DNA of 64,000 nucleotides from Clostridiales bacterium (lineage in GTDB: Bacteria > Bacillota > Clostridia > Mahellales > Mahellaceae): positions 1 to 64,000 of the forward strand of contig JASGMM010000001.1 in the NCBI GenBank assembly GCA_030156435.1. Direction: 5' to 3'. The notes under the pieces are model-generated. The model was given only the letters and a program-made list of their open reading frames with translations. It searched no databases and had not been told where the DNA came from. The translations under genes and the position numbers were made by a program. Shown here one piece after another: positions 1-64,000 of the stretch (position 1 is its first letter; each line of letters opens with the position of its first letter).

Positions 1-1399
1 CTATTTCTTCATAAGCCTTTATGTTCAGGCCTTCCAGTGGTTTGCCGTATGCTTCTATTATGGATTTGGCTATGGGATGATTGGAACGGCTCTCGGCTGT
101 CGCCGCTATCATCAGCAGCTCATCCTTATCCATACCGTCAGACGGTTCGATCTTCGTCACCTTGAAAGTGCCTTTGGTCAGCGTCCCCGTTTTGTCGAAT
201 ACGACGGCGCCCACCTGATTCAATGCCTCGAGGTAGTTACCGCCTTTGATCAATATGCCACGCCGCGAGGCAGCGCCTATTCCGGCAAAGAAACCCAGCG
301 GTATGGACAAAACCAGAGCACATGGGCAGGATACAACCAAAAACACCAATGCCCTGTATACCCAGTCGGCAAATACAGCCTGCGGGATAACCAGCGGCGG
401 AATGACGGCTATGGCCAACGCCGCAAACACCACTATCGGCGTATAATAGCGCGCAAAACGCGTGATGAATTTTTCGGTGGGAGCCTTTCGGCTGCCGGCC
501 TCTTCCACCATCTTCAGCACTCTCGACAATGTCGACTGGTCAAAAGGCTTATTTGTTTCTACCTCTATCAGCCCATATGTGTTTATAAAACCGGCCAGCA
601 CATCATCGCCGGCTTTCACCGTCCTGGGCACCGATTCGCCTGTCAGCGCGGAGGTATCCACCATGGACTCACCTTGGCTTACCGTGCCGTCCAGCGGTAT
701 CCTCTCTCCCGCTTTCACCACTATGGTATCGCCTATACTAACGCTACGGGCATCTACCCTTTTTACAGCACCGTTATGCTTTAAGTTGGCATAATCCGGC
801 CTTACATCTATAAGCTGTTTTATAGAGCGCCTTGAGCGATCCACAGCCTTATTCTCAAAATACATGCCTATTTGATAAAACAGCATGACCGCTACGCCTT
901 CGGCAAATTGCCCTATAGCAAAAGCACCCAATGTAGCTATGGACATGAGCAAACTCTCATCGAAAACCATACCCTTTATCATGTTTTTCACGGCTCTGAG
1001 TAAAACATCGCCGCCCGATATTATATAAGCGGCTCCGAACAATACAAACTTCAGCCATGCGATATCAGGGATTAAAAATGCACTAGCATATATGATTCCG
1101 GCTATAATAAGGCGATACAAGGAGATATCCTCTTCGCCCTCTTCATCATTACCTTCCTCAGCATCATTCAAAGAACGCATATTAACCTGAGGCTCTATAT
1201 CGTTTACTATATTCTGGGCCAGTTTTATAACGTGCCCTTTGTCATGCCCATCATCCACGTCGATGGAAAGCCGGCGTGTCGCGAAATTTACCGATGCATC
1301 GCATACGCCGTCTATGCGTTTTATTCCATCCTCCATTTTAGCCGCACAATTAGCGCATTCCAAGCCATCTAGTATGAATTCTTCTCGCTGCTCTGCCAC
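1..1399 (-). CDS. Heavy-metal-translocating P-type ATPase, 3' end beyond window
   Basis: Reverse-strand reading gives an N-terminal HMA-like ...DGLECANCAAKMEDGIKRIDGV..., then TGES, SCPCALVLSIP and DKTGTLTKG motifs. GTG start at 1399 with upstream GGAGTG. Absent from the ORF track because it is open at position 1. Confidence 0.93.
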   Translation of the reverse strand, partial: MAEQREEFILDGLECANCAAKMEDGIKRIDGVCDASVNFATRRLSIDVDDGHDKGHVIKLAQNIVNDIEPQVNMRSLNDAEEGNDEEGEEDISLYRLIIAGIIYASAFLIPDIAWLKFVLFGAAYIISGGDVLLRAVKNMIKGMVFDESLLMSIATLGAFAIGQFAEGVAVMLFYQIGMYFENKAVDRSRRSIKQLIDVRPDYANLKHNGAVKRVDARSVSIGDTIVVKAGERIPLDGTVSQGESMVDTSALTGESVPRTVKAGDDVLAGFINTYGLIEVETNKPFDQSTLSRVLKMVEEAGSRKAPTEKFITRFARYYTPIVVFAALAIAVIPPLVIPQAVFADWVYRALVFLVVSCPCALVLSIPLGFFAGIGAASRRGILIKGGNYLEALNQVGAVVFDKTGTLTKGTFKVTKIEPSDGMDKDELLMIAATAESRSNHPIAKSIIEAYGKPLEGLNIKAYEEI

Positions 1400-1547
1400 A
1401 AATATCACTCCAGTCACATCAATATATGCTCAATTGTTCATATGTTAATTATATTATATACCTTTCTGCAGCGAAGTCAATATCAGGTTTTATATTAATA
1501 TTATATCAACCAAGCTATTTCCGCCAAATATTAGTAATAATTTAAAA

Positions 1548-1587
1548 TTAAAGCAGGCGTGTATGATCATATACGCCTGCTTTAATT
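1548..1587 (-). terminator. Rho-independent terminator downstream of the OYE-family gene
   Basis: ATTAAAGCAGGCGTGTATGATCATATACGCCTGCTTTAAT is a near-perfect inverted repeat just 3' of the 1591..3513 stop. Confidence 0.75.
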
Positions 1588-1590
1588 ATC

Positions 1591-3513
1591 TTATACTGCT
1601 AATCCCGCTCTGTAACCAGCTTCAACAGCCTCCAAAGCCTTGCATACTTTGACCGCATCGCCTATAGCTATAACCTGAGGGACCTTTCCTTCAAGCTGCT
1701 CAATCAATGTATTCACAGATCTGGCTCCTACGGCCATTACTATTGTATCCGCTGGACCTATTTCGGTTTCCGCCCCGTCTATCTCAACTATGACGCCGTC
1801 GTCTAGTATCTCTTTTACAGGTGCATTGACATATATCTTCACGCCATTTTGTTCTAAATCTTTCATCAAGAAGTACCTTACCGCAGCTTCTTCATCCTTT
1901 GCAATCTCCGGCAACATCTCAACTATCGTAACCTCTTTGCCGTGGTTGGACAAATGATCGGCCGTTTCGGATCCTACCATGCCACCGCCTATAACTATCA
2001 CCTTGTGCCCAACGTTAACCTTACCCAGCAGCACATCATTTGCATTGACCACATTGGATCTGTCTTTACCTGGTATATTGGGCACCAGCGGTTCTCCGCC
2101 CGTAGCCACTACCACAGCGTCAGGCGCTTCTTTTTCAACGATATCTACCGTCAGTTCGGTATTAAAGTGTATATTTACACCATATTTTTTTAACTGGTTA
2201 TATTGCCAAACAATAAACATATCCACTTCGCCTTTATTTGGCGGTATAGCTCCTATAGCATATTGCCCTCCCAGTCGATCGCTTTTTTCGTACAGGTGAA
2301 CCTCATGGCCGCGCTGCGCTGCTACTATAGCAGCCTCCATTCCTGCCGGACCTCCTCCTGCCACAAATACCTTTTTCTTTTCTTCAGCCGGTTTTATAAC
2401 AAGCTCAGACTCCCTGCCCGTTACAGGATTGACCAAACAGCCACCCGGATTCCCCCTATTCAGGCTGCCTATACAGCCTTGCAGACACCCTATACAGTAA
2501 TTGATATCATCAAATTTTCCCGCAGCAGCTTTATTAGGAAGCTCTGGATCGGCGAGCGAGGCCCTGCCCATAGCCACGAAATCAGCTTTGCCTGAAGTAA
2601 TGACAGTTTCGGCCATTATAGGATCATTAATTCTACCGACAGTTATCACCGGTATAGAAACCACTTTCTTGACCTCTGCAGCAAAATCGGTGATCCAGCC
2701 ATGACGTACTGCCGCCGGCGGTACTATAGCTTGCATGCTGGCATATACACCTGCAGAAACATGGATAGCATTTACCCCGGCATGTTCGAGCAATACAGCT
2801 ATGGTCTTCGTGTCTTCTATAGTTCTGCCTCCAGGTACAAATTCATCGCCCGAAATCCTGAATATTATCGGAAAATCATTACCTGCCTTAGCCCTTATAT
2901 TGGATATGATCTCTAAAGGAAATCTCACTCTGTTTAAGAGACTACCACCGTATTCATCGGTTCGTTTATTAGAATAGGGAGACATAAATTGGGCTATGAG
3001 ATAGCCATGCGCCCCATGTATTTCTACGCCGTCAAAGCCCGCTTTTCTGGCTCTCAATGCACAATCACCGAATTCCTCGACAATTTTATGAATCTCGGCT
3101 ACGGTGAGTTCATGTGGTATCTCTTGGTTAGCCGGACATGGTATCGGCGATGGAGCCACTGGTTGCATGCCTATAACGAAATGATTTGTTTGCCTGCCGG
3201 CATGGTATATCTGCGCTACTATCTTACTGCCATACCTATGTACCCTTTCTGTCAATTCGGAATGTCCTTCTATCTGAGCGTCATCCCACAATCCCGGAAT
3301 ACCAGTAAAGCCTTTGCCCCTGGGATCAACAGCATAGTCTTCGGTGATTATGAGTCCCCAACCGCCTTTTGCTTTTGTTTCGTGATAAGCTATAAACTTC
3401 TCAGTAGCAGTGCCATCGCTATTACAAAAGTTCATTACCATAGCTGGCACAACTAATCTGTTAGCCACTTCCATTTTGCCAATATGCATAGATGAGAAAA
3501 CGTTTTTCAACAT
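1591..3513 (-). CDS. NADH:flavin oxidoreductase / 2,4-dienoyl-CoA reductase-like (OYE barrel + FeS + FAD/NAD domain)
   Basis: 640 aa; N-terminal OYE-like TIM barrel, CIGCLQGC cysteine motif, VAGGGPAGMEAA dinucleotide-binding motif. Confidence 0.9.
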   Translation of the reverse strand: MLKNVFSSMHIGKMEVANRLVVPAMVMNFCNSDGTATEKFIAYHETKAKGGWGLIITEDYAVDPRGKGFTGIPGLWDDAQIEGHSELTERVHRYGSKIVAQIYHAGRQTNHFVIGMQPVAPSPIPCPANQEIPHELTVAEIHKIVEEFGDCALRARKAGFDGVEIHGAHGYLIAQFMSPYSNKRTDEYGGSLLNRVRFPLEIISNIRAKAGNDFPIIFRISGDEFVPGGRTIEDTKTIAVLLEHAGVNAIHVSAGVYASMQAIVPPAAVRHGWITDFAAEVKKVVSIPVITVGRINDPIMAETVITSGKADFVAMGRASLADPELPNKAAAGKFDDINYCIGCLQGCIGSLNRGNPGGCLVNPVTGRESELVIKPAEEKKKVFVAGGGPAGMEAAIVAAQRGHEVHLYEKSDRLGGQYAIGAIPPNKGEVDMFIVWQYNQLKKYGVNIHFNTELTVDIVEKEAPDAVVVATGGEPLVPNIPGKDRSNVVNANDVLLGKVNVGHKVIVIGGGMVGSETADHLSNHGKEVTIVEMLPEIAKDEEAAVRYFLMKDLEQNGVKIYVNAPVKEILDDGVIVEIDGAETEIGPADTIVMAVGARSVNTLIEQLEGKVPQVIAIGDAVKVCKALEAVEAGYRAGLAV

Positions 3514-3631
3514 GCTATATATCTCCTGTTTCTTTCATATTTCTCGTCAAAAACAACGAGTGCACACCACAAGTACTACTATTCCCAGATGTATTGATAA
3601 TATTTTATCATAAACACCGCTGAAAAACAAC

Positions 3632-3667
3632 ACATCTCTCACCCATAAATATACAAGTGAGAGATGT
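3632..3667 (-). terminator. Rho-independent terminator downstream of the trpB-like gene
   Basis: ACATCTCTCAC...GTGAGAGATGT stem followed on the minus strand by GTTGTTTTT. Confidence 0.75.
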
Positions 3668-3730
3668 AGATGATTATTCAGCCTTAACACAAGCCTGCTG
3701 ACTGACTAGTCACTATAAACTACTATACTT

Positions 3731-5086
3731 TTATACCTCAGGCAATGCCTCCAATGCTCGTACCAATTCGTCCTCCGATAAAGACGAATCCTGCAACCGG
3801 CCAGACAGATACGCATCATAAGCGCCCATATCGAAGTAGCCGTGACCACTTAGGTTAAACAATATAGTTCTCGATTTTCCAGCTTCTCTTGCTGCCAGAG
3901 CTTCATCTATAGCCGCTTTTATGGCATGCGACGATTCAGGCGCCGGTATTATGCCCTCATTCTGGGCAAAGAGTTTGGCAGCATCAAATACCTCACGCTG
4001 ATCATAGGCTTTAGCCTCTATTAAGCCATCATGCATTAGTTGGCTTTCTAAAGGTGAGGCACCATGATAGCGCAATCCACCCGCATGTATACCCGGCGGC
4101 ATAAAATCATGCCCTACCGTATACATCATCATCATAGGGGTCAACTTAGCGACATCACCGTAATCATAGGCAAACCTGCCCTTGGTCAGGCTCGGGCAAG
4201 CCGTGGGCTCCACAGCCATTATACGGGTATTTTTACCCTCTTTTATCTTATCGTAAACAAAAGGCATGGCTATACCGCCGAAATTGCTGCCGCCACCCGA
4301 GCACGCTATTATCACATCAGGATAGTAGCCGGCCTTTTCCATTTGCTTTTTGGCTTCTAAGCCTATAACGGTTTGATGCAATACCACGTGATTGAGCACG
4401 CTGCCCAGAGCATAATTGGTGTCGCCATGGTTAATAGCATCCTCAACAGCCTCGCTTATAGCTACACCCAGGCTGCCCATAGAATTCGGGTTCTTAGCCA
4501 ATACATCCCTGCCAGCCTGTGTCTTATCACTTGGACTCGGTATAACAGAAGCCCCAAATAGCTGCATCATTGAACGCCTGTATGGCTTCTGCTGGTAACT
4601 TACCTTTACCATATAAACCGTACATTCCATCCCGAAGAAATTACACGCCATAGCCAGAGCGCTGCCCCATTGACCCGCTCCGGTCTCAGTGGCCAATCTC
4701 TTTATACCAGCCTTTTTATTATAATAAGCCTGCGGTATGGCAGTATTGAGTTTATGACTGCCAGCCGGGCTAGCACCCTCGTATTTATAATATATTTTGG
4801 CCGGTGTATCCAAAGCCTTTTCTAATCGCTGAGCCCTATACAACGGTGACGGTCTCCACAATCGATACAACTCGCGCACTTCTTCAGGAATCTCTATCCA
4901 TCGCTCGACGCTCATCTCCTGCTTTAAAAGCTCTATAGGAAAGATCACCGAAAGGTCCTCTGGTCCAGCCGGTTGGCCGGTTTTTGGATTAAGCGGTGGT
5001 TTTATCGCATTTGGCAAGTCAGCCTGGATATTGTACCAATGTGTAGGTATCTCGTTTTCATCAAGCAATATCTTAATATCGCTCAT
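3731..5086 (-). CDS. TrpB2-type tryptophan synthase beta-like PLP enzyme
   Basis: 451 aa; [13 protein letters not shown]-lysine motif, [23 protein letters not shown]-terminal extension typical of TrpB2. Confidence 0.9.
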
Positions 5087-5175
5087 CTCAACTCAACTCC
5101 TCTATTCAAAATTATGATGGATACATTATACCATATACCCCTATAGGCTTACAATAACAATTCTTCGGCAACACA

Positions 5176-7908
5176 TTATCTCCCACCTATTGCCTGCTCG
5201 AGCACATCCTCGAGCTGTTTCAAATATTCACCGTAGGCGGCCCAGTCTCCACGTTGCGATGCATCCTTAGCCTGCTGCAACAGATCATTAGCCTGCCTTA
5301 TGAGATCCTGTTGTTGGGGTGTACCGGGAGTTGCAGGCGTTGCAGGCTGCGTTTGTTGTTCTTCTTCTATGCCAAATATGCGATTTAAAGCGGCTTCAAG
5401 ATTATCCTCCATAACCAGTTTATTTTCATAGAACATTATGACCTTCTTGACCTCTGGCAGGCTGCTCTCGGTGGCCGAGCGTATATAAAGCGGCTCCACA
5501 TAAAGCAGTGAATTCTCTATTGGTATGACCAACGTATTACCTCGCACCACTGATGAGCCTTGCTGATTCCAAAGCGTCAATTCCTTCGATATATTGGTGT
5601 CCTGATCAATGCTGTATTCGACCTGCATAGGCCCATATACTAGCTTGTCTTTTGGGAATCTGTATACCACGAGCTTGCCGTAATTGTCCCCATCCATGCG
5701 CGCAGCCATCCACGCTGTCATATTATCCTTCTTTACCGGCGTAAACGGTACCATGAGTATAAATTCTGCTTTATCCTCTCCCGGTAATTTCATTATTATA
5801 TACTGCGACTCTATCTCCTGTATTTCATTGCCATATTTTTCATTAGCTATATTCCATGCGTCTTCGCCGCTGTAAAACACTTGCGGATCAGTCATATGAT
5901 AACGCCTATATATTTCGGCCTGCACATCGAATAGAAGCTGAGGGTACCGCAGATTGTCCTTAAGCCCAGCAGGCATATCATCAGCATCTTTGAAAAGCTT
6001 CGGAAATATTCCTTTATACACATTGGCTACAGGATCGGTCTTATCCACAATATAAAAATCGGTTTTGCCGTTATAGGCATCTATAATCACTTTAACTGAA
6101 TTGCGCATATAATTCACGCCCAAATTCATACTATCCGGTTCTGAATACGGATATCTGTTGCTGGTAGTGTAAGCATCTATTATCCAATACAGCCTGCCAT
6201 CGTCGCCTATAACGATATACGGGTCATCGTCGTAGCGCAAAAACGGCGCTATCATCCTCACTCTATCGGCTATATCGCGATTTATCAGTATTCTGCTCTC
6301 GGCGTTTATATCCGATGATAAAAGCAATCTGAAATCCCCTGTATACAGCGTAAACAGCAGGCGATTTGCAAACGACATAGCTATGCCAGTCTCTTCCTGA
6401 TAGATTGTTTCCTTGTTTTGTTCGCCCATGGGATAATCGAATTCTTTTTGTCCTGTCTTTACTATAACATATTGATCAGTAGATTCGCCGAAGTATATTT
6501 CCGGTCTCTTTATATCGATGCCATCAGCGTTCTTGGGCGGTATATCCTTTATAACCAACTGCGGTTGTCCACTAGGCGTTACAGCATTCACAGGCGACAT
6601 AACAACGCCATAACCATGTGTATATCTAAGATGCTGATTTATCCACGTCTTAGCATTATCCGGAAGTTTATCGATATTTAGCTCCCTAGGTGATAGAAAC
6701 ACCTCGGTATAGCGTTCATCCAGCATATAACGATCTATATCTATGTCATTGAATTGATAGTACAACCTTATACCTTGCAATTGGTTATATACCTCTAACG
6801 CTGGTCTATAATCGTTAATCCGTATATTATCTATAGTATCCCTGTTTTCATTTAGATCCTGGACCGTCAAAGTCTGATCTGCGTTAAAATCTTTTTCTTC
6901 TATTTTATCCAAACCATAAGCCATTTTTGTATACTTTATGTTGTTCTCTATATAAGGCTGTTCTTTCTTAAATTCATTGGCCGATACAATCAAGCCTTGA
7001 ACCACGCCTCCGGCAACGGCTGAAACTACAAGAAGCGCCACTATAGCTAGAGGAGCCGATGCAGCCCACCATATCTTTTGCCTTATAGCTCCGATAATAA
7101 ACACAAACGCTCCTGCAACCGATACAATCATAAGTATTCTGTAAAACAGCAGGGTAACGTGAATATCGGTATATCCCGCTCCTACAACCTTGCCGCGCGT
7201 GGAATACAGAAGGTCAAAGGCTTTTAAGTAATAACCGAAAGCCAATGTCAAAAAGAATATGAAACCGAGCCATGCTATACGCTTTATAGCCGCGCGTACT
7301 ATATCCTTGTTTGAAACAACCCTAACAACGTTATCCTTCTCGAACAAGCGATAAAAACGCGTTTTATCCGATATATACATAAGAGCGTATACCAGTATTG
7401 TAAGCATCGCCAATATAACAGTAAAATTTAATATAAAGCTATAAAGGCTATGTAAAAAAGGCAAACGAAACATATAAAGGCTTAGGTCACGCCCAAAAAT
7501 CGGATCCTTTATGCCAAAATCGGATGAATTGATAAAGGTAAGCCATTGAGACCATATACCTGAGGATTCGGATAAAGCCACTACCGCCGATATGAATAGC
7601 AAAGCTGTGATCATGACAGTATTCAATAAACGGGATTGCCGTTTGGTTAAAGCAGCCGCCATATAATGCATGTAATCACGCTTAATCATACTGCTATATG
7701 CATACAACACGGCAAACACTGCTATAAAAACAGGAATAGCGATCTGTGCCTGTGTTATAAATCGGGTCATGAATACCGAAAGGTAACCTATGCTGTCAAA
7801 CCATTGGTAGTCCACAAAAAATCCCGTCAAAGCCAACAATACTATGATAACGGCTATTACTATCGTTACGAGCCATCCTATCCATCGTTTCAGCGTCATT
7901 ACATCCAT
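5176..7908 (-). CDS. UPF0182 family membrane protein
   Basis: 910 aa; multiple N-terminal TM helices (FFVDYQWFDSIGYLSVF), large extracytoplasmic domain, Gln-rich C-terminus. Confidence 0.85.
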   Translation of the reverse strand: MDVMTLKRWIGWLVTIVIAVIIVLLALTGFFVDYQWFDSIGYLSVFMTRFITQAQIAIPVFIAVFAVLYAYSSMIKRDYMHYMAAALTKRQSRLLNTVMITALLFISAVVALSESSGIWSQWLTFINSSDFGIKDPIFGRDLSLYMFRLPFLHSLYSFILNFTVILAMLTILVYALMYISDKTRFYRLFEKDNVVRVVSNKDIVRAAIKRIAWLGFIFFLTLAFGYYLKAFDLLYSTRGKVVGAGYTDIHVTLLFYRILMIVSVAGAFVFIIGAIRQKIWWAASAPLAIVALLVVSAVAGGVVQGLIVSANEFKKEQPYIENNIKYTKMAYGLDKIEEKDFNADQTLTVQDLNENRDTIDNIRINDYRPALEVYNQLQGIRLYYQFNDIDIDRYMLDERYTEVFLSPRELNIDKLPDNAKTWINQHLRYTHGYGVVMSPVNAVTPSGQPQLVIKDIPPKNADGIDIKRPEIYFGESTDQYVIVKTGQKEFDYPMGEQNKETIYQEETGIAMSFANRLLFTLYTGDFRLLLSSDINAESRILINRDIADRVRMIAPFLRYDDDPYIVIGDDGRLYWIIDAYTTSNRYPYSEPDSMNLGVNYMRNSVKVIIDAYNGKTDFYIVDKTDPVANVYKGIFPKLFKDADDMPAGLKDNLRYPQLLFDVQAEIYRRYHMTDPQVFYSGEDAWNIANEKYGNEIQEIESQYIIMKLPGEDKAEFILMVPFTPVKKDNMTAWMAARMDGDNYGKLVVYRFPKDKLVYGPMQVEYSIDQDTNISKELTLWNQQGSSVVRGNTLVIPIENSLLYVEPLYIRSATESSLPEVKKVIMFYENKLVMEDNLEAALNRIFGIEEEQQTQPATPATPGTPQQQDLIRQANDLLQQAKDASQRGDWAAYGEYLKQLEDVLEQAIGGR

Positions 7909-8180
7909 CCCTTCGTTATACTAAGCTATCTATATTTTACCCTCCATAGCCACTTTATGCAAGCTAATATCCATGGCAAATAGTCTCACTTTACATCTGT
8001 TGTCCTTATATTGCCATCCGCATCTATAAGGCCGCTAGATACTGCTCTTAAAATCAATCTAACTATATTTTCTTCACCCCAAAAGAGGTTGGCAAGGATT
8101 TTTTGTTTCAAAAATGCGGTAAATAACTGGTAAATTTGCCGTTTTCTATAAAATTAAGTTCATTTTTTATATAAATATCT

Positions 8181-9149
8181 TCAATATCTACGTTTCACCG
8201 ATTCATCCAATATAGCCAGCATAATACGCTTGTGCTCATTATCTGGCAGCAGCTTTATGTCTTCAACCGCTTTAGCCGCAAAGTTGTTCGCTATAGAACG
8301 CGCTTTTTCTATGCCGCCCGCTGCCTTGACCATAGCCTTAACCGCTTCCACATCAGAAGCATCATACCTGTCTTTGTTCAGAACATCTAGCAAAGGCAAA
8401 CGATACTTGGTATCTAATGCATATATCAGCGGCAAGGTATATACGCCTTCTTCAAAATCAGCACCCGCTGGTTTGCCTAACTCCTCCTGCTGGCCTTCAA
8501 AATCCAGTATATCATCTATGATTTGGAATACCATACCGAAGTCCATGCCAAAATTTTCTAAGGCGTTATATATCGGTTTGGAGCAACCTGCCCTTTTTGC
8601 ACCTATGACACAGCTTAGAGCAAACAGATCGGCGGTTTTATGTCTTATGCGCCTTAGGTAAGAGCGCACAGAGACTGCAGTATTGTAGCGGTGTTGGTAT
8701 TGATCGACTTCTCCCTCGCAAATCTGCTTTACAACTCTCGATACCTCATAAAGATCGTCAAACGACACTTCTTTGCTGAGCAACGAGAAGACCGTACTAA
8801 ATAAAAAGTCCCCGGTAAAAACGGCCACATCTTTACCCCAACGCGATTGTACGGTCGGTTCGCCGCGCCGTATAGGCGCATCATCTATTATATCGTCATG
8901 TACCAATGTGGCCATGTGAAGGATTTCTATCGCAGCGGCCAGATGGATTATCTCATCGCGTTTATAACCGCCGAATCGCGACGACAATATCACCATAAGG
9001 GGTCTTAAGCGTTTACCTCCAGATCCGGCCAATTGATTTATAACATCAGAAAGCAAGCGTTGATGCGTCTTAAGCGCTCGCTTTATATAATTATCGACAG
9101 AATCCATATCTTGCTTAATGTCATCGGTATAAAGTTCAAATGCAGGCAT
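8181..9149 (-). CDS. Polyprenyl diphosphate synthase (HepT/DmkB-like)
   Basis: 322 aa; GGKRLRP, LVHDDIIDD and QIIDDILDF prenyl-transferase motifs. Confidence 0.92.
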   Translation of the reverse strand: MPAFELYTDDIKQDMDSVDNYIKRALKTHQRLLSDVINQLAGSGGKRLRPLMVILSSRFGGYKRDEIIHLAAAIEILHMATLVHDDIIDDAPIRRGEPTVQSRWGKDVAVFTGDFLFSTVFSLLSKEVSFDDLYEVSRVVKQICEGEVDQYQHRYNTAVSVRSYLRRIRHKTADLFALSCVIGAKRAGCSKPIYNALENFGMDFGMVFQIIDDILDFEGQQEELGKPAGADFEEGVYTLPLIYALDTKYRLPLLDVLNKDRYDASDVEAVKAMVKAAGGIEKARSIANNFAAKAVEDIKLLPDNEHKRIMLAILDESVKRRY

Positions 9150-9159
9150 ACCTATCTCC

Positions 9160-9696
9160 TTATTTCATAAGCCATTTCATATGACTTTTTATATATCGTT
9201 CCAAAAACGAGGCCACCAATCCTATAAAATAACCGGCCATCACTCCGGTAATCAATAATGCTGGCAAATAAGCGAATATTCCAGCTGTATTGGCAACTAT
9301 ACTAAATACCAGCAGCTGACCTATATTATGAAACACGCCCCCAGCAATGCTTATACCAGCCAGGCTAAAATATTTATCAAACCTTTTATACATAATGCTC
9401 ATCACTACGGTACTGAGCAAGCCTCCAGCCAGGCTGTAGAAAAACACCACAAACCCGCCACCGAATAGCGAACCCAAAAACGTCCGCAGTATGACCACTA
9501 CAACAGCCTCTTTAAAGCCAAAAAACATTATAACTATTAAAGTAACGATATTGGCCAAGCCCAGCTTTGCTCCGGGAGGCATAATGCCCGAAAGCGGTAT
9601 AAAACTCTCAAATATGTGCAACATAAGGGCTATGGACACCATTACGCCCAACAATACGATCTTATTAGTTCTGCGCATAGAATCTCCACTCATCAA
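9160..9696 (-). CDS. Gx transporter / heptaprenyl diphosphate synthase component I family membrane protein (EetB-like)
   Basis: 178 aa multi-TM; PPGAKLGLANIVTLI signature. Stop/start overlap with the neighbouring gene. Confidence 0.8.
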   Translation of the reverse strand: MMSGDSMRRTNKIVLLGVMVSIALMLHIFESFIPLSGIMPPGAKLGLANIVTLIVIMFFGFKEAVVVVILRTFLGSLFGGGFVVFFYSLAGGLLSTVVMSIMYKRFDKYFSLAGISIAGGVFHNIGQLLVFSIVANTAGIFAYLPALLITGVMAGYFIGLVASFLERYIKSHMKWLMK

Positions 9697-10082
9697 TAAG
9701 CCACGCTATCTACACCGGAAGGCTGACCCATAATCTGTACGGTCAGTTTATGCGGGAGGCATACTATAATCTCCCCGGGCTTATCTATCCATCCCGTATT
9801 AACACATATCTTATCAATACAATCTGCATCTTTTACTCTGATACGACCAGCACTCACTTCTATCGTATTATACCCTCCACCAGCTATCTCTACAGTAAAA
9901 ATATCATCCTTCTGCATACGCGATGCCGGTATTTCTTTGTAGATATCATTACCTGTTTTTATGATCGCCCCTGTAGCCTTTGCGTCAGATATATTATCGC
10001 GGTAATACAATGTCCCATAGCCAACCATTACGGCAATGGCTATAACGAGCAGCAGTATTCTATCGCCCTTCTTCATATACAA
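9693..10082 (-). CDS. NusG domain II-containing membrane-anchored protein (EetA-like)
   Basis: 129 aa; one N-terminal TM helix then an extracytoplasmic domain with DCIDKICVNTGWI...GEIIVCLPHKL, typical of NusG-II proteins. Confidence 0.8.
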   Translation of the reverse strand: MYMKKGDRILLLVIAIAVMVGYGTLYYRDNISDAKATGAIIKTGNDIYKEIPASRMQKDDIFTVEIAGGGYNTIEVSAGRIRVKDADCIDKICVNTGWIDKPGEIIVCLPHKLTVQIMGQPSGVDSVAY

Positions 10083-11094
10083 AATCCTTATCGGTTATAT
10101 TGATCTTATCCTGAAGACCGCTGGACACGGTAATTCTTTTATCGTTTGTTATCATGATGCATTCGATATTAGGCAGATCCTCGACAATCTCCATACCTTT
10201 TTCAGGGCCTAATAAAAATACGGTAGTTGAAAGAGCGTCGGCATCTATGGATTTACCCGCTATAATGCTGACACTGGCCAACCCGTTATCCGCTGGATAG
10301 CCGGTAGACGGATCCAAAATATGATGGTATCGCTTGCCATCTTTTATAAAGTAGCGTTCGTACGTCCCTGACGTCACGACAGTCTTATCTGTCTCTTTGA
10401 CCACCGCTGCATAATTACCGGTAGGCTTAAAGGGGTTCTGTATGCCCACACGCCACGGTTTCCCATCCGGCCTGGTACCTACCACGACAACATTGCCCCC
10501 CAGGCTTATTATACCGTTTTTTACGCCATACTCCTTAAATATTCTTACTGCCTCATCGCCCGCATATCCCTTTGCTATAGCCCCGAGGTCTACGGACATG
10601 CCTCTTTCCGGCAATCCTATAGTACCCGCCGATGCGTCTATTCGGAGCTTTCTGTAATCTACAAGGGCTTTCGTGCTATCTATAGCCGCCTGAGACGGTA
10701 CCTCCTCTTTCTTGCCTATACCCCATAGACTTACCAGCGGCCCTATTGTTATATCAAAAGCCCCCTCTGATAATTGACTGTAATGTTGAGCGGCCTGCAC
10801 GACATACATGGTTTCATCGCTGACTTTTACAGGGTCTTGTCCCGCAGCTTTATTTATTTTATACACATCTCCCGTTTCAGAGCTTACGCTCATCAGTACA
10901 TCTATTTCTTTTATACGCTTCATAGCGGCATCTATAGCTTTTTCGCCGTTTGGCCCATAAGCAGTAAGCTCCATCAATGTATCCATAAGGAATTCGGTTT
11001 TTACTGTTTTTTCGGGCTCTTTGCTGCATGCCGATACAATGAGCAGCAGGTTTACAATGATCAACCATAATGATACAAGCCTTTTATATTTCAA
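10060..11094 (-). CDS. apbE: FAD:protein FMN transferase (ApbE family lipoprotein)
   Basis: LLLIVSACSKE lipobox; SVDLGAIAKGYAGD and HHILDPSTGYPA motifs. TTG at 11094 with upstream AAGGAG is a better start than the track start 11208. Confidence 0.9.
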   Translation of the reverse strand: MKYKRLVSLWLIIVNLLLIVSACSKEPEKTVKTEFLMDTLMELTAYGPNGEKAIDAAMKRIKEIDVLMSVSSETGDVYKINKAAGQDPVKVSDETMYVVQAAQHYSQLSEGAFDITIGPLVSLWGIGKKEEVPSQAAIDSTKALVDYRKLRIDASAGTIGLPERGMSVDLGAIAKGYAGDEAVRIFKEYGVKNGIISLGGNVVVVGTRPDGKPWRVGIQNPFKPTGNYAAVVKETDKTVVTSGTYERYFIKDGKRYHHILDPSTGYPADNGLASVSIIAGKSIDADALSTTVFLLGPEKGMEIVEDLPNIECIMITNDKRITVSSGLQDKINITDKDFVYEEGR

Positions 11095-11393
11095 GCTATT
11101 TGCTCCTTCAAAAATAATTAAACTAATGAATAGTATAGCATAGTATTGTACAAAAATCGACAATATCTCATTGGTTAACATTATATCAAATTTTCTTCGG
11201 TATTTCATCTGTTATATTGCGGAATACCATGATTCCATTGTTTGTTGTATTAAGCCATTATAATGCTATTCTTCAGCAAAATATTGCTTGAAAAAAATAT
11301 CGTATATGATACAATATTAAAAGCATAGTATAACTATTGGACTAATTATTTAACAATCATGGTTAATATTTTAACGCAAAGGGGAGATGTTAT

Positions 11394-13199
11394 TTGCCAC
11401 AAAAACGCATAGTGATACTTGGTGCCGGTTTTGGCGGCCTTACCGCAGCTAAAGCTATACATAAGTATCTCAAAAACGATCAAGATGTCGATATCTTAAT
11501 GGTAAACCAAAGCCCTTATCACGTATACCTCACAGAACTGCATGAAGTAGCCGGAAGCAGGGTATCGGAAGACGGCATACTGGTACCTATAGAACACGTA
11601 CTCGAGCATACCAAGGTACGTTTTGTACAGGATACCATTAAAACCGTTGATGTCGACAACCATAAACTGATATCGGATGAAGCGGAATATCCTTTCGATT
11701 ATCTTATCGTCGCCTGCGGAAGTCAACCTGCATATTTTGGCATCCCAGGTATGAAAGAAAATGCTTTAACGCTGTGGTCGCTAGATGATGCCAAAAAGAT
11801 ACATCAACATGTGCTGGATGTATTTGAACAGGCCTCTAAAGAAAAAGACCCTGCCAAGCGCAAGGAATTACTAACTTTCGTGGTAGGTGGCGGTGGATTT
11901 ACAGGTGTGGAGATGATGGGTGAGCTGCGTCAATGGACTGAAGTATTGTGTAAACGGTATGGTATACCAAAAGAAGAGCGTACCCTTATCATCGTCGAAG
12001 CATTGCCCAAGATACTGCCTAATCTGCCTGATTCATTGATCGAAAAGGCCAAAAACTACATGACTAAAAAGGGCATAAACATCATGACCGATTCGCCCAT
12101 AACAGAAGTAGAACCAGGCATCATACACTTGAAATCCGGAGAGACGATAAAAGCGGGCACATTCATATGGACCGGCGGCGTGGAAGCTAAAGATTTTGTA
12201 AAGAATATCGGACTTAGAACCGGTAAGCGCGGCAAGATAGAAGTAAATAAATATATGCAATCGGTAGACGATCCTAATATATATGTCATAGGCGATGATG
12301 CATACTTCGTTACCGAACACGGTGAGATGCCGGCTTTGGTGGAATCAGCCATGGAAAGCGCCGAGTGCGCGTGCTATAATATAGCCGCTGACATACACGG
12401 GCAGCCCAAGAAAGAATTTAAGCTGGAGCTGCGCGGCGTTATGGTATCCATAGGCAGCACCTACGCCGTAGCTCATGTCATGAATATGAAGATGTCGGGC
12501 GTATTTGCGCTCCTGATGAAGCATCTTGTAAACCTTAATTTCTTATTCGGGGTAGGCGGCATAGAATCGATAGTAAAATATATAAAATATCATTTCTTCC
12601 AAAGCAACAGAGGCCGTCCCATGATCATAAAACATATGACGGTGAAATCCCAAACTTTCTGGCTGTCCCTCATACGTTTCTTCCTCGGGTTATTGTGGAT
12701 AACCGAGGGCATAACCAAGGTACAGGACGGATGGCTTTCAGGTTACGCCAAGATAGGCGACGTCGGTTCCGGTGCCAGCTTGCAGCTCGTTGGTCCATCT
12801 ACACCAGGTTGGTACGCATGGATAGCTGAACATATAATATACCCTAATGCGATATTTTTCCAGTCGCTCATAGTGCTGACCGAATTGGCATTAGGCCTTA
12901 TGTTCATATTCGGTTTCCTAACGTTTAATAGCTCGTATGCTTTCTCCGGCTGGCCCGCCATGATATACGCTACTACCGCCCACGTAGCTGCATGGGTATA
13001 TACGCCGCCGTTTTCCCTCAAGCCTGGTGCATACCGCGATATATATCCCAGGGTTTCCGACGGCTCGCTGTATGCGGGATATAAAAGCAAGGTACCGCAA
13101 TCTTTGAATAGGTACTCTGTCACTGCATCCATGCACTGCTTTCGCCTCTTCTCATCAGCTATGCCACTTATCACGGCCCATGTTTGCGGATTCAAATAA
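11394..13199 (+). CDS. NDH-2-type NADH dehydrogenase with C-terminal DoxX-like membrane domain; C-terminus replaced by antisense GH94 sequence
   Basis: IVILGAGFGGLTAAKAI, GGGGFTGVEMMGEL, IYVIGDDAY; then a DoxX-like FWLSLIRFFLGLLWITEGITK segment. The last ~90 aa are the antisense of the GH94 ORF. Confidence 0.85.
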   Translation: MPQKRIVILGAGFGGLTAAKAIHKYLKNDQDVDILMVNQSPYHVYLTELHEVAGSRVSEDGILVPIEHVLEHTKVRFVQDTIKTVDVDNHKLISDEAEYPFDYLIVACGSQPAYFGIPGMKENALTLWSLDDAKKIHQHVLDVFEQASKEKDPAKRKELLTFVVGGGGFTGVEMMGELRQWTEVLCKRYGIPKEERTLIIVEALPKILPNLPDSLIEKAKNYMTKKGINIMTDSPITEVEPGIIHLKSGETIKAGTFIWTGGVEAKDFVKNIGLRTGKRGKIEVNKYMQSVDDPNIYVIGDDAYFVTEHGEMPALVESAMESAECACYNIAADIHGQPKKEFKLELRGVMVSIGSTYAVAHVMNMKMSGVFALLMKHLVNLNFLFGVGGIESIVKYIKYHFFQSNRGRPMIIKHMTVKSQTFWLSLIRFFLGLLWITEGITKVQDGWLSGYAKIGDVGSGASLQLVGPSTPGWYAWIAEHIIYPNAIFFQSLIVLTELALGLMFIFGFLTFNSSYAFSGWPAMIYATTAHVAAWVYTPPFSLKPGAYRDIYPRVSDGSLYAGYKSKVPQSLNRYSVTASMHCFRLFSSAMPLITAHVCGFK

Positions 13200-14890
13200 A
13201 TCCACCCTTCTTTGTTATCCTTTGAGCCTATTTTATCCCCCCAATCCGTAGTCGCTTGAATATACCACTGTCCATCCCAACCGAACTTATTTATATTTTC
13301 TTTTAATACAGACTGTACATCGACGCACTTATCGGCAAGAATATCATCGGCTTTCAAGCGCATGATAGGTATAAAATCGGTCAATATCGCATACAAGAAT
13401 TCGCCGACCCAGAAACTTTCGCCCTTCATATCAAGGCCTATGCCATTTAATCCGTCGTTCCAATCGTTCTCACCGATGAGCGGTATACCTCGCGGGCTGA
13501 AACGCATAAAGCTTCTTTCAATGGCCTTAACGCAATGGCAATATAATGTATCCTCCCCACCATCGTAATATGGCACAACCTCATCCAATATAGAGTAGTC
13601 ATCGGTTTCTTTGATATAATTTTCGGTTACATAAGGCAACCAAAGCAGATCGTCGGAGCAAGTAGTTATGCTACCCCAATTGCCCAGCGGCATCCACCAA
13701 TGCAGCACGGTACCATCGCTGTGCTGTTTGCCTGCATGTATAAGTATCCTCTCTTTGGTGTACTCAGGTGCGCTTTCCAGAAATATAAGAGAATCCTGCA
13801 GTTGGTCTCTATATCCATAACCCCCGCTGACCTGGTAATAACCAGCTCTTCCCCATATGCGGCAGGAAATAGCTTGATATTTAAGCCATGTATTTGTCAT
13901 AAAATCCATGGCCTTGTCAGGCGTTCGAATAATTTCATTCTGTAATAAAGGCTTCCAAAAATTTTTCACGCTCTCAAAAGCCGCCTCACATTCGCGCGTA
14001 TCATTATACCTTTTAGCAAGCACGATGGCTTGTTCATCATTATCAGCACAACCGAGGGTAAAACAAAGGCTTTCCTGCTCATATGGCTCAAGGTTTACAC
14101 TGACCTGAAGGGAGGCTATGGCATCGCCGAATCGCCCTACGTTGCGGGCTAATACTCTATCATGCACTGCTTTTGGATTCTTCTCATCGCAGTACATGCC
14201 AATGAACGACTCTTTGTCGCCATCATATGATACTGGCTTTAAACTCGACGTGTGAAACGCTACATAATCCCAACTTCGGTTGCTATGCTGTCCTTTAGCA
14301 TTAGCCAAATCGGACATATATTTTCTAACTGTGAACCCATTTATATCATTATTATATTGCGTATCTATAAACAGCTTATGAAATTCCCTATGTTCGTCAG
14401 GAGCATTGCCGAGAGTCCATTCCATATACGTGAACAGGTCAAGCGAACGCTTTCGATCGCTTTTATTGATAAGTTTTACTCTCCATATCTCCAGAGGTTG
14501 ACCGGGTACGGCAAAAAGCGTCCACCGGCTTTCTATCCCTTTATATTCCTGTATAAAGGTCGTATACCCTATGCCGTGGTGAACTTCGTAGTGCTCAGGT
14601 TCACGACACATCGGTTTATAACTGAGTGACCAGCATTGAGCCGTATCGTTATCCCTGATATAGATGTACTTGCCCCACCTATCCTCTATTATATCCTGAA
14701 AGCTCCTGGTGAGACGATTTTCGCCAGCGCTGAAACGCCACGAATAGCCTCCGCCTGTCTGAGAAACGATAAATGAATATTCACCGTTGCTTATAGCATT
14801 TACCCAAGGCCGTGGTGTGAACGGCGTCTTTATTATATATTCGCTGCCATCATCAGAAAAATATCCATACTCATTTTCAAATAATCCCAT
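12743..14890 (-). pseudogene. GH94 cellobiose/cellodextrin phosphorylase-like enzyme, 3'-truncated
   Basis: GENDWNDGLNGIG catalytic motif; YAPGLRENGGVYTHAATWAV. Homology ends near 12925, and the last ~60 codons are antisense of the NDH-2 gene. Confidence 0.8.
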
Positions 14891-14910
14891 AATCTTAACT
14901 CCTCTTAATT

Positions 14911-15903
14911 TTACGATTCACCGCATGATTTGCGAATTATAAGTTCGGCAGGGAGTATAATCTCCTCCTCATTTGGGAAATCTCCCTGCAAAGCTTGCAT
15001 CAAAAGGCGTACTGCCAGGCAACCCATTTCATACACCGGTTGCTTTATCGTCGTCAACGGCGGATCGACATATTGAGCCAGCCTTATATCGTCAAACCCT
15101 ATGATGGCTATATCTTTGCCTACCTTCAGGCCAGCTTCATCAAATGCTTCCATTGCCCCTATGGCCATCTCGTCATTAGCGGCGAAAATTCCCTGAGGCA
15201 AATCGTTCTGAAGTAACATCAGTTTAGCGGCTTGATAACCCCCTGCCTCTATGAAATTCCCCTTATAACATAATTTCGGGGCATACCCTATTCCATAAGC
15301 CTCTAAAGCCGCTTTATAGCCTTCAAAGCGCTTTATATTATCGTACGAATCATCGCTGCCGCTTATATATGCTATTCTCTTATATCCTAAAGATATAAGA
15401 TATTCTACAGCCTTATAAGCGCCATTGAAGTTATCCACCTCGATATTTATAATATATTTGCTGCTTAATCGGCGATCCAGCAAAGCTATGGGCATATCTT
15501 GCCGTGCAGCCGATTTTATCAGATTATCATCCAAATTATGCGCAAATATGATCATGGCATCGGTTCGTTTTTCTTTCAAGAATTTGGCCGCGGTGCTGTC
15601 AAATCCCCCTATAGCGCTAAGTGCCATAAGGTCATATCCGCTGGCCAGCGTCGCTTCCTGCACACCCCTTATAAGCTCTGAAAAGAAAGGACCTGCAAGG
15701 TCAGAAACTATAAGTCCTATCGTGTTGGTCTTACTCGATTTTAAATCCCTCGCATTACCGTTCGGACGATATTTAAGCTCTTCCGCCGCTTTAATGATCC
15801 TCTCTTTTGTCTCAGCACTTACCGGACCGCTGTTATTCAATGCATATGATGCCGTCGATATAGAAACGCCGGCCTTTTTGGCTACATCTTTTATAGTAAC
15901 TAT
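14911..15903 (-). CDS. LacI family transcriptional regulator
   Basis: VTIKDVAKKAGVSISTASYALNN HTH reads in frame upstream of the track start (TTG 15840). The only placement matching the SD GAGGAGGTGAT is ATA at 15903. LacI periplasmic-binding-like domain follows. Confidence 0.85.
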   Translation of the reverse strand: MVTIKDVAKKAGVSISTASYALNNSGPVSAETKERIIKAAEELKYRPNGNARDLKSSKTNTIGLIVSDLAGPFFSELIRGVQEATLASGYDLMALSAIGGFDSTAAKFLKEKRTDAMIIFAHNLDDNLIKSAARQDMPIALLDRRLSSKYIINIEVDNFNGAYKAVEYLISLGYKRIAYISGSDDSYDNIKRFEGYKAALEAYGIGYAPKLCYKGNFIEAGGYQAAKLMLLQNDLPQGIFAANDEMAIGAMEAFDEAGLKVGKDIAIIGFDDIRLAQYVDPPLTTIKQPVYEMGCLAVRLLMQALQGDFPNEEEIILPAELIIRKSCGES

Positions 15904-15927
15904 ATTATCACCTCCTCTAAAATTATA

Positions 15928-15954
15928 GGATACGGGGTTAGACCCCGTATCCTA
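15928..15954 (-). terminator. Hairpin between the SBP and lacI genes (attenuator/terminator-like)
   Basis: AGGATACGGGG-TTAGA-CCCCGTATCCT, perfect 11-bp stem; only a weak T-rich tail (ATAATTTTAG) on the minus strand. Confidence 0.6.
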
Positions 15955-15959
15955 AGAAT

Positions 15960-17641
15960 TTACTGCGCTTGACTGTATCTGTCATAAGCCGCTTTATAGA
16001 TGCTTAAATACTCGTCCAATCCCATTTGCTTAAGCTGATTTACGTAGTTATTCCAACCCTCATCATCAAACGAATATTTGCCGTTTATAACCTGCTCTTG
16101 AATCTCATTCACATAGCCCTCTATATCTGCTTTCAACGCCACCAATCTATCATTCTCTTCAGTGGTAAATATAAATTGCGGCCATACTTCTTTTATAATA
16201 TACGGCTTGGACTTTTCAGCCGCTTCCATCGGTGGTTCAGTAGATTCAGAACCCTTAAAATATTTCTGCATTGTAATCCCCGGCCAGCCGGAAACCGAGG
16301 GCATATATTGCGACCTAGCCTGATCCTGATTTAAACCATTCGGGTTATTAGTTATAACATCGGTGAATACATATTCCCCATTGGCATCCACCGTGTATGT
16401 TTCCCCTTCTATACCCATATTGAATAGCTTGATACCTTCTTCGCTATACATATAATCGAGCCATCTTACCGTTGCCTCAGGATATTTATTTTTATCGGTA
16501 ATCACAGCCATAAACGGTGTTTCAGCAACCGGAGATAGCGAAGGTACTATCTTGTCGCCCTGCGGCCCTTCCAGCACACCTATACCTGTATAATCAGTAA
16601 CTGTTAGCAATGTTGGACTCCAACCAGCATAAGCACCTATTGTACCATTATTTGCTTTTGCTATGACTTTATCCCAACCAGAAGTAAATATCTCTTGATC
16701 CAATAATTTTTCTGAGTAAAGTTTGCGCATATATTCTACCATATCCCTATATTTCTCATCTGCAGGCCAAAATCTGAGCTGGTTGGTACTCTCATCCATA
16801 TCTACAAAATTAGCAGCATTTCCTCTGTTGCCTAAGCCCCACGCTCCTTTTATATTCTTTATGATACTGCCTAAATTTTGTCCTGTCAAAGGTATTTCAT
16901 CTGCCTGGCCATTACCATTCGGATCCTGCTCTTTAAATGCTTTCAGAGCGTTATATAATTCCTCAGTTGTAGCCGGCTCTTTTATCCCTCTTTTATCCCT
17001 ATTTTATCCATCCAACCCTTTCTTATCCACAAACGATCTCCTAATCTCATCGATAAGAAATCGGGGTCAATAAGTCGTGGGAAGGAATAAATACCACCAT
17101 CAGGAGCGGTTAAGCCTCTAGCTACATCTGGGTTCTTTTCATAAAAAGCTTTTATGTTGGGCGCATATTTATCGATATAGTCATTGAGTTTTATGAATAC
17201 CCCCTGCTGACTGCCATATGTTACTATGTCGGTAGCATCGATAAACATCCTGATAAATACATCAGGATAATCTTGACTGGCCAATGCCAGATTCTTTCTT
17301 TCGGTAGTGTTATCCCACGGCACCAATTCCCACTCTACGTGTATGCCGGTCATTTCCTCATATTTCTTTATGACAGGCATATCAGCGTTATTGGCCTGGC
17401 CAGGCGACTGGTTTGACATAACCTTGATGGTTATGGGCTCCTTTACAATAGGTAGACCCGTTTCATTTAAAGAATCCGGCACTGTCGTTTCCCCGTTGGA
17501 AGCCTGTTCATCAGATCCACCTTGTTCACCGCTCGGAGATGCACTATCCTCGGTAGTATCGCTATTTGAACAAGCCAACATAACAGATGCTATCATCAAA
17601 ATAGCAAGCACTAAAGACAAAAACCTAAAACCGCGCTTCAT
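15960..17641 (-). pseudogene. ABC transporter extracellular solute-binding lipoprotein, frameshifted
   Basis: Track ORFs 16982..17641 (lipobox MLACSNSD) and 15960..16889 are the N- and C-parts of one protein. They are joined in different frames at an 11-bp tandem duplication, 16978..16999. Confidence 0.9.
16978..16999 (+). repeat. Perfect 11-bp tandem duplication (TCTTTTATCCC x2) in the SBP gene
   Basis: TCTTTTATCCC TCTTTTATCCC; removing one copy restores KIGIKEPATTEELYNALKAFKEQD in frame. Confidence 0.95.
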
Positions 17642-17691
17642 AGAAATTCCTCCTTAAAAATATTTGTTTTATATTTGCTAAAGGGATACAT

Positions 17692-18585
17692 CTATCCCTT
17701 AATAGCCCCTATCATAACACCTTTAACAAAGTATCTTTGCAAAAACGGATATATAATCAGTACAGGTACACTAGCGACAACTATAGTAGCGTACTTTATA
17801 CCTTCAGCCAACACCTGCTGCTGAGCTATCGACTCACTTGCTGAATTCATGAGCTGCTGCATTTGATTCTGAACTAATATTTTCCTTAAGACCAGTTGCA
17901 ATGGATATTTAGCTTGGTCCCTCAAATAGATAAGTGCGTCAAAATAGGAATTCCAATGACCCACCCCGTAGAATAGTACCATAACAGCTATTATGGGCAT
18001 TGACAAAGGTAAAATTATGCTCCATAATATTCTCCAATTTGAGCATCCATCCAACATAGCTGATTCCTGAAGTTCAAACGGTATGCTGGACTGAAAGTAC
18101 GTCCTCATGATTATAACATTGTATATAGAAATAGCCCCTGGCAGTACCATAACCCAAAAATTATCTATCAATCCCAAATCCCTTATAATTAGGTAAGTCG
18201 GCACCAATCCACCACTAAAAAACATCGTAAAAGTAAACAATCCCATAAATATGTTCCCACCACGAAGATCCTTTCGCGATAACGGATACGCTGTAATAAT
18301 AGACAATATAACATTTACTGCCGTGCCCACCAACGTATAGAGTATGGTATTCCAGTAACCGGAGATAATCTCATTATCCGCAAAAACCTTCTTGTAAGCA
18401 TCAAGATTAATACCTTTGGGCAAAAGTATTATCTCACCGTTTAAAACCTTCATTGGATCACTAAAAGAAGCGCTGACAACATATATTAGAGGATATAATA
18501 CTATTACCGTTATTAATACTAATAAAAATCCATTTACTATATCAAAAGCCTTATCGCTCCTTGACTCTATAAGCCTATTATTCAT
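17692..18585 (-). CDS. Carbohydrate ABC transporter permease (LplC/YtcP-like)
   Basis: 297 aa; six-TM, ESAMLDGCSNWRILWSIILPLSMP EAA motif. Confidence 0.9.
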   Translation of the reverse strand: MNNRLIESRSDKAFDIVNGFLLVLITVIVLYPLIYVVSASFSDPMKVLNGEIILLPKGINLDAYKKVFADNEIISGYWNTILYTLVGTAVNVILSIITAYPLSRKDLRGGNIFMGLFTFTMFFSGGLVPTYLIIRDLGLIDNFWVMVLPGAISIYNVIIMRTYFQSSIPFELQESAMLDGCSNWRILWSIILPLSMPIIAVMVLFYGVGHWNSYFDALIYLRDQAKYPLQLVLRKILVQNQMQQLMNSASESIAQQQVLAEGIKYATIVVASVPVLIIYPFLQRYFVKGVMIGAIKG

Positions 18586-18599
18586 ACATCATCGCTCCT

Positions 18600-19541
18600 T
18601 TACCACAGGCTCACGTCATTGACGCGACGCGAAATAGTATTTACTATAATCAAAAGTATGAAATTTATCACAGAATTAAACAGACCTACGGCAGTAGAAA
18701 AACTGTACTGCGCTCCTAATATACCCATCCTGTATACATATGTCGATATAACATCGGACGCTGGCATATTCAGATTGTTTTGCAGCAAGAACACCTTTTC
18801 AAAGCCCACGTTCATTATGCTCCCGACATTTAGGATTAAAAGTATAACAACCGTAGGCATTATCCCAGGTAAATCTATATGCCAAATCCGTTTCATCCTG
18901 CTAGCCCCATCGACTATAGCAGCCTCGTGCAGCTCGGGATCAATGCCAGCTAATGCAGCCATGTATATAATCGAGTTCCATCCCATATGCTGCCATACGT
19001 CCGATAATACATATATCGTTTTGAACCATGCAGGCTCTATCATAAAGTATATAGGTTGTCCCCCTAAAGCTACAATCAGTTTATTGACTATGCCATTACT
19101 TGGCGAAAGAAATGAAATTATCATCCCTGCTACAACTACTGTAGAAAGGAAGTGCGGTGCATATGTTATAGTCTGCACAGTATTCTTTATAACGCCGTTT
19201 CTTAATTCGTTCATCATTATAGCTAATATTATAGGAATAGGAAATCCAACTGCTAAACTATATAAGCTTATACCCAACGTATTCGCCATAAGACGCCCAA
19301 AATTATAGCCGTTAAAAAATCGTTCAAAATGCTTAAATCCTACCCAAGGGCTACCCCATATGCCCTTAGTAGCTACGAAATCTTTAAATGCCAATTGCAC
19401 GCCATACATAGGCAGGTAATGGAATATAAGGAAATACAATATTGCCGGAATTAACATTATATAAAGATCATAATTCCTTATCGCATATCTCATAGTAGAG
19501 TTCTTGCCAATACCCCTATCCAACTTATTAGAGCTCCCCAT
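18600..19541 (-). CDS. Carbohydrate ABC transporter permease (LplB-like)
   Basis: 313 aa; HEAAIVDGASRMKRIWHIDLPGIMP EAA motif. Confidence 0.9.
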   Translation of the reverse strand: MGSSNKLDRGIGKNSTMRYAIRNYDLYIMLIPAILYFLIFHYLPMYGVQLAFKDFVATKGIWGSPWVGFKHFERFFNGYNFGRLMANTLGISLYSLAVGFPIPIILAIMMNELRNGVIKNTVQTITYAPHFLSTVVVAGMIISFLSPSNGIVNKLIVALGGQPIYFMIEPAWFKTIYVLSDVWQHMGWNSIIYMAALAGIDPELHEAAIVDGASRMKRIWHIDLPGIMPTVVILLILNVGSIMNVGFEKVFLLQNNLNMPASDVISTYVYRMGILGAQYSFSTAVGLFNSVINFILLIIVNTISRRVNDVSLW

Positions 19542-19587
19542 TGTCAGCCAACTCTCCCTTCTGTACGGTTTAAAAACGCCGTCCTTT

Positions 19588-19603
19588 ATCGAAACGTTTC
19601 TAT
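19588..19603. promoter_or_regulatory. Putative LacI-family operator 1
   Basis: TCGAAACGTTTCTA containing the palindrome GAAACGTTTC at 19591..19600, upstream of the permease operon. Confidence 0.75.
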
Positions 19604-19672
19604 AAAGTGACTGCTTTATTGCCCTATTTTGTTATTTTATTATCAAAATGCTTATAATATAGCTGCATCACA

Positions 19673-19694
19673 TATATCGAAACGTTTCTATATA
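19673..19694. promoter_or_regulatory. Putative LacI-family operator 2
   Basis: TATATCGAAACGTTTCTATATA, palindrome GAAACGTTTC at 19679..19688; 88 bp centre-to-centre from operator 1. Overlaps a candidate -35 (TTTCGA, 17 bp to TATTAT) on the minus strand. Confidence 0.75.
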
Positions 19695-19728
19695 TCTGCT
19701 TTCATTATACAATCCTAAAGGCGTCTAG

Positions 19729-20202
19729 TCAATAGATATCATAAAAATTTTTCTCATATTCTTTTACCTTGTCAACAAGTCTCACGAACTGATCATAAGT
19801 GCACATAATGCCCATTATGCTGAGCGGTCGCCCCAATCTTACCCAGTTCAAGTGCCGAGACATATATCCGCCTATGGATGTCAGCGGGTGAAGCGTTATC
19901 AATGCATCGACCATTATTATGTGATCAGCAGTCATGCCCGATATGTTAAGATAGCTATATACAGCATTTATGGCCAAATCCTTATCACCTTTGACACCGC
20001 ATATGTATATATCATTATTAAATTCATCTGTGCCCATAAATACCCATTTGCCCAATTGATCCTCATCCATTTCATCATAAAATGGTATAGTGTAGAATTG
20101 CTCGTATGACGACCGCCCATGGCACGGCAAATATCCTAAATGTATGGCGGCGGCTGTAACTGAAGAATGCGAACCGCCGTAGCATGTGTAAATAAGTTTC
20201 AT
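19729..20202 (-). CDS. DUF3189 family protein
   Basis: 157 aa; IYTCYGGSHSSVTAAAIHLG N-terminal signature. Confidence 0.75.
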   Translation of the reverse strand: MKLIYTCYGGSHSSVTAAAIHLGYLPCHGRSSYEQFYTIPFYDEMDEDQLGKWVFMGTDEFNNDIYICGVKGDKDLAINAVYSYLNISGMTADHIIMVDALITLHPLTSIGGYMSRHLNWVRLGRPLSIMGIMCTYDQFVRLVDKVKEYEKNFYDIY

Positions 20203-20341
20203 AAAAATCCTTAGTTACCGCTCAGTTGGTTTATATAGGCTTGGAACTGATTAGCCTCGGCTCTGTATTACGGATACCGGTGAAACTAAAGCTAATCATT
20301 ATTTTCGCCTATGCGCATTAGTCGCCGAGTAGTAACAATCC

Positions 20342-20755
20342 TTATATTAAAATTTGGGCTTTCACATTGCACACAGTCTTTAGAATATCACTATAATGCT
20401 TTTTTAGCAGCATATAATGAAATTGCGCGGGAAGGGATATATTTATATCAAAAGCTCTTACATCCACATAATATACCCCTTCGTCCATATGCAATATATC
20501 ATCGACAGAGGCCAGCTCGTTTTTTACAACAGAAATATTATTCTTAGCGCCTAATATATATACCTCATTATAGCCCTCATCTATTCCTATATATATAAAC
20601 AGACCATAGCACGAGGCGTATTTTCTCCCAAAATATGGTACCATAAGTGCCTGCTCTTTTGTCGGTACATATTCCCCGGGCAATATGCCAACATGCATAG
20701 CAGCAGCCACCGCAGCAGCATATGATGGTGAGTAACTATGGTATATTATTTTCAT
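20342..20755 (-). CDS. Diverged DUF3189 family paralog
   Basis: 137 aa; IIYHSYSPSYAAAVAAAMHVGILP aligns with the downstream paralog's IYTCYGGSHSSVTAAAIHLGYLP. Confidence 0.65.
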   Translation of the reverse strand: MKIIYHSYSPSYAAAVAAAMHVGILPGEYVPTKEQALMVPYFGRKYASCYGLFIYIGIDEGYNEVYILGAKNNISVVKNELASVDDILHMDEGVYYVDVRAFDINISLPAQFHYMLLKKHYSDILKTVCNVKAQILI

Positions 20756-20761
20756 ACTATA

Positions 20762-21886
20762 CTATTTGACTTTCTTATTACGTCCCAAAAAGCTTGTCCA
20801 ATTATTCTTTATCTTGCTGAACATTTCCTTGCTGCCTGAGCTCACAAACAGGAATATACCACCTACCACAGCAATACCTACAATCCACCATATGATACCG
20901 CTGCCCGTGCCTGCATCGCTCTTTTGGGCCGGCTTGGTCTTAGCGGTTTGGCCTGTTTCGGGCGATTTAACGCTGCCGCCGAATATAGCTGTCGATACCA
21001 CGTTCGCAAAAATTTTTGCCGAATTTTCTGCTCTTTCTTTTGTATGATCATAAGTGCCGAATTCGAAAAGCAGCGATCTGGGCGAAAGGTCCTGATTATA
21101 GTCGCCTTTGCCATAGTATATATCCTTGACCATACCAGGATATGTCTTGTCAGCTAATGCCTTTATTTTATAGGCCAGCGCCTCGTTGGCCTTCCTATTA
21201 GGATTACGTCGCCCTATAACGATGCGCACCTTTGCGGCATTCTCGCCGGCCACCGTCGTAACGTACTGTGCTTGTGGCACGGCGTCCCGGTGTATATCAA
21301 ATATGGCGGCCGGTTGGGTTTCGCGCATAAGCTGAAGCGCCGTGCGCCGTGAACGCCTATATGCTCCCGCATCATGCGGCACGTGTGACGTTTCATCTAA
21401 ATTCACCTTAACGTCGCGCTTTTCCAAGCCAGCCTTAAAAGCCTCGGCTACATCATATATACCACCCTTTTCCGGTTTGCTCGAAGTGCCGTCGCTGGGT
21501 ATATAGGACTCATCGCTATGCGTGCAATACATGGCTATCTTCTTATCATCGCCTTGTTGTGCCATAACGGCCTCCACATTATCTATCATGGATACATCTA
21601 CATCCGGCAGCGTTACGGTCTCTATATATTTCGCTTTAGCAGTATGATTTTGCTGGTCTACCGATATTATACGATACCTCTTATTATCGCTGCTCAGATA
21701 TTCGTCATCTTTGGACACATCCCATGCGATCATAAAAAGTTCTTTGTCGTCTTGGTCATATACCGTAAAATATTTTTCTTCTTCGCCATACCAATCGTCT
21801 GCTTTTACAAGCGTTTGTACATTTCCGAGTACCAGCGACAAACATATCAGAGCCGATACAACCAACTTATTTATTTTCATCTTCAT
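20762..21886 (-). CDS. Stage II sporulation protein P (SpoIIP)-like hydrolase
   Basis: 374 aa; signal peptide, MYCTHSDESYIPSDG, FDIHRDAVP, LLFEFGTYDHTKEEA-like motif, C-terminal TM. Confidence 0.85.
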   Translation of the reverse strand: MKMKINKLVVSALICLSLVLGNVQTLVKADDWYGEEEKYFTVYDQDDKELFMIAWDVSKDDEYLSSDNKRYRIISVDQQNHTAKAKYIETVTLPDVDVSMIDNVEAVMAQQGDDKKIAMYCTHSDESYIPSDGTSSKPEKGGIYDVAEAFKAGLEKRDVKVNLDETSHVPHDAGAYRRSRRTALQLMRETQPAAIFDIHRDAVPQAQYVTTVAGENAAKVRIVIGRRNPNRKANEALAYKIKALADKTYPGMVKDIYYGKGDYNQDLSPRSLLFEFGTYDHTKERAENSAKIFANVVSTAIFGGSVKSPETGQTAKTKPAQKSDAGTGSGIIWWIVGIAVVGGIFLFVSSGSKEMFSKIKNNWTSFLGRNKKVK

Positions 21887-22673
21887 TTCCCTCCTGAACT
21901 GGCGTAATGATGATATTATCGTCGTCGGAACAGACTTCTACCACACTACACGAACTATCAGGTCCTATATCCAGTGTTGATAATTCATCGCTGATCTCCT
22001 GATCTTGTCCCAGCATACTGGTGAAGTGGCCCTTATCGTAGTCCATATCTTTTTTTGCCGTACCGCCTTGTAACTTTTCGCGGCTCTCCCCGACCAATTC
22101 TGCTAACAAAACAGCCAACAAGCCGGATATAACCGTGGCATCGAACATGCCTGCACCGCCTATACTAACTGGCGCCGTAATGCCCGAAGCCAAATTGGTC
22201 AATCCTTGCGCAACATCCGCTATTATTATTCCCATAATACCGGCTATAAAGGCTGAACGACGCGAGCGACCGAAAAGGTATGCTATAAGACCGGCCATTA
22301 TGCCGTAAATATACATGGGATCTATAGGCATAGTCTCCGGCTCAGAAGGAAATAAACGTCCCACGAGAAACACGGCTGCACCTGCTATAAAGGACGCTAT
22401 TATAGCCCTGTTGCGCTCGGTTGACGTCTCAGCTTTTACCAGTAGATATGCTGCCAATATTATAGGTACTATACCACCGCCTATATTTATCGACATACCG
22501 AACCCCAACGGTATATCAGGTATAAACGTGCCTACTATCATCGCCCCCACAAATAGCAAAGCTGCTGTATCACTCAACCGCAGCTTATCCAACACCCTCT
22601 GCGCCACACCGAATACTATTAAAATGGCTACCGCTATAAGCGCTACTAATCCAAAAGTCATAAAAAAAATCAC
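21867..22673 (-). CDS. DUF1614 family membrane protein
   Basis: 268 aa multi-TM; FIPDIPLGFGMSINIGGGIVPI and ...GITAPVSIGGAGMFDATVISGLLAVLLAEL. Confidence 0.7.
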   Translation of the reverse strand: MIFFMTFGLVALIAVAILIVFGVAQRVLDKLRLSDTAALLFVGAMIVGTFIPDIPLGFGMSINIGGGIVPIILAAYLLVKAETSTERNRAIIASFIAGAAVFLVGRLFPSEPETMPIDPMYIYGIMAGLIAYLFGRSRRSAFIAGIMGIIIADVAQGLTNLASGITAPVSIGGAGMFDATVISGLLAVLLAELVGESREKLQGGTAKKDMDYDKGHFTSMLGQDQEISDELSTLDIGPDSSCSVVEVCSDDDNIIITPVQEGNEDENK

Positions 22674-22750
22674 CTCTTTTCAATATTGAGCAATATTTAT
22701 ATTGCCCTCAAAGGTGATTTTTTATCAAAATCAAATATATATAATGTTTT

Positions 22751-23638
22751 TTACGCTTTGCCAGTCAGACGCCTGTGCAGCCGACTCCCCAGCCAACGTG
22801 CCAAAGCATTAAATAGCAGCACTACTATAATCAATACAGCCGATGAACCATCAGCTACTTCTCGAGCATCAGGCAAAAGGCTCTCAGAATTGACTTTCCA
22901 TATATGAACGGCCAGTGTTTCGGCCGGCCTCATTATATTAAGCGGCGAACGCGGATTAGTGAAATCCCATACTTCAAAGTTTATATTAGGCGATGACATG
23001 CCTGCAGTATACATTATAGCGGCTGCTTCGCCGAATACGCGACCGGATGTCAGTATAATACCTGTAAGTATACCTGGCAGCGCTATCGGAAGGATTACTT
23101 TGGTTATAGTTTGCCATTTGGTTGCACCAAGCGCCAGGCTGGCTTCTTTTAATTCATCTTTAACCGTTCGTATGGCATCTTCGCATACCCTTGTCATAAC
23201 CGGCAGATTTAAGACCGTCAAGGACAATGCTCCACCCAGTAAAGTATAGCCCCAACCGGTGAAATTAACAAATACCAATAATCCGAAAAGACCGACTACT
23301 ATGGACGGCAGCGATGCCAGTGTTTCAACGCACAACCTTATAGCATCGGTAAGTTTGCCTGGACGCGCATATTCGGCTAAGTATATGCCGCCGCCCAGTC
23401 CCAGCGGTATCGTAAAGGCCATGGAAATAATGAGCATCATAAACGAGTTGAAAATTTGAGGCCCTATGCCGCCACCGGCATCCAGGGTTTTAGAAGGCGA
23501 TGTAATGAAGTCCCAGCTTATAACGCGGCCACCTTTATATAGGATATATCCCAAAAGCGACGCCAGCAGTATGACTACAGCAACGATTACTATATAGAAA
23601 ATCGTCGTAGCTATTTTGTCTGCGGTTCTTGCACTCAT
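22751..23638 (-). CDS. pstA: Phosphate ABC transporter permease PstA
   Basis: YPIL-type N-terminus, LASLPSIVVGLFGLLVF, ASLALGATKWQTITKVILPIALPG. ATG 23638 overlaps the pstC stop. Confidence 0.92.
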   Translation of the reverse strand: MSARTADKIATTIFYIVIVAVVILLASLLGYILYKGGRVISWDFITSPSKTLDAGGGIGPQIFNSFMMLIISMAFTIPLGLGGGIYLAEYARPGKLTDAIRLCVETLASLPSIVVGLFGLLVFVNFTGWGYTLLGGALSLTVLNLPVMTRVCEDAIRTVKDELKEASLALGATKWQTITKVILPIALPGILTGIILTSGRVFGEAAAIMYTAGMSSPNINFEVWDFTNPRSPLNIMRPAETLAVHIWKVNSESLLPDAREVADGSSAVLIIVVLLFNALARWLGSRLHRRLTGKA

Positions 23639-24522
23639 TTGTACGCCTCCTTTTTGCCGATGAAACGAATAAGCAGTATAAACACAAGCGATATGGCGAG
23701 CAGCAGTAAAGCGATAGACCACAAAGCGTCATTGGGCAATGTATTCATGGCCGTATTGCCCATTTCCATAGTTATAATACTAGTCATGGTATGAACCGGA
23801 TCCAGGAGAGAGGAAGGTATATTCATAGCGTTGCCTATGACCATCTGCACGGCCAAAGCTTCGCCCAGTCCCCTGGCCAGGCCTAGTATGATAGCCGTCA
23901 ATAAGCCCGGCATCGCAGCGGGAAGCAGCACGCGGCGTATGGTTTGCCACCGCGTTGCGCCAAGGGCCAGCGAAGCCTCGTTTAATTCTTCGGGGATGGC
24001 CCTTAAGGCATCGGCTGCCACGCTGGCTATAGTCGGAAACATCATAACAGCCAGCACAAGACCTCCAGCCAGCACACTGAAGCCCAAGCCTCCTATATTA
24101 TTGCGTATAAAAGGTACCAGCACGCTGAGGCCTATCCAGCCATACACTACCGACGGTATGCCCACAAAAAGCTCTATGACTGGCTGAAGCAGTTTTTGCC
24201 CCCATGCAGGCGCGATATTAACCATGAATATGGCCGATGATATGCTCACCGGCGCACTTATTAGAATGCCGAATATGGATACGACAAGCGATCCTATTAT
24301 AAATGTCAAAGCTCCCACCTGAGGCGGGTTAGCCTCCGTACGCCACTTGGTCGACGTCAAAAATTCGATTGGAGAAACGCCATCTTTTACAAAAATGGTT
24401 AACCCTTTAGAAGCAATAAATATGACTAACGAAAATGTAACTATGATTACCAATATAGCACAAAGGAAGGTTATAAAGCGGCCAAAAGCCTCATTGCGTT
24501 TTTTAGCTTTTAATGTATTCAT
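23635..24522 (-). CDS. pstC: Phosphate ABC transporter permease PstC
   Basis: PVIELFVGIPSVVYGWIGL; ASLALGATRWQTIRRVLLPAAMPG. Confidence 0.92.
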   Translation of the reverse strand: MNTLKAKKRNEAFGRFITFLCAILVIIVTFSLVIFIASKGLTIFVKDGVSPIEFLTSTKWRTEANPPQVGALTFIIGSLVVSIFGILISAPVSISSAIFMVNIAPAWGQKLLQPVIELFVGIPSVVYGWIGLSVLVPFIRNNIGGLGFSVLAGGLVLAVMMFPTIASVAADALRAIPEELNEASLALGATRWQTIRRVLLPAAMPGLLTAIILGLARGLGEALAVQMVIGNAMNIPSSLLDPVHTMTSIITMEMGNTAMNTLPNDALWSIALLLLAISLVFILLIRFIGKKEAYK

Positions 24523-24601
24523 CTTCACTCCTCCGTATATTTGCATACGGCATTATTATACCATTCGTATCTTAAAACATTGTTAATTCTGTGTTAAATT
24601 T

Positions 24602-26374
24602 TCAGTTCCATGCTGCTATTACTTCGGACGCTATTTTATACTCGGCCACGCTCTCACTGAGCATCTGTGCCATACTGGACAATCTCTGTACCGATTCGTC
24701 GAGTGCACGCATTATTTCATCATGCTGCCTGGTCGCTACAGCTATCTCCTTATAACTTGCGGATATGTCCGATGCAGTACCAGATATACGCGACATAGCT
24801 TCTACTATGGCCTCCACTCCGCTATTCACCTGATTTATTTCTTCTACCATAGCACCTATATGTTCATCGGTGTTATCTACATTACTCAGAATACTACCGA
24901 ATGACTTATCTAACCTTTGCATCAGATCATTCGCATCATCCATGAGATCCTTGCAGCTTCGCCCTATATCCACCGCCTTATCCACGTCATCTGACATCGA
25001 CGTCATTATCTTGCCTATATCCTCCGCAGATGACGACGAATGCTCAGCCAATTTTTTTATCTCAGATGCCACCACCGCAAAACCTTTGCCGGCTTCACCT
25101 GCTCTAGCTGCTTCTATAGAGGCATTGAGCGAGAGCAATTGCGTTTGCGATGCTATATTCTTTATTATTCCGACGGCTTTAGCGACCAACTCAGAGCGAT
25201 CATGTATGGTCATTATAAGCTGGAATGTATTCCTTATACCATCGGCCAACGATGCTATTCTACCTTCCATATCGTTAAGCCGCTCCTTACCGTGCTGCGC
25301 CGCCTCCAACATAGCTTTACTGGCTCTATCGGTTTCCTGTATTTTTTGCTCTATGACTTCTACGGATGCCGACATCTGTTGTGTAGCGGCCGCCGTCTCC
25401 TCTATCTCGGCTGCCTGCTCCTCAGAGCCAATAGCTATATCTTTTACGCCTTGAGATATGCTGCTCATACTCTTGGCGTTTATATCAGATGCTTCTATGA
25501 GTGTTTTACAGGTATACGACATGCTGACTGACGCCGTCTTTATATCGGTAATCAGGTTCTCCACATTATGTATCATTTTATTAAAACCATGGCTTAATTC
25601 GGCTATTTCAGGGCTTATCGATGTTTCGTCCGTTCGCACGGTGAAATCTCCATTTTCCGCCTGCTGCATGGCATCGGCTATACGCTTTATAGGCCTGGCA
25701 AGCACCATGCTGCCCGACCAGCCTATTATAGCCGATAAAACGAGGCTTATCAGAGCTATCCACAATATGTACTCTCCTATCTGGTTGACATATGTAAGAT
25801 AATCGGAGCTGCGAACACCAACTATATAAATCCAATCCTTACCCGGAATATGCCCGAAAGAGATCTTCATATCATATCCTCTGATATTTTCATTTATTAT
25901 GCCATTCTTTTGCCCTATAATACGATCCACCAATTGCTTATCATATGTATCCAACACATTATCCGTGCCATCTCCCATCCAATCTATGGTGTTGCCATTT
26001 AAGTCTATCAGATAGATGGAGGCATTTATGCCTTGGTTGTTGAAGCCGTTCCTCTCGGCTAATAATATCATTTTTAAGCGCGAGTCGAATATCTGCGTAT
26101 TCAAACCCGACATTATAGCGGTAACCTGTTGCACGACGCTGCGAGTGGAGTTGGAAAGCAGAGTGTCCATAAGTACTGTTATGTTTCGGCTACTGTAGTA
26201 ATATGACACGCCGCCCACCGCAGCTATAGATATAAGGGCTATAGCCATCAATAACCCCATTATTTTATATTGTATTTTTATGCGAGCATTTAATGCAGCG
26301 GCGCCTTTTATAAGTCTTGCCATTTTTATCGCCTTCCTTTTATTATGTATAGCGTTAAAAAAGCCGGCTTTCAC
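24602..26374 (-). CDS. Methyl-accepting chemotaxis protein (Cache-type sensor, HAMP, signalling domain)
   Basis: 590 aa; two TMs, HAMP ([24 protein letters not shown]), hairpin tip [37 protein letters not shown]. Confidence 0.95.
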
Positions 26375-26382
26375 CGGCTTTT
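26357..26382 (-). terminator. Rho-independent terminator downstream of pstS
   Basis: AAAAGCCGGTGAAAGCCGGCTTTTTT on the minus strand, directly after the pstS stop (26396). Confidence 0.85.
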
Positions 26383-26395
26383 GATTATAGAGCGA

Positions 26396-27360
26396 TTATT
26401 TCAACTTAGCTGCATCGCTACCCGCTATATAGTTCTTTTGTCTGGCTATCTCCGCTACATCATCAGTGGTCATAAAGTCCAGGAATGCTTTTACAGCACC
26501 CGTTGGCTCACCTTTAGTATACATATGACCCCATGACCATATAGGATATGTGCCGGCTATTATGTTGTCCACCGTTGGTTCTATACCATCGAGCTTTAAG
26601 GCCATTACTGTATCGTTCAAGTATGCCAAGCCAAGATAGCTTATAGCGCCAGGTGTTTCGGCTACTGTTTTGAGCACGGTACCATTGGAATCTTCGGTAA
26701 GCGTATTGCCTTCTATAGGCTCTTCGCCATCGAATGCTACTTTTACAAAAGTAGCCCTTGTACCGGAGCTGGTAGGCCTGTTAACAACCACTACGGCCTG
26801 ATCCTTGCCGCCGACATCCTTCCAATTGGTTATTTTGCCTAAGAATATGTCCTTCAATTGTTGTTTGGTAAGATTATCTACACCGACATCCTTATGAGCT
26901 ATAGCCGTGAAGCCTTGCGCTACCACCTGGTGGTCGACCAATTCTTTAGCTTTATCGGCATCCAGTTTCTCCTCGGCAAACACGTCGGAATTGCCGATAT
27001 CTACAGCGCCATCAGAAACCTGGCTTAAACCGGTACCACTTCCGCCACCCTGTACCGTAACCATTACATTGGGATGCAATTCCATGAATTTGGCCGCTGC
27101 TGCTTCCACCAAAGGCTGTAGAGCCGTAGAACCTGCCGCTGTCACTGTCCCTGACAGGTCATCTGCAGGGGCGGTCTCTTCAGAAGAGCCATTGCTCGAC
27201 GTATCGTCGCTACCTGATGCACTATTGTCAGACGTCGACGCATCATTGCTAGGCGCTGCGGTATCACCGCTGCCGCTACATGCAGAAAGCACCACCAAAG
27301 ACAGCATCAGCATAACTGACACCAATAATATAGACCATCTTTTTCTCGAGTTTTTCATAA
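26396..27360 (-). CDS. pstS: Phosphate ABC transporter substrate-binding protein PstS
   Basis: Lipobox VVLSACSGSG; AAGSTALQPLVEAAAAKFM, GGGSGTGLSQVSDGAVDIGNSD, RPTSSGTRATF. Confidence 0.93.
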
Positions 27361-27470
27361 TGATATAATTACACCTCCAAAAAATTTTATTTAATCTTTC
27401 AACAAGTGTAATCATATCATAGCAATGTAAATTCTATATTAATTCCATGTTAAATTTACGTTAAGCCGAT

Positions 27471-28955
<1,485 letters not shown>

Positions 28956-29018
28956 TTAACGATAAGTTTAACAGAAAGATAATGCCATGTCAAGTTATGA
29001 AGGTGATTGATTTTAGCG

Positions 29019-30203
29019 CTATTCAACTTCATTCTTTGCACCGCCGAGGCTGTAGAATTCGTTTATGATCAACGAAGCAGCCGACACAATGTCAATATCC
29101 TCCGGCAAAGATGACATATAGATCTTTTTATCGCATATGCCTCTTGTAATAGATGTCGCGTTTACAATGTTCCTGATACTCGCGAGCAATATTTCCGGTT
29201 TATATTTAATATAGCCCGTCAAAATCACAGCCTCCAATTCCAGCACATTCAACACGTTGACTATACCTGCGGATAGATAAGCCGCTTCTTTTTCTACAAT
29301 GCCTTTGCAAAACGGATCCCCGGCAATAGCCTGATCAACGATAGTTTCCCATGTCCTTATATCCTTATGAACGCCGGCTACATCTCTCAGCACCGCCGAT
29401 ATGGAGGCGTATGTTTCCAAGCAGCCTTTGTTACCACAATTGCAACGTCTCCCATTGATATCTATAGATATATGTCCTACCTCGCCGCCGAATCCACCTA
29501 CACCTTTGTATAGTTTATCGTCGATGACGATGCCTGCGCCTATGCCAGTATCCACCACCAGGAGCATAAAATTGCGAAAATCTTTCCCCGCACCGTAATC
29601 TTTTTCGGCTAATGCCAGTGTAGAAGAATTATTTTCAAGGGAAACCTTCATATTGAGCTTTTCCCCCAGCCGCTCTGAAATTTTAATGCCCCTCCATATA
29701 TCGAAGTTGGGGGGATCGAGTATAATGCCGGCAGCGCTATCGAGCGGGCCGGGCGCGCTAACGCCAAGCCCCAAAATTCTATCGCGCTCAACATCCGTTT
29801 CTGCTATGCAGCTTTCTATTTCTGTTACTATGGCCATCAAAGCATCATCAGCGCTGCTGATGCGCGAAATATCTATTTGTTTTCTTATCACCACACTGCC
29901 TTTTAAGTTTACTATCCCCAATGAACAACCAGCACGGGATAAATAAAGCCCAAAGGCATAATAGCGATTCTCATTTATATCGAGCATAATCGGTTTTCTG
30001 CCGTAATCAGCCTCACCGACTTCCTTTTCAATGACAATGCCCTCTTGTTTCAACTCATCTACTATATTTGTCACAGCCGCGCGTGTAAGACCTGTTTGCC
30101 GCGCAAGTTCGGCTCTAAAGACCCTTTGTTTGCGTATAATGTTCAAAATCCGCCGTCTATTGCTCATCTTCATATATTGAGAATTGCGCGCCGCATTTTT
30201 CAT
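29019..30203 (-). CDS. ROK family protein (NagC/XylR-type regulator)
   Basis: 394 aa; N-terminal wHTH (ELARQTGLTRAAVTNIVDEL) and ROK zinc motif CNCGNKGCLETYAS. Confidence 0.92.
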   Translation of the reverse strand: MKNAARNSQYMKMSNRRRILNIIRKQRVFRAELARQTGLTRAAVTNIVDELKQEGIVIEKEVGEADYGRKPIMLDINENRYYAFGLYLSRAGCSLGIVNLKGSVVIRKQIDISRISSADDALMAIVTEIESCIAETDVERDRILGLGVSAPGPLDSAAGIILDPPNFDIWRGIKISERLGEKLNMKVSLENNSSTLALAEKDYGAGKDFRNFMLLVVDTGIGAGIVIDDKLYKGVGGFGGEVGHISIDINGRRCNCGNKGCLETYASISAVLRDVAGVHKDIRTWETIVDQAIAGDPFCKGIVEKEAAYLSAGIVNVLNVLELEAVILTGYIKYKPEILLASIRNIVNATSITRGICDKKIYMSSLPEDIDIVSAASLIINEFYSLGGAKNEVE

Positions 30204-31246
30204 GTATTTGACACTACCCGCGCCTTTATTTCTTCTATAGTAGCCGTACCTGTCACGCCTATTTTCTTGATAGTAATGCTTGCGGCTATATTTGCTATAG
30301 CAGCGGCTTCATATCCCTCGGCTCCCAAAGCCAAAGCGCATGAGAAGGCCGAAAGAAAGGTATCTCCGGCACCGCATGTGTCTATAGGCGGTTCTACCTC
30401 AGGCGAGGGTATATAATAGGCCTCACCATCTTCGATATATACACACCCTCTCGCCCCCAACGTCATGCACACCAGTGAATGATTTCTCTTCGAGAGCTCC
30501 AATGCTGTTTCTATGAGTTGATCAATAGTAGCATCCTTTGGATCTTTATCGCTGTTCATAGCCCTATAAGCCTCTACATCATTGGGCTTCAATATCACGT
30601 TCCTATACAGGCCGATCCTGTCCCTGCTGTCTACGATTACTTTCACGCCTTTTGATGAAATTTCCATTATCTTGTTTCTTATAGTTGGCGTAATGCACCC
30701 GAACCTCATTTGATCGGTCACACATAGCACATCCGAATCCGCGGCTATGCTTTCTATTTCAGTCGTCAACCTTTGTTCATCAGTTTCAGCTAATGGACGG
30801 AAATTTTCAAAGTCGATCCTTGGATCCTCATACTCCACATCGGATATGCCTCTCCTTAATGGTTTGCAGTATGCGTTGGTTACACGATCCACACCCTTTA
30901 TCACCCCCGACGTATCTACTCCCCTTTTTTTAAGCTCCTTATAAAGCATATCGCCCCTCCAATCATCGCCTATAATCCCGATCATACAGGCTTTCGAAGG
31001 GTTTAAAGCAGCCACATTCGCGGCCACGTTACCTGCGCCTCCTGGCGACATCCACTCCTGTATCACCGGCAAGGGGAAATGCGGTGTTTCTCTTGAAAGC
31101 TCGCTTCTGGTCATATCCGCCCTCCAATATACATCGAGGGCGATATCGCCTACAATCGCCACTTTCAGCGTACCTATGCCATCCAATATATCCTCTACCC
31201 GCTTGCCATCGATGCCACCTATAATTTTATAGGTAATCCTTGACAC
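30200..31246 (-). CDS. PfkB family carbohydrate kinase (RfaE1-like)
   Basis: 348 aa; GGAGNVAANVAAL and DTCGAGDTFLSAFSCALALG. Confidence 0.9.
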   Translation of the reverse strand: MSRITYKIIGGIDGKRVEDILDGIGTLKVAIVGDIALDVYWRADMTRSELSRETPHFPLPVIQEWMSPGGAGNVAANVAALNPSKACMIGIIGDDWRGDMLYKELKKRGVDTSGVIKGVDRVTNAYCKPLRRGISDVEYEDPRIDFENFRPLAETDEQRLTTEIESIAADSDVLCVTDQMRFGCITPTIRNKIMEISSKGVKVIVDSRDRIGLYRNVILKPNDVEAYRAMNSDKDPKDATIDQLIETALELSKRNHSLVCMTLGARGCVYIEDGEAYYIPSPEVEPPIDTCGAGDTFLSAFSCALALGAEGYEAAAIANIAASITIKKIGVTGTATIEEIKARVVSNT

Positions 31247-32237
31247 CGCGTTCCACCTCCGGCAATTTCTCTATCAGTCTTTTATACAGATTTGGTATAG
31301 TCTGCTTGTGATCGCCGCAGAAATGCCAGCCTTTGCCGCCCATGCTGTTAGGCCGGTTGACGATGTTTTTGCGCGGCCGATAATAATAATGCGGATCATC
31401 ATATCCTATCTTTGCCCGGTAATCCCCCAAATCGATAATGTCAAAATTTGCGGTTGTTATATGGTATGTCGGGTATCCCAGATTCCTTGCAATGGATAAT
31501 GCTTTCAGAAACACCTCGGCCCCTATGACCGCCGAACCGAAGTTCAAGAATACCCCTTCATCCATCCGGGAAACGGAATAACAGTATTTGTGGAAATCGA
31601 TGCCGCTGGCTTTGCCTATCGCCTCAAAATCCACTATGGGATGCTGGTGAATAATATCGGTACCCAAAGCGATATGATATGTAGCCGGGACATCGTTTTT
31701 ATAGGCCTGATACAATATGCAATCCTCTTTATACGGAAACCTTTCCTGATGTTTATCAATATACACCGCAAGGCTCTCACCATAACCAAGGTTCTTTGCG
31801 GCACCCTGCTGTATGGCCTCGTTCATCCATCTGCCCGTTTCCTCCCACATGCCGAAGGAACCGTCTTCTATAGCTGTAGGTACATCTTCCGAAGTTCCGC
31901 CGTTGAAAGCCAACTCAAAGTCATGTATGCTACATGCCCCATTACCGGATATATGTGTTATAAGTCCTCTTTTTATGAGCTCTATGATATACCGCGATAA
32001 GCCGTTTTTGATCACATGCGCTCCCATCGACCATATCACGGCTCTGCCGTTTTGCCTCGCTTCGACCATCCTGTCTATCAATTCGCCAAATCCTTCCTGG
32101 TCCCAATCAGGTATCGGATCCCTGCCCGGCACAGCCATGTTATCTATGGTTACAAGGTTTTTTCTCTGGCTTACTGGATACGTCTTGATATTGGAAAAAT
32201 CTAATTGGCCGGGTATCTTCACATTTTTATCCTCCAT
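31227..32237 (-). CDS. Deoxyhypusine synthase-like family protein, function unknown
   Basis: 336 aa; WSMGAHVIKNGLSRYIIELIKRGLITHISGNGACSIHDFELAFNGGTSEDV resembles the DHS N-terminal region; YHITTANFDIIDLG in the region of the DHS active-site loop. Confidence 0.6.
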   Translation of the reverse strand: MEDKNVKIPGQLDFSNIKTYPVSQRKNLVTIDNMAVPGRDPIPDWDQEGFGELIDRMVEARQNGRAVIWSMGAHVIKNGLSRYIIELIKRGLITHISGNGACSIHDFELAFNGGTSEDVPTAIEDGSFGMWEETGRWMNEAIQQGAAKNLGYGESLAVYIDKHQERFPYKEDCILYQAYKNDVPATYHIALGTDIIHQHPIVDFEAIGKASGIDFHKYCYSVSRMDEGVFLNFGSAVIGAEVFLKALSIARNLGYPTYHITTANFDIIDLGDYRAKIGYDDPHYYYRPRKNIVNRPNSMGGKGWHFCGDHKQTIPNLYKRLIEKLPEVERGVKDYL

Positions 32238-32240
32238 TTG

Positions 32241-33050
32241 TCACTCCCCCAATCCGAGCCACTTTAAAATCTCATCGGTTTTTTCAAAATCGCCTACTAT
32301 AGCATGGGCTCCTGCTGTGATAAGCCTCTGCCTTTTTGTTGGGTTTACGCCGCAGCGTTTCTCTTCATTGCTCGCCACGCCTATAGTAACCGCGCCTACC
32401 TCTCGGCCCAACGCGATCTCCACTTTGCCGTCTCCAAAGACTACAACCTCCGGTCCTTTCAATCCATAATCATTTATCAACCTTTTCAATACCGCCTCCT
32501 TTGAGCAATCCGCCCTGTCTGCCGGCGCACCAACTATTTCCTTGAAGTATCCGTCCACACCCAGGACGTGCGCTTCATTGACCACATCAACATTATCGGT
32601 ACCACTGGCCGCATAGATATCTACACCGCATTCATCAAGTATCTTTAAGAATTTCATACTACCCTTGATCAAATAGTCCTCCGGTGATTTTTCCCCGGAA
32701 AGTATTGCCGTTATCCTCTTTTTAACATGTTCCATCAACCTTCGGTTATATTCGGCTTTATACTGCCATGGATCTTCAGGAGCATAAGGATTTCTTCGAT
32801 ATCTTTTCACGGTATCCGCAAGCCACTGCATTTGAAAAATGGTCTGAATACCGGTCGAAGCATCGATATATTCTCTGACTTCTTTTAGAATATCTTCATC
32901 AACCGATGTGCTTCCTGCTATCATCTCTATCATAAATGGCTCCATTATGTTCTCCCAGCCATGCCTGAGCATAGATATGGTGCCGTCAAAATCAAAAAGC
33001 GCTGCTCTAACCCTTGGCCTGTCTTTTGATAATTCCTCTAAAATCTCCAT
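32241..33050 (-). CDS. HAD-superfamily hydrolase
   Basis: 269 aa; ALFDFDGTISMLR motif I, VVFGDGKVEI motif IV. Confidence 0.88.
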   Translation of the reverse strand: MEILEELSKDRPRVRAALFDFDGTISMLRHGWENIMEPFMIEMIAGSTSVDEDILKEVREYIDASTGIQTIFQMQWLADTVKRYRRNPYAPEDPWQYKAEYNRRLMEHVKKRITAILSGEKSPEDYLIKGSMKFLKILDECGVDIYAASGTDNVDVVNEAHVLGVDGYFKEIVGAPADRADCSKEAVLKRLINDYGLKGPEVVVFGDGKVEIALGREVGAVTIGVASNEEKRCGVNPTKRQRLITAGAHAIVGDFEKTDEILKWLGLGE

Positions 33051-33166
33051 AAATCTTACTCCTTAATGCCTTTTCTGAAACATTCCCCTATAAGTAGTGC
33101 TATAAGTATATAACGAGTATAAACATTTGTCAACTCATTTAACAAAATAGCATTAAAGATCATTTA

Positions 33167-34387
33167 CTATATTTTTGTTAATCTATGATATGAAACAAGG
33201 CCTAGGGTAAGCAAAAGAGGAAAAGCGATAGCCGCAAACAACCCTGCTCTCAAGCTGTTTCCCATATGGTCCGACACCATTCCGACAACGGTTGGCCCCG
33301 ATGAACAGCCGAGGTCACCTGCAAGGGCTAAAAGCGCAAACATCGCCGTACCGCCCTTTGGAAATTTTGCAGATGCGAGGCTGAATGTACCGGGCCAAAG
33401 GATACCTACAGACAACCCACATAGGCCACAACCGATGAAAGCTAAAGTAGGCCAAGGTGATAACGCTGCAAATAAATAACTAACCATACACAAGCAGCCG
33501 CAGGCCATCATAAACATTTGCAAATTAATTCTTTCGCTGAATTTGGAATAAACAACACGGGATATTCCCATAAGCGCTGCAAATAGACATGGACCTGCAA
33601 GATCACCGACAGTTTTGGATACCCTCAAACCCGATTCTGCAAAAGCCGAAGCCCATTGGCTCATTGCCTGTTCAGAGGCACCGGAACAAATCATTAACAG
33701 TATAAATAGCCAAAATAGATTTAAGGATAGTAGTTTCTTAATAGACATGCCTTCACCATTCTCCGTTAAAGTGGCAATGGGCACCTGCGAAAAATAGAAT
33801 GCATTTAGCAATGGCACGATTGCCCATGTAAAAGCGAGGGTTCTCCAATTTTCAATATCAAAAGTAATAAAAAACAATGTGGATCCGATCACCACAAAAA
33901 CGTATCCCCAGCAATAAAATGAATGCAACAGGCTCATAGCCGCAGATTTTTTATCGGTCGGACAAGCTTCCACAATCGGGCTCACCAGTACCTCAATCAA
34001 TCCGCCGCCAATGGCATAAATAAAGATAGCAAGGAGAAGCCCTATATATGGGTCAGAGAATATTTCGGGGAAAACACCAAGTCCCACCAGCCCAAACGCA
34101 GCGAAGATATGAGCCAGCACTATAGACGTCCTATAGCCTATCTTGTCCACAAATTTTGCCGATATCAAGTCGACGATCAACTGAATCCCGAAATTTATGG
34201 TTACAAGCAACGTTATTTTATTTAGAGGAATTTGGTATGTATTTTGAAAGGTCAAGAACAATAGTGGCGCAAAATTATTGACAATCGCCTGAGTGATATA
34301 TCCGATATAGCTTGCATAGAGCGTATGGCTATAGTTATCTTTTATACGCATAGTTCCTTTCTCCCACCGTTCCGTTATCAAAGGCAA
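33167..34387 (-). CDS. MFS transporter
   Basis: ~12 hydrophobic segments; SAKFVDKIGYRTSIVLAHIFAAFGLVGLG. Start may be ATG ~34351. Confidence 0.85.
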   Translation of the reverse strand: MPLITERWEKGTMRIKDNYSHTLYASYIGYITQAIVNNFAPLLFLTFQNTYQIPLNKITLLVTINFGIQLIVDLISAKFVDKIGYRTSIVLAHIFAAFGLVGLGVFPEIFSDPYIGLLLAIFIYAIGGGLIEVLVSPIVEACPTDKKSAAMSLLHSFYCWGYVFVVIGSTLFFITFDIENWRTLAFTWAIVPLLNAFYFSQVPIATLTENGEGMSIKKLLSLNLFWLFILLMICSGASEQAMSQWASAFAESGLRVSKTVGDLAGPCLFAALMGISRVVYSKFSERINLQMFMMACGCLCMVSYLFAALSPWPTLAFIGCGLCGLSVGILWPGTFSLASAKFPKGGTAMFALLALAGDLGCSSGPTVVGMVSDHMGNSLRAGLFAAIAFPLLLTLGLVSYHRLTKI

Positions 34388-34392
34388 TTATA

Positions 34393-36291
34393 TCAAAAAT
34401 GTGCCTTTAACACAACGCCGGCCATCGGCGGGACCTTTATCGTTAAATGGTAATCCTGGTTATGCCACCTGCCTTCCTCAGCATAAAGCGTTTGGCCCAT
34501 CACCTGTCCCGAACCGCCGAAACCGATGTCATCGGTATTGAGTATCTCATCATATGCACCCGGATACGGCACGCCTATCTTATAATCATAATATACTATC
34601 GGCGTAAAGTTGCATACTATCACCAACGTATCTGACGGATGGTCGGTTTTGCGCATATATACAAATATGCTCTGCTCGGTATTGTTCGGGTCTATCCATT
34701 CAAACCCTTCGGCATAATAATCGAGCTGCCACAGCGCTGGATTCTCCAAATAGAAATGATTCAGCGTTTTGAAAAAATCATGTATTTTTTTATGCATATC
34801 GAAACGCTCTATAAGGAACCATTCGAGCTGCTCATAAAAGCGCCATTCGATAAATTGCGCGAATTCACAACCCATGAAGATGGTCTTCTTGCCCGGATGG
34901 GTATACATATACAACATGTAGGCGCGAAGACCTGCGAATTTGTTCCAGTAATCGCCCCACATCTTATCTACCAGGGCCTTTTTGCCGTGCACCACCTCAT
35001 CGTGCGATATGGGCAATATAAAGTTCTCAGAATAATGATACATCATGGAAAATGTCATCAAGCTATGGTAATACTTGCGGTATATAGGATCCATGGTTAT
35101 ATACTTCAATGTATCATTCATCCAACCCATATTCCATTTAAAATTAAAGCCCAGGCCGCCTACATATACGGGTTTGCTGACCATGGGCCACGTCGTTGAC
35201 TCCTCGGCTATCATTATGAGATCTGGGTATTCTTTAAACAGCGCCTCGTTTAGCTGATGCAAGAACCCGATGGATTCGAGATTTTCCCGACCACCGTATA
35301 TATTCGGAACCCACTGCCCATCCTGTTTGCCATAGTCAAGGTAAAGCATATTGGCTACTGCATCCACTCTAAAGCCGTCTACATGGAATTCTTTAAGCCA
35401 ATAGAAGGCATTGGATATAAGGAAGCTTTTGACCTCGGGTCGCCCGAGGTCAAAATTAGCCGCTCCCCATCCCTCGGTCTCTGCCCTTCTCGGATCCTGA
35501 TATTCGTATAAAGGTGTACCATCGTAGCGATATAAGCCATGAGCATCCTTGCAGAAATGACCAGGCACCCAGTCTAGTATAACTCCTATGCCATTTTCAT
35601 GGCATGCATTTATAAAATATTTGAATTCATCTATCGTACCATATCGACTGGTCACGGCGTAATAGCCGGTTATAAGGTAACCCCATGATGCATCCAGCGG
35701 ATGCTCCATTATAGGCATAAGTTCTATATGCGTGTAACCCATATCTCTTGCATATTTAGGTAATAAATTAGCCAATTCGGCATATGTCAGAAATTCTCCA
35801 TTTTCTTTGCGCCGCCATGACCCCATATGCACTTCGTATATATTTAACGGGCTTTTGTATATATCTATTTGAGCCCTTTTGTTCAGCCATCCTTCATCGT
35901 TCCATGAAAAAGGCATCGGATTTGCCACTACCGACGCCGTATTCGGGCGTTTTTCGGCATAAAAGGCATAAGGATCGGCCTTAAGCAGCCTTTTCCCCTC
36001 GGGCGATATTATCTCATACTTATATATATCTCCCTCGCTTATACCAGATATAAATGCACTCCACAGGCCACCTTCCGATATGCGCTCTAGAACATATGGC
36101 TCGCCACCGTGCCAATCGTTAAAATCACCCGTCACGCTGACCGACCGGGCATTGGGAGCCCAGGTAGTGAATCGGACACCATTTTGTCCACCTTCTTGGC
36201 TTATATGGGCCCCCATGAACTCATAACATTCATAATGCTGTCCGGCATGAAAGCGCTTCATATCACCCTTTTTTACAATATTTCTTGCCAT
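34393..36291 (-). CDS. glgB: 1,4-alpha-glucan branching enzyme
   Basis: CBM48 plus GH13; MEHPLDASWGYLITGYYAVTSRYG, DGFRVDAVANMLYLDY, PISHDEVVHGKKALVDKM. Confidence 0.96.
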   Translation of the reverse strand: MARNIVKKGDMKRFHAGQHYECYEFMGAHISQEGGQNGVRFTTWAPNARSVSVTGDFNDWHGGEPYVLERISEGGLWSAFISGISEGDIYKYEIISPEGKRLLKADPYAFYAEKRPNTASVVANPMPFSWNDEGWLNKRAQIDIYKSPLNIYEVHMGSWRRKENGEFLTYAELANLLPKYARDMGYTHIELMPIMEHPLDASWGYLITGYYAVTSRYGTIDEFKYFINACHENGIGVILDWVPGHFCKDAHGLYRYDGTPLYEYQDPRRAETEGWGAANFDLGRPEVKSFLISNAFYWLKEFHVDGFRVDAVANMLYLDYGKQDGQWVPNIYGGRENLESIGFLHQLNEALFKEYPDLIMIAEESTTWPMVSKPVYVGGLGFNFKWNMGWMNDTLKYITMDPIYRKYYHSLMTFSMMYHYSENFILPISHDEVVHGKKALVDKMWGDYWNKFAGLRAYMLYMYTHPGKKTIFMGCEFAQFIEWRFYEQLEWFLIERFDMHKKIHDFFKTLNHFYLENPALWQLDYYAEGFEWIDPNNTEQSIFVYMRKTDHPSDTLVIVCNFTPIVYYDYKIGVPYPGAYDEILNTDDIGFGGSGQVMGQTLYAEEGRWHNQDYHLTIKVPPMAGVVLKAHF

Positions 36292-36293
36292 GC

Positions 36294-37415
36294 TTATACC
36301 TCTCTAACCAATTCGCGCTTCTTTGCTACTACAAAAGGCATATCCTTATCGCCTTTTAGCTCTTTGCCAGGTTCTATGTTGACATATTTATCAGCTATTA
36401 TATTGGTGAGTTTACAGCCATCGCCGATTATAGCACCCTGAAATATTATACAATTATTTACCACAGTCCCTTTGCCGACATGCACCTTTCGGAATAATAT
36501 GCTGTTTTTTACAGTGCCCTCTATGATAGAACCGTTGCCTATCATAGAGTTTTTTACCACATTGCCTTCAAGATATTTGGCAGGCACTTCAGTAGTAGTC
36601 TTGGTATAAATGGGCCGCTCATCCAAAAACAGTTGTTTATATACGCGTGGATTTAGCAGCTCCATACTGGCCTTATAATAAGCATGCAGCGAATTTATAC
36701 ACCTGAGATATCCATTATACCCAAAAGCCCTTACCTTATAGCGATCCAACGAGCTGTATATAGCGTTCTTTATTTTCCTAAAGCGCCCACTGGTTACGCA
36801 TTCGGTAAGTATTTCTATAAAGGTAGATTTCCTCATTAAATACATTTCCATGCAGATATCCGCTTCGTTATCCTTGCCGATGTTTCTACCCACACCTTCA
36901 ATGCGCCCATCCTCGCCTATGTCAAGCGTCTCACACAGAAAGAAATTATCCTGAGCATCATCGACGTGCTTATACACTATAGTTATATCATTGCCTGATC
37001 GCTTGTGAAAATCCATCACCTCATTGAAGTCTATATTGCACACCATATACGACGACGTCAGCAGAAGATACTCTTGAGCCGAACGCTCGAAATACTCTAT
37101 ATTATTGGCAAAGCTGTATACATCATCAACGCGTGGCTCCAGTGTACTGAAGTTGAATACGCGTATACCCTCTACCCTGCGGTTTAAATCCCATGGTCGG
37201 CCATCCCCAATATGATCGGTCAATGAGCGGCACTGCATCTTGGAAAATATACCGACATTCTCCACTCCAGCATTGCTCAAACTCGATAATATAAAGTCTA
37301 TCACTCTATACCTGCCGGCTATGGGGACAGAAGCCAACAGCCTGTTTCGTGTAAGCTCCTGTATCATGTCCTCATTCTCGTCCAGATTTATAACGCCCAT
37401 GCAATTTTTCAACAT
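36294..37415 (-). CDS. glgD: Glucose-1-phosphate adenylyltransferase regulatory subunit GlgD
   Basis: 373 aa; AGRYRVIDFILSSLSNAGVENVGIF, hexapeptide repeats. Lacks the GlgC-type GGxGxRL motif. Confidence 0.92.
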   Translation of the reverse strand: MLKNCMGVINLDENEDMIQELTRNRLLASVPIAGRYRVIDFILSSLSNAGVENVGIFSKMQCRSLTDHIGDGRPWDLNRRVEGIRVFNFSTLEPRVDDVYSFANNIEYFERSAQEYLLLTSSYMVCNIDFNEVMDFHKRSGNDITIVYKHVDDAQDNFFLCETLDIGEDGRIEGVGRNIGKDNEADICMEMYLMRKSTFIEILTECVTSGRFRKIKNAIYSSLDRYKVRAFGYNGYLRCINSLHAYYKASMELLNPRVYKQLFLDERPIYTKTTTEVPAKYLEGNVVKNSMIGNGSIIEGTVKNSILFRKVHVGKGTVVNNCIIFQGAIIGDGCKLTNIIADKYVNIEPGKELKGDKDMPFVVAKKRELVREV

Positions 37416-37429
37416 ACTCAGTCCCCTTT

Positions 37430-38584
37430 CTAATTAGCTACCATACCGGTCTTTATCTCTTCATAAAGGCCTATGGCGGTAACATTTCTGCCGTCACCAA
37501 CGACGCTGTTTTTGCGTATTATAGCATTACTTCCTACTATCGCTTTATTTACTATAGCGTTTTCACCTATATATACGTCGGGCATTATAACCGAATCTAT
37601 TATCTTGGCATTTCTTTCTACTTTAACATTTGTAGATAACACCGAATGTATAACTTCGCCGTGTATCTCGCATCCGTCAACCACTATGGAATTCTGGACT
37701 TTAGCAGCGTTGCCTATATACTGAGCCGGCATGGCTTGTGCCAACGAATAGACGCGCCATGTAGGATCACCTATATTAAGATCATCATTTTCACTTAAAA
37801 GATCCATGTTAGCTTCCCAAAGGCTTTCCACTGTCCCCACGTCTTTCCAGTAACCTTTAAACGGGTAAGCATACAATCTCTCACCGCGCTCCAGGATAGC
37901 CGGTATAACGTTTTTACCGAAGTCATGAACAGATTCAGGATTATTAGCATCTTCTATCAAGGCTTCTTTGAGCAATTGCCAGTCAAACACATATATGCCC
38001 ATAGACGCCTTGGTGCTCTTGGGGTGTCGAGGCTTTTCTTCAAACTCGTATATAGAAAGGTCGTCATTGGTATTCATGATGCCGAATCTTGAGGCCTCGC
38101 TGAGAGGGACATCGGTAACAGCTATGGTGCATCGTGCCCCTTTATCCTTATGAAATGCTATCATCTTATTATAGTTCATCTTATAGATATGGTCTCCCGA
38201 TAGCACCAACACTAGATTCGGTTCATACGCATCTATAAAGGGAATGTTCTGGTATACGGCATCGGCTGTGCCCTGATACCAATTGGCCCCCGAGGCCTTC
38301 TGATGCGGCGGCAATATGAATACCCCGCCATTCAGCCTGTCCAAATCCCAGGGACTACCTACCCCTATATGCGTGTGGAGTTCCATAGGCATATATTGGG
38401 TCAGTACCCCCACAGTGTATATGCCGGAATTGGAGCAGTTGCTCAGCGTAAAATCAATTATCCTATACCTGCCGCCAAATGGCACGGCCGGTTTAGCTAA
38501 ATTTTGAGTTAGAACACCCAGCCTCGAACCTTGACCTCCGGCCAATATCATCGCTACTACTTCCCTTTTTCTCATAACGCGCAC
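37430..38584 (-). CDS. glgC: Glucose-1-phosphate adenylyltransferase
   Basis: 384 aa; [39 protein letters not shown]. Confidence 0.96.
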
Positions 38585-38588
38585 CCCT

Positions 38589-40364
38589 TTACATGAATAT
38601 TTTAAAATCTAATGCGTTTATATCTATGCTAACCCCTTGTGTAGGAACGTCTACAGATACAGCCCTCTCAACATTCCTGTTTATAAACACAAAGGCTTTG
38701 CTCCCTTCATATGACCTCTCATAGCATAACACATCTCTGCCGGATGGATGAAATTTAAAATCCCCTTTATCAAATATATCGGTATTTCTTAAATCGGACA
38801 TTCGCTTGTAAAAGGCTAAAATATCATCGTTCTCTCTACCCCATGGATATGTTCTCCTATTATCCGGATCTGTGCCCCCTTTGATGCCGACTTCATCACC
38901 ATAGTATATAAGCGGCACGCCAGGAAACGTCATCTGTATAACCACAGCCAGCTTGGCATACTTATATGCGTTTTCCCCCTTATCTTCGAAAACAGTAAAT
39001 ATCCTTTCGGTATCGTGCGTGCCCAGCACATTCAATGCCGCACAAAAGGTCTCGCGCGGATAATTTTCGTACAAGCTCATCATGCGCCTTGTAAATCCTG
39101 CAGAGTCTATATCACCTCTTAAAAAGCCTATAACCGCATTCCTAAACGGATAATTGGTCACTGAATCCAATTCGTTCCCAAAAAGATATCTCCGCCTTCT
39201 GGAGTAACTCACTTTATTTGATGCATCTTCCCACACCTCTCCTATAAGCACGCTGTCTTTATTCACTTGTTTCATTTCGGCCTTAAAGGCTTCTATAAAT
39301 TCATCGGGCAGCTCATCTGCCACATCCAGCCTCCAGCCGTACGCTCCCGCATTCATCCAATGTTTTAATACCGAGTCACCGTCGTATATTATAAAATTCT
39401 GGTAACTAGGAGCGAGTTCATTAACGTTCGGAAGATTTTTTATATTCCACCAACATTCATACTCATAAGGGTATTGTGTGAACCGGTACCAGCTATAATA
39501 AGGAGATTCTTTGGACTGATACGCCCCAATGCTGTCATATCGTCCAAATTTATTGAAATATATGCTGTCAGCCCCGGTATGGCTGAACACACCGTCCAAT
39601 ATTATTTTTATGCCTCTCTTGCCCGCTTCTATGCATAGTTTTTTGAACAAGCTTTCATCGCCATACATAGGGTCTATTTTTTTATAGTCCCCTGTATCAT
39701 ATTTATGATTGCTGCTGGCCTCAAAAATAGGGTTTAGGTATATGGCCGTAACATTTAACGATTTAAGATAATCCAGTTTTGCCATAACGCCCTTCAGATT
39801 GCCGCCGAAGAACTCCCAGCGTTCTATATCATCCTCTTTATTTCTTATATACATCGGGTCATCGTCCCAGCATCCATATATAAAACTGTTTTGCTTGGGA
39901 TTTGATACTTTGCCATCCTCATTGCCGTTCAAAAACCTATCAACGAATATCTGATAGACTATACCCTCCTTAAACCATTGTGGTACGGTAAAGCCTTTAT
40001 AGACCGTGATTTGATAAGGCGGAGGTACCGCATCGTACAGCTTGCCCGTACCTCCCATACCGTCCTGTTGGCACCCATAATAGAGCACATTTTGCCCTGC
40101 ATACAGTATAAAATAATAATTTATAAGGCCGGTATATTCATCGCCTATATCTACCCTTCCTTCAAAAGCGTGACCTTCTGCCCCGGCAGCCTTCGTCATA
40201 GATAAGATTTGTTCGCTGCCGTCGAAAAACTTCAGTGCTAATTCAGCGTTTTCGATACCACCCGCTTTAATCCTCAATGTCACTGTACTGCCGCTTTTAA
40301 CCGCCCCAAACGGCGTACGATAAAATGTATCATGCGAATCATGTTTGGCGTAAACCTCTATCAT
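38589..40364 (-). CDS. GH13 alpha-glucosidase/neopullulanase-like enzyme, cytoplasmic
   Basis: 591 aa; [49 protein letters not shown]. Confidence 0.92.
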
Positions 40365-40376
40365 AAAGCCCCTTCT

Positions 40377-42815
40377 TTATAGATTTTTGTATAAATAATC
40401 TGATCCCCATATGCCTACGGCATATTCCTCAATGGTCCTGTCGCTAGAAAATATGCCAGAATGGGCTATATTTACTATAGCCATCTTATTCCATTTAATG
40501 CGATCCTCGAACATTTCATCCACCCTAGCCTGTGCTTCCAAGTACGGCACGAAATCCTTTAGCACGAAGAATTCATCGTTATATGTCGTCAAACTATCAT
40601 ATACGGCACGGAATTTATCCTTATCTTTAGAATATTTGCCGTTTATAAGGTCATCCAGCACGCGTTTTAACGCCGGAGCAGCCTCTATTACATCAGCCGC
40701 TGAATAACCGCCGTTTCGATAATAATTCAGCACCTCTTTGCTGGTCAGGCCAAATATGACTATATTATCATCGCCTACCTCATCGCGTATTTCTATATTA
40801 GCCCCATCCAACGTTGCAATGGTTATGGCACCGTTCATCATAAACTTCATATTACTGGTACCCGATGCTTCTTTGGTGGTAGTGGATATCTGTTCGCTGA
40901 GGTCGGATGCCGGTATTATAACCTCAGCCAGCGATACTCGGTAATTTTCCAAAAAAACCACTTTCATGAGGTCGTTGACCCTCGGATCATTGTTTATCTT
41001 ATCAGCTATAGCATTTATCAGCTCTATAATATTTTTTGCCAAATAATAACCGGGTGCTGCCTTACCGGCAAATATGAATGTCCTGGGCACTATATTCACA
41101 TGCGGATTATCCAGCAACCTATTATAGAGGTCCATTATGCGCAGGCAATTCAGCGTTTGCCTTTTATAGGCATGTATGCGCTTTATATGGGAGTCGAACA
41201 TAGAAGACGGGTCGACAGTTATGTCATTGTGTTCTTTTATATAATGAGCCAACCTCTCTTTATTAGCTTTTTTTATACTCTCTAACTCGGCTTGAACAGC
41301 ACCATCATAAGCATATCTCTCAAACCGTTCCAAGTCGATGGGGTGTCTTATCCAACTATCCCCTATAGTTTGCCTTAACAGCGATGCAAGGCCCGGATTA
41401 GCCTTCATAAGCCATCTGCGATGCGTTATACCGTTGGTCTTATTGTTGAACTTTTTGGGATCCAGATAATAAAAATCCGCCATGACCTCTTTCTTAAGTA
41501 TTTCAGTATGCAGCTTAGCCACGCCGTTTACGCTGTGTGAGCCTACCACTGCCAGATGGGCCATGCGCACATAGCCGTCTGCTATTATAGCCATCCTGGC
41601 TATCTTATCCCATTGCCCCGTATAAAGATTCCACAACTGCCTGCAGAATCTCTCATTTATCTCGTTGACTATCATATAAATACGCGGCAACAACTCCTGG
41701 AACATGGATACCGGCCATTTTTCCATAGCTTCGGGCATAATGGTATGGTTGGTAAACGACATGACATCGGTGGTTATACGCCACGCCTCATCCCATCCCA
41801 AACCCTCTTCATCCATCAGTATTCTCATGAGTTCCGGTATAGCAAGGGCCGGATGCGTGTCATTTATATGGACAGCTATACTGTCATCCAATTCCTTTAT
41901 ATTGCCTCCACAAGCTTTAAACTTCTTTATAATGCTCTGTATACCGGCAGATACGAAGAAGTATTGCTGTTTTAACCTCAGTTTCCTGCCTTCATAAAAT
42001 GTGTCATCAGGATAAAGCACCTGGGAAATCGCCTCTACAGAATTCCTATAATCCACAGCTTTTGAATATTCGCCCCTGCTGAACGAGGAAAAGTCAAATT
42101 CATCCACAACAGGCTCGGCGCTCCACAGCCTAAGCGTATTTACAGTGCCATTTTCATAACCCACTATAGGTATGTCATAAGGAACTGCCATAACCGGCTC
42201 ATAATCCCTCTGATAAAATACAAGGCGTCCACCCTGGTTTATCATATCCACATATCCCCCGAATTTAACTATCTCAGCCTCATCGGGTTTTTTTATTTCC
42301 CATACGTTACCGTTTTTCAGCCAATCGTCAGGCGCTTCCACCTGAGCCCCGTCGATTATCTTCTGCTCAAAGAATCCATACTTATATCTTATGCCGCAGC
42401 CATGGCCGTATATATTCAACGATGCCATGGAATCCAGGAAGCACGCGGCCAGCCGACCCAAGCCTCCATTGCCCAAACCTTGATCCTCTTCCAATTCCTC
42501 CAGCTTATCCAGATCTATACCCAATTCAGAAAGCGCCTCTTTACACATATCCCTTATACCTAGGTTGAGAAGTGTAGTTCCTAAAAGTCTGCCCAATAAG
42601 AATTCCATAGAAAAGTAATATACTTGTTTTTGGTGCGAAAATGAGCATTTTTTATTGCTGGCCACCCATAATTTTGCTACATAATCCCTTATTAAGCCGG
42701 CCAGCGCTTCATATTTATCATAATCCGCTCCTTCCGACAATTCTTTACCGTTTATCTCTATAAACTTCTCCTGGTAATCGCTTTTGAATTTATCTTTATT
42801 TATATTTAGTAGCAT
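40377..42815 (-). CDS. glgP: Glycogen/alpha-glucan phosphorylase
   Basis: 812 aa; EDQGLGNGGLGRLAACFLDS; EASGTSNMKFMMNGAITIATLDGANIEI. Confidence 0.97.
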   Translation of the reverse strand: MLLNINKDKFKSDYQEKFIEINGKELSEGADYDKYEALAGLIRDYVAKLWVASNKKCSFSHQKQVYYFSMEFLLGRLLGTTLLNLGIRDMCKEALSELGIDLDKLEELEEDQGLGNGGLGRLAACFLDSMASLNIYGHGCGIRYKYGFFEQKIIDGAQVEAPDDWLKNGNVWEIKKPDEAEIVKFGGYVDMINQGGRLVFYQRDYEPVMAVPYDIPIVGYENGTVNTLRLWSAEPVVDEFDFSSFSRGEYSKAVDYRNSVEAISQVLYPDDTFYEGRKLRLKQQYFFVSAGIQSIIKKFKACGGNIKELDDSIAVHINDTHPALAIPELMRILMDEEGLGWDEAWRITTDVMSFTNHTIMPEAMEKWPVSMFQELLPRIYMIVNEINERFCRQLWNLYTGQWDKIARMAIIADGYVRMAHLAVVGSHSVNGVAKLHTEILKKEVMADFYYLDPKKFNNKTNGITHRRWLMKANPGLASLLRQTIGDSWIRHPIDLERFERYAYDGAVQAELESIKKANKERLAHYIKEHNDITVDPSSMFDSHIKRIHAYKRQTLNCLRIMDLYNRLLDNPHVNIVPRTFIFAGKAAPGYYLAKNIIELINAIADKINNDPRVNDLMKVVFLENYRVSLAEVIIPASDLSEQISTTTKEASGTSNMKFMMNGAITIATLDGANIEIRDEVGDDNIVIFGLTSKEVLNYYRNGGYSAADVIEAAPALKRVLDDLINGKYSKDKDKFRAVYDSLTTYNDEFFVLKDFVPYLEAQARVDEMFEDRIKWNKMAIVNIAHSGIFSSDRTIEEYAVGIWGSDYLYKNL

Positions 42816-42839
42816 ATGATTACCTCACATCTATATCCA

Positions 42840-44267
42840 TTAAGTTATGCTTTTATATAACTCCATGTACTCTCTGGCAGAATTTTGCCAACTATTGTCG
42901 CAATTCATCGCCTGTACAACTATATTATACCATATTTCTTCATCATAACGATAGTATTTCAGCGCCATGTCTAAAATTTTTGTTAAAGTCAGTGGGTCAT
43001 ATGACACAAAGCTAAATCCAGTACCTTCGCCAGTAAATTCATTATAAGGTTTTACGGTATCTTTAAGACCACCCGTTTCATGAACCAGCGGCAGGCTTCC
43101 GTAACGCATGGCTATAAGCTGGCTTAATCCGCACGGCTCGAACAAAGATGGCATAAGGAAGATATCCGATGAGGCATATATCTTATGTGCCAACACATCA
43201 TCGAATAATATATTGGCCGATACCTGCCCTGGATACATGCGCTCAAGGTTTCTGAAAAACCATTCGGCATTATGTTCGCCGGTACCCAGCACCACCAATT
43301 GGATGCCCATTTTAAGCATATCATGTGCTGCCGCCTCTATAAGCCCTACACCCTTCTGCCATGTCAGCCTTGATATCATGCCGATCATCGGCATATGTTC
43401 ATCTATACTCAAACCCAGTTGCTTTTGAAGCTTTAATTTATTTTCTGTCCTTGTTTTGACAGTTTCCACATCATAATTTTTGAATATATATTTATCTACG
43501 GCAGGATCATATATTTCATAGTCTATACCGTTTATTATGCCATGAAGGTGATCGCGGCGACTTCTCAAAAGACCGTCCATGCGCTCTCCATATTGTGGCG
43601 TCTGTATCTCCTCGGCATAGGTTTTGCTTACGGTGGTTATTTCATCGGCAAAGCTTATGCCTCCCTTCATAAAACTGACGGCGCCATAGAATTCCAAAGT
43701 GCCGTTATAATAGAGTTCTTGTCCTAAGCCGAAAAGATCCGATAATATATTGGGATCAAAATTGCCCTGATATGCCAGATTATGTATGGTAAATACCGTC
43801 TTTATATCGCTGTAAAATGGATCATATTGATACTGAATCTTATATAGAACCGGCACCATCGCGGTTTGCCAATCATTGCAATGTATAATATCGGCCTTCC
43901 AGTGTATTTCTTTAAGCAGCATCAACACCGCGCGATCAAAAAATGCAAACCGCTCGGCTTCATCGTCATATCCGTAGCATCCGTCTCTCAAGAAATAATA
44001 CTCATTGTCGATAAGGTAATATGTCACGCCGTCGACGTTATATTCAAAGATACCGCAATATTGATTGCGCCAGCCCACCGGTACCATAAACCATTTTACG
44101 AAATTGAGGTCTTCCGCCGGCACCTTCATGTTTTTATATTTTGGCATCACCACTCTAACATCCACGTCCATGCGCTTGAGGTATTTGGGCAATGCGTATG
44201 AAACATCGGCAAGACCTCCTGTTTTTATGAATGGCTCAGCCTCAGATGTTGCAAATAAGACGTTCAT
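42840..44267 (-). CDS. glgA: Glycogen synthase
   Basis: 475 aa; EAEPFIKTGGLADVSYALPK; MPSLFEPCGLSQLIAMRYGSLP. Confidence 0.96.
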   Translation of the reverse strand: MNVLFATSEAEPFIKTGGLADVSYALPKYLKRMDVDVRVVMPKYKNMKVPAEDLNFVKWFMVPVGWRNQYCGIFEYNVDGVTYYLIDNEYYFLRDGCYGYDDEAERFAFFDRAVLMLLKEIHWKADIIHCNDWQTAMVPVLYKIQYQYDPFYSDIKTVFTIHNLAYQGNFDPNILSDLFGLGQELYYNGTLEFYGAVSFMKGGISFADEITTVSKTYAEEIQTPQYGERMDGLLRSRRDHLHGIINGIDYEIYDPAVDKYIFKNYDVETVKTRTENKLKLQKQLGLSIDEHMPMIGMISRLTWQKGVGLIEAAAHDMLKMGIQLVVLGTGEHNAEWFFRNLERMYPGQVSANILFDDVLAHKIYASSDIFLMPSLFEPCGLSQLIAMRYGSLPLVHETGGLKDTVKPYNEFTGEGTGFSFVSYDPLTLTKILDMALKYYRYDEEIWYNIVVQAMNCDNSWQNSAREYMELYKSIT

Positions 44268-44299
44268 TCTTTATCCCCTTTCTGTTTTTGCGATAGGTT

Positions 44300-44986
44300 T
44301 TATGAATCGCGCAATTTTTTATCGATTTGTTCTAAAATAGCCCTGCCTTTAAATATACCTAAAAGAAAGAGACTCGCCGCTATGACAGCAATACCAGCTA
44401 ACAGCCAGTAATTTCTCTCGACTATATTAGAACCCCAATAGGCTGAAATCAGTATACCGGGTAGCCTGGCTATAAACGTTATAATAAAGAAATTACGGAA
44501 CCGTATAGGCGAAAGACCCGCTGCATAAGCCAGCACGTCCTTCGGCAAACCGGGTATAAGAAATATAAGAAATAATAAGGCCTCGCCCTTAGGCTGGTTT
44601 ATAAAATCATCGAATTTATGAACCCTCTCGCACCCTATAATACTCTCTATAGCTCTACGCCCAAGCAATCTGGCCAACCCAAAACATATGAGCGAGCCTA
44701 TTGTTATTCCTATGGATGACAAAAGCGTACCCAAGAGCGTCCCATATAAATAGCCTCCTGCTATCTGAACCACTTCTCCGGGTACTATAAATACTATGAC
44801 CTGCAATACCTGTACTATGATAAACACTGCAAATCCCATGCTGCCGTAGCCCTGTATCCACAGGCGAAATCTATCGGCATCGCGTACCAATTCGATAAAG
44901 GGCTGAGCAAGGAATATCATAGCGATGATGATGGCAACAATAAGTAAGATAAACGGCAGTATCTGCCGAAATGTATTTTTCTTCAT
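44300..44986 (-). CDS. TVP38/TMEM64 (VTT domain) family membrane protein
   Basis: 228 aa multi-TM; VPGEVVQIAGGYLYGTLLGTLLSSIGITIGSLICFGLARLLGR; FLIPGLPKDVLAYAAGLSPI. Confidence 0.88.
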   Translation of the reverse strand: MKKNTFRQILPFILLIVAIIIAMIFLAQPFIELVRDADRFRLWIQGYGSMGFAVFIIVQVLQVIVFIVPGEVVQIAGGYLYGTLLGTLLSSIGITIGSLICFGLARLLGRRAIESIIGCERVHKFDDFINQPKGEALLFLIFLIPGLPKDVLAYAAGLSPIRFRNFFIITFIARLPGILISAYWGSNIVERNYWLLAGIAVIAASLFLLGIFKGRAILEQIDKKLRDS

Positions 44987-45564
44987 CGTTTAAGCGATTT
45001 AACCATACCTATAAAATTACTTAAAAGCTCTCGACCCTGATGGGTCAATATAGCTTCCGGATGAAACTGTACCCCTTCTATAATATAATTTTTATGCCTT
45101 ATACCCATAATCTCTCCATCTTCTGTAGTAGCCGTAATCTCGATATCATCCGGTATGCTGTTTGGTTCCAGCACCAGCGAATGATAGCGACAAACACGGA
45201 GCGGGTTATCAATGCCTTTATATATAGTCCGTCCATCATGTTGCATAAAAGATATTTTGCCGTGCACTGGTTGGGCCGCTTTAACCACCCTTGCCCCAAA
45301 TACCTGTCCTATAGCTTGATGCCCCAGACATACACCTAACATAGGTATCCGCCCAGCAAACCGCCTTATAGCATCCATAGTTACACCTGCCTTGTCAGGT
45401 GTGCAAGGCCCAGGCGATATAACCAACATATCGGGTTGCATCTGTTCTATTTCATCCAATTTTATGGCGTCATTTCTATATACTTTTACATCCTGCCCCA
45501 ATTCTCCGAAATATTGTACCAGGTTATAAGTAAAAGAATCGTAGTTATCGATCATCAACAACAT
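44983..45564 (-). CDS. Anthranilate/aminodeoxychorismate synthase component II (glutamine amidotransferase)
   Basis: 193 aa; DNYDSFTYNLVQYFGELG, SPGPCTPDKAG, GVCLGHQAI, VQFHPEAILT. Confidence 0.92.
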   Translation of the reverse strand: MLLMIDNYDSFTYNLVQYFGELGQDVKVYRNDAIKLDEIEQMQPDMLVISPGPCTPDKAGVTMDAIRRFAGRIPMLGVCLGHQAIGQVFGARVVKAAQPVHGKISFMQHDGRTIYKGIDNPLRVCRYHSLVLEPNSIPDDIEITATTEDGEIMGIRHKNYIIEGVQFHPEAILTHQGRELLSNFIGMVKSLKR

Positions 45565-45677
45565 AGCTAATCTCCTCTCCTCTCATCTCGTCTATTATGC
45601 ATTTATTCTAACATTTTTTACGAACGAGCGCAACAATTCAAAACATATGTTCTTTGATTCGTAATATAGCAAATTCA

Positions 45678-45709
45678 GCGCGTGCAATGATATAAAGTCT
45701 GCGCTCGCT
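45678..45709 (+). repeat. 32-bp intergenic repeat, copy 1
   Basis: GCGCGTGCAATGATATAAAGTCTGCGCTCGCT; matches 47168..47199 at 29/32, first 20 bp identical. Confidence 0.85.
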
Positions 45710-45711
45710 AC

Positions 45712-45819
45712 AGGCTTGACATATATACTTCGCTACGGCTGTGAAGCTGGACCACTACGCAATCAAAGATTGTTGTGGTCCTACGCTTCAAAAGCCCGAT
45801 CAGCATATATGTCAAGCCT
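45712..45819. repeat. 108-bp imperfect inverted repeat (extended hairpin)
   Basis: Outer arms AGGCTTGACATATAT / ATATATGTCAAGCCT (15/15). Inner arms GAAGC..GGACCAC..CAATC / GATTG..GTGGTCC..GCTTC. Confidence 0.85.
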
Positions 45820-45896
45820 CATGCCACGTAATGATTGCTTACTTACAACTCGTTTCAGTCACATATTACTAATCGCAAAACATATGTTTATATATA

Positions 45897-45932
45897 AAAG
45901 GAGAGAACGACTTAGACCGCTCTCTCCTTTTT
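45897..45932. terminator. Rho-independent terminator of the encapsulin operon
   Basis: AAAAGGAGAGA...TCTCTCCTTTTT stem with T-tracts in both directions. Confidence 0.75.
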
Positions 45933-45934
45933 CA

Positions 45935-46264
45935 TCATACATTACCTACCGTAAATCCGCCGGACGAGGCTTTAGAAGCTGCTTCATTCTCAAAATGATC
46001 CTCTTCAAATTTTTGATTTTGAACCGGATCAAATCTCTGAAGCAGATGCGTCAATTCAGCAATATGCTCCTTTTCTTCGTCCCTTATATGAGCAAGGATT
46101 TCTTTTATTTCCGGGATATCTATAGAATCGATGTGATACTGATAATTGTTTGTAGCATCTATTTCCCCGGCTATGTCTTCCCTGAGCCATATCAAGAACT
46201 GCTCTAGGCCTTCCGTCTTATATCTGTTACCATTGTTAGAAGCAGAACCATTTCCATATGCCAT
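45935..46264 (-). CDS. Encapsulated ferritin-like protein (EncFtn-type cargo)
   Basis: 109 aa; ...EQFLIWLREDIAGEIDATNNYQYHIDSI...HIRDEEKEHIAEL ferritin-like motifs and C-terminal GGFTVGNV cargo-loading peptide; adjacent to encapsulin. Confidence 0.9.
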   Translation of the reverse strand: MAYGNGSASNNGNRYKTEGLEQFLIWLREDIAGEIDATNNYQYHIDSIDIPEIKEILAHIRDEEKEHIAELTHLLQRFDPVQNQKFEEDHFENEAASKASSGGFTVGNV

Positions 46265-46265
46265 A

Positions 46266-47060
46266 TTACTGCACCTCCTTGTAAGTTAACGCAACTATGC
46301 TATCTGGACGTTTTATTCTCAAGCCTAGTATCTCCAATATTCTGAAGCGATGATTCATGTCGGCGGTTTCCACAAATGCTGTTATAATATCCTGTCCGAT
46401 AACAAGATCTATATTCTGTGGATTGGCCGATACAATGAAAGCATCTTCGTCCTTCAGTACAGGAGACTGATACAATTTGACTCCAAGCCTCTCTATCCTT
46501 TCGGCATCCAAATAAGGCGTATCTTTATATACTTTATTGAGCGATGCAAATAATGGTGGACTTGTAACCATAACATAAGGGCCAAATTGATAATGGCTCC
46601 TTAAAAGCGCAAGCACCGCCACCACATCATCGTATGCGCTGCCTTTTTGCCAGTCGTTTCTCGCATACGATAATTTGCCGTTGACCGTCAATATGCCTTC
46701 GGCTCCTTTTTCAGCATCCCCGTAGAATAAAAGCTTGTCCTCATCTGCCGCCAACATAGCAGCAGCGCTAAAGACCTTTCCAGTGTCCAGGGGCAGGTCG
46801 TTCTCTTCAAAATACTGAATATCTCTCCATCCGTAAACAAAATCGCGGCAAAGCATGTTCAGCCTTACAAACTTCATGCCCGCTCCCTCGTCAGCCTCTC
46901 CGTTTGGTACCACAAAAGTGCCGGCACCGACAGGGCCAAATAAAGGAAGGAACTTCCTGCCTACCAGCACAGCTTTAGCGCTCTCTACTACAGCTCTATC
47001 AATGCTATCCCATTGCTCCTTCGTCAGCGGAGCATCGTCTCGCAATAAATAATCAGCCAT
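46266..47060 (-). CDS. Family 1 encapsulin nanocompartment shell protein
   Basis: 264 aa; N-terminal LLRDDAPLTKEQWDSIDRAVVESAKAVLVGRKFLPLFGPVG and overall HK97-like encapsulin/linocin signature. Confidence 0.93.
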   Translation of the reverse strand: MADYLLRDDAPLTKEQWDSIDRAVVESAKAVLVGRKFLPLFGPVGAGTFVVPNGEADEGAGMKFVRLNMLCRDFVYGWRDIQYFEENDLPLDTGKVFSAAAMLAADEDKLLFYGDAEKGAEGILTVNGKLSYARNDWQKGSAYDDVVAVLALLRSHYQFGPYVMVTSPPLFASLNKVYKDTPYLDAERIERLGVKLYQSPVLKDEDAFIVSANPQNIDLVIGQDIITAFVETADMNHRFRILEILGLRIKRPDSIVALTYKEVQ

Positions 47061-47167
47061 TTTATTTACCTCCTATACTATGTATGATATCTGTATCTAT
47101 CTAATATTATATATCATCCGCTAATAATTTTCCAGTATGAATTTCAATTTTACTGTAATTCGTGCTA

Positions 47168-47199
47168 GCGCGTGCAATGATATAAAGCCTACGCCCGCT
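47168..47199 (+). repeat. 32-bp intergenic repeat, copy 2
   Basis: GCGCGTGCAATGATATAAAGCCTACGCCCGCT; see 45678..45709. Confidence 0.85.
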
Positions 47200-47321
47200 C
47201 ATGAAATATTGTATAGGCATTGTATAAGCATAGTAGAATCCAAAGTAAGGCCACGCCTCGTATATGTTATAATAATATTATTGCTTTATAAGCAAATTCA
47301 TCCAAACTGAAAGGAGTAAAA

Positions 47322-48062
47322 ATGGAATTAAACGGCAAAACAGCGCTTGTGACAGGCGCCTCGCGCGGTATAGGGCGTCAAATAGCCATCGAATTAGCTA
47401 AGGCCGGCGCTTCTGTAGCCATAAATTATAAGACCGATGAAGCCGGCGCCATAGAAACCTTACATGCCGTACGCCAAGCTGACAGATACGGCATAACGAT
47501 AATGGCCGATGTAAGCGATTATGAATCGGTACGGCAAATGTTGGACGATACCGTGCAAAAGCTGGGTAAAATCGATATATTGGTCAATAATGCAGGAATT
47601 TCACATATAGGCCTTTTTATTGATACCGACATAAGTCTATGGGACAATATCCTGAACACCAATCTCAAAGGCACTATGAATTGCTGTCATGCTGTTCTAA
47701 GGCATATGTTACCTCGCCAAAGCGGCAGCATAATAAATATATCGTCCATATGGGGTGATTCAGGGGCTGCATGCGAAGCGGTATATTCGGCATCTAAAGG
47801 AGGCATAAATGCCTTCACGAAGGCACTGGCAAAAGAACTGGGCGCATGTGGCATACGCGTAAACGCCATAGCACCCGGCGTTATAGACACTGATATGAAC
47901 AAATGGATGACTGCCGAAGATAAGCAGATAACGCTGGACCAAATATCCATGAAACGCTTCGGGCAGTGCTCGGAAGTATCCGCTTTAGCGGCTTTCTTGG
48001 CCTCCGAAAAATCATCATATATAACAGGCCAGATAATAGCAGCAGATGGTGGAATATTCTAG
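47322..48062 (+). CDS. 3-oxoacyl-ACP reductase FabG-like SDR
   Basis: 246 aa; TGASRGIG, NNAGIS, YSASKGGINAFTKALAKELG. Confidence 0.9.
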   Translation: MELNGKTALVTGASRGIGRQIAIELAKAGASVAINYKTDEAGAIETLHAVRQADRYGITIMADVSDYESVRQMLDDTVQKLGKIDILVNNAGISHIGLFIDTDISLWDNILNTNLKGTMNCCHAVLRHMLPRQSGSIINISSIWGDSGAACEAVYSASKGGINAFTKALAKELGACGIRVNAIAPGVIDTDMNKWMTAEDKQITLDQISMKRFGQCSEVSALAAFLASEKSSYITGQIIAADGGIF

Positions 48063-48124
48063 GCGCTTGTATCATAAAATGAATAAAGGGGATATGACTT
48101 AAAAACATAAAGGAATGGTAAAAT

Positions 48125-49024
48125 ATGAATTCTCAAATAGTGCGCACCGATATACCATATGATTATCAGACCATGGTCTCTGACCTGGAAGCGCTTAAAT
48201 CAGCGTATCCTATTATACAGAGTAACACCATAGGTAGCTCGGTTTTGGGAAAGGAGATTTACACCCTAAGCATAGGCATAGGACAAAGGCAAGTATACTA
48301 TAATGGGTGCCATCATGCCAACGAATGGATAACAGCTCCTTTATTGATGCAGTTTGCTGAAAGTTATGCTCAAGCCTATCAAACAGGTACCACCATCCTT
48401 GGATGGGATATACGGTATTTATTCAATCATACGACTATATGGCTGACACCGATGGTAAATCCTGACGGCGTGGATTTGGTCATACATGGCATCGATACAA
48501 GCAATCCTTTTTATGAGCAGGTGTTAAGGTGGAACAATTACAGCACGAATTTCAGCAACTGGAAAGCCAATATACGCGGTGTGGATTTGAATCATCAATA
48601 TAACGCGCATTGGTATGAGCAAAAAAGCCGAGGTCCAGTCGGGCCGAGCCCTGCAAATTATTCGGGCTCAGCCCCGGAATCGGAACCTGAATCCAGAGCC
48701 GTAGCTGATTTTACACGATATCATAACCCGAATTTAATTATAGCATATCACTCTCAAGGGAGAGTAATATATTGGGGATACAGAGGCCTGGAACCTCCCG
48801 AATCACAAACCATAGCAACATATTTCGGCACATTGAGCGGATATACGCCCATAAGATATGCCGGCACCGACGCCGGTTATAAGGACTGGTTTATACAGGA
48901 TTGGCGCCGCCCCGGCTTTACCATAGAAGTAAGCATGGGCATAAATCCCCTCCCGGCATCACAGCTACCGCAAATATATCGTGATAATCTGGGCATTATG
49001 CTACATGGTGCCGGCTTAACATAG
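48125..49024 (+). CDS. M14 family zinc carboxypeptidase (gamma-D-glutamyl-diamino acid peptidase-like)
   Basis: 299 aa; YNGCHHANEWITAP (HxxE), NPDGVDLV, FTIEVSMG. Confidence 0.88.
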   Translation: MNSQIVRTDIPYDYQTMVSDLEALKSAYPIIQSNTIGSSVLGKEIYTLSIGIGQRQVYYNGCHHANEWITAPLLMQFAESYAQAYQTGTTILGWDIRYLFNHTTIWLTPMVNPDGVDLVIHGIDTSNPFYEQVLRWNNYSTNFSNWKANIRGVDLNHQYNAHWYEQKSRGPVGPSPANYSGSAPESEPESRAVADFTRYHNPNLIIAYHSQGRVIYWGYRGLEPPESQTIATYFGTLSGYTPIRYAGTDAGYKDWFIQDWRRPGFTIEVSMGINPLPASQLPQIYRDNLGIMLHGAGLT

Positions 49025-49027
49025 ATG

Positions 49028-49537
49028 CTATATGCTATCCGTATCCAACATGTCCAAAAGGCGCTGTATATCTATAACGTGCTTTCTCTCCTCGGATATA
49101 AGGGTGCTAAATGCAGATTTAGCGGCTGGATTCTTGGCATGCGCGGCAAGTTCGCTGTAATATAATATAGAATCCTTCTCGGCTTGTAACGCCAAATCCA
49201 ATACGTCATATAGATCTGTTACCTGCTCTATGACATCATCTATTTCTCCGGCCGGTGGAAATACAGCTGACATTGATATGGCCCTAAGATAAGAAGATAC
49301 TTCCGGATCATATATGTACTCATCACTGCTTTCGGGGTTATCAGCCAGGTACTTATCATATATGGCTTGGAAACGGGCGGCATGAGTTTTTTCTTCTCTG
49401 GCAAGCCTTTGAAATAGGGCTTTTACTTCTATATCCGATACCTTTTCAACCGCTTTTGTATAGAATTCATATCCGTTCTCTTCTATCTCCACGGCTATAC
49501 GCAATGCTTCCAATTCATTGATTTGATCCAATTCCAT
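49028..49537 (-). CDS. Rubrerythrin/ferritin-like domain protein
   Basis: 169 aa; two ExxH-type helices (LAREEKTHAARF, ISEERKHVIDI). No encapsulin targeting tail. Confidence 0.85.
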   Translation of the reverse strand: MELDQINELEALRIAVEIEENGYEFYTKAVEKVSDIEVKALFQRLAREEKTHAARFQAIYDKYLADNPESSDEYIYDPEVSSYLRAISMSAVFPPAGEIDDVIEQVTDLYDVLDLALQAEKDSILYYSELAAHAKNPAAKSAFSTLISEERKHVIDIQRLLDMLDTDSI

Positions 49538-49565
49538 TTAATCACACCTCTCTGTATATAACAAA

Positions 49566-49592
49566 AGCCCACAGACAAAACGCCTATGGGCT
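49566..49592 (-). terminator. Terminator downstream of tRNA-Tyr
   Basis: AGCCCATAGGCGTTTTGTCTGTGGGCTTTTGTT on the minus strand. Confidence 0.7.
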
Positions 49593-49595
49593 CAT

Positions 49596-49680
49596 TGGTG
49601 GAGGGAGATGGATTCGAACCATCGAAGGCTGAGCCAACAGATTTACAGTCTGCCCCCTTTGGCCACTCGGGAACCCCTCC
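49596..49680 (-). tRNA. tRNA-Tyr (GTA), CCA encoded
   Basis: GGAGGGGTTCCCGAGTGGCCAAAGGGGGCAGACTGTAAATCTGTTGGCTCAGCCTTCGATGGTTCGAATCCATCTCCCTCCACCA; GTA anticodon, long class II variable arm. Confidence 0.97.
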
Positions 49681-49752
49681 GTGTCACAAATGCTATTATA
49701 CAATATCTATTTCCTGCAGTCAATAGCCATAGCACAAATTTTTTATGGCTTA

Positions 49753-50256
49753 TCACGCAGTCCTGGTAACTGAAGGAAATACTTTTGCGCTTATAAGCGA
49801 GCGATATACTGCCAACGATATGACCGAATCCACCGCGTGGTGCAGTGCCGTTCCTATGCCCACTATCACAAGGGCCGAATATATATCGAAACCGAACGGC
49901 AGTACCACCAATGCCTCTAATCCTGCATGTATAGGCAGCGTAACAGCTAATGCTCCTGTAAACGGCACACCACGTTTTACAAGCCGAGCTCCAACAAAAG
50001 CAAAGATCGGATGCATAGCCGCCCTAGCCACTATTACTAACGGTAAACCTTTCAGCAAAAAGCCCAACGCCGAACCTAAGCCGACTACCACAGCCACCAG
50101 AGGATTGACAGCCATAGCCAGCATAACAGGCACATGAGAGGCTATAGTGGCCGAGAAAGGTGGTATGGTTACAGCCAGTACACCTCCAAACCATAACGGT
50201 ATCATTATGGCAAAAGCCGTCAATATACCAGCAAGTACTATATCTTTAGTTTTCAT
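49753..50256 (-). CDS. ECF transporter S component-like membrane protein, substrate unknown
   Basis: 167 aa, ~5-6 TM; LAGILTAFAIMIPLWFGGVLAVTIPPFSATIASHVPVMLAM. Confidence 0.7.
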   Translation of the reverse strand: MKTKDIVLAGILTAFAIMIPLWFGGVLAVTIPPFSATIASHVPVMLAMAVNPLVAVVVGLGSALGFLLKGLPLVIVARAAMHPIFAFVGARLVKRGVPFTGALAVTLPIHAGLEALVVLPFGFDIYSALVIVGIGTALHHAVDSVISLAVYRSLISAKVFPSVTRTA

Positions 50257-50267
50257 ATATATAAGCC

Positions 50268-50305
50268 CTTTCTATATAATATTTCTAGAAATATTATATA
50301 GAAAG
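50268..50305. promoter_or_regulatory. 38-bp perfect palindromic operator overlapping the promoter
   Basis: CTTTCTATATAATATTTCTAGAAATATTATATAGAAAG, 19/19 symmetric about CTAG, 12 bp upstream of the ECF gene ATG. Confidence 0.85.
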
Positions 50306-50321
50306 ATTAATGTCTTGTCAA
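50293..50321 (-). promoter_or_regulatory. Consensus sigma-A-type promoter of the ECF S-component gene
   Basis: Minus strand TTGACA-17 bp-TATAAT; the -10 lies in the palindrome. Confidence 0.8.
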
Positions 50322-50337
50322 CTGTATTGTCAATCTC

Positions 50338-51288
50338 TCAATACTGTTTATCCAAATCTATCTTGTTTATAAATTGGTCGTTACCATATATATATGCCCT
50401 TAAATTAGGTATAAATATATTCATAACCCTTTCAATATAGCGGCCATTATCGCCCGCCGTATGCGGCGTTATGATGACATTATCCATATCCCACAACGGG
50501 CTTTGCAATGGCAGCGGCTCTTGTTCGAATACATCCAACCCTGCCCCAGCTATCCATTTTTCTTTTAATGCCTTTATAAGCGCCTTCTCGTCATGAGTGG
50601 AACCTCTTCCGGCATTTAAGTAATAAGCCGTCGGCTTCATAATTTTGAAACGCTCTTCGTTCATTATATGAAATGTGTCCTTGGTCAAAGGCAATATATT
50701 TACGACATAGTCGCTTTTCTTAAGCAATTCTTCCCAATTGGCAGGCCCATACATCTTATCTACATAATCGGCAGGTTTACCCGAATAGCGAAATCCCAGC
50801 GTCCTCATTCCCAACGCTTTTGCCAATCTGGCCACTTCCAGCCCTATAGCCCCTACGCCCAATATACCTGCTGTCTTGTCGAACAATTCATCGGCATTAT
50901 ACGAACGATCCCACTTTTTATTCATTTGATTGCGTATATATGTATTTATTTTTCTGGCAAAGGCCAGCATCATACCTATAAGCGTTTCAGATATAGGCAC
51001 GCTATGAACGCCGCTGGCATTTGTAAGTATTATACCGTATTTCTTAAATGCCTCAAACGGCATGTCGTTAACCCCGGCACTCCACGTCTGTACCCATTTG
51101 AGCGGCGTACCATCATACAGACATTGCTCGGCGGCACGCTTATCCCAACCCAGCAGTATTTCGGCATCTTTTAATGAAATCTCGCCGTTATCATCAACAG
51201 CAAACTCGATCTCCCAATCGGGAATTATTTTTCTTATTTCGTCTACGTACTCATCGTCAATATCCCTAAAAACAACCAACTTACGCAT
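50338..51288 (-). CDS. D-2-hydroxyacid dehydrogenase family protein
   Basis: 316 aa; TAGILGVGAIGLEVARLAKALG, LNAGRGS, GLDVFEQEPLP, TPHTAG. Confidence 0.92.
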   Translation of the reverse strand: MRKLVVFRDIDDEYVDEIRKIIPDWEIEFAVDDNGEISLKDAEILLGWDKRAAEQCLYDGTPLKWVQTWSAGVNDMPFEAFKKYGIILTNASGVHSVPISETLIGMMLAFARKINTYIRNQMNKKWDRSYNADELFDKTAGILGVGAIGLEVARLAKALGMRTLGFRYSGKPADYVDKMYGPANWEELLKKSDYVVNILPLTKDTFHIMNEERFKIMKPTAYYLNAGRGSTHDEKALIKALKEKWIAGAGLDVFEQEPLPLQSPLWDMDNVIITPHTAGDNGRYIERVMNIFIPNLRAYIYGNDQFINKIDLDKQY

Positions 51289-51300
51289 CGATATTCTCCT

Positions 51301-52698
51301 TTACTTATATCCTAATCTTAAAGCCTGCTCCATTACCTTACGGGCTATAGGGGCGGCCTGAATACCTCCTGTACCAGCATTCTCCACTATAACAGCCACC
51401 GCTATAGATGGATTGTCGGCAGGTGCAAAGCTTATAAACCAGGCATGATCCTCCTGTTGGCCACCAGCTTGCGCCGTGCCGGTCTTACCGGCAACATCGA
51501 CACCGGATATGCGTGCAGATTTGCCAGTTCCATCTGTTACTACCGATACCATCATATCGGTTATCTTGTCAGCTATGGGCTTGTCTATCACATGAGCATA
51601 GCGCCTTGGACTAAAGCGCCTTATGATGCGCCCTCTGCTGTTCTCCACCGCCTTGACAAGTCTCGGCTGCATCATATCTCCATCATTGGCTATAGCCGAT
51701 GTTATCATGGCCATGTGCATGGGGGTCACCGTCACTTTACCTTGCCCTATGGCATCCTTAGCCAACTCATCGTCAGTTATATGCTCTTCTTTCGGAAAAT
51801 TACTGGCGTATACCGTCATATCATCCCAGGCAAATGTTTTGTTAAACAAAAACTCCTTAGCGGTTTGTGACAAAAGCTTATCGCCAAGCTGTAACCCTAT
51901 ACTGGCAAATGTGGTATTACACGACACCTCTAATGCCTCATTTATATTCAGTTGGCCATGTGCTTTATTGCCTGAGCAACTGAGTTTATAATTTCCCACA
52001 TTTATATATCCCTTACATGTAAAAGTTTGCGAATCTATATCCGGTATATTTTTCAAAGCCGATGCCAGCGTTACCACTTTAAATGTAGAACCCGGCGGAT
52101 ATGTGCCCTGCAACGCTTTATTATATAATACATCCTTATCGTTCAATGAAGCCAGATTATTAGGATCAAAGTCCGGTTTGCTCACCATCGCCAGCACCTC
52201 GCCTGTGCGCGGATCCATAGCCACCACCGCGCCCCGTCTATTGCCCAGCGCATCATAAGCCGTCTTCTGCAACCGATAGTCTAATGTCAATATAACGTTA
52301 TTCCCGTGCAATTCATGGAATACGAAACGCTGTACGGCCTGCTCAAGTACGCCATTGTTCAAACCCAAAAGATAGGTGGCTTGAGAATTTTCTATGCCAG
52401 CTCGGCCAAGTTTCGGGTCCACGTATCCGACTACATGCGCGGTCACCGCTCCATGCGGATAATCCCTTACCCACTGATTGTCCTTTTGTCGGCTTACAGC
52501 AAGCATTTCACCATTTCTGTCTTTTATATCTCCCCATACTACATCCTGGCTTTTCTGCGTTATACGTTTATTATAATAGCTGTTGGCCAGCCTATTGCCC
52601 TGGAAAAAATAAGTATACAACAGGTACCCCATTAACAGCATAAATACGGCTGCGAAAACGACCAATACTTGTTTGGTATTTCTCTTAATACGATTCAC
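51301..52698 (-). CDS. Penicillin-binding protein, transpeptidase (PbpA/FtsI-like)
   Basis: 465 aa; PPGSTFKVV (SxxK), KTGTAQ, N-terminal TM. Confidence 0.93.
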   Translation of the reverse strand: MNRIKRNTKQVLVVFAAVFMLLMGYLLYTYFFQGNRLANSYYNKRITQKSQDVVWGDIKDRNGEMLAVSRQKDNQWVRDYPHGAVTAHVVGYVDPKLGRAGIENSQATYLLGLNNGVLEQAVQRFVFHELHGNNVILTLDYRLQKTAYDALGNRRGAVVAMDPRTGEVLAMVSKPDFDPNNLASLNDKDVLYNKALQGTYPPGSTFKVVTLASALKNIPDIDSQTFTCKGYINVGNYKLSCSGNKAHGQLNINEALEVSCNTTFASIGLQLGDKLLSQTAKEFLFNKTFAWDDMTVYASNFPKEEHITDDELAKDAIGQGKVTVTPMHMAMITSAIANDGDMMQPRLVKAVENSRGRIIRRFSPRRYAHVIDKPIADKITDMMVSVVTDGTGKSARISGVDVAGKTGTAQAGGQQEDHAWFISFAPADNPSIAVAVIVENAGTGGIQAAPIARKVMEQALRLGYK

Positions 52699-53950
52699 TG
52701 TAGCGTTCTCCTGTTATTTTCTCTGGATAAACCCCATCGGAAGGCTTAGTCTGGATAACCGTACTTTGTATAACGCCCACTAGCATAAAACTGGCCACCA
52801 TAGAACTACCGCCATAACTGACAAACGGCAACGTCACCCCGGTAAGGGGTATAAGCTTTATAACGCCTCCTATGATAACAAAGGTTTGAAATCCCAACAT
52901 AGCAGCCGCACCTATCGCTATCAGCGCATTAAACGGATCATTCGAGCTCAAGGCTATTTTCATTCCTCTGTAAATGAGGATAAAATACATAGCTATAATC
53001 GCCACAGCTATCAATATGCCAAATTCTTCGGCGATAGCAGCGAATATGAAATCGGTCTTAGCAGCCGGTATTATATATGGTTGGCCTAAGCCTAATCCGG
53101 ATCCAAGCCACCCACCCGAGCCTATAGCTATCAGCGACTGCACTATCTGATAACCGCGGCCCGTAGCGTCCGCCCAAGGGTTAAGCCAAGCCTCCACCCT
53201 TATCCTCACATGTCCCAAGGCCAGATATGCCACGTAGCCAACTGCACCTGCCAGTATAAGGCTGCCCAAAACGTAAATGATATTGGAGGTGGCTACATAA
53301 AGCATTATAACAAAAACAGCAAAATATATAGCCATGGCGCCGAGATCATTTTCCAATATTAATATCACCATGCATATGGCCGCAAAAACCATCAATGGCA
53401 ACAGCTCTTTCATGCTCCTTTTCTCTTTTAGTATAGATGCCGTTGCCAAAATAAAAAGCAATTTTACGAACTCTGAGGGCTGAACGGTATAACCGCCCAC
53501 TTCTATCCAGTTTTTAGCTCCGCCCCTTATCGTGCCTATTATCATGGGCAGTAAAAGCAATACCACCGATGCTACAGCATAAATATGAAAGTATCGGTCT
53601 AAACCACGCATATATCTAGATAATATCATCATGGTAAAAAAAACCGATATACCGAGTACAAACCACTGTACCTGCCGTATGGCGGTTTGTGCATCTAACC
53701 TATACAGCATAATGAAGCCTATACTGCTCAGAGCAAATATAAGCAACATTATATACTCATCGCATTGCTTAAAAAAGCTTATTACGATAATATAAGATAT
53801 CGCATATACCGCCGATGTAAATACAGCTATATATAGCGCCTGATCATCTATAGGTGATGATCTAAAAGCCAGCAATATAAACCCTGCTAGATTAAATGCT
53901 ATTATGGTTATCAATATATCCCACGCCCTACTTCTAACTCGATAAGTCAT
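52685..53950 (-). CDS. FtsW/RodA/SpoVE family SEDS glycosyltransferase
   Basis: 421 aa; QPSEFVKLLFILATASIL, DFIFAAIAEEFG, TGVTLPFVSYGGSSMVASF. Confidence 0.94.
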   Translation of the reverse strand: MTYRVRSRAWDILITIIAFNLAGFILLAFRSSPIDDQALYIAVFTSAVYAISYIIVISFFKQCDEYIMLLIFALSSIGFIMLYRLDAQTAIRQVQWFVLGISVFFTMMILSRYMRGLDRYFHIYAVASVVLLLLPMIIGTIRGGAKNWIEVGGYTVQPSEFVKLLFILATASILKEKRSMKELLPLMVFAAICMVILILENDLGAMAIYFAVFVIMLYVATSNIIYVLGSLILAGAVGYVAYLALGHVRIRVEAWLNPWADATGRGYQIVQSLIAIGSGGWLGSGLGLGQPYIIPAAKTDFIFAAIAEEFGILIAVAIIAMYFILIYRGMKIALSSNDPFNALIAIGAAAMLGFQTFVIIGGVIKLIPLTGVTLPFVSYGGSSMVASFMLVGVIQSTVIQTKPSDGVYPEKITGERYSESY

Positions 53951-54439
53951 TCACCCTATCTCCCGATTTTTAGTGGCAGCAGGAATTTTCACCATGAACA
54001 TCACAGGGCCTATGGCGATGGAGTCACCATCTCTTATGCGAGTGGCTTTTTTGACTCTTTTGCCATTAACAAACGTTCCATTTTTGCTGTGCCTATCTTC
54101 TATATATATTTTTTTATCTTCCACATATATAACAGCGTGCTGTTTGGATACATCATCCCTATCTATAATTATATAATTATCTCTGCTTCTGCCTATAGTA
54201 TTCCACTCTTTTATAGGAAATTCCATGCCTGCCCATATAGTCGAAACACCGTCGAGGCATTCCACCACTGATAATATGCCATACGACGGCTCTATAGAAG
54301 GTTTAGCAGATCCAGCAGCGGCCAATGCATATTCCATCTTTATACCCTTTATGGTGCGATACAGGATGATATATATGAGTATTATAAATATATAACGGCT
54401 GCTCAGTGCAGTTACTTCATAGATGTCGGCCCTCATTGC
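53951..54439 (-). CDS. FHA domain protein
   Basis: TIGRSRDNYIIIDRDDVSKQHAVIYVEDKKIYIEDRHSKNGTFVNGKRV. ATG ~54439 is a plausible start; the track starts at 54502. Confidence 0.92.
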   Translation of the reverse strand, partial: AMRADIYEVTALSSRYIFIILIYIILYRTIKGIKMEYALAAAGSAKPSIEPSYGILSVVECLDGVSTIWAGMEFPIKEWNTIGRSRDNYIIIDRDDVSKQHAVIYVEDKKIYIEDRHSKNGTFVNGKRVKKATRIRDGDSIAIGPVMFMVKIPAATKNREIG

Positions 54440-54514
54440 TATCATCCCCCAATCATAAAATTTTACCTGCCTTATTATAGCACGCTGCCGCATTTGTTTC
54501 AAATCAGCACTGCG

Positions 54515-54883
54515 TTAAGAATACATCACGCGCTGTATAGCCTCCATCAACCTGGATTTCTCAAACGGCTTAACCACATACTCTTTAGCGCCGCTTCTAA
54601 TGGCCTCTAACACCATATTTTTTTGTCCCAATGCCGAGCACATTATTACCTTAGACTTTGGACTTACTTTAAGCAACTCTTTAACCGCCTGTATGCCGTC
54701 CATATCGGGCATAGTTATATCCATCGTTACGATATCCGGTTTTACCTGTGCGGCTTTTTCGACAGCCTGAAGGCCGTTGCCGGCCTCAAATATTTTGTCA
54801 TAGCCATTCTCCGCAAGCATATCTTTTACGACCTTGCGCATAAAAGCCGAGTCGTCCACAACCAAAAACGTCAGATCATCCAT
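54515..54883 (-). CDS. CheY-like response regulator
   Basis: 122 aa; VVDDSAFMRK, VTMDITMPDMDG, VKPF. Confidence 0.94.
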   Translation of the reverse strand: MDDLTFLVVDDSAFMRKVVKDMLAENGYDKIFEAGNGLQAVEKAAQVKPDIVTMDITMPDMDGIQAVKELLKVSPKSKVIMCSALGQKNMVLEAIRSGAKEYVVKPFEKSRLMEAIQRVMYS

Positions 54884-54902
54884 AAGAACCCCTTCCTTCC
54901 CG

Positions 54903-55871
54903 CTATAAAATACTATTTAAATCTATTATTCCCAAAATCATCATTAGCTGCAACACCAATTCAGCCGCTATAAATACTATCCCTATTATAAGCGGTATAA
55001 AATGAACGAATTTAGGGTGTTCAATATTCCCAGCCGCAGGAATATGCGTCCTTTTATTCGCTGTTGTAGCCTTCAACATATTTATAAACCATATGAATAG
55101 CATCAACGAAGCAAAACCTATTACTGCATACACGCCCATAGTAATCCATAATTGAGAAGCAGGCAGATCGGCTAACGACTGGGCTATCTCCCCTTCGCCC
55201 ATCGTCTCAGCCAATATAGTAGCTATATACGACAGCGTTACAGCTACCGCATTATTTATAAAATGCGCTATCATTCCCGAAAATATAGAATCGGTAATAT
55301 ACACCATATAGCCTATGGTTATGCCGAGGAATATAGGCCCTATGAAATTCTGTATGTTAGCGTGCATAAGGCCAAATAATATGCCGCTGTAGATTACAGC
55401 TTTACGTCCCCCGTAAACCTCATAGCCTCTCAATATCACCCCTCTGAATAAAGTTTCCTCACATATGGCCGCCGAACCAGCTATGATAGCCAATGCCTGT
55501 AAGTATGCCCTCCCGGTATTGATAACAGGTATAGGCTGCGGCAGCAGTTGGCCTGACAAATCCAGCACATATATCCATATAAGCGATAGAAATGTTACCA
55601 CCCCATAACCACTCACGGCCACTAGCACGATGAGCACGACCTGCCGCCATGTTATAGGATTTAACCGCATAACATCTTTTATAGGCATTCTTTGCGAACC
55701 TACATAAATCAGGGATGACGCTAGTATTATGCCAAACTCGGTTATCAACAAGCCCATGTAAATATCATATTGCTGAGCCATAGCTCCCACGGTAAAAAAT
55801 AAAACCACTACTACCAAAAACAATATGTTTACGCCTAATACCGTCGGTCTCTTAGTGATGCTGCCTTCCAT
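54903..55871 (-). CDS. CPBP family intramembrane metalloprotease
   Basis: 322 aa; EETLFRGVILRG and FGLMHANIQN motifs. Confidence 0.9.
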   Translation of the reverse strand: MEGSITKRPTVLGVNILFLVVVVLFFTVGAMAQQYDIYMGLLITEFGIILASSLIYVGSQRMPIKDVMRLNPITWRQVVLIVLVAVSGYGVVTFLSLIWIYVLDLSGQLLPQPIPVINTGRAYLQALAIIAGSAAICEETLFRGVILRGYEVYGGRKAVIYSGILFGLMHANIQNFIGPIFLGITIGYMVYITDSIFSGMIAHFINNAVAVTLSYIATILAETMGEGEIAQSLADLPASQLWITMGVYAVIGFASLMLFIWFINMLKATTANKRTHIPAAGNIEHPKFVHFIPLIIGIVFIAAELVLQLMMILGIIDLNSIL

Positions 55872-56025
55872 AACAAGCTTAATACTCCCGTCTATATGTA
55901 TTTAGTAATATTATACTACATTTATGTTATGCGATAAAGAAGCAAAAATTTTATTTGCATTTTTATGCATTATTATGTATAATTATTAATATATTAAACA
56001 CGTATGTTTTTTGGAGGATAAAATA

Positions 56026-56988
56026 ATGGATTTAAACCTTTACGAATATAAAGCAGAAACTGCTTTTAGCCATAAGGACCTGTTATCTATACACGACCTT
56101 ACACAGGACGAGGTATATCAAATTCTAAGCCTTGGGTTAAAGCTTAAGGCTCAGTCAAAAGCCGGTATACCGCACCCATTGCTCAAAGGTAAAACGCTGG
56201 GCATGATATTTCAGAAATCATCAACGCGCACGCGCGTGTCATTTGAGGTGGGCATCTACCAATTAGGTGGCTACGGGCTTTTTTTGAGCAGCAATGATCT
56301 GCAACTTGGACGGGGTGAAACCATCGCTGATACCGCCCGCGTTTTGTCACGCTATTTAGACGGCATCATGATACGCACGTTCAAGCAAAAGGACGTCGAG
56401 GATTTGGCCCATTACAGCTCTATACCGGTTATAAACGGCCTGACAGATCTCTTGCACCCGTGCCAGGTATTATCAGATTTATTGACCGTATATGAAAAAA
56501 AGCAAAGATTTTCAGGCTTGAAACTGGCATTCATAGGAGATGGCAATAACATGGCCCATTCGCTTATGTTCGGCTGCACCAAGGTAGGTATGGATATAGC
56601 GCTGGCATGCCCAAAGAGTTATATGCCTGATGATGATATAGTCAAAGCCGCTAAGGCCGATGCACAGCTATCGGGCAGTAAAATAACGATAACGGCCGAG
56701 CCGGCGGAGGCTATAAAGGACGCTGATGTGGTCTATACCGATGTATGGGCCAGTATGGGGCAAGAAGCAGAAACGCAGGCGCGCAAAAAGGCTATGCGGA
56801 ATTATCAGGTGAACGAGTCCCTTTGGCAATCGGCAAAGCCAGACGCTATATTCATGCATTGCCTGCCGGCTCATCGCGGCGAAGAGGTAACCGACGCTAT
56901 TATAGACGGACCAATGTCGGTCATTTTCGACGAGGCCGAAAATAGATTACACGCTCAAAAAGCCATAATGGCGCTTTTGATGGCATAA
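56026..56988 (+). CDS. argF: Ornithine carbamoyltransferase
   Basis: KSSTRTRVSFEVG, HPCQVLSDLLT, HCLPAHRGEEVTD; ATG 56026 preceded by GGAGG. Confidence 0.94.
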   Translation: MDLNLYEYKAETAFSHKDLLSIHDLTQDEVYQILSLGLKLKAQSKAGIPHPLLKGKTLGMIFQKSSTRTRVSFEVGIYQLGGYGLFLSSNDLQLGRGETIADTARVLSRYLDGIMIRTFKQKDVEDLAHYSSIPVINGLTDLLHPCQVLSDLLTVYEKKQRFSGLKLAFIGDGNNMAHSLMFGCTKVGMDIALACPKSYMPDDDIVKAAKADAQLSGSKITITAEPAEAIKDADVVYTDVWASMGQEAETQARKKAMRNYQVNESLWQSAKPDAIFMHCLPAHRGEEVTDAIIDGPMSVIFDEAENRLHAQKAIMALLMA

Positions 56989-57001
56989 AAGGAGGATTGT
57001 T

Positions 57002-57499
57002 ATGGAAATTATAGTTAGAAAGGCCACTCTAGATGATGCGGCATCCATTTATGATATCATACAGGAGGCCTTCACAAAATATCAGGAAGACCTCGACACA
57101 GATACCAAAGTGGCCGCTTTATGTGAAACGGTAGAGGATATAAAGCGTGATATAGAATGCAAATGCGTTTTGATAGCGCATTTGGGCAACATACCGGTAG
57201 GCACCATACGCTATGAGATAAAAGCCGACGGTACCGCTTATTTGAGCCGTTTTGGCGTACGGCCGGCTTATCAAAAATACGGAGCCGGTACCGCCTTAAT
57301 GAAAGCCTTAGAGCAGGATGCCGAAAAAAATGGGGCCACCGCCATAGTCCTCCATACTGCCTTAAAAATGAAACACCTTATAGGCTTTTATCAGCATATG
57401 GGCTATTATGTGGCTTCCACATCCGATGATACCGGCTATATACGCGCTTTGCTTCGCAAACCGCTACAACAACAAGCCGAAGCGGTCAGTCCTTCATGA
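57002..57499 (+). CDS. GNAT family N-acetyltransferase
   Basis: 165 aa; RFGVRPAYQKYGAGTALMKALEQDAEKNG. Confidence 0.9.
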   Translation: MEIIVRKATLDDAASIYDIIQEAFTKYQEDLDTDTKVAALCETVEDIKRDIECKCVLIAHLGNIPVGTIRYEIKADGTAYLSRFGVRPAYQKYGAGTALMKALEQDAEKNGATAIVLHTALKMKHLIGFYQHMGYYVASTSDDTGYIRALLRKPLQQQAEAVSPS

Positions 57500-58337
57500 T
57501 CACTGTTTTATTCGGACTGTTTCGACCTTCTATCATAGGCGGCCGTCCCTCAAGTATGGCCAACGATATTTCTATGTCTTCCTTCGCTTCCTGAGGCGTC
57601 AGACAGCCCACCGTTACCATATCACACGGTCGTATGGTATGCCATACGAATGTAAGACCCACAAATGGGCTTACGCGTCCTGCCGCCATCGGTTTTATGG
57701 TCATGACTGGTTTTTTTGCATTCCAAATGACTTTATTAATATACTCCACTTCAACCTGCATTAAAAATCCCATGCAGTTATATATCTGTATATACGTTTC
57801 AACATCGTATCCATTGAGATCGGAATAAATGATCAACTCCGGCATATGGCATGAGAGCCCTGGTATCATGCCTTGATCACGTATCATCTTAAGATAATCC
57901 GGCAGTCTTTCTATAGTTTGTTTGTTTTTGTTAACCAACTGCTCTACGGACGTATGGTGCGGCAAACAAAATGTAGCGCCGAGCTTACGAGAATCGGCTA
58001 TAACTTTTTCTGCTTCCTTTCTGGCCACGACATTGTCATCCACATTGATTATAGGCGTATCTATAATTATCATGCCTCTGCCGGTGCGATCCTCAGCTAA
58101 TTTCACGGCATCGATCAAATGTTGATTGCCCCCAAATGGAGCCATTATAGCATACACACCGCTCCGCAAAAACACTTCCAGCATATCGGCAATAGCCTCC
58201 GCAGTGGCATTCCTGTGTTTTATAAGCATATCGGCCGCAGATGTGGTGTGGCTATATCCCAATATCCAATTAGTGCCTATTATCATTCTAGGCAACTGTA
58301 CACCGCCAACCTCGGTGCATGGAAAAACATCGCTCAT
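57486..58337 (-). CDS. Uncharacterised protein, TIM-barrel-like
   Basis: 283 aa, intact ORF with SD. No catalytic motif recognised with certainty; overlaps the argF-side GNAT gene 3' end. Confidence 0.65.
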   Translation of the reverse strand: MSDVFPCTEVGGVQLPRMIIGTNWILGYSHTTSAADMLIKHRNATAEAIADMLEVFLRSGVYAIMAPFGGNQHLIDAVKLAEDRTGRGMIIIDTPIINVDDNVVARKEAEKVIADSRKLGATFCLPHHTSVEQLVNKNKQTIERLPDYLKMIRDQGMIPGLSCHMPELIIYSDLNGYDVETYIQIYNCMGFLMQVEVEYINKVIWNAKKPVMTIKPMAAGRVSPFVGLTFVWHTIRPCDMVTVGCLTPQEAKEDIEISLAILEGRPPMIEGRNSPNKTVIMKD

Positions 58338-58379
58338 AGACTTTCCCCTTTCACATCGTTTCAGCCACCATTATATCCT

Positions 58380-60947
58380 TCACATACAACTTTTGCAATA
58401 TGGTGCTCCACGCAATTTTAGGCCATGCCGCTCAAACCATTCATAATAGTCCTCTACATCCGTCTTAGCCGGTGTCGCATCGGCCTCAAGCTCGGCTATC
58501 GCCTTCTTTAACAGCATTTTCACTTTATCCTCGGTATCCGTCGATATGCTGTAGCGCCACACAAACACCGTAAAATATCTGGCCTCCGATTGCCCTTTCC
58601 ATATAAGCGGCTCCCATGGATTCTTTGTCTCCTTATATTTGCCAGTATTGTTATCAAAACCAGTATTGTTCAAATAATCATTAGCAAAATCATCCCTCAG
58701 CCACATTTCTATGCTCTTGCCCAGTATATCATTTATCTGGGCTTCTATAGCAGGAGTCCTTGCCCCAAAATCGGCATATATGCCCTTGCGCACGCCTTTC
58801 GCCATATCATACAGAGACACTACCCCATCGCCGCAATCGCAGAGAACACGCCGGGCCAATGTTTGAAGGTATCGGGCCACCAATTGATCATCCCCAGGTT
58901 TCTGCTCAGGCCGGTGTCTGCCGACAATTTGCTCCGATATATACCGCCGGTCGGCCGAGCTTATACCGTACAGGTCAAATACCGTATTGTCTATGGTATC
59001 GGCCATTTCCCCTATGGATAAATCATAGTCGTGCAGTTTATCCCGAAACGCCTCGCAAAGCCCATACATATCGGCCGTATTGCCCAGCGATAATTGCTCG
59101 GATATACCATCGGTTTGGTATATCTCGGACAGCACATCGTATTTATATACTTGTTTCTTTAATTCTATAATGCTCTTTACCATCCCGCTCACTTTATTCG
59201 ATGTCTCTATGTCAGGCTTTTTAAATGGCAACCTGCATACATCGCCGACCTGGAAATTGACCGTGGGATTAAGTATAGTCATAAAATAGCATGCCAGTTT
59301 TGAATTTACGAACCCCAAGAGATAATAAAGGTCAATGCCTTTTGGAAAGATGCAGGAACCTCCCACATCGAATATCCAGCCCGGTGGCAGATACCTCGCG
59401 TTGAAATTATCGTATGCTATCAAGCTGAATGTTATGCCCTCGCGAAAGTAATATTCTCTATTTCTGATAACCGAACCTTTGAATTTTCTTATCTCATTTC
59501 CGTTATTCGCCCAATCGATGACAAAATCATTCCGTCCAAGGTACTTATTATAACCCCCTCCCTTGGCATACGGTATCCAGCGCTGATCAACCTCGTCTGG
59601 TGAGACTTCCCACCTCATATATACGAATCTGTTGTTACATCCGGTAGCCAAGCCCTGCTTGACATCGGCGTAAGAGGGCGACAACGCCGGCAGATTATTT
59701 AATATCTCCAATATACTGGCTGGCACATTATATAAGAACCTTTCGCCGTCCAATGACTTGAAAATGCATTGTTCTTTTATATGTACATACCTATCATCTA
59801 TGCAGTATAACGCCCCTTTCTTATCTTTAACCCTTCGCAGATCATAAAACCAGCTTACTCCCCTGTTTTTTGCATCATTGCGCGCTATAAGCACGGCCAC
59901 GCTTACGTTGGCATTTGCGAATACATCATTGCCTAAATGCACAAGCTTATCTATATATAGTTTGTCCAATAAAACATGGCGCAGTGTTTCGAACCTTTTT
60001 ATGTATAAATATGTATCGGGCGTAATATAACCCAAATAGCCCTCAGGGGCTAAAAGCTCCAACCCTCGTTCAATAAAGGCAGCATAAAGATCGGTTTTGC
60101 TGCGGTTGTACCATTGAGCAATATTCCCCCTTAAATCATCGGTCATTTTGCGGTTATTTAAGTAAGGCGGGTTGCCGACCACCACATCGTATAATTGTCC
60201 GCCCACCTTATCGTGGATACCATGTCGCACCAGGCTGCCCATATCGTGATCCGAGCAGATTATGTTCTTAGTCAGCACATCCACGTCGGTATTCATGCTC
60301 TTTGCCTTCATATAGAGGTTTAAACGCGCTATGCGCACAGCTCTGGGGTCTATATCCACGCCGTATATATTTTTGTTCAAAATACTGCGCGGTATATCCC
60401 CGACAGGCACGCGGCCTTCTTCCACATACATATCATAAAATCTATCGAATGCGTATAATAAGAATGAGCCACCGCCGCACGACGGGTCCAACAGCTTTAT
60501 ATTTTCTACGCTCATACCCATCTCATGCCAATAAGGCGTCAGCGTATTGTCTATTATATATTTTACTATCCAATCATATGTATAAAACCGGGTTTTAGAC
60601 TTAGGATCGGCACTATTAGCACAATATCGGTAGATCCATGCTATTATATCATCCTTAAGCCAATCATCTTCGCTTATACCGTGCGACAGTATGTGGGCAA
60701 GTTTTTGTACACAAGCGGTATGAGCATTACAATCATAAGCTTGGAAAAGCGGCTTCACCGGATTTGGTAAAGCATCGGTTATATCCCTCAAAGTCATCCG
60801 TCCAGCTATCAAGCCGTCGGCGAGCGGGGGCATAAGCCCCCGCCGCTCCAATGCGATAGCCGCGCATACGGCTATAACCGTATCAATATCGCATCCAGCA
60901 GCCAGCAACGGTCTTATATCTTTCACAGCAGAATGTATGCCGTCCAA
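58380..60947 (-). CDS. Eco57I/PglX-like N6-adenine DNA methyltransferase, apparently orphan
   Basis: 855 aa; LLDPSCGGGSFLLYAF motif I, VVGNPPYLNN motif IV, TaqI-like C-terminal recognition segment (YLLGFVNSKLACYFM). TTG start with AGGAG. Confidence 0.85.
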   Translation of the reverse strand: MDGIHSAVKDIRPLLAAGCDIDTVIAVCAAIALERRGLMPPLADGLIAGRMTLRDITDALPNPVKPLFQAYDCNAHTACVQKLAHILSHGISEDDWLKDDIIAWIYRYCANSADPKSKTRFYTYDWIVKYIIDNTLTPYWHEMGMSVENIKLLDPSCGGGSFLLYAFDRFYDMYVEEGRVPVGDIPRSILNKNIYGVDIDPRAVRIARLNLYMKAKSMNTDVDVLTKNIICSDHDMGSLVRHGIHDKVGGQLYDVVVGNPPYLNNRKMTDDLRGNIAQWYNRSKTDLYAAFIERGLELLAPEGYLGYITPDTYLYIKRFETLRHVLLDKLYIDKLVHLGNDVFANANVSVAVLIARNDAKNRGVSWFYDLRRVKDKKGALYCIDDRYVHIKEQCIFKSLDGERFLYNVPASILEILNNLPALSPSYADVKQGLATGCNNRFVYMRWEVSPDEVDQRWIPYAKGGGYNKYLGRNDFVIDWANNGNEIRKFKGSVIRNREYYFREGITFSLIAYDNFNARYLPPGWIFDVGGSCIFPKGIDLYYLLGFVNSKLACYFMTILNPTVNFQVGDVCRLPFKKPDIETSNKVSGMVKSIIELKKQVYKYDVLSEIYQTDGISEQLSLGNTADMYGLCEAFRDKLHDYDLSIGEMADTIDNTVFDLYGISSADRRYISEQIVGRHRPEQKPGDDQLVARYLQTLARRVLCDCGDGVVSLYDMAKGVRKGIYADFGARTPAIEAQINDILGKSIEMWLRDDFANDYLNNTGFDNNTGKYKETKNPWEPLIWKGQSEARYFTVFVWRYSISTDTEDKVKMLLKKAIAELEADATPAKTDVEDYYEWFERHGLKLRGAPYCKSCM

Positions 60948-60956
60948 CTTTTATGT

Positions 60957-63050
60957 TTACTCCTGTTGTTCGTCAAATAATACTTTGATGTGTACCGGCC
61001 CCTTTATATCATCACAATTGACCAGATACAGCACATCGTCTTTACCATAGCCGTATACTGTGCCGTTAACATATATGCCGGCAGGCTCATTAAGCGATAC
61101 AAAGCCGAATTGCCCGCCCTCGGACAATATGACGTCCATAACCCCTCCTGTCATGGAAGCGTATTTTACAGCAGCCGATGATATATATTTATCGATTAAT
61201 CCCAGTATTGCACGGCCGGCATTTAGCGGAACTAGCTGATATAACGCCACGCCATCGTTCTTTAGTTCGAACGAAATCTCATCTTTTTGACTTATAATCC
61301 GTGCCGAACGACTGAAATGCTCATAGACGGCCACATCGGGCATGGTCAATCCCGGTATATCCGAAGCTCTTATGCTGCCGCTTACCGTTAACCCGTCATT
61401 ATTTATATTAAAAGCTGCTATTATGCCTGCATTGCCAGCCTTATTCCATATTTTAAGCGGGACAGGTTCGCTGCATGGATCTCTCATCAGGCAATCGGCC
61501 GTGGGCACCCCTGGGCGCTTACAGCGAAGTATGCGTCCATTGGAAAGCATAAGCGGCTTTAGCATATCGCCAGATGTTTTTCCCACTGGATCGCTTATAT
61601 ATACAGGTCCACCGCTTATCGCCCTAAGCACCGCATTGTTGACAGCCTGTGGATGGGAAGTCCACCACATATCCCAGTCTCCCCATATGAAATTACCGTA
61701 TATATATGAATTATACGCGTTCTGCAGCGCATGCTCCCTGAAGCTGCCCTCGTTATGCGGCAAGAAATCATCGCTATTGCGCGATACGGCCGATGCCCTC
61801 CTGTGCCACAAATCCTCCTGTGCCATGCCCATGCAATTTATGACTAAACCGCCGAAATTAAGCCCCACAGATGCCTCCAGAGCGTCATGCATGCCGCTCG
61901 CCGCTCCAGCCGCAGGCATGTTATACTTAATAAAGTTGATCAGCGAACTTTGATTGTCCACCTTGACAAAATCCACGCCTTTGCTTGCAAGATACGAATG
62001 CCATGCATTCCAGAAAGCGAACCCCTTGGCTGCATCAGGATAAGGGATGAGCCTGCCGGCCTTGGTTGTATATATATTTTCCTTAAACTCCTTGGCTAAT
62101 GCACCATCTTTAGCTATACCGTCCCAGTATCCGGTAAAAGCATGCCACACCCCTACCCAGTTGACTCCATATTGTTCCTTCAGCTTACTTATAACGCTGG
62201 CCAAGCCTTCGGGAAATTTATCGCTGTCGGCATCAAAGGACTTGAGCTTTCGATCCTCGGTCTCCGACCATCCATCGTCTATTATAAACCAGCGCACCGG
62301 TATACCTTTATCATGGAACTCCCGAGCCTTGTCCAATAAACCCTGATGATTTACATCATGGTAAAAAGCATCCCAACTGCACCAACCGAGGTATTCCAAT
62401 TCATCCGGATATGGCCGTTCGTCTATAGTTTTGCCCGGCGTCCTAAGAGATTTAAGTCCGGCAAAAGACGAGGTTTTAACCAACTTAAACGGGTCGGCAT
62501 CCGATGCCAATACAAAGGCCAGCGTATCGCAGCTATTGTAACCCGCATCATATGCGGAAAGCGTTATCTCCATGCCGCTATCCGCACCGGATAATTCCGC
62601 TCTGAATATCTCGTCGCATACGGGCAGCATATGATGGTACATAGCACCGTCTTTCCATACCAACGATTGAGTGCGCGGCGGTATTTTCTCTATATCCGTA
62701 TCAAACCACGGCCTGGTCCACCAATCCTTATGCAGATAATTAGCCATGAGCCCTTCAACATTACCGATGGCATCTATATGTAACTTCACACCGCCTATAG
62801 GCTCTAAAAAGCCCTTCTTTAGATCAGCGCGCACCCTAAAAAGCGTGGCTCCGCGGTAAGCACGAAATATCAAGCTAAGCGACATATCGTCGTCTCCATA
62901 TTCGGCCGCATCCGAGCCGCACTCCTTAAGCGGTAATTCATATATACAGCCGTCTGCATTTACAAGCGGCTTTAATCCTCCTAAAACCAACTTTCCCTCC
63001 AAAGTGACATCCAAAGCTTTGTTTTCTCTGTTAAATACTATGTTATACAT
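60957..63050 (-). CDS. GH36-like alpha-galactosidase/raffinose synthase (Sip1) family protein
   Basis: 697 aa; LGWCSWDAFYHDVN, WFIIDDGWSETED, VDFVKVDNQSSL, NCMGMAQEDLWHRRASAVSRNSDDF. Confidence 0.88.
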   Translation of the reverse strand: MYNIVFNRENKALDVTLEGKLVLGGLKPLVNADGCIYELPLKECGSDAAEYGDDDMSLSLIFRAYRGATLFRVRADLKKGFLEPIGGVKLHIDAIGNVEGLMANYLHKDWWTRPWFDTDIEKIPPRTQSLVWKDGAMYHHMLPVCDEIFRAELSGADSGMEITLSAYDAGYNSCDTLAFVLASDADPFKLVKTSSFAGLKSLRTPGKTIDERPYPDELEYLGWCSWDAFYHDVNHQGLLDKAREFHDKGIPVRWFIIDDGWSETEDRKLKSFDADSDKFPEGLASVISKLKEQYGVNWVGVWHAFTGYWDGIAKDGALAKEFKENIYTTKAGRLIPYPDAAKGFAFWNAWHSYLASKGVDFVKVDNQSSLINFIKYNMPAAGAASGMHDALEASVGLNFGGLVINCMGMAQEDLWHRRASAVSRNSDDFLPHNEGSFREHALQNAYNSYIYGNFIWGDWDMWWTSHPQAVNNAVLRAISGGPVYISDPVGKTSGDMLKPLMLSNGRILRCKRPGVPTADCLMRDPCSEPVPLKIWNKAGNAGIIAAFNINNDGLTVSGSIRASDIPGLTMPDVAVYEHFSRSARIISQKDEISFELKNDGVALYQLVPLNAGRAILGLIDKYISSAAVKYASMTGGVMDVILSEGGQFGFVSLNEPAGIYVNGTVYGYGKDDVLYLVNCDDIKGPVHIKVLFDEQQE

Positions 63051-63096
63051 ACTGAATTTCGCCTCCTGACGTTCTTTATGTAATTATTATATCACA

Positions 63097-63132
63097 AACA
63101 AAGCCTGCCATCACAAGATGACAGGCTTTGTT
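63097..63132 (-). terminator. Rho-independent terminator downstream of porB
   Basis: AACAAAGCCTGTCATCTTGTGATGGCAGGCTTTGTT hairpin on the minus strand after the porB stop. Confidence 0.75.
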
Positions 63133-63144
63133 ATTATATAGAGT

Positions 63145-64000
63145 TTATTTTTCACCACATAGCTTTAATAGATCGTCCCATTCTTTATCCACATAAGCCT
63201 GGAATTCGTCTATAAGGTGGCGGTTTTGCGGCGCGAATAGGTGCTTAAACCTACCCTGCGGCTTTAGCCAGTCCTCTACGGGGCGTTTATTCTTCGGCTT
63301 ATAGCTCAGGTGATATTCACCGTTCACAACTTCATATAACGGCCACACGCACGTATCCACTGCTATTTCTATAAGCTCCATCATTATAGGCGTATCGTAT
63401 CTCCAACCTCTCGGACACGGAGCCAATACATTCAAGAATGCTGGTCCTTGTGTATATATAGCCTTTTCGGATTTCTCATACAAATCCCTAAAATTCTTCA
63501 TCGGCGCTGACTGGGCTACATACGGGATGCCATGGGCCGCCATTATCTTTGTCAAATCCTTTTTATACTGCAATTTACCCGGTATTACTGAGCCTGCAGG
63601 CGATGTGGTGGTATCGGCAAACTTAGGCGTTGACGATGAACGCTGTATACCGGTATTCATATAGGCCTCGTTATCATAGCATACATATACCATGTCATGC
63701 CCGCGCTCCATGGCGCCTGACAATGATTGAAAGCCTATATCGTAGGTACCGCCGTCTCCTCCGAAGGCTATAAATTTAGTATCATATGGTATTTTACCCT
63801 GTTTCTTGAGTGAAACATATGCCGCTTCCGCACCTGACACCGTGGCTGCAGCGTTTTCAAAAGCGCTGTGTATATATGAATCCTTCCATGCTGAATAAGG
63901 ATATATGCTGCTGGATACCTCAAGACAGCCTGTAGCATTGGCTATAACGGCATGGTCTTCAGGCTTCAATGCGCGGAGTACAGTGCGCACTACCACAGGA
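63145..64000 (-). CDS. porB: Pyruvate:ferredoxin oxidoreductase beta subunit, 5' end beyond window
   Basis: NATGCLEVSSSIYPYSAW, FGGDGGTYDIGFQSLSGAMERGHD (TPP-binding), YDNEAYMNTGIQRSS, APCPRGWRY. Confidence 0.93.
   Translation of the reverse strand, partial: PVVVRTVLRALKPEDHAVIANATGCLEVSSSIYPYSAWKDSYIHSAFENAAATVSGAEAAYVSLKKQGKIPYDTKFIAFGGDGGTYDIGFQSLSGAMERGHDMVYVCYDNEAYMNTGIQRSSSTPKFADTTTSPAGSVIPGKLQYKKDLTKIMAAHGIPYVAQSAPMKNFRDLYEKSEKAIYTQGPAFLNVLAPCPRGWRYDTPIMMELIEIAVDTCVWPLYEVVNGEYHLSYKPKNKRPVEDWLKPQGRFKHLFAPQNRHLIDEFQAYVDKEWDDLLKLCGEK

Follow-up and report, generated by a model that had tools for sequence, protein, structure and literature searches.

In the analyzed genome, the interior of a gene for an NDH-2/DoxX-like NADH dehydrogenase (ndh) was found to be joined to the interior of a convergent GH94 phosphorylase gene, very probably by a single chromosomal deletion of 3,540 bp. 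The break itself, located between positions 12927 and 12928 and not assigned to a strand, is certain. The analyzed stretch of DNA (the window) has a length of 64,000 nt and lies within a contig of 100,417 bp (C47). It belongs to a genome assembly of the genus Mahella (G000), which comprises 2.19 Mb in 104 contigs and is rated 99.56% complete. The nearest relatives in the comparison were two congeners, G001 and G002. The closest of them, G002, is Mahella australiensis, represented by a single contig of 3,135,972 bp, which is exactly the published genome size of M. australiensis 50-1 BON (PMC3156404). The G000 assembly is smaller than that of G002 by 0.94 Mb.

In the alignment of G000 with G002, window positions 8165 to 12927 matched without gaps at 99.8% identity, ending at position 2082547 of G002. 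The alignment was found to continue at window position 12928 (to 20213) from G002 position 2086088, leaving 3,540 bp (G002 2082548–2086087) absent from G000. Both sides of this gap are collinear with G002 (99.8% and 98.5% identity), the gap occurs in one genome only, and the sequence flush against the join is that of the native gene on each side. The missing 3,540 bp were also used as a query. No match was found in the rest of the G000 assembly, and the positive controls worked in G002 (100% match) and G001 (two main blocks at 88–89%).

The first-pass annotation had proposed that both genes lose their C-termini at one point, close to positions 12927 and 12922, due to one deletion of both 3′-ends. 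This was borne out by the alignment, as the proposed positions lie within about two codons of the exact break. The comparison with close relatives recommended there likewise supports a single deletion, both genes being of full length in G001 and G002. Since G001 also carries both genes at full length, the deletion is the derived state. Beyond these claims, the comparison revealed the size of 3,540 bp, the loss of three whole genes and the fact that the two genes were formerly not adjacent.

The two open reading frames, 11394–13199 (+ strand, 601 aa) and 12743–14890 (− strand, 715 aa), overlap tail to tail by 457 bp, close to the earlier estimate of about 450 bp. The retained part of the NDH-2-like gene (11394–12927, + strand) was identified from the reading frame, Pfam and the match to G002. 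Its Pyr_redox_2 domain is complete (residues 5–321), so that the FAD/NADH oxidoreductase domain is present and intact; the DoxX match is weak and partial. In the full-length protein of G002, a DoxD domain was found at residues 423–575. The native sequence stops at F511 (position 12926) plus one base, which cuts the membrane extension within its second half, where the native protein has a predicted membrane segment. The following 90-aa tail (12928–13199, + strand) corresponds to the antisense strand of the GH94 gene (93% match in G002). None of its segments exceeds a hydrophobicity of 1.6, and hence no membrane segment is predicted in the tail. In common with type II NADH dehydrogenases carrying a DoxX/DoxD-like extension, which are found in Mahella and other families of its class, the fused protein has a complete pyridine nucleotide-disulphide oxidoreductase domain. 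In contrast to them, its membrane extension breaks off after residue 511, and the remaining 90 residues are unrelated. The NDH-2 part may still work with its foreign tail.

The retained part of the GH94 gene (12928–14890, − strand) encodes the N-terminal supersandwich domain and the catalytic domain up to Pfam profile position 366 of 420. The G002 protein (791 aa) covers the complete profile (1–420). Native sequence stops at L654 plus one base, followed by a 60-aa tail (12743–12927, − strand) that matches ndh of G002 and G001 in antisense at 94%. Past the break, both tails match nothing in the relatives except the partner gene, read in antisense; antisense-derived tails of about 90 and 60 aa had been predicted. 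An alignment to homologs, also recommended by the first-pass annotation, located the loss of similarity at residues 513–516 for most of the best NDH-2 homologs in other families and at residues 655–668 for most GH94 homologs.

For structural comparison, GH94 glycoside phosphorylases were used, namely cellobiose phosphorylases (e.g., PDB 8ho9, 3qde, 2cqs) and the phosphorylase part of cyclic β-1,2-glucan synthase (8rf9). The truncated protein has the supersandwich domain, most of the catalytic barrel and the NDWND motif, but differs from these enzymes in the absence of the C-terminal β domain and of the last part of the barrel with its Ser/Thr-Gly phosphate contacts. The phosphate contacts of the Cellvibrio gilvus cellobiose phosphorylase (CgCBP) include Thr731-Gly732 (PMC5501786), to which the lost residues S698-G699 were putatively assigned by motif. 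A complete GH94 catalytic domain with its phosphate site and C-terminal domain is therefore not found in the truncated form. Judging from its sequence, it is almost certainly inactive due to the loss of one side of the phosphate site and of the C-terminal β domain. Two further GH94 genes are still open in G000 (C13, C102), so that the use of cellobiose need not be lost. Relaxed selection on the GH94 gene before the deletion was considered and rejected: with G001 as outgroup, all three changes on the G000 branch are synonymous, giving no sign of earlier decay in these very small numbers. On the G002 branch, three of four changes are non-synonymous.

The comparison with G002 establishes where the deletion lies, how large it is and what it contained. 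In G002, ndh (600 aa) and an aldo/keto reductase gene on the + strand are followed on the − strand by genes for a PfkB kinase, a methyltransferase, the GH94 phosphorylase and a LacI-type regulator. In G000, the NDH-2/DoxX-like gene is shortened by its final 89 codons and the GH94 gene by its final 137, and the genes for the aldo/keto reductase, the PfkB sugar kinase and the methyltransferase are lost entirely. In G001, full-length ndh, reductase and GH94 genes were found without the PfkB kinase and methyltransferase genes, and the interval between the two gene sets is thus variable within the genus anyway.

The lost DNA also contains a perfect 16-bp hairpin six bases 3′ of the ndh stop codon and, between the reductase and kinase genes where the convergent gene sets meet, a hairpin-like stretch. 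Either of them may be a candidate terminator. The additional proposal that terminators were removed together with the 3′-ends is plausible in that two hairpins lie within the lost DNA. It gained no support from a simple intrinsic-terminator scan, which flagged neither hairpin in G002 and found no candidate in the fused overlap of G000.

No base is common to both sides of the junction (microhomology 0 bp), and no matching pair of direct repeats was found at the two deletion ends, which rules out a RecA-type deletion between direct repeats. Three 7-base words are shared within 100 bp of the deletion ends, approximately as expected by chance. A deletion mediated by an IS element or transposon was ruled out as well, since no element is present at the ends and native gene sequence extends up to the join. 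Ku/LigD end joining was excluded because a profile search for Ku (PF02735) detected no gene in G000, G001 and G002, with a positive B. subtilis control. In the absence of end homology, a mobile element and a Ku gene, the deletion probably arose by Ku-independent illegitimate recombination, which could have taken the form of replication slippage over a distance or of a faulty end-joining event. Such a single event would remove the two 3′-ends, the three genes between them and the sequences separating the convergent gene sets, and the two transcripts would now run into each other. One clean loss with its ends within two genes and no element at the junction resembles other bacterial deletions by illegitimate recombination with short or no homology. 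The only difference is the tail-to-tail orientation, which results in two mutual antisense tails.

Identity to the undeleted G002 is 99.96% in the left flank and 99.8% in the right. This near-identity indicates that the event is recent or that the tract carrying it was recently acquired. The near-identity tract ranges from 8208 to about 19500 and is embedded in a contig that is otherwise mostly about 95% identical to G002; the deleted allele may therefore have been imported rather than made in the G000 lineage. Two SNPs in 4,720 bp left of the junction and 15 SNPs in 6,562 bp right of it were counted (Fisher P = 0.012, post hoc), a difference in density that is the main oddity of the locus and could hint at two sources of sequence. 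A search with the junction 36-mer, which says little, gave no match among the IMG/VR viral contigs.

Along C47 (1–77271), identity to M. australiensis is mosaic, with 0–2 SNPs per 500 bp at about 1500–4500, 8208–19500, 24500–25500, 34500–44000 and 62000–66000. The remaining tracts show about 5% divergence, a few of them 12–17%. This may be due either to recent homologous exchange between sibling lineages or to a mixed-strain assembly. Further differences from G002 were observed. At window positions 7983–8165, about 180 bp replace about 2.2 kb containing an ABC transporter pair (ATPase and ABC-2-like permease, by reading of the ORFs). About 1.4 kb with two small genes is lost at 34374–34387, and about 8.5 kb at C47 68322–68326, comprising, by reading, two sulfatase-like genes, a sugar ABC transporter, a ROK-type regulator and a hydrolase. 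An insert of about 225 bp at window positions 45652–45875 is flanked by the short direct repeat CAAAACATATGTT. Similar stretches of 150–180 bp are located at about 13507–13688 of G001 contig C36 and at about 82410–82591 of C47, and the insert is possibly a small repeated element.

The gene of the LacI-type regulator (14911–15840, − strand; Pfam LacI, Peripla_BP_3) is located just upstream of the GH94 gene. At higher coordinates lies a split gene for an ABC sugar-binding protein (15960–17641, − strand), with SBP_bac_1 identified in the N-terminal piece. This gene, a single frame of 560 codons in G002, is frameshifted by an 11-bp tandem duplication (CTCTTTTATCC) at about 16977. The same gene set also contains two intact ABC sugar permease genes (17692–19541, − strand; BPD_transp_1). 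The sugar-uptake operon of the GH94 gene thus appears to be decaying.

There is a small chance that a chimeric read, a scaffold join or a mixture of strains produced the join and that the organism itself has the undeleted region. An assembly collapse, as raised in the first-pass annotation, is unlikely. The window is part of one of 104 contigs, which alternates between about 99.9% and 95% identity to G002 as a mixed-strain assembly could, and the small difference in SNP density across the junction points in the same direction. A De Bruijn misjoin requires a common word of k−1 bases, and the junction has none. It also contains no run of N, the missing 3.5 kb is found nowhere else in an assembly of this completeness, and the near-identity tract is unbroken through the junction. 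A short ancestral form, into which the intervening genes were later inserted in G002 and G001, would fit the variable gene content between the operons, as seen from the absence of the PfkB and methyltransferase genes in G001. This scenario is extremely improbable, because an insertion would have to reconstitute the proper 3′-end of both genes simultaneously. Moreover, the gene ends in G002 match those of homologs in other families (NDH-2 open frames of 585–622 aa, GH94 profile complete to 420), and G001 has both gene ends, too.

A further explanation is compatible with the deletion and competes only with the view of ndh as a decaying gene, namely that the fused ndh, with its new antisense-derived tail, is kept as a working enzyme and represents a nascent gene form. 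The complete FAD/NADH domain and the lack of a second full-length ndh copy among the G000 sequences are consistent with it. In addition, the open stretch in each antisense tail exceeds that of most simulated joins. When joins between the two genes were simulated 20,000 times, 0.6% of them gave two tails of at least the observed lengths, and 3% a combined length as great. These lengths are mildly unusual, but they were noticed after the fact, on account of the long ORFs, and no function was inferred from them. Retention as a working enzyme nevertheless seems quite unlikely, since the membrane segment predicted in the native protein has no counterpart in the tail and the deletion, with two SNPs in the left 4.7 kb, is too young for visible selection. 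That the chimeric NDH-2 with its 90-residue antisense-derived C-terminus is both made and working is very doubtful.

The deletion represents an ordinary recent loss mutation and a textbook case of pseudogenization, with no new system indicated. If the chimeric NDH-2 did work, the deletion would have given rise to a novel version of a respiratory-type enzyme and to a mutual antisense transcript pair. The locus provides a clear snapshot of gene loss soon after the event: the junction shows no homology, a relative with 99.8% identity still has the undeleted form, and a single sugar-uptake gene set carries two lesions. It also illustrates how antisense tails can be exchanged between convergent genes in one step.
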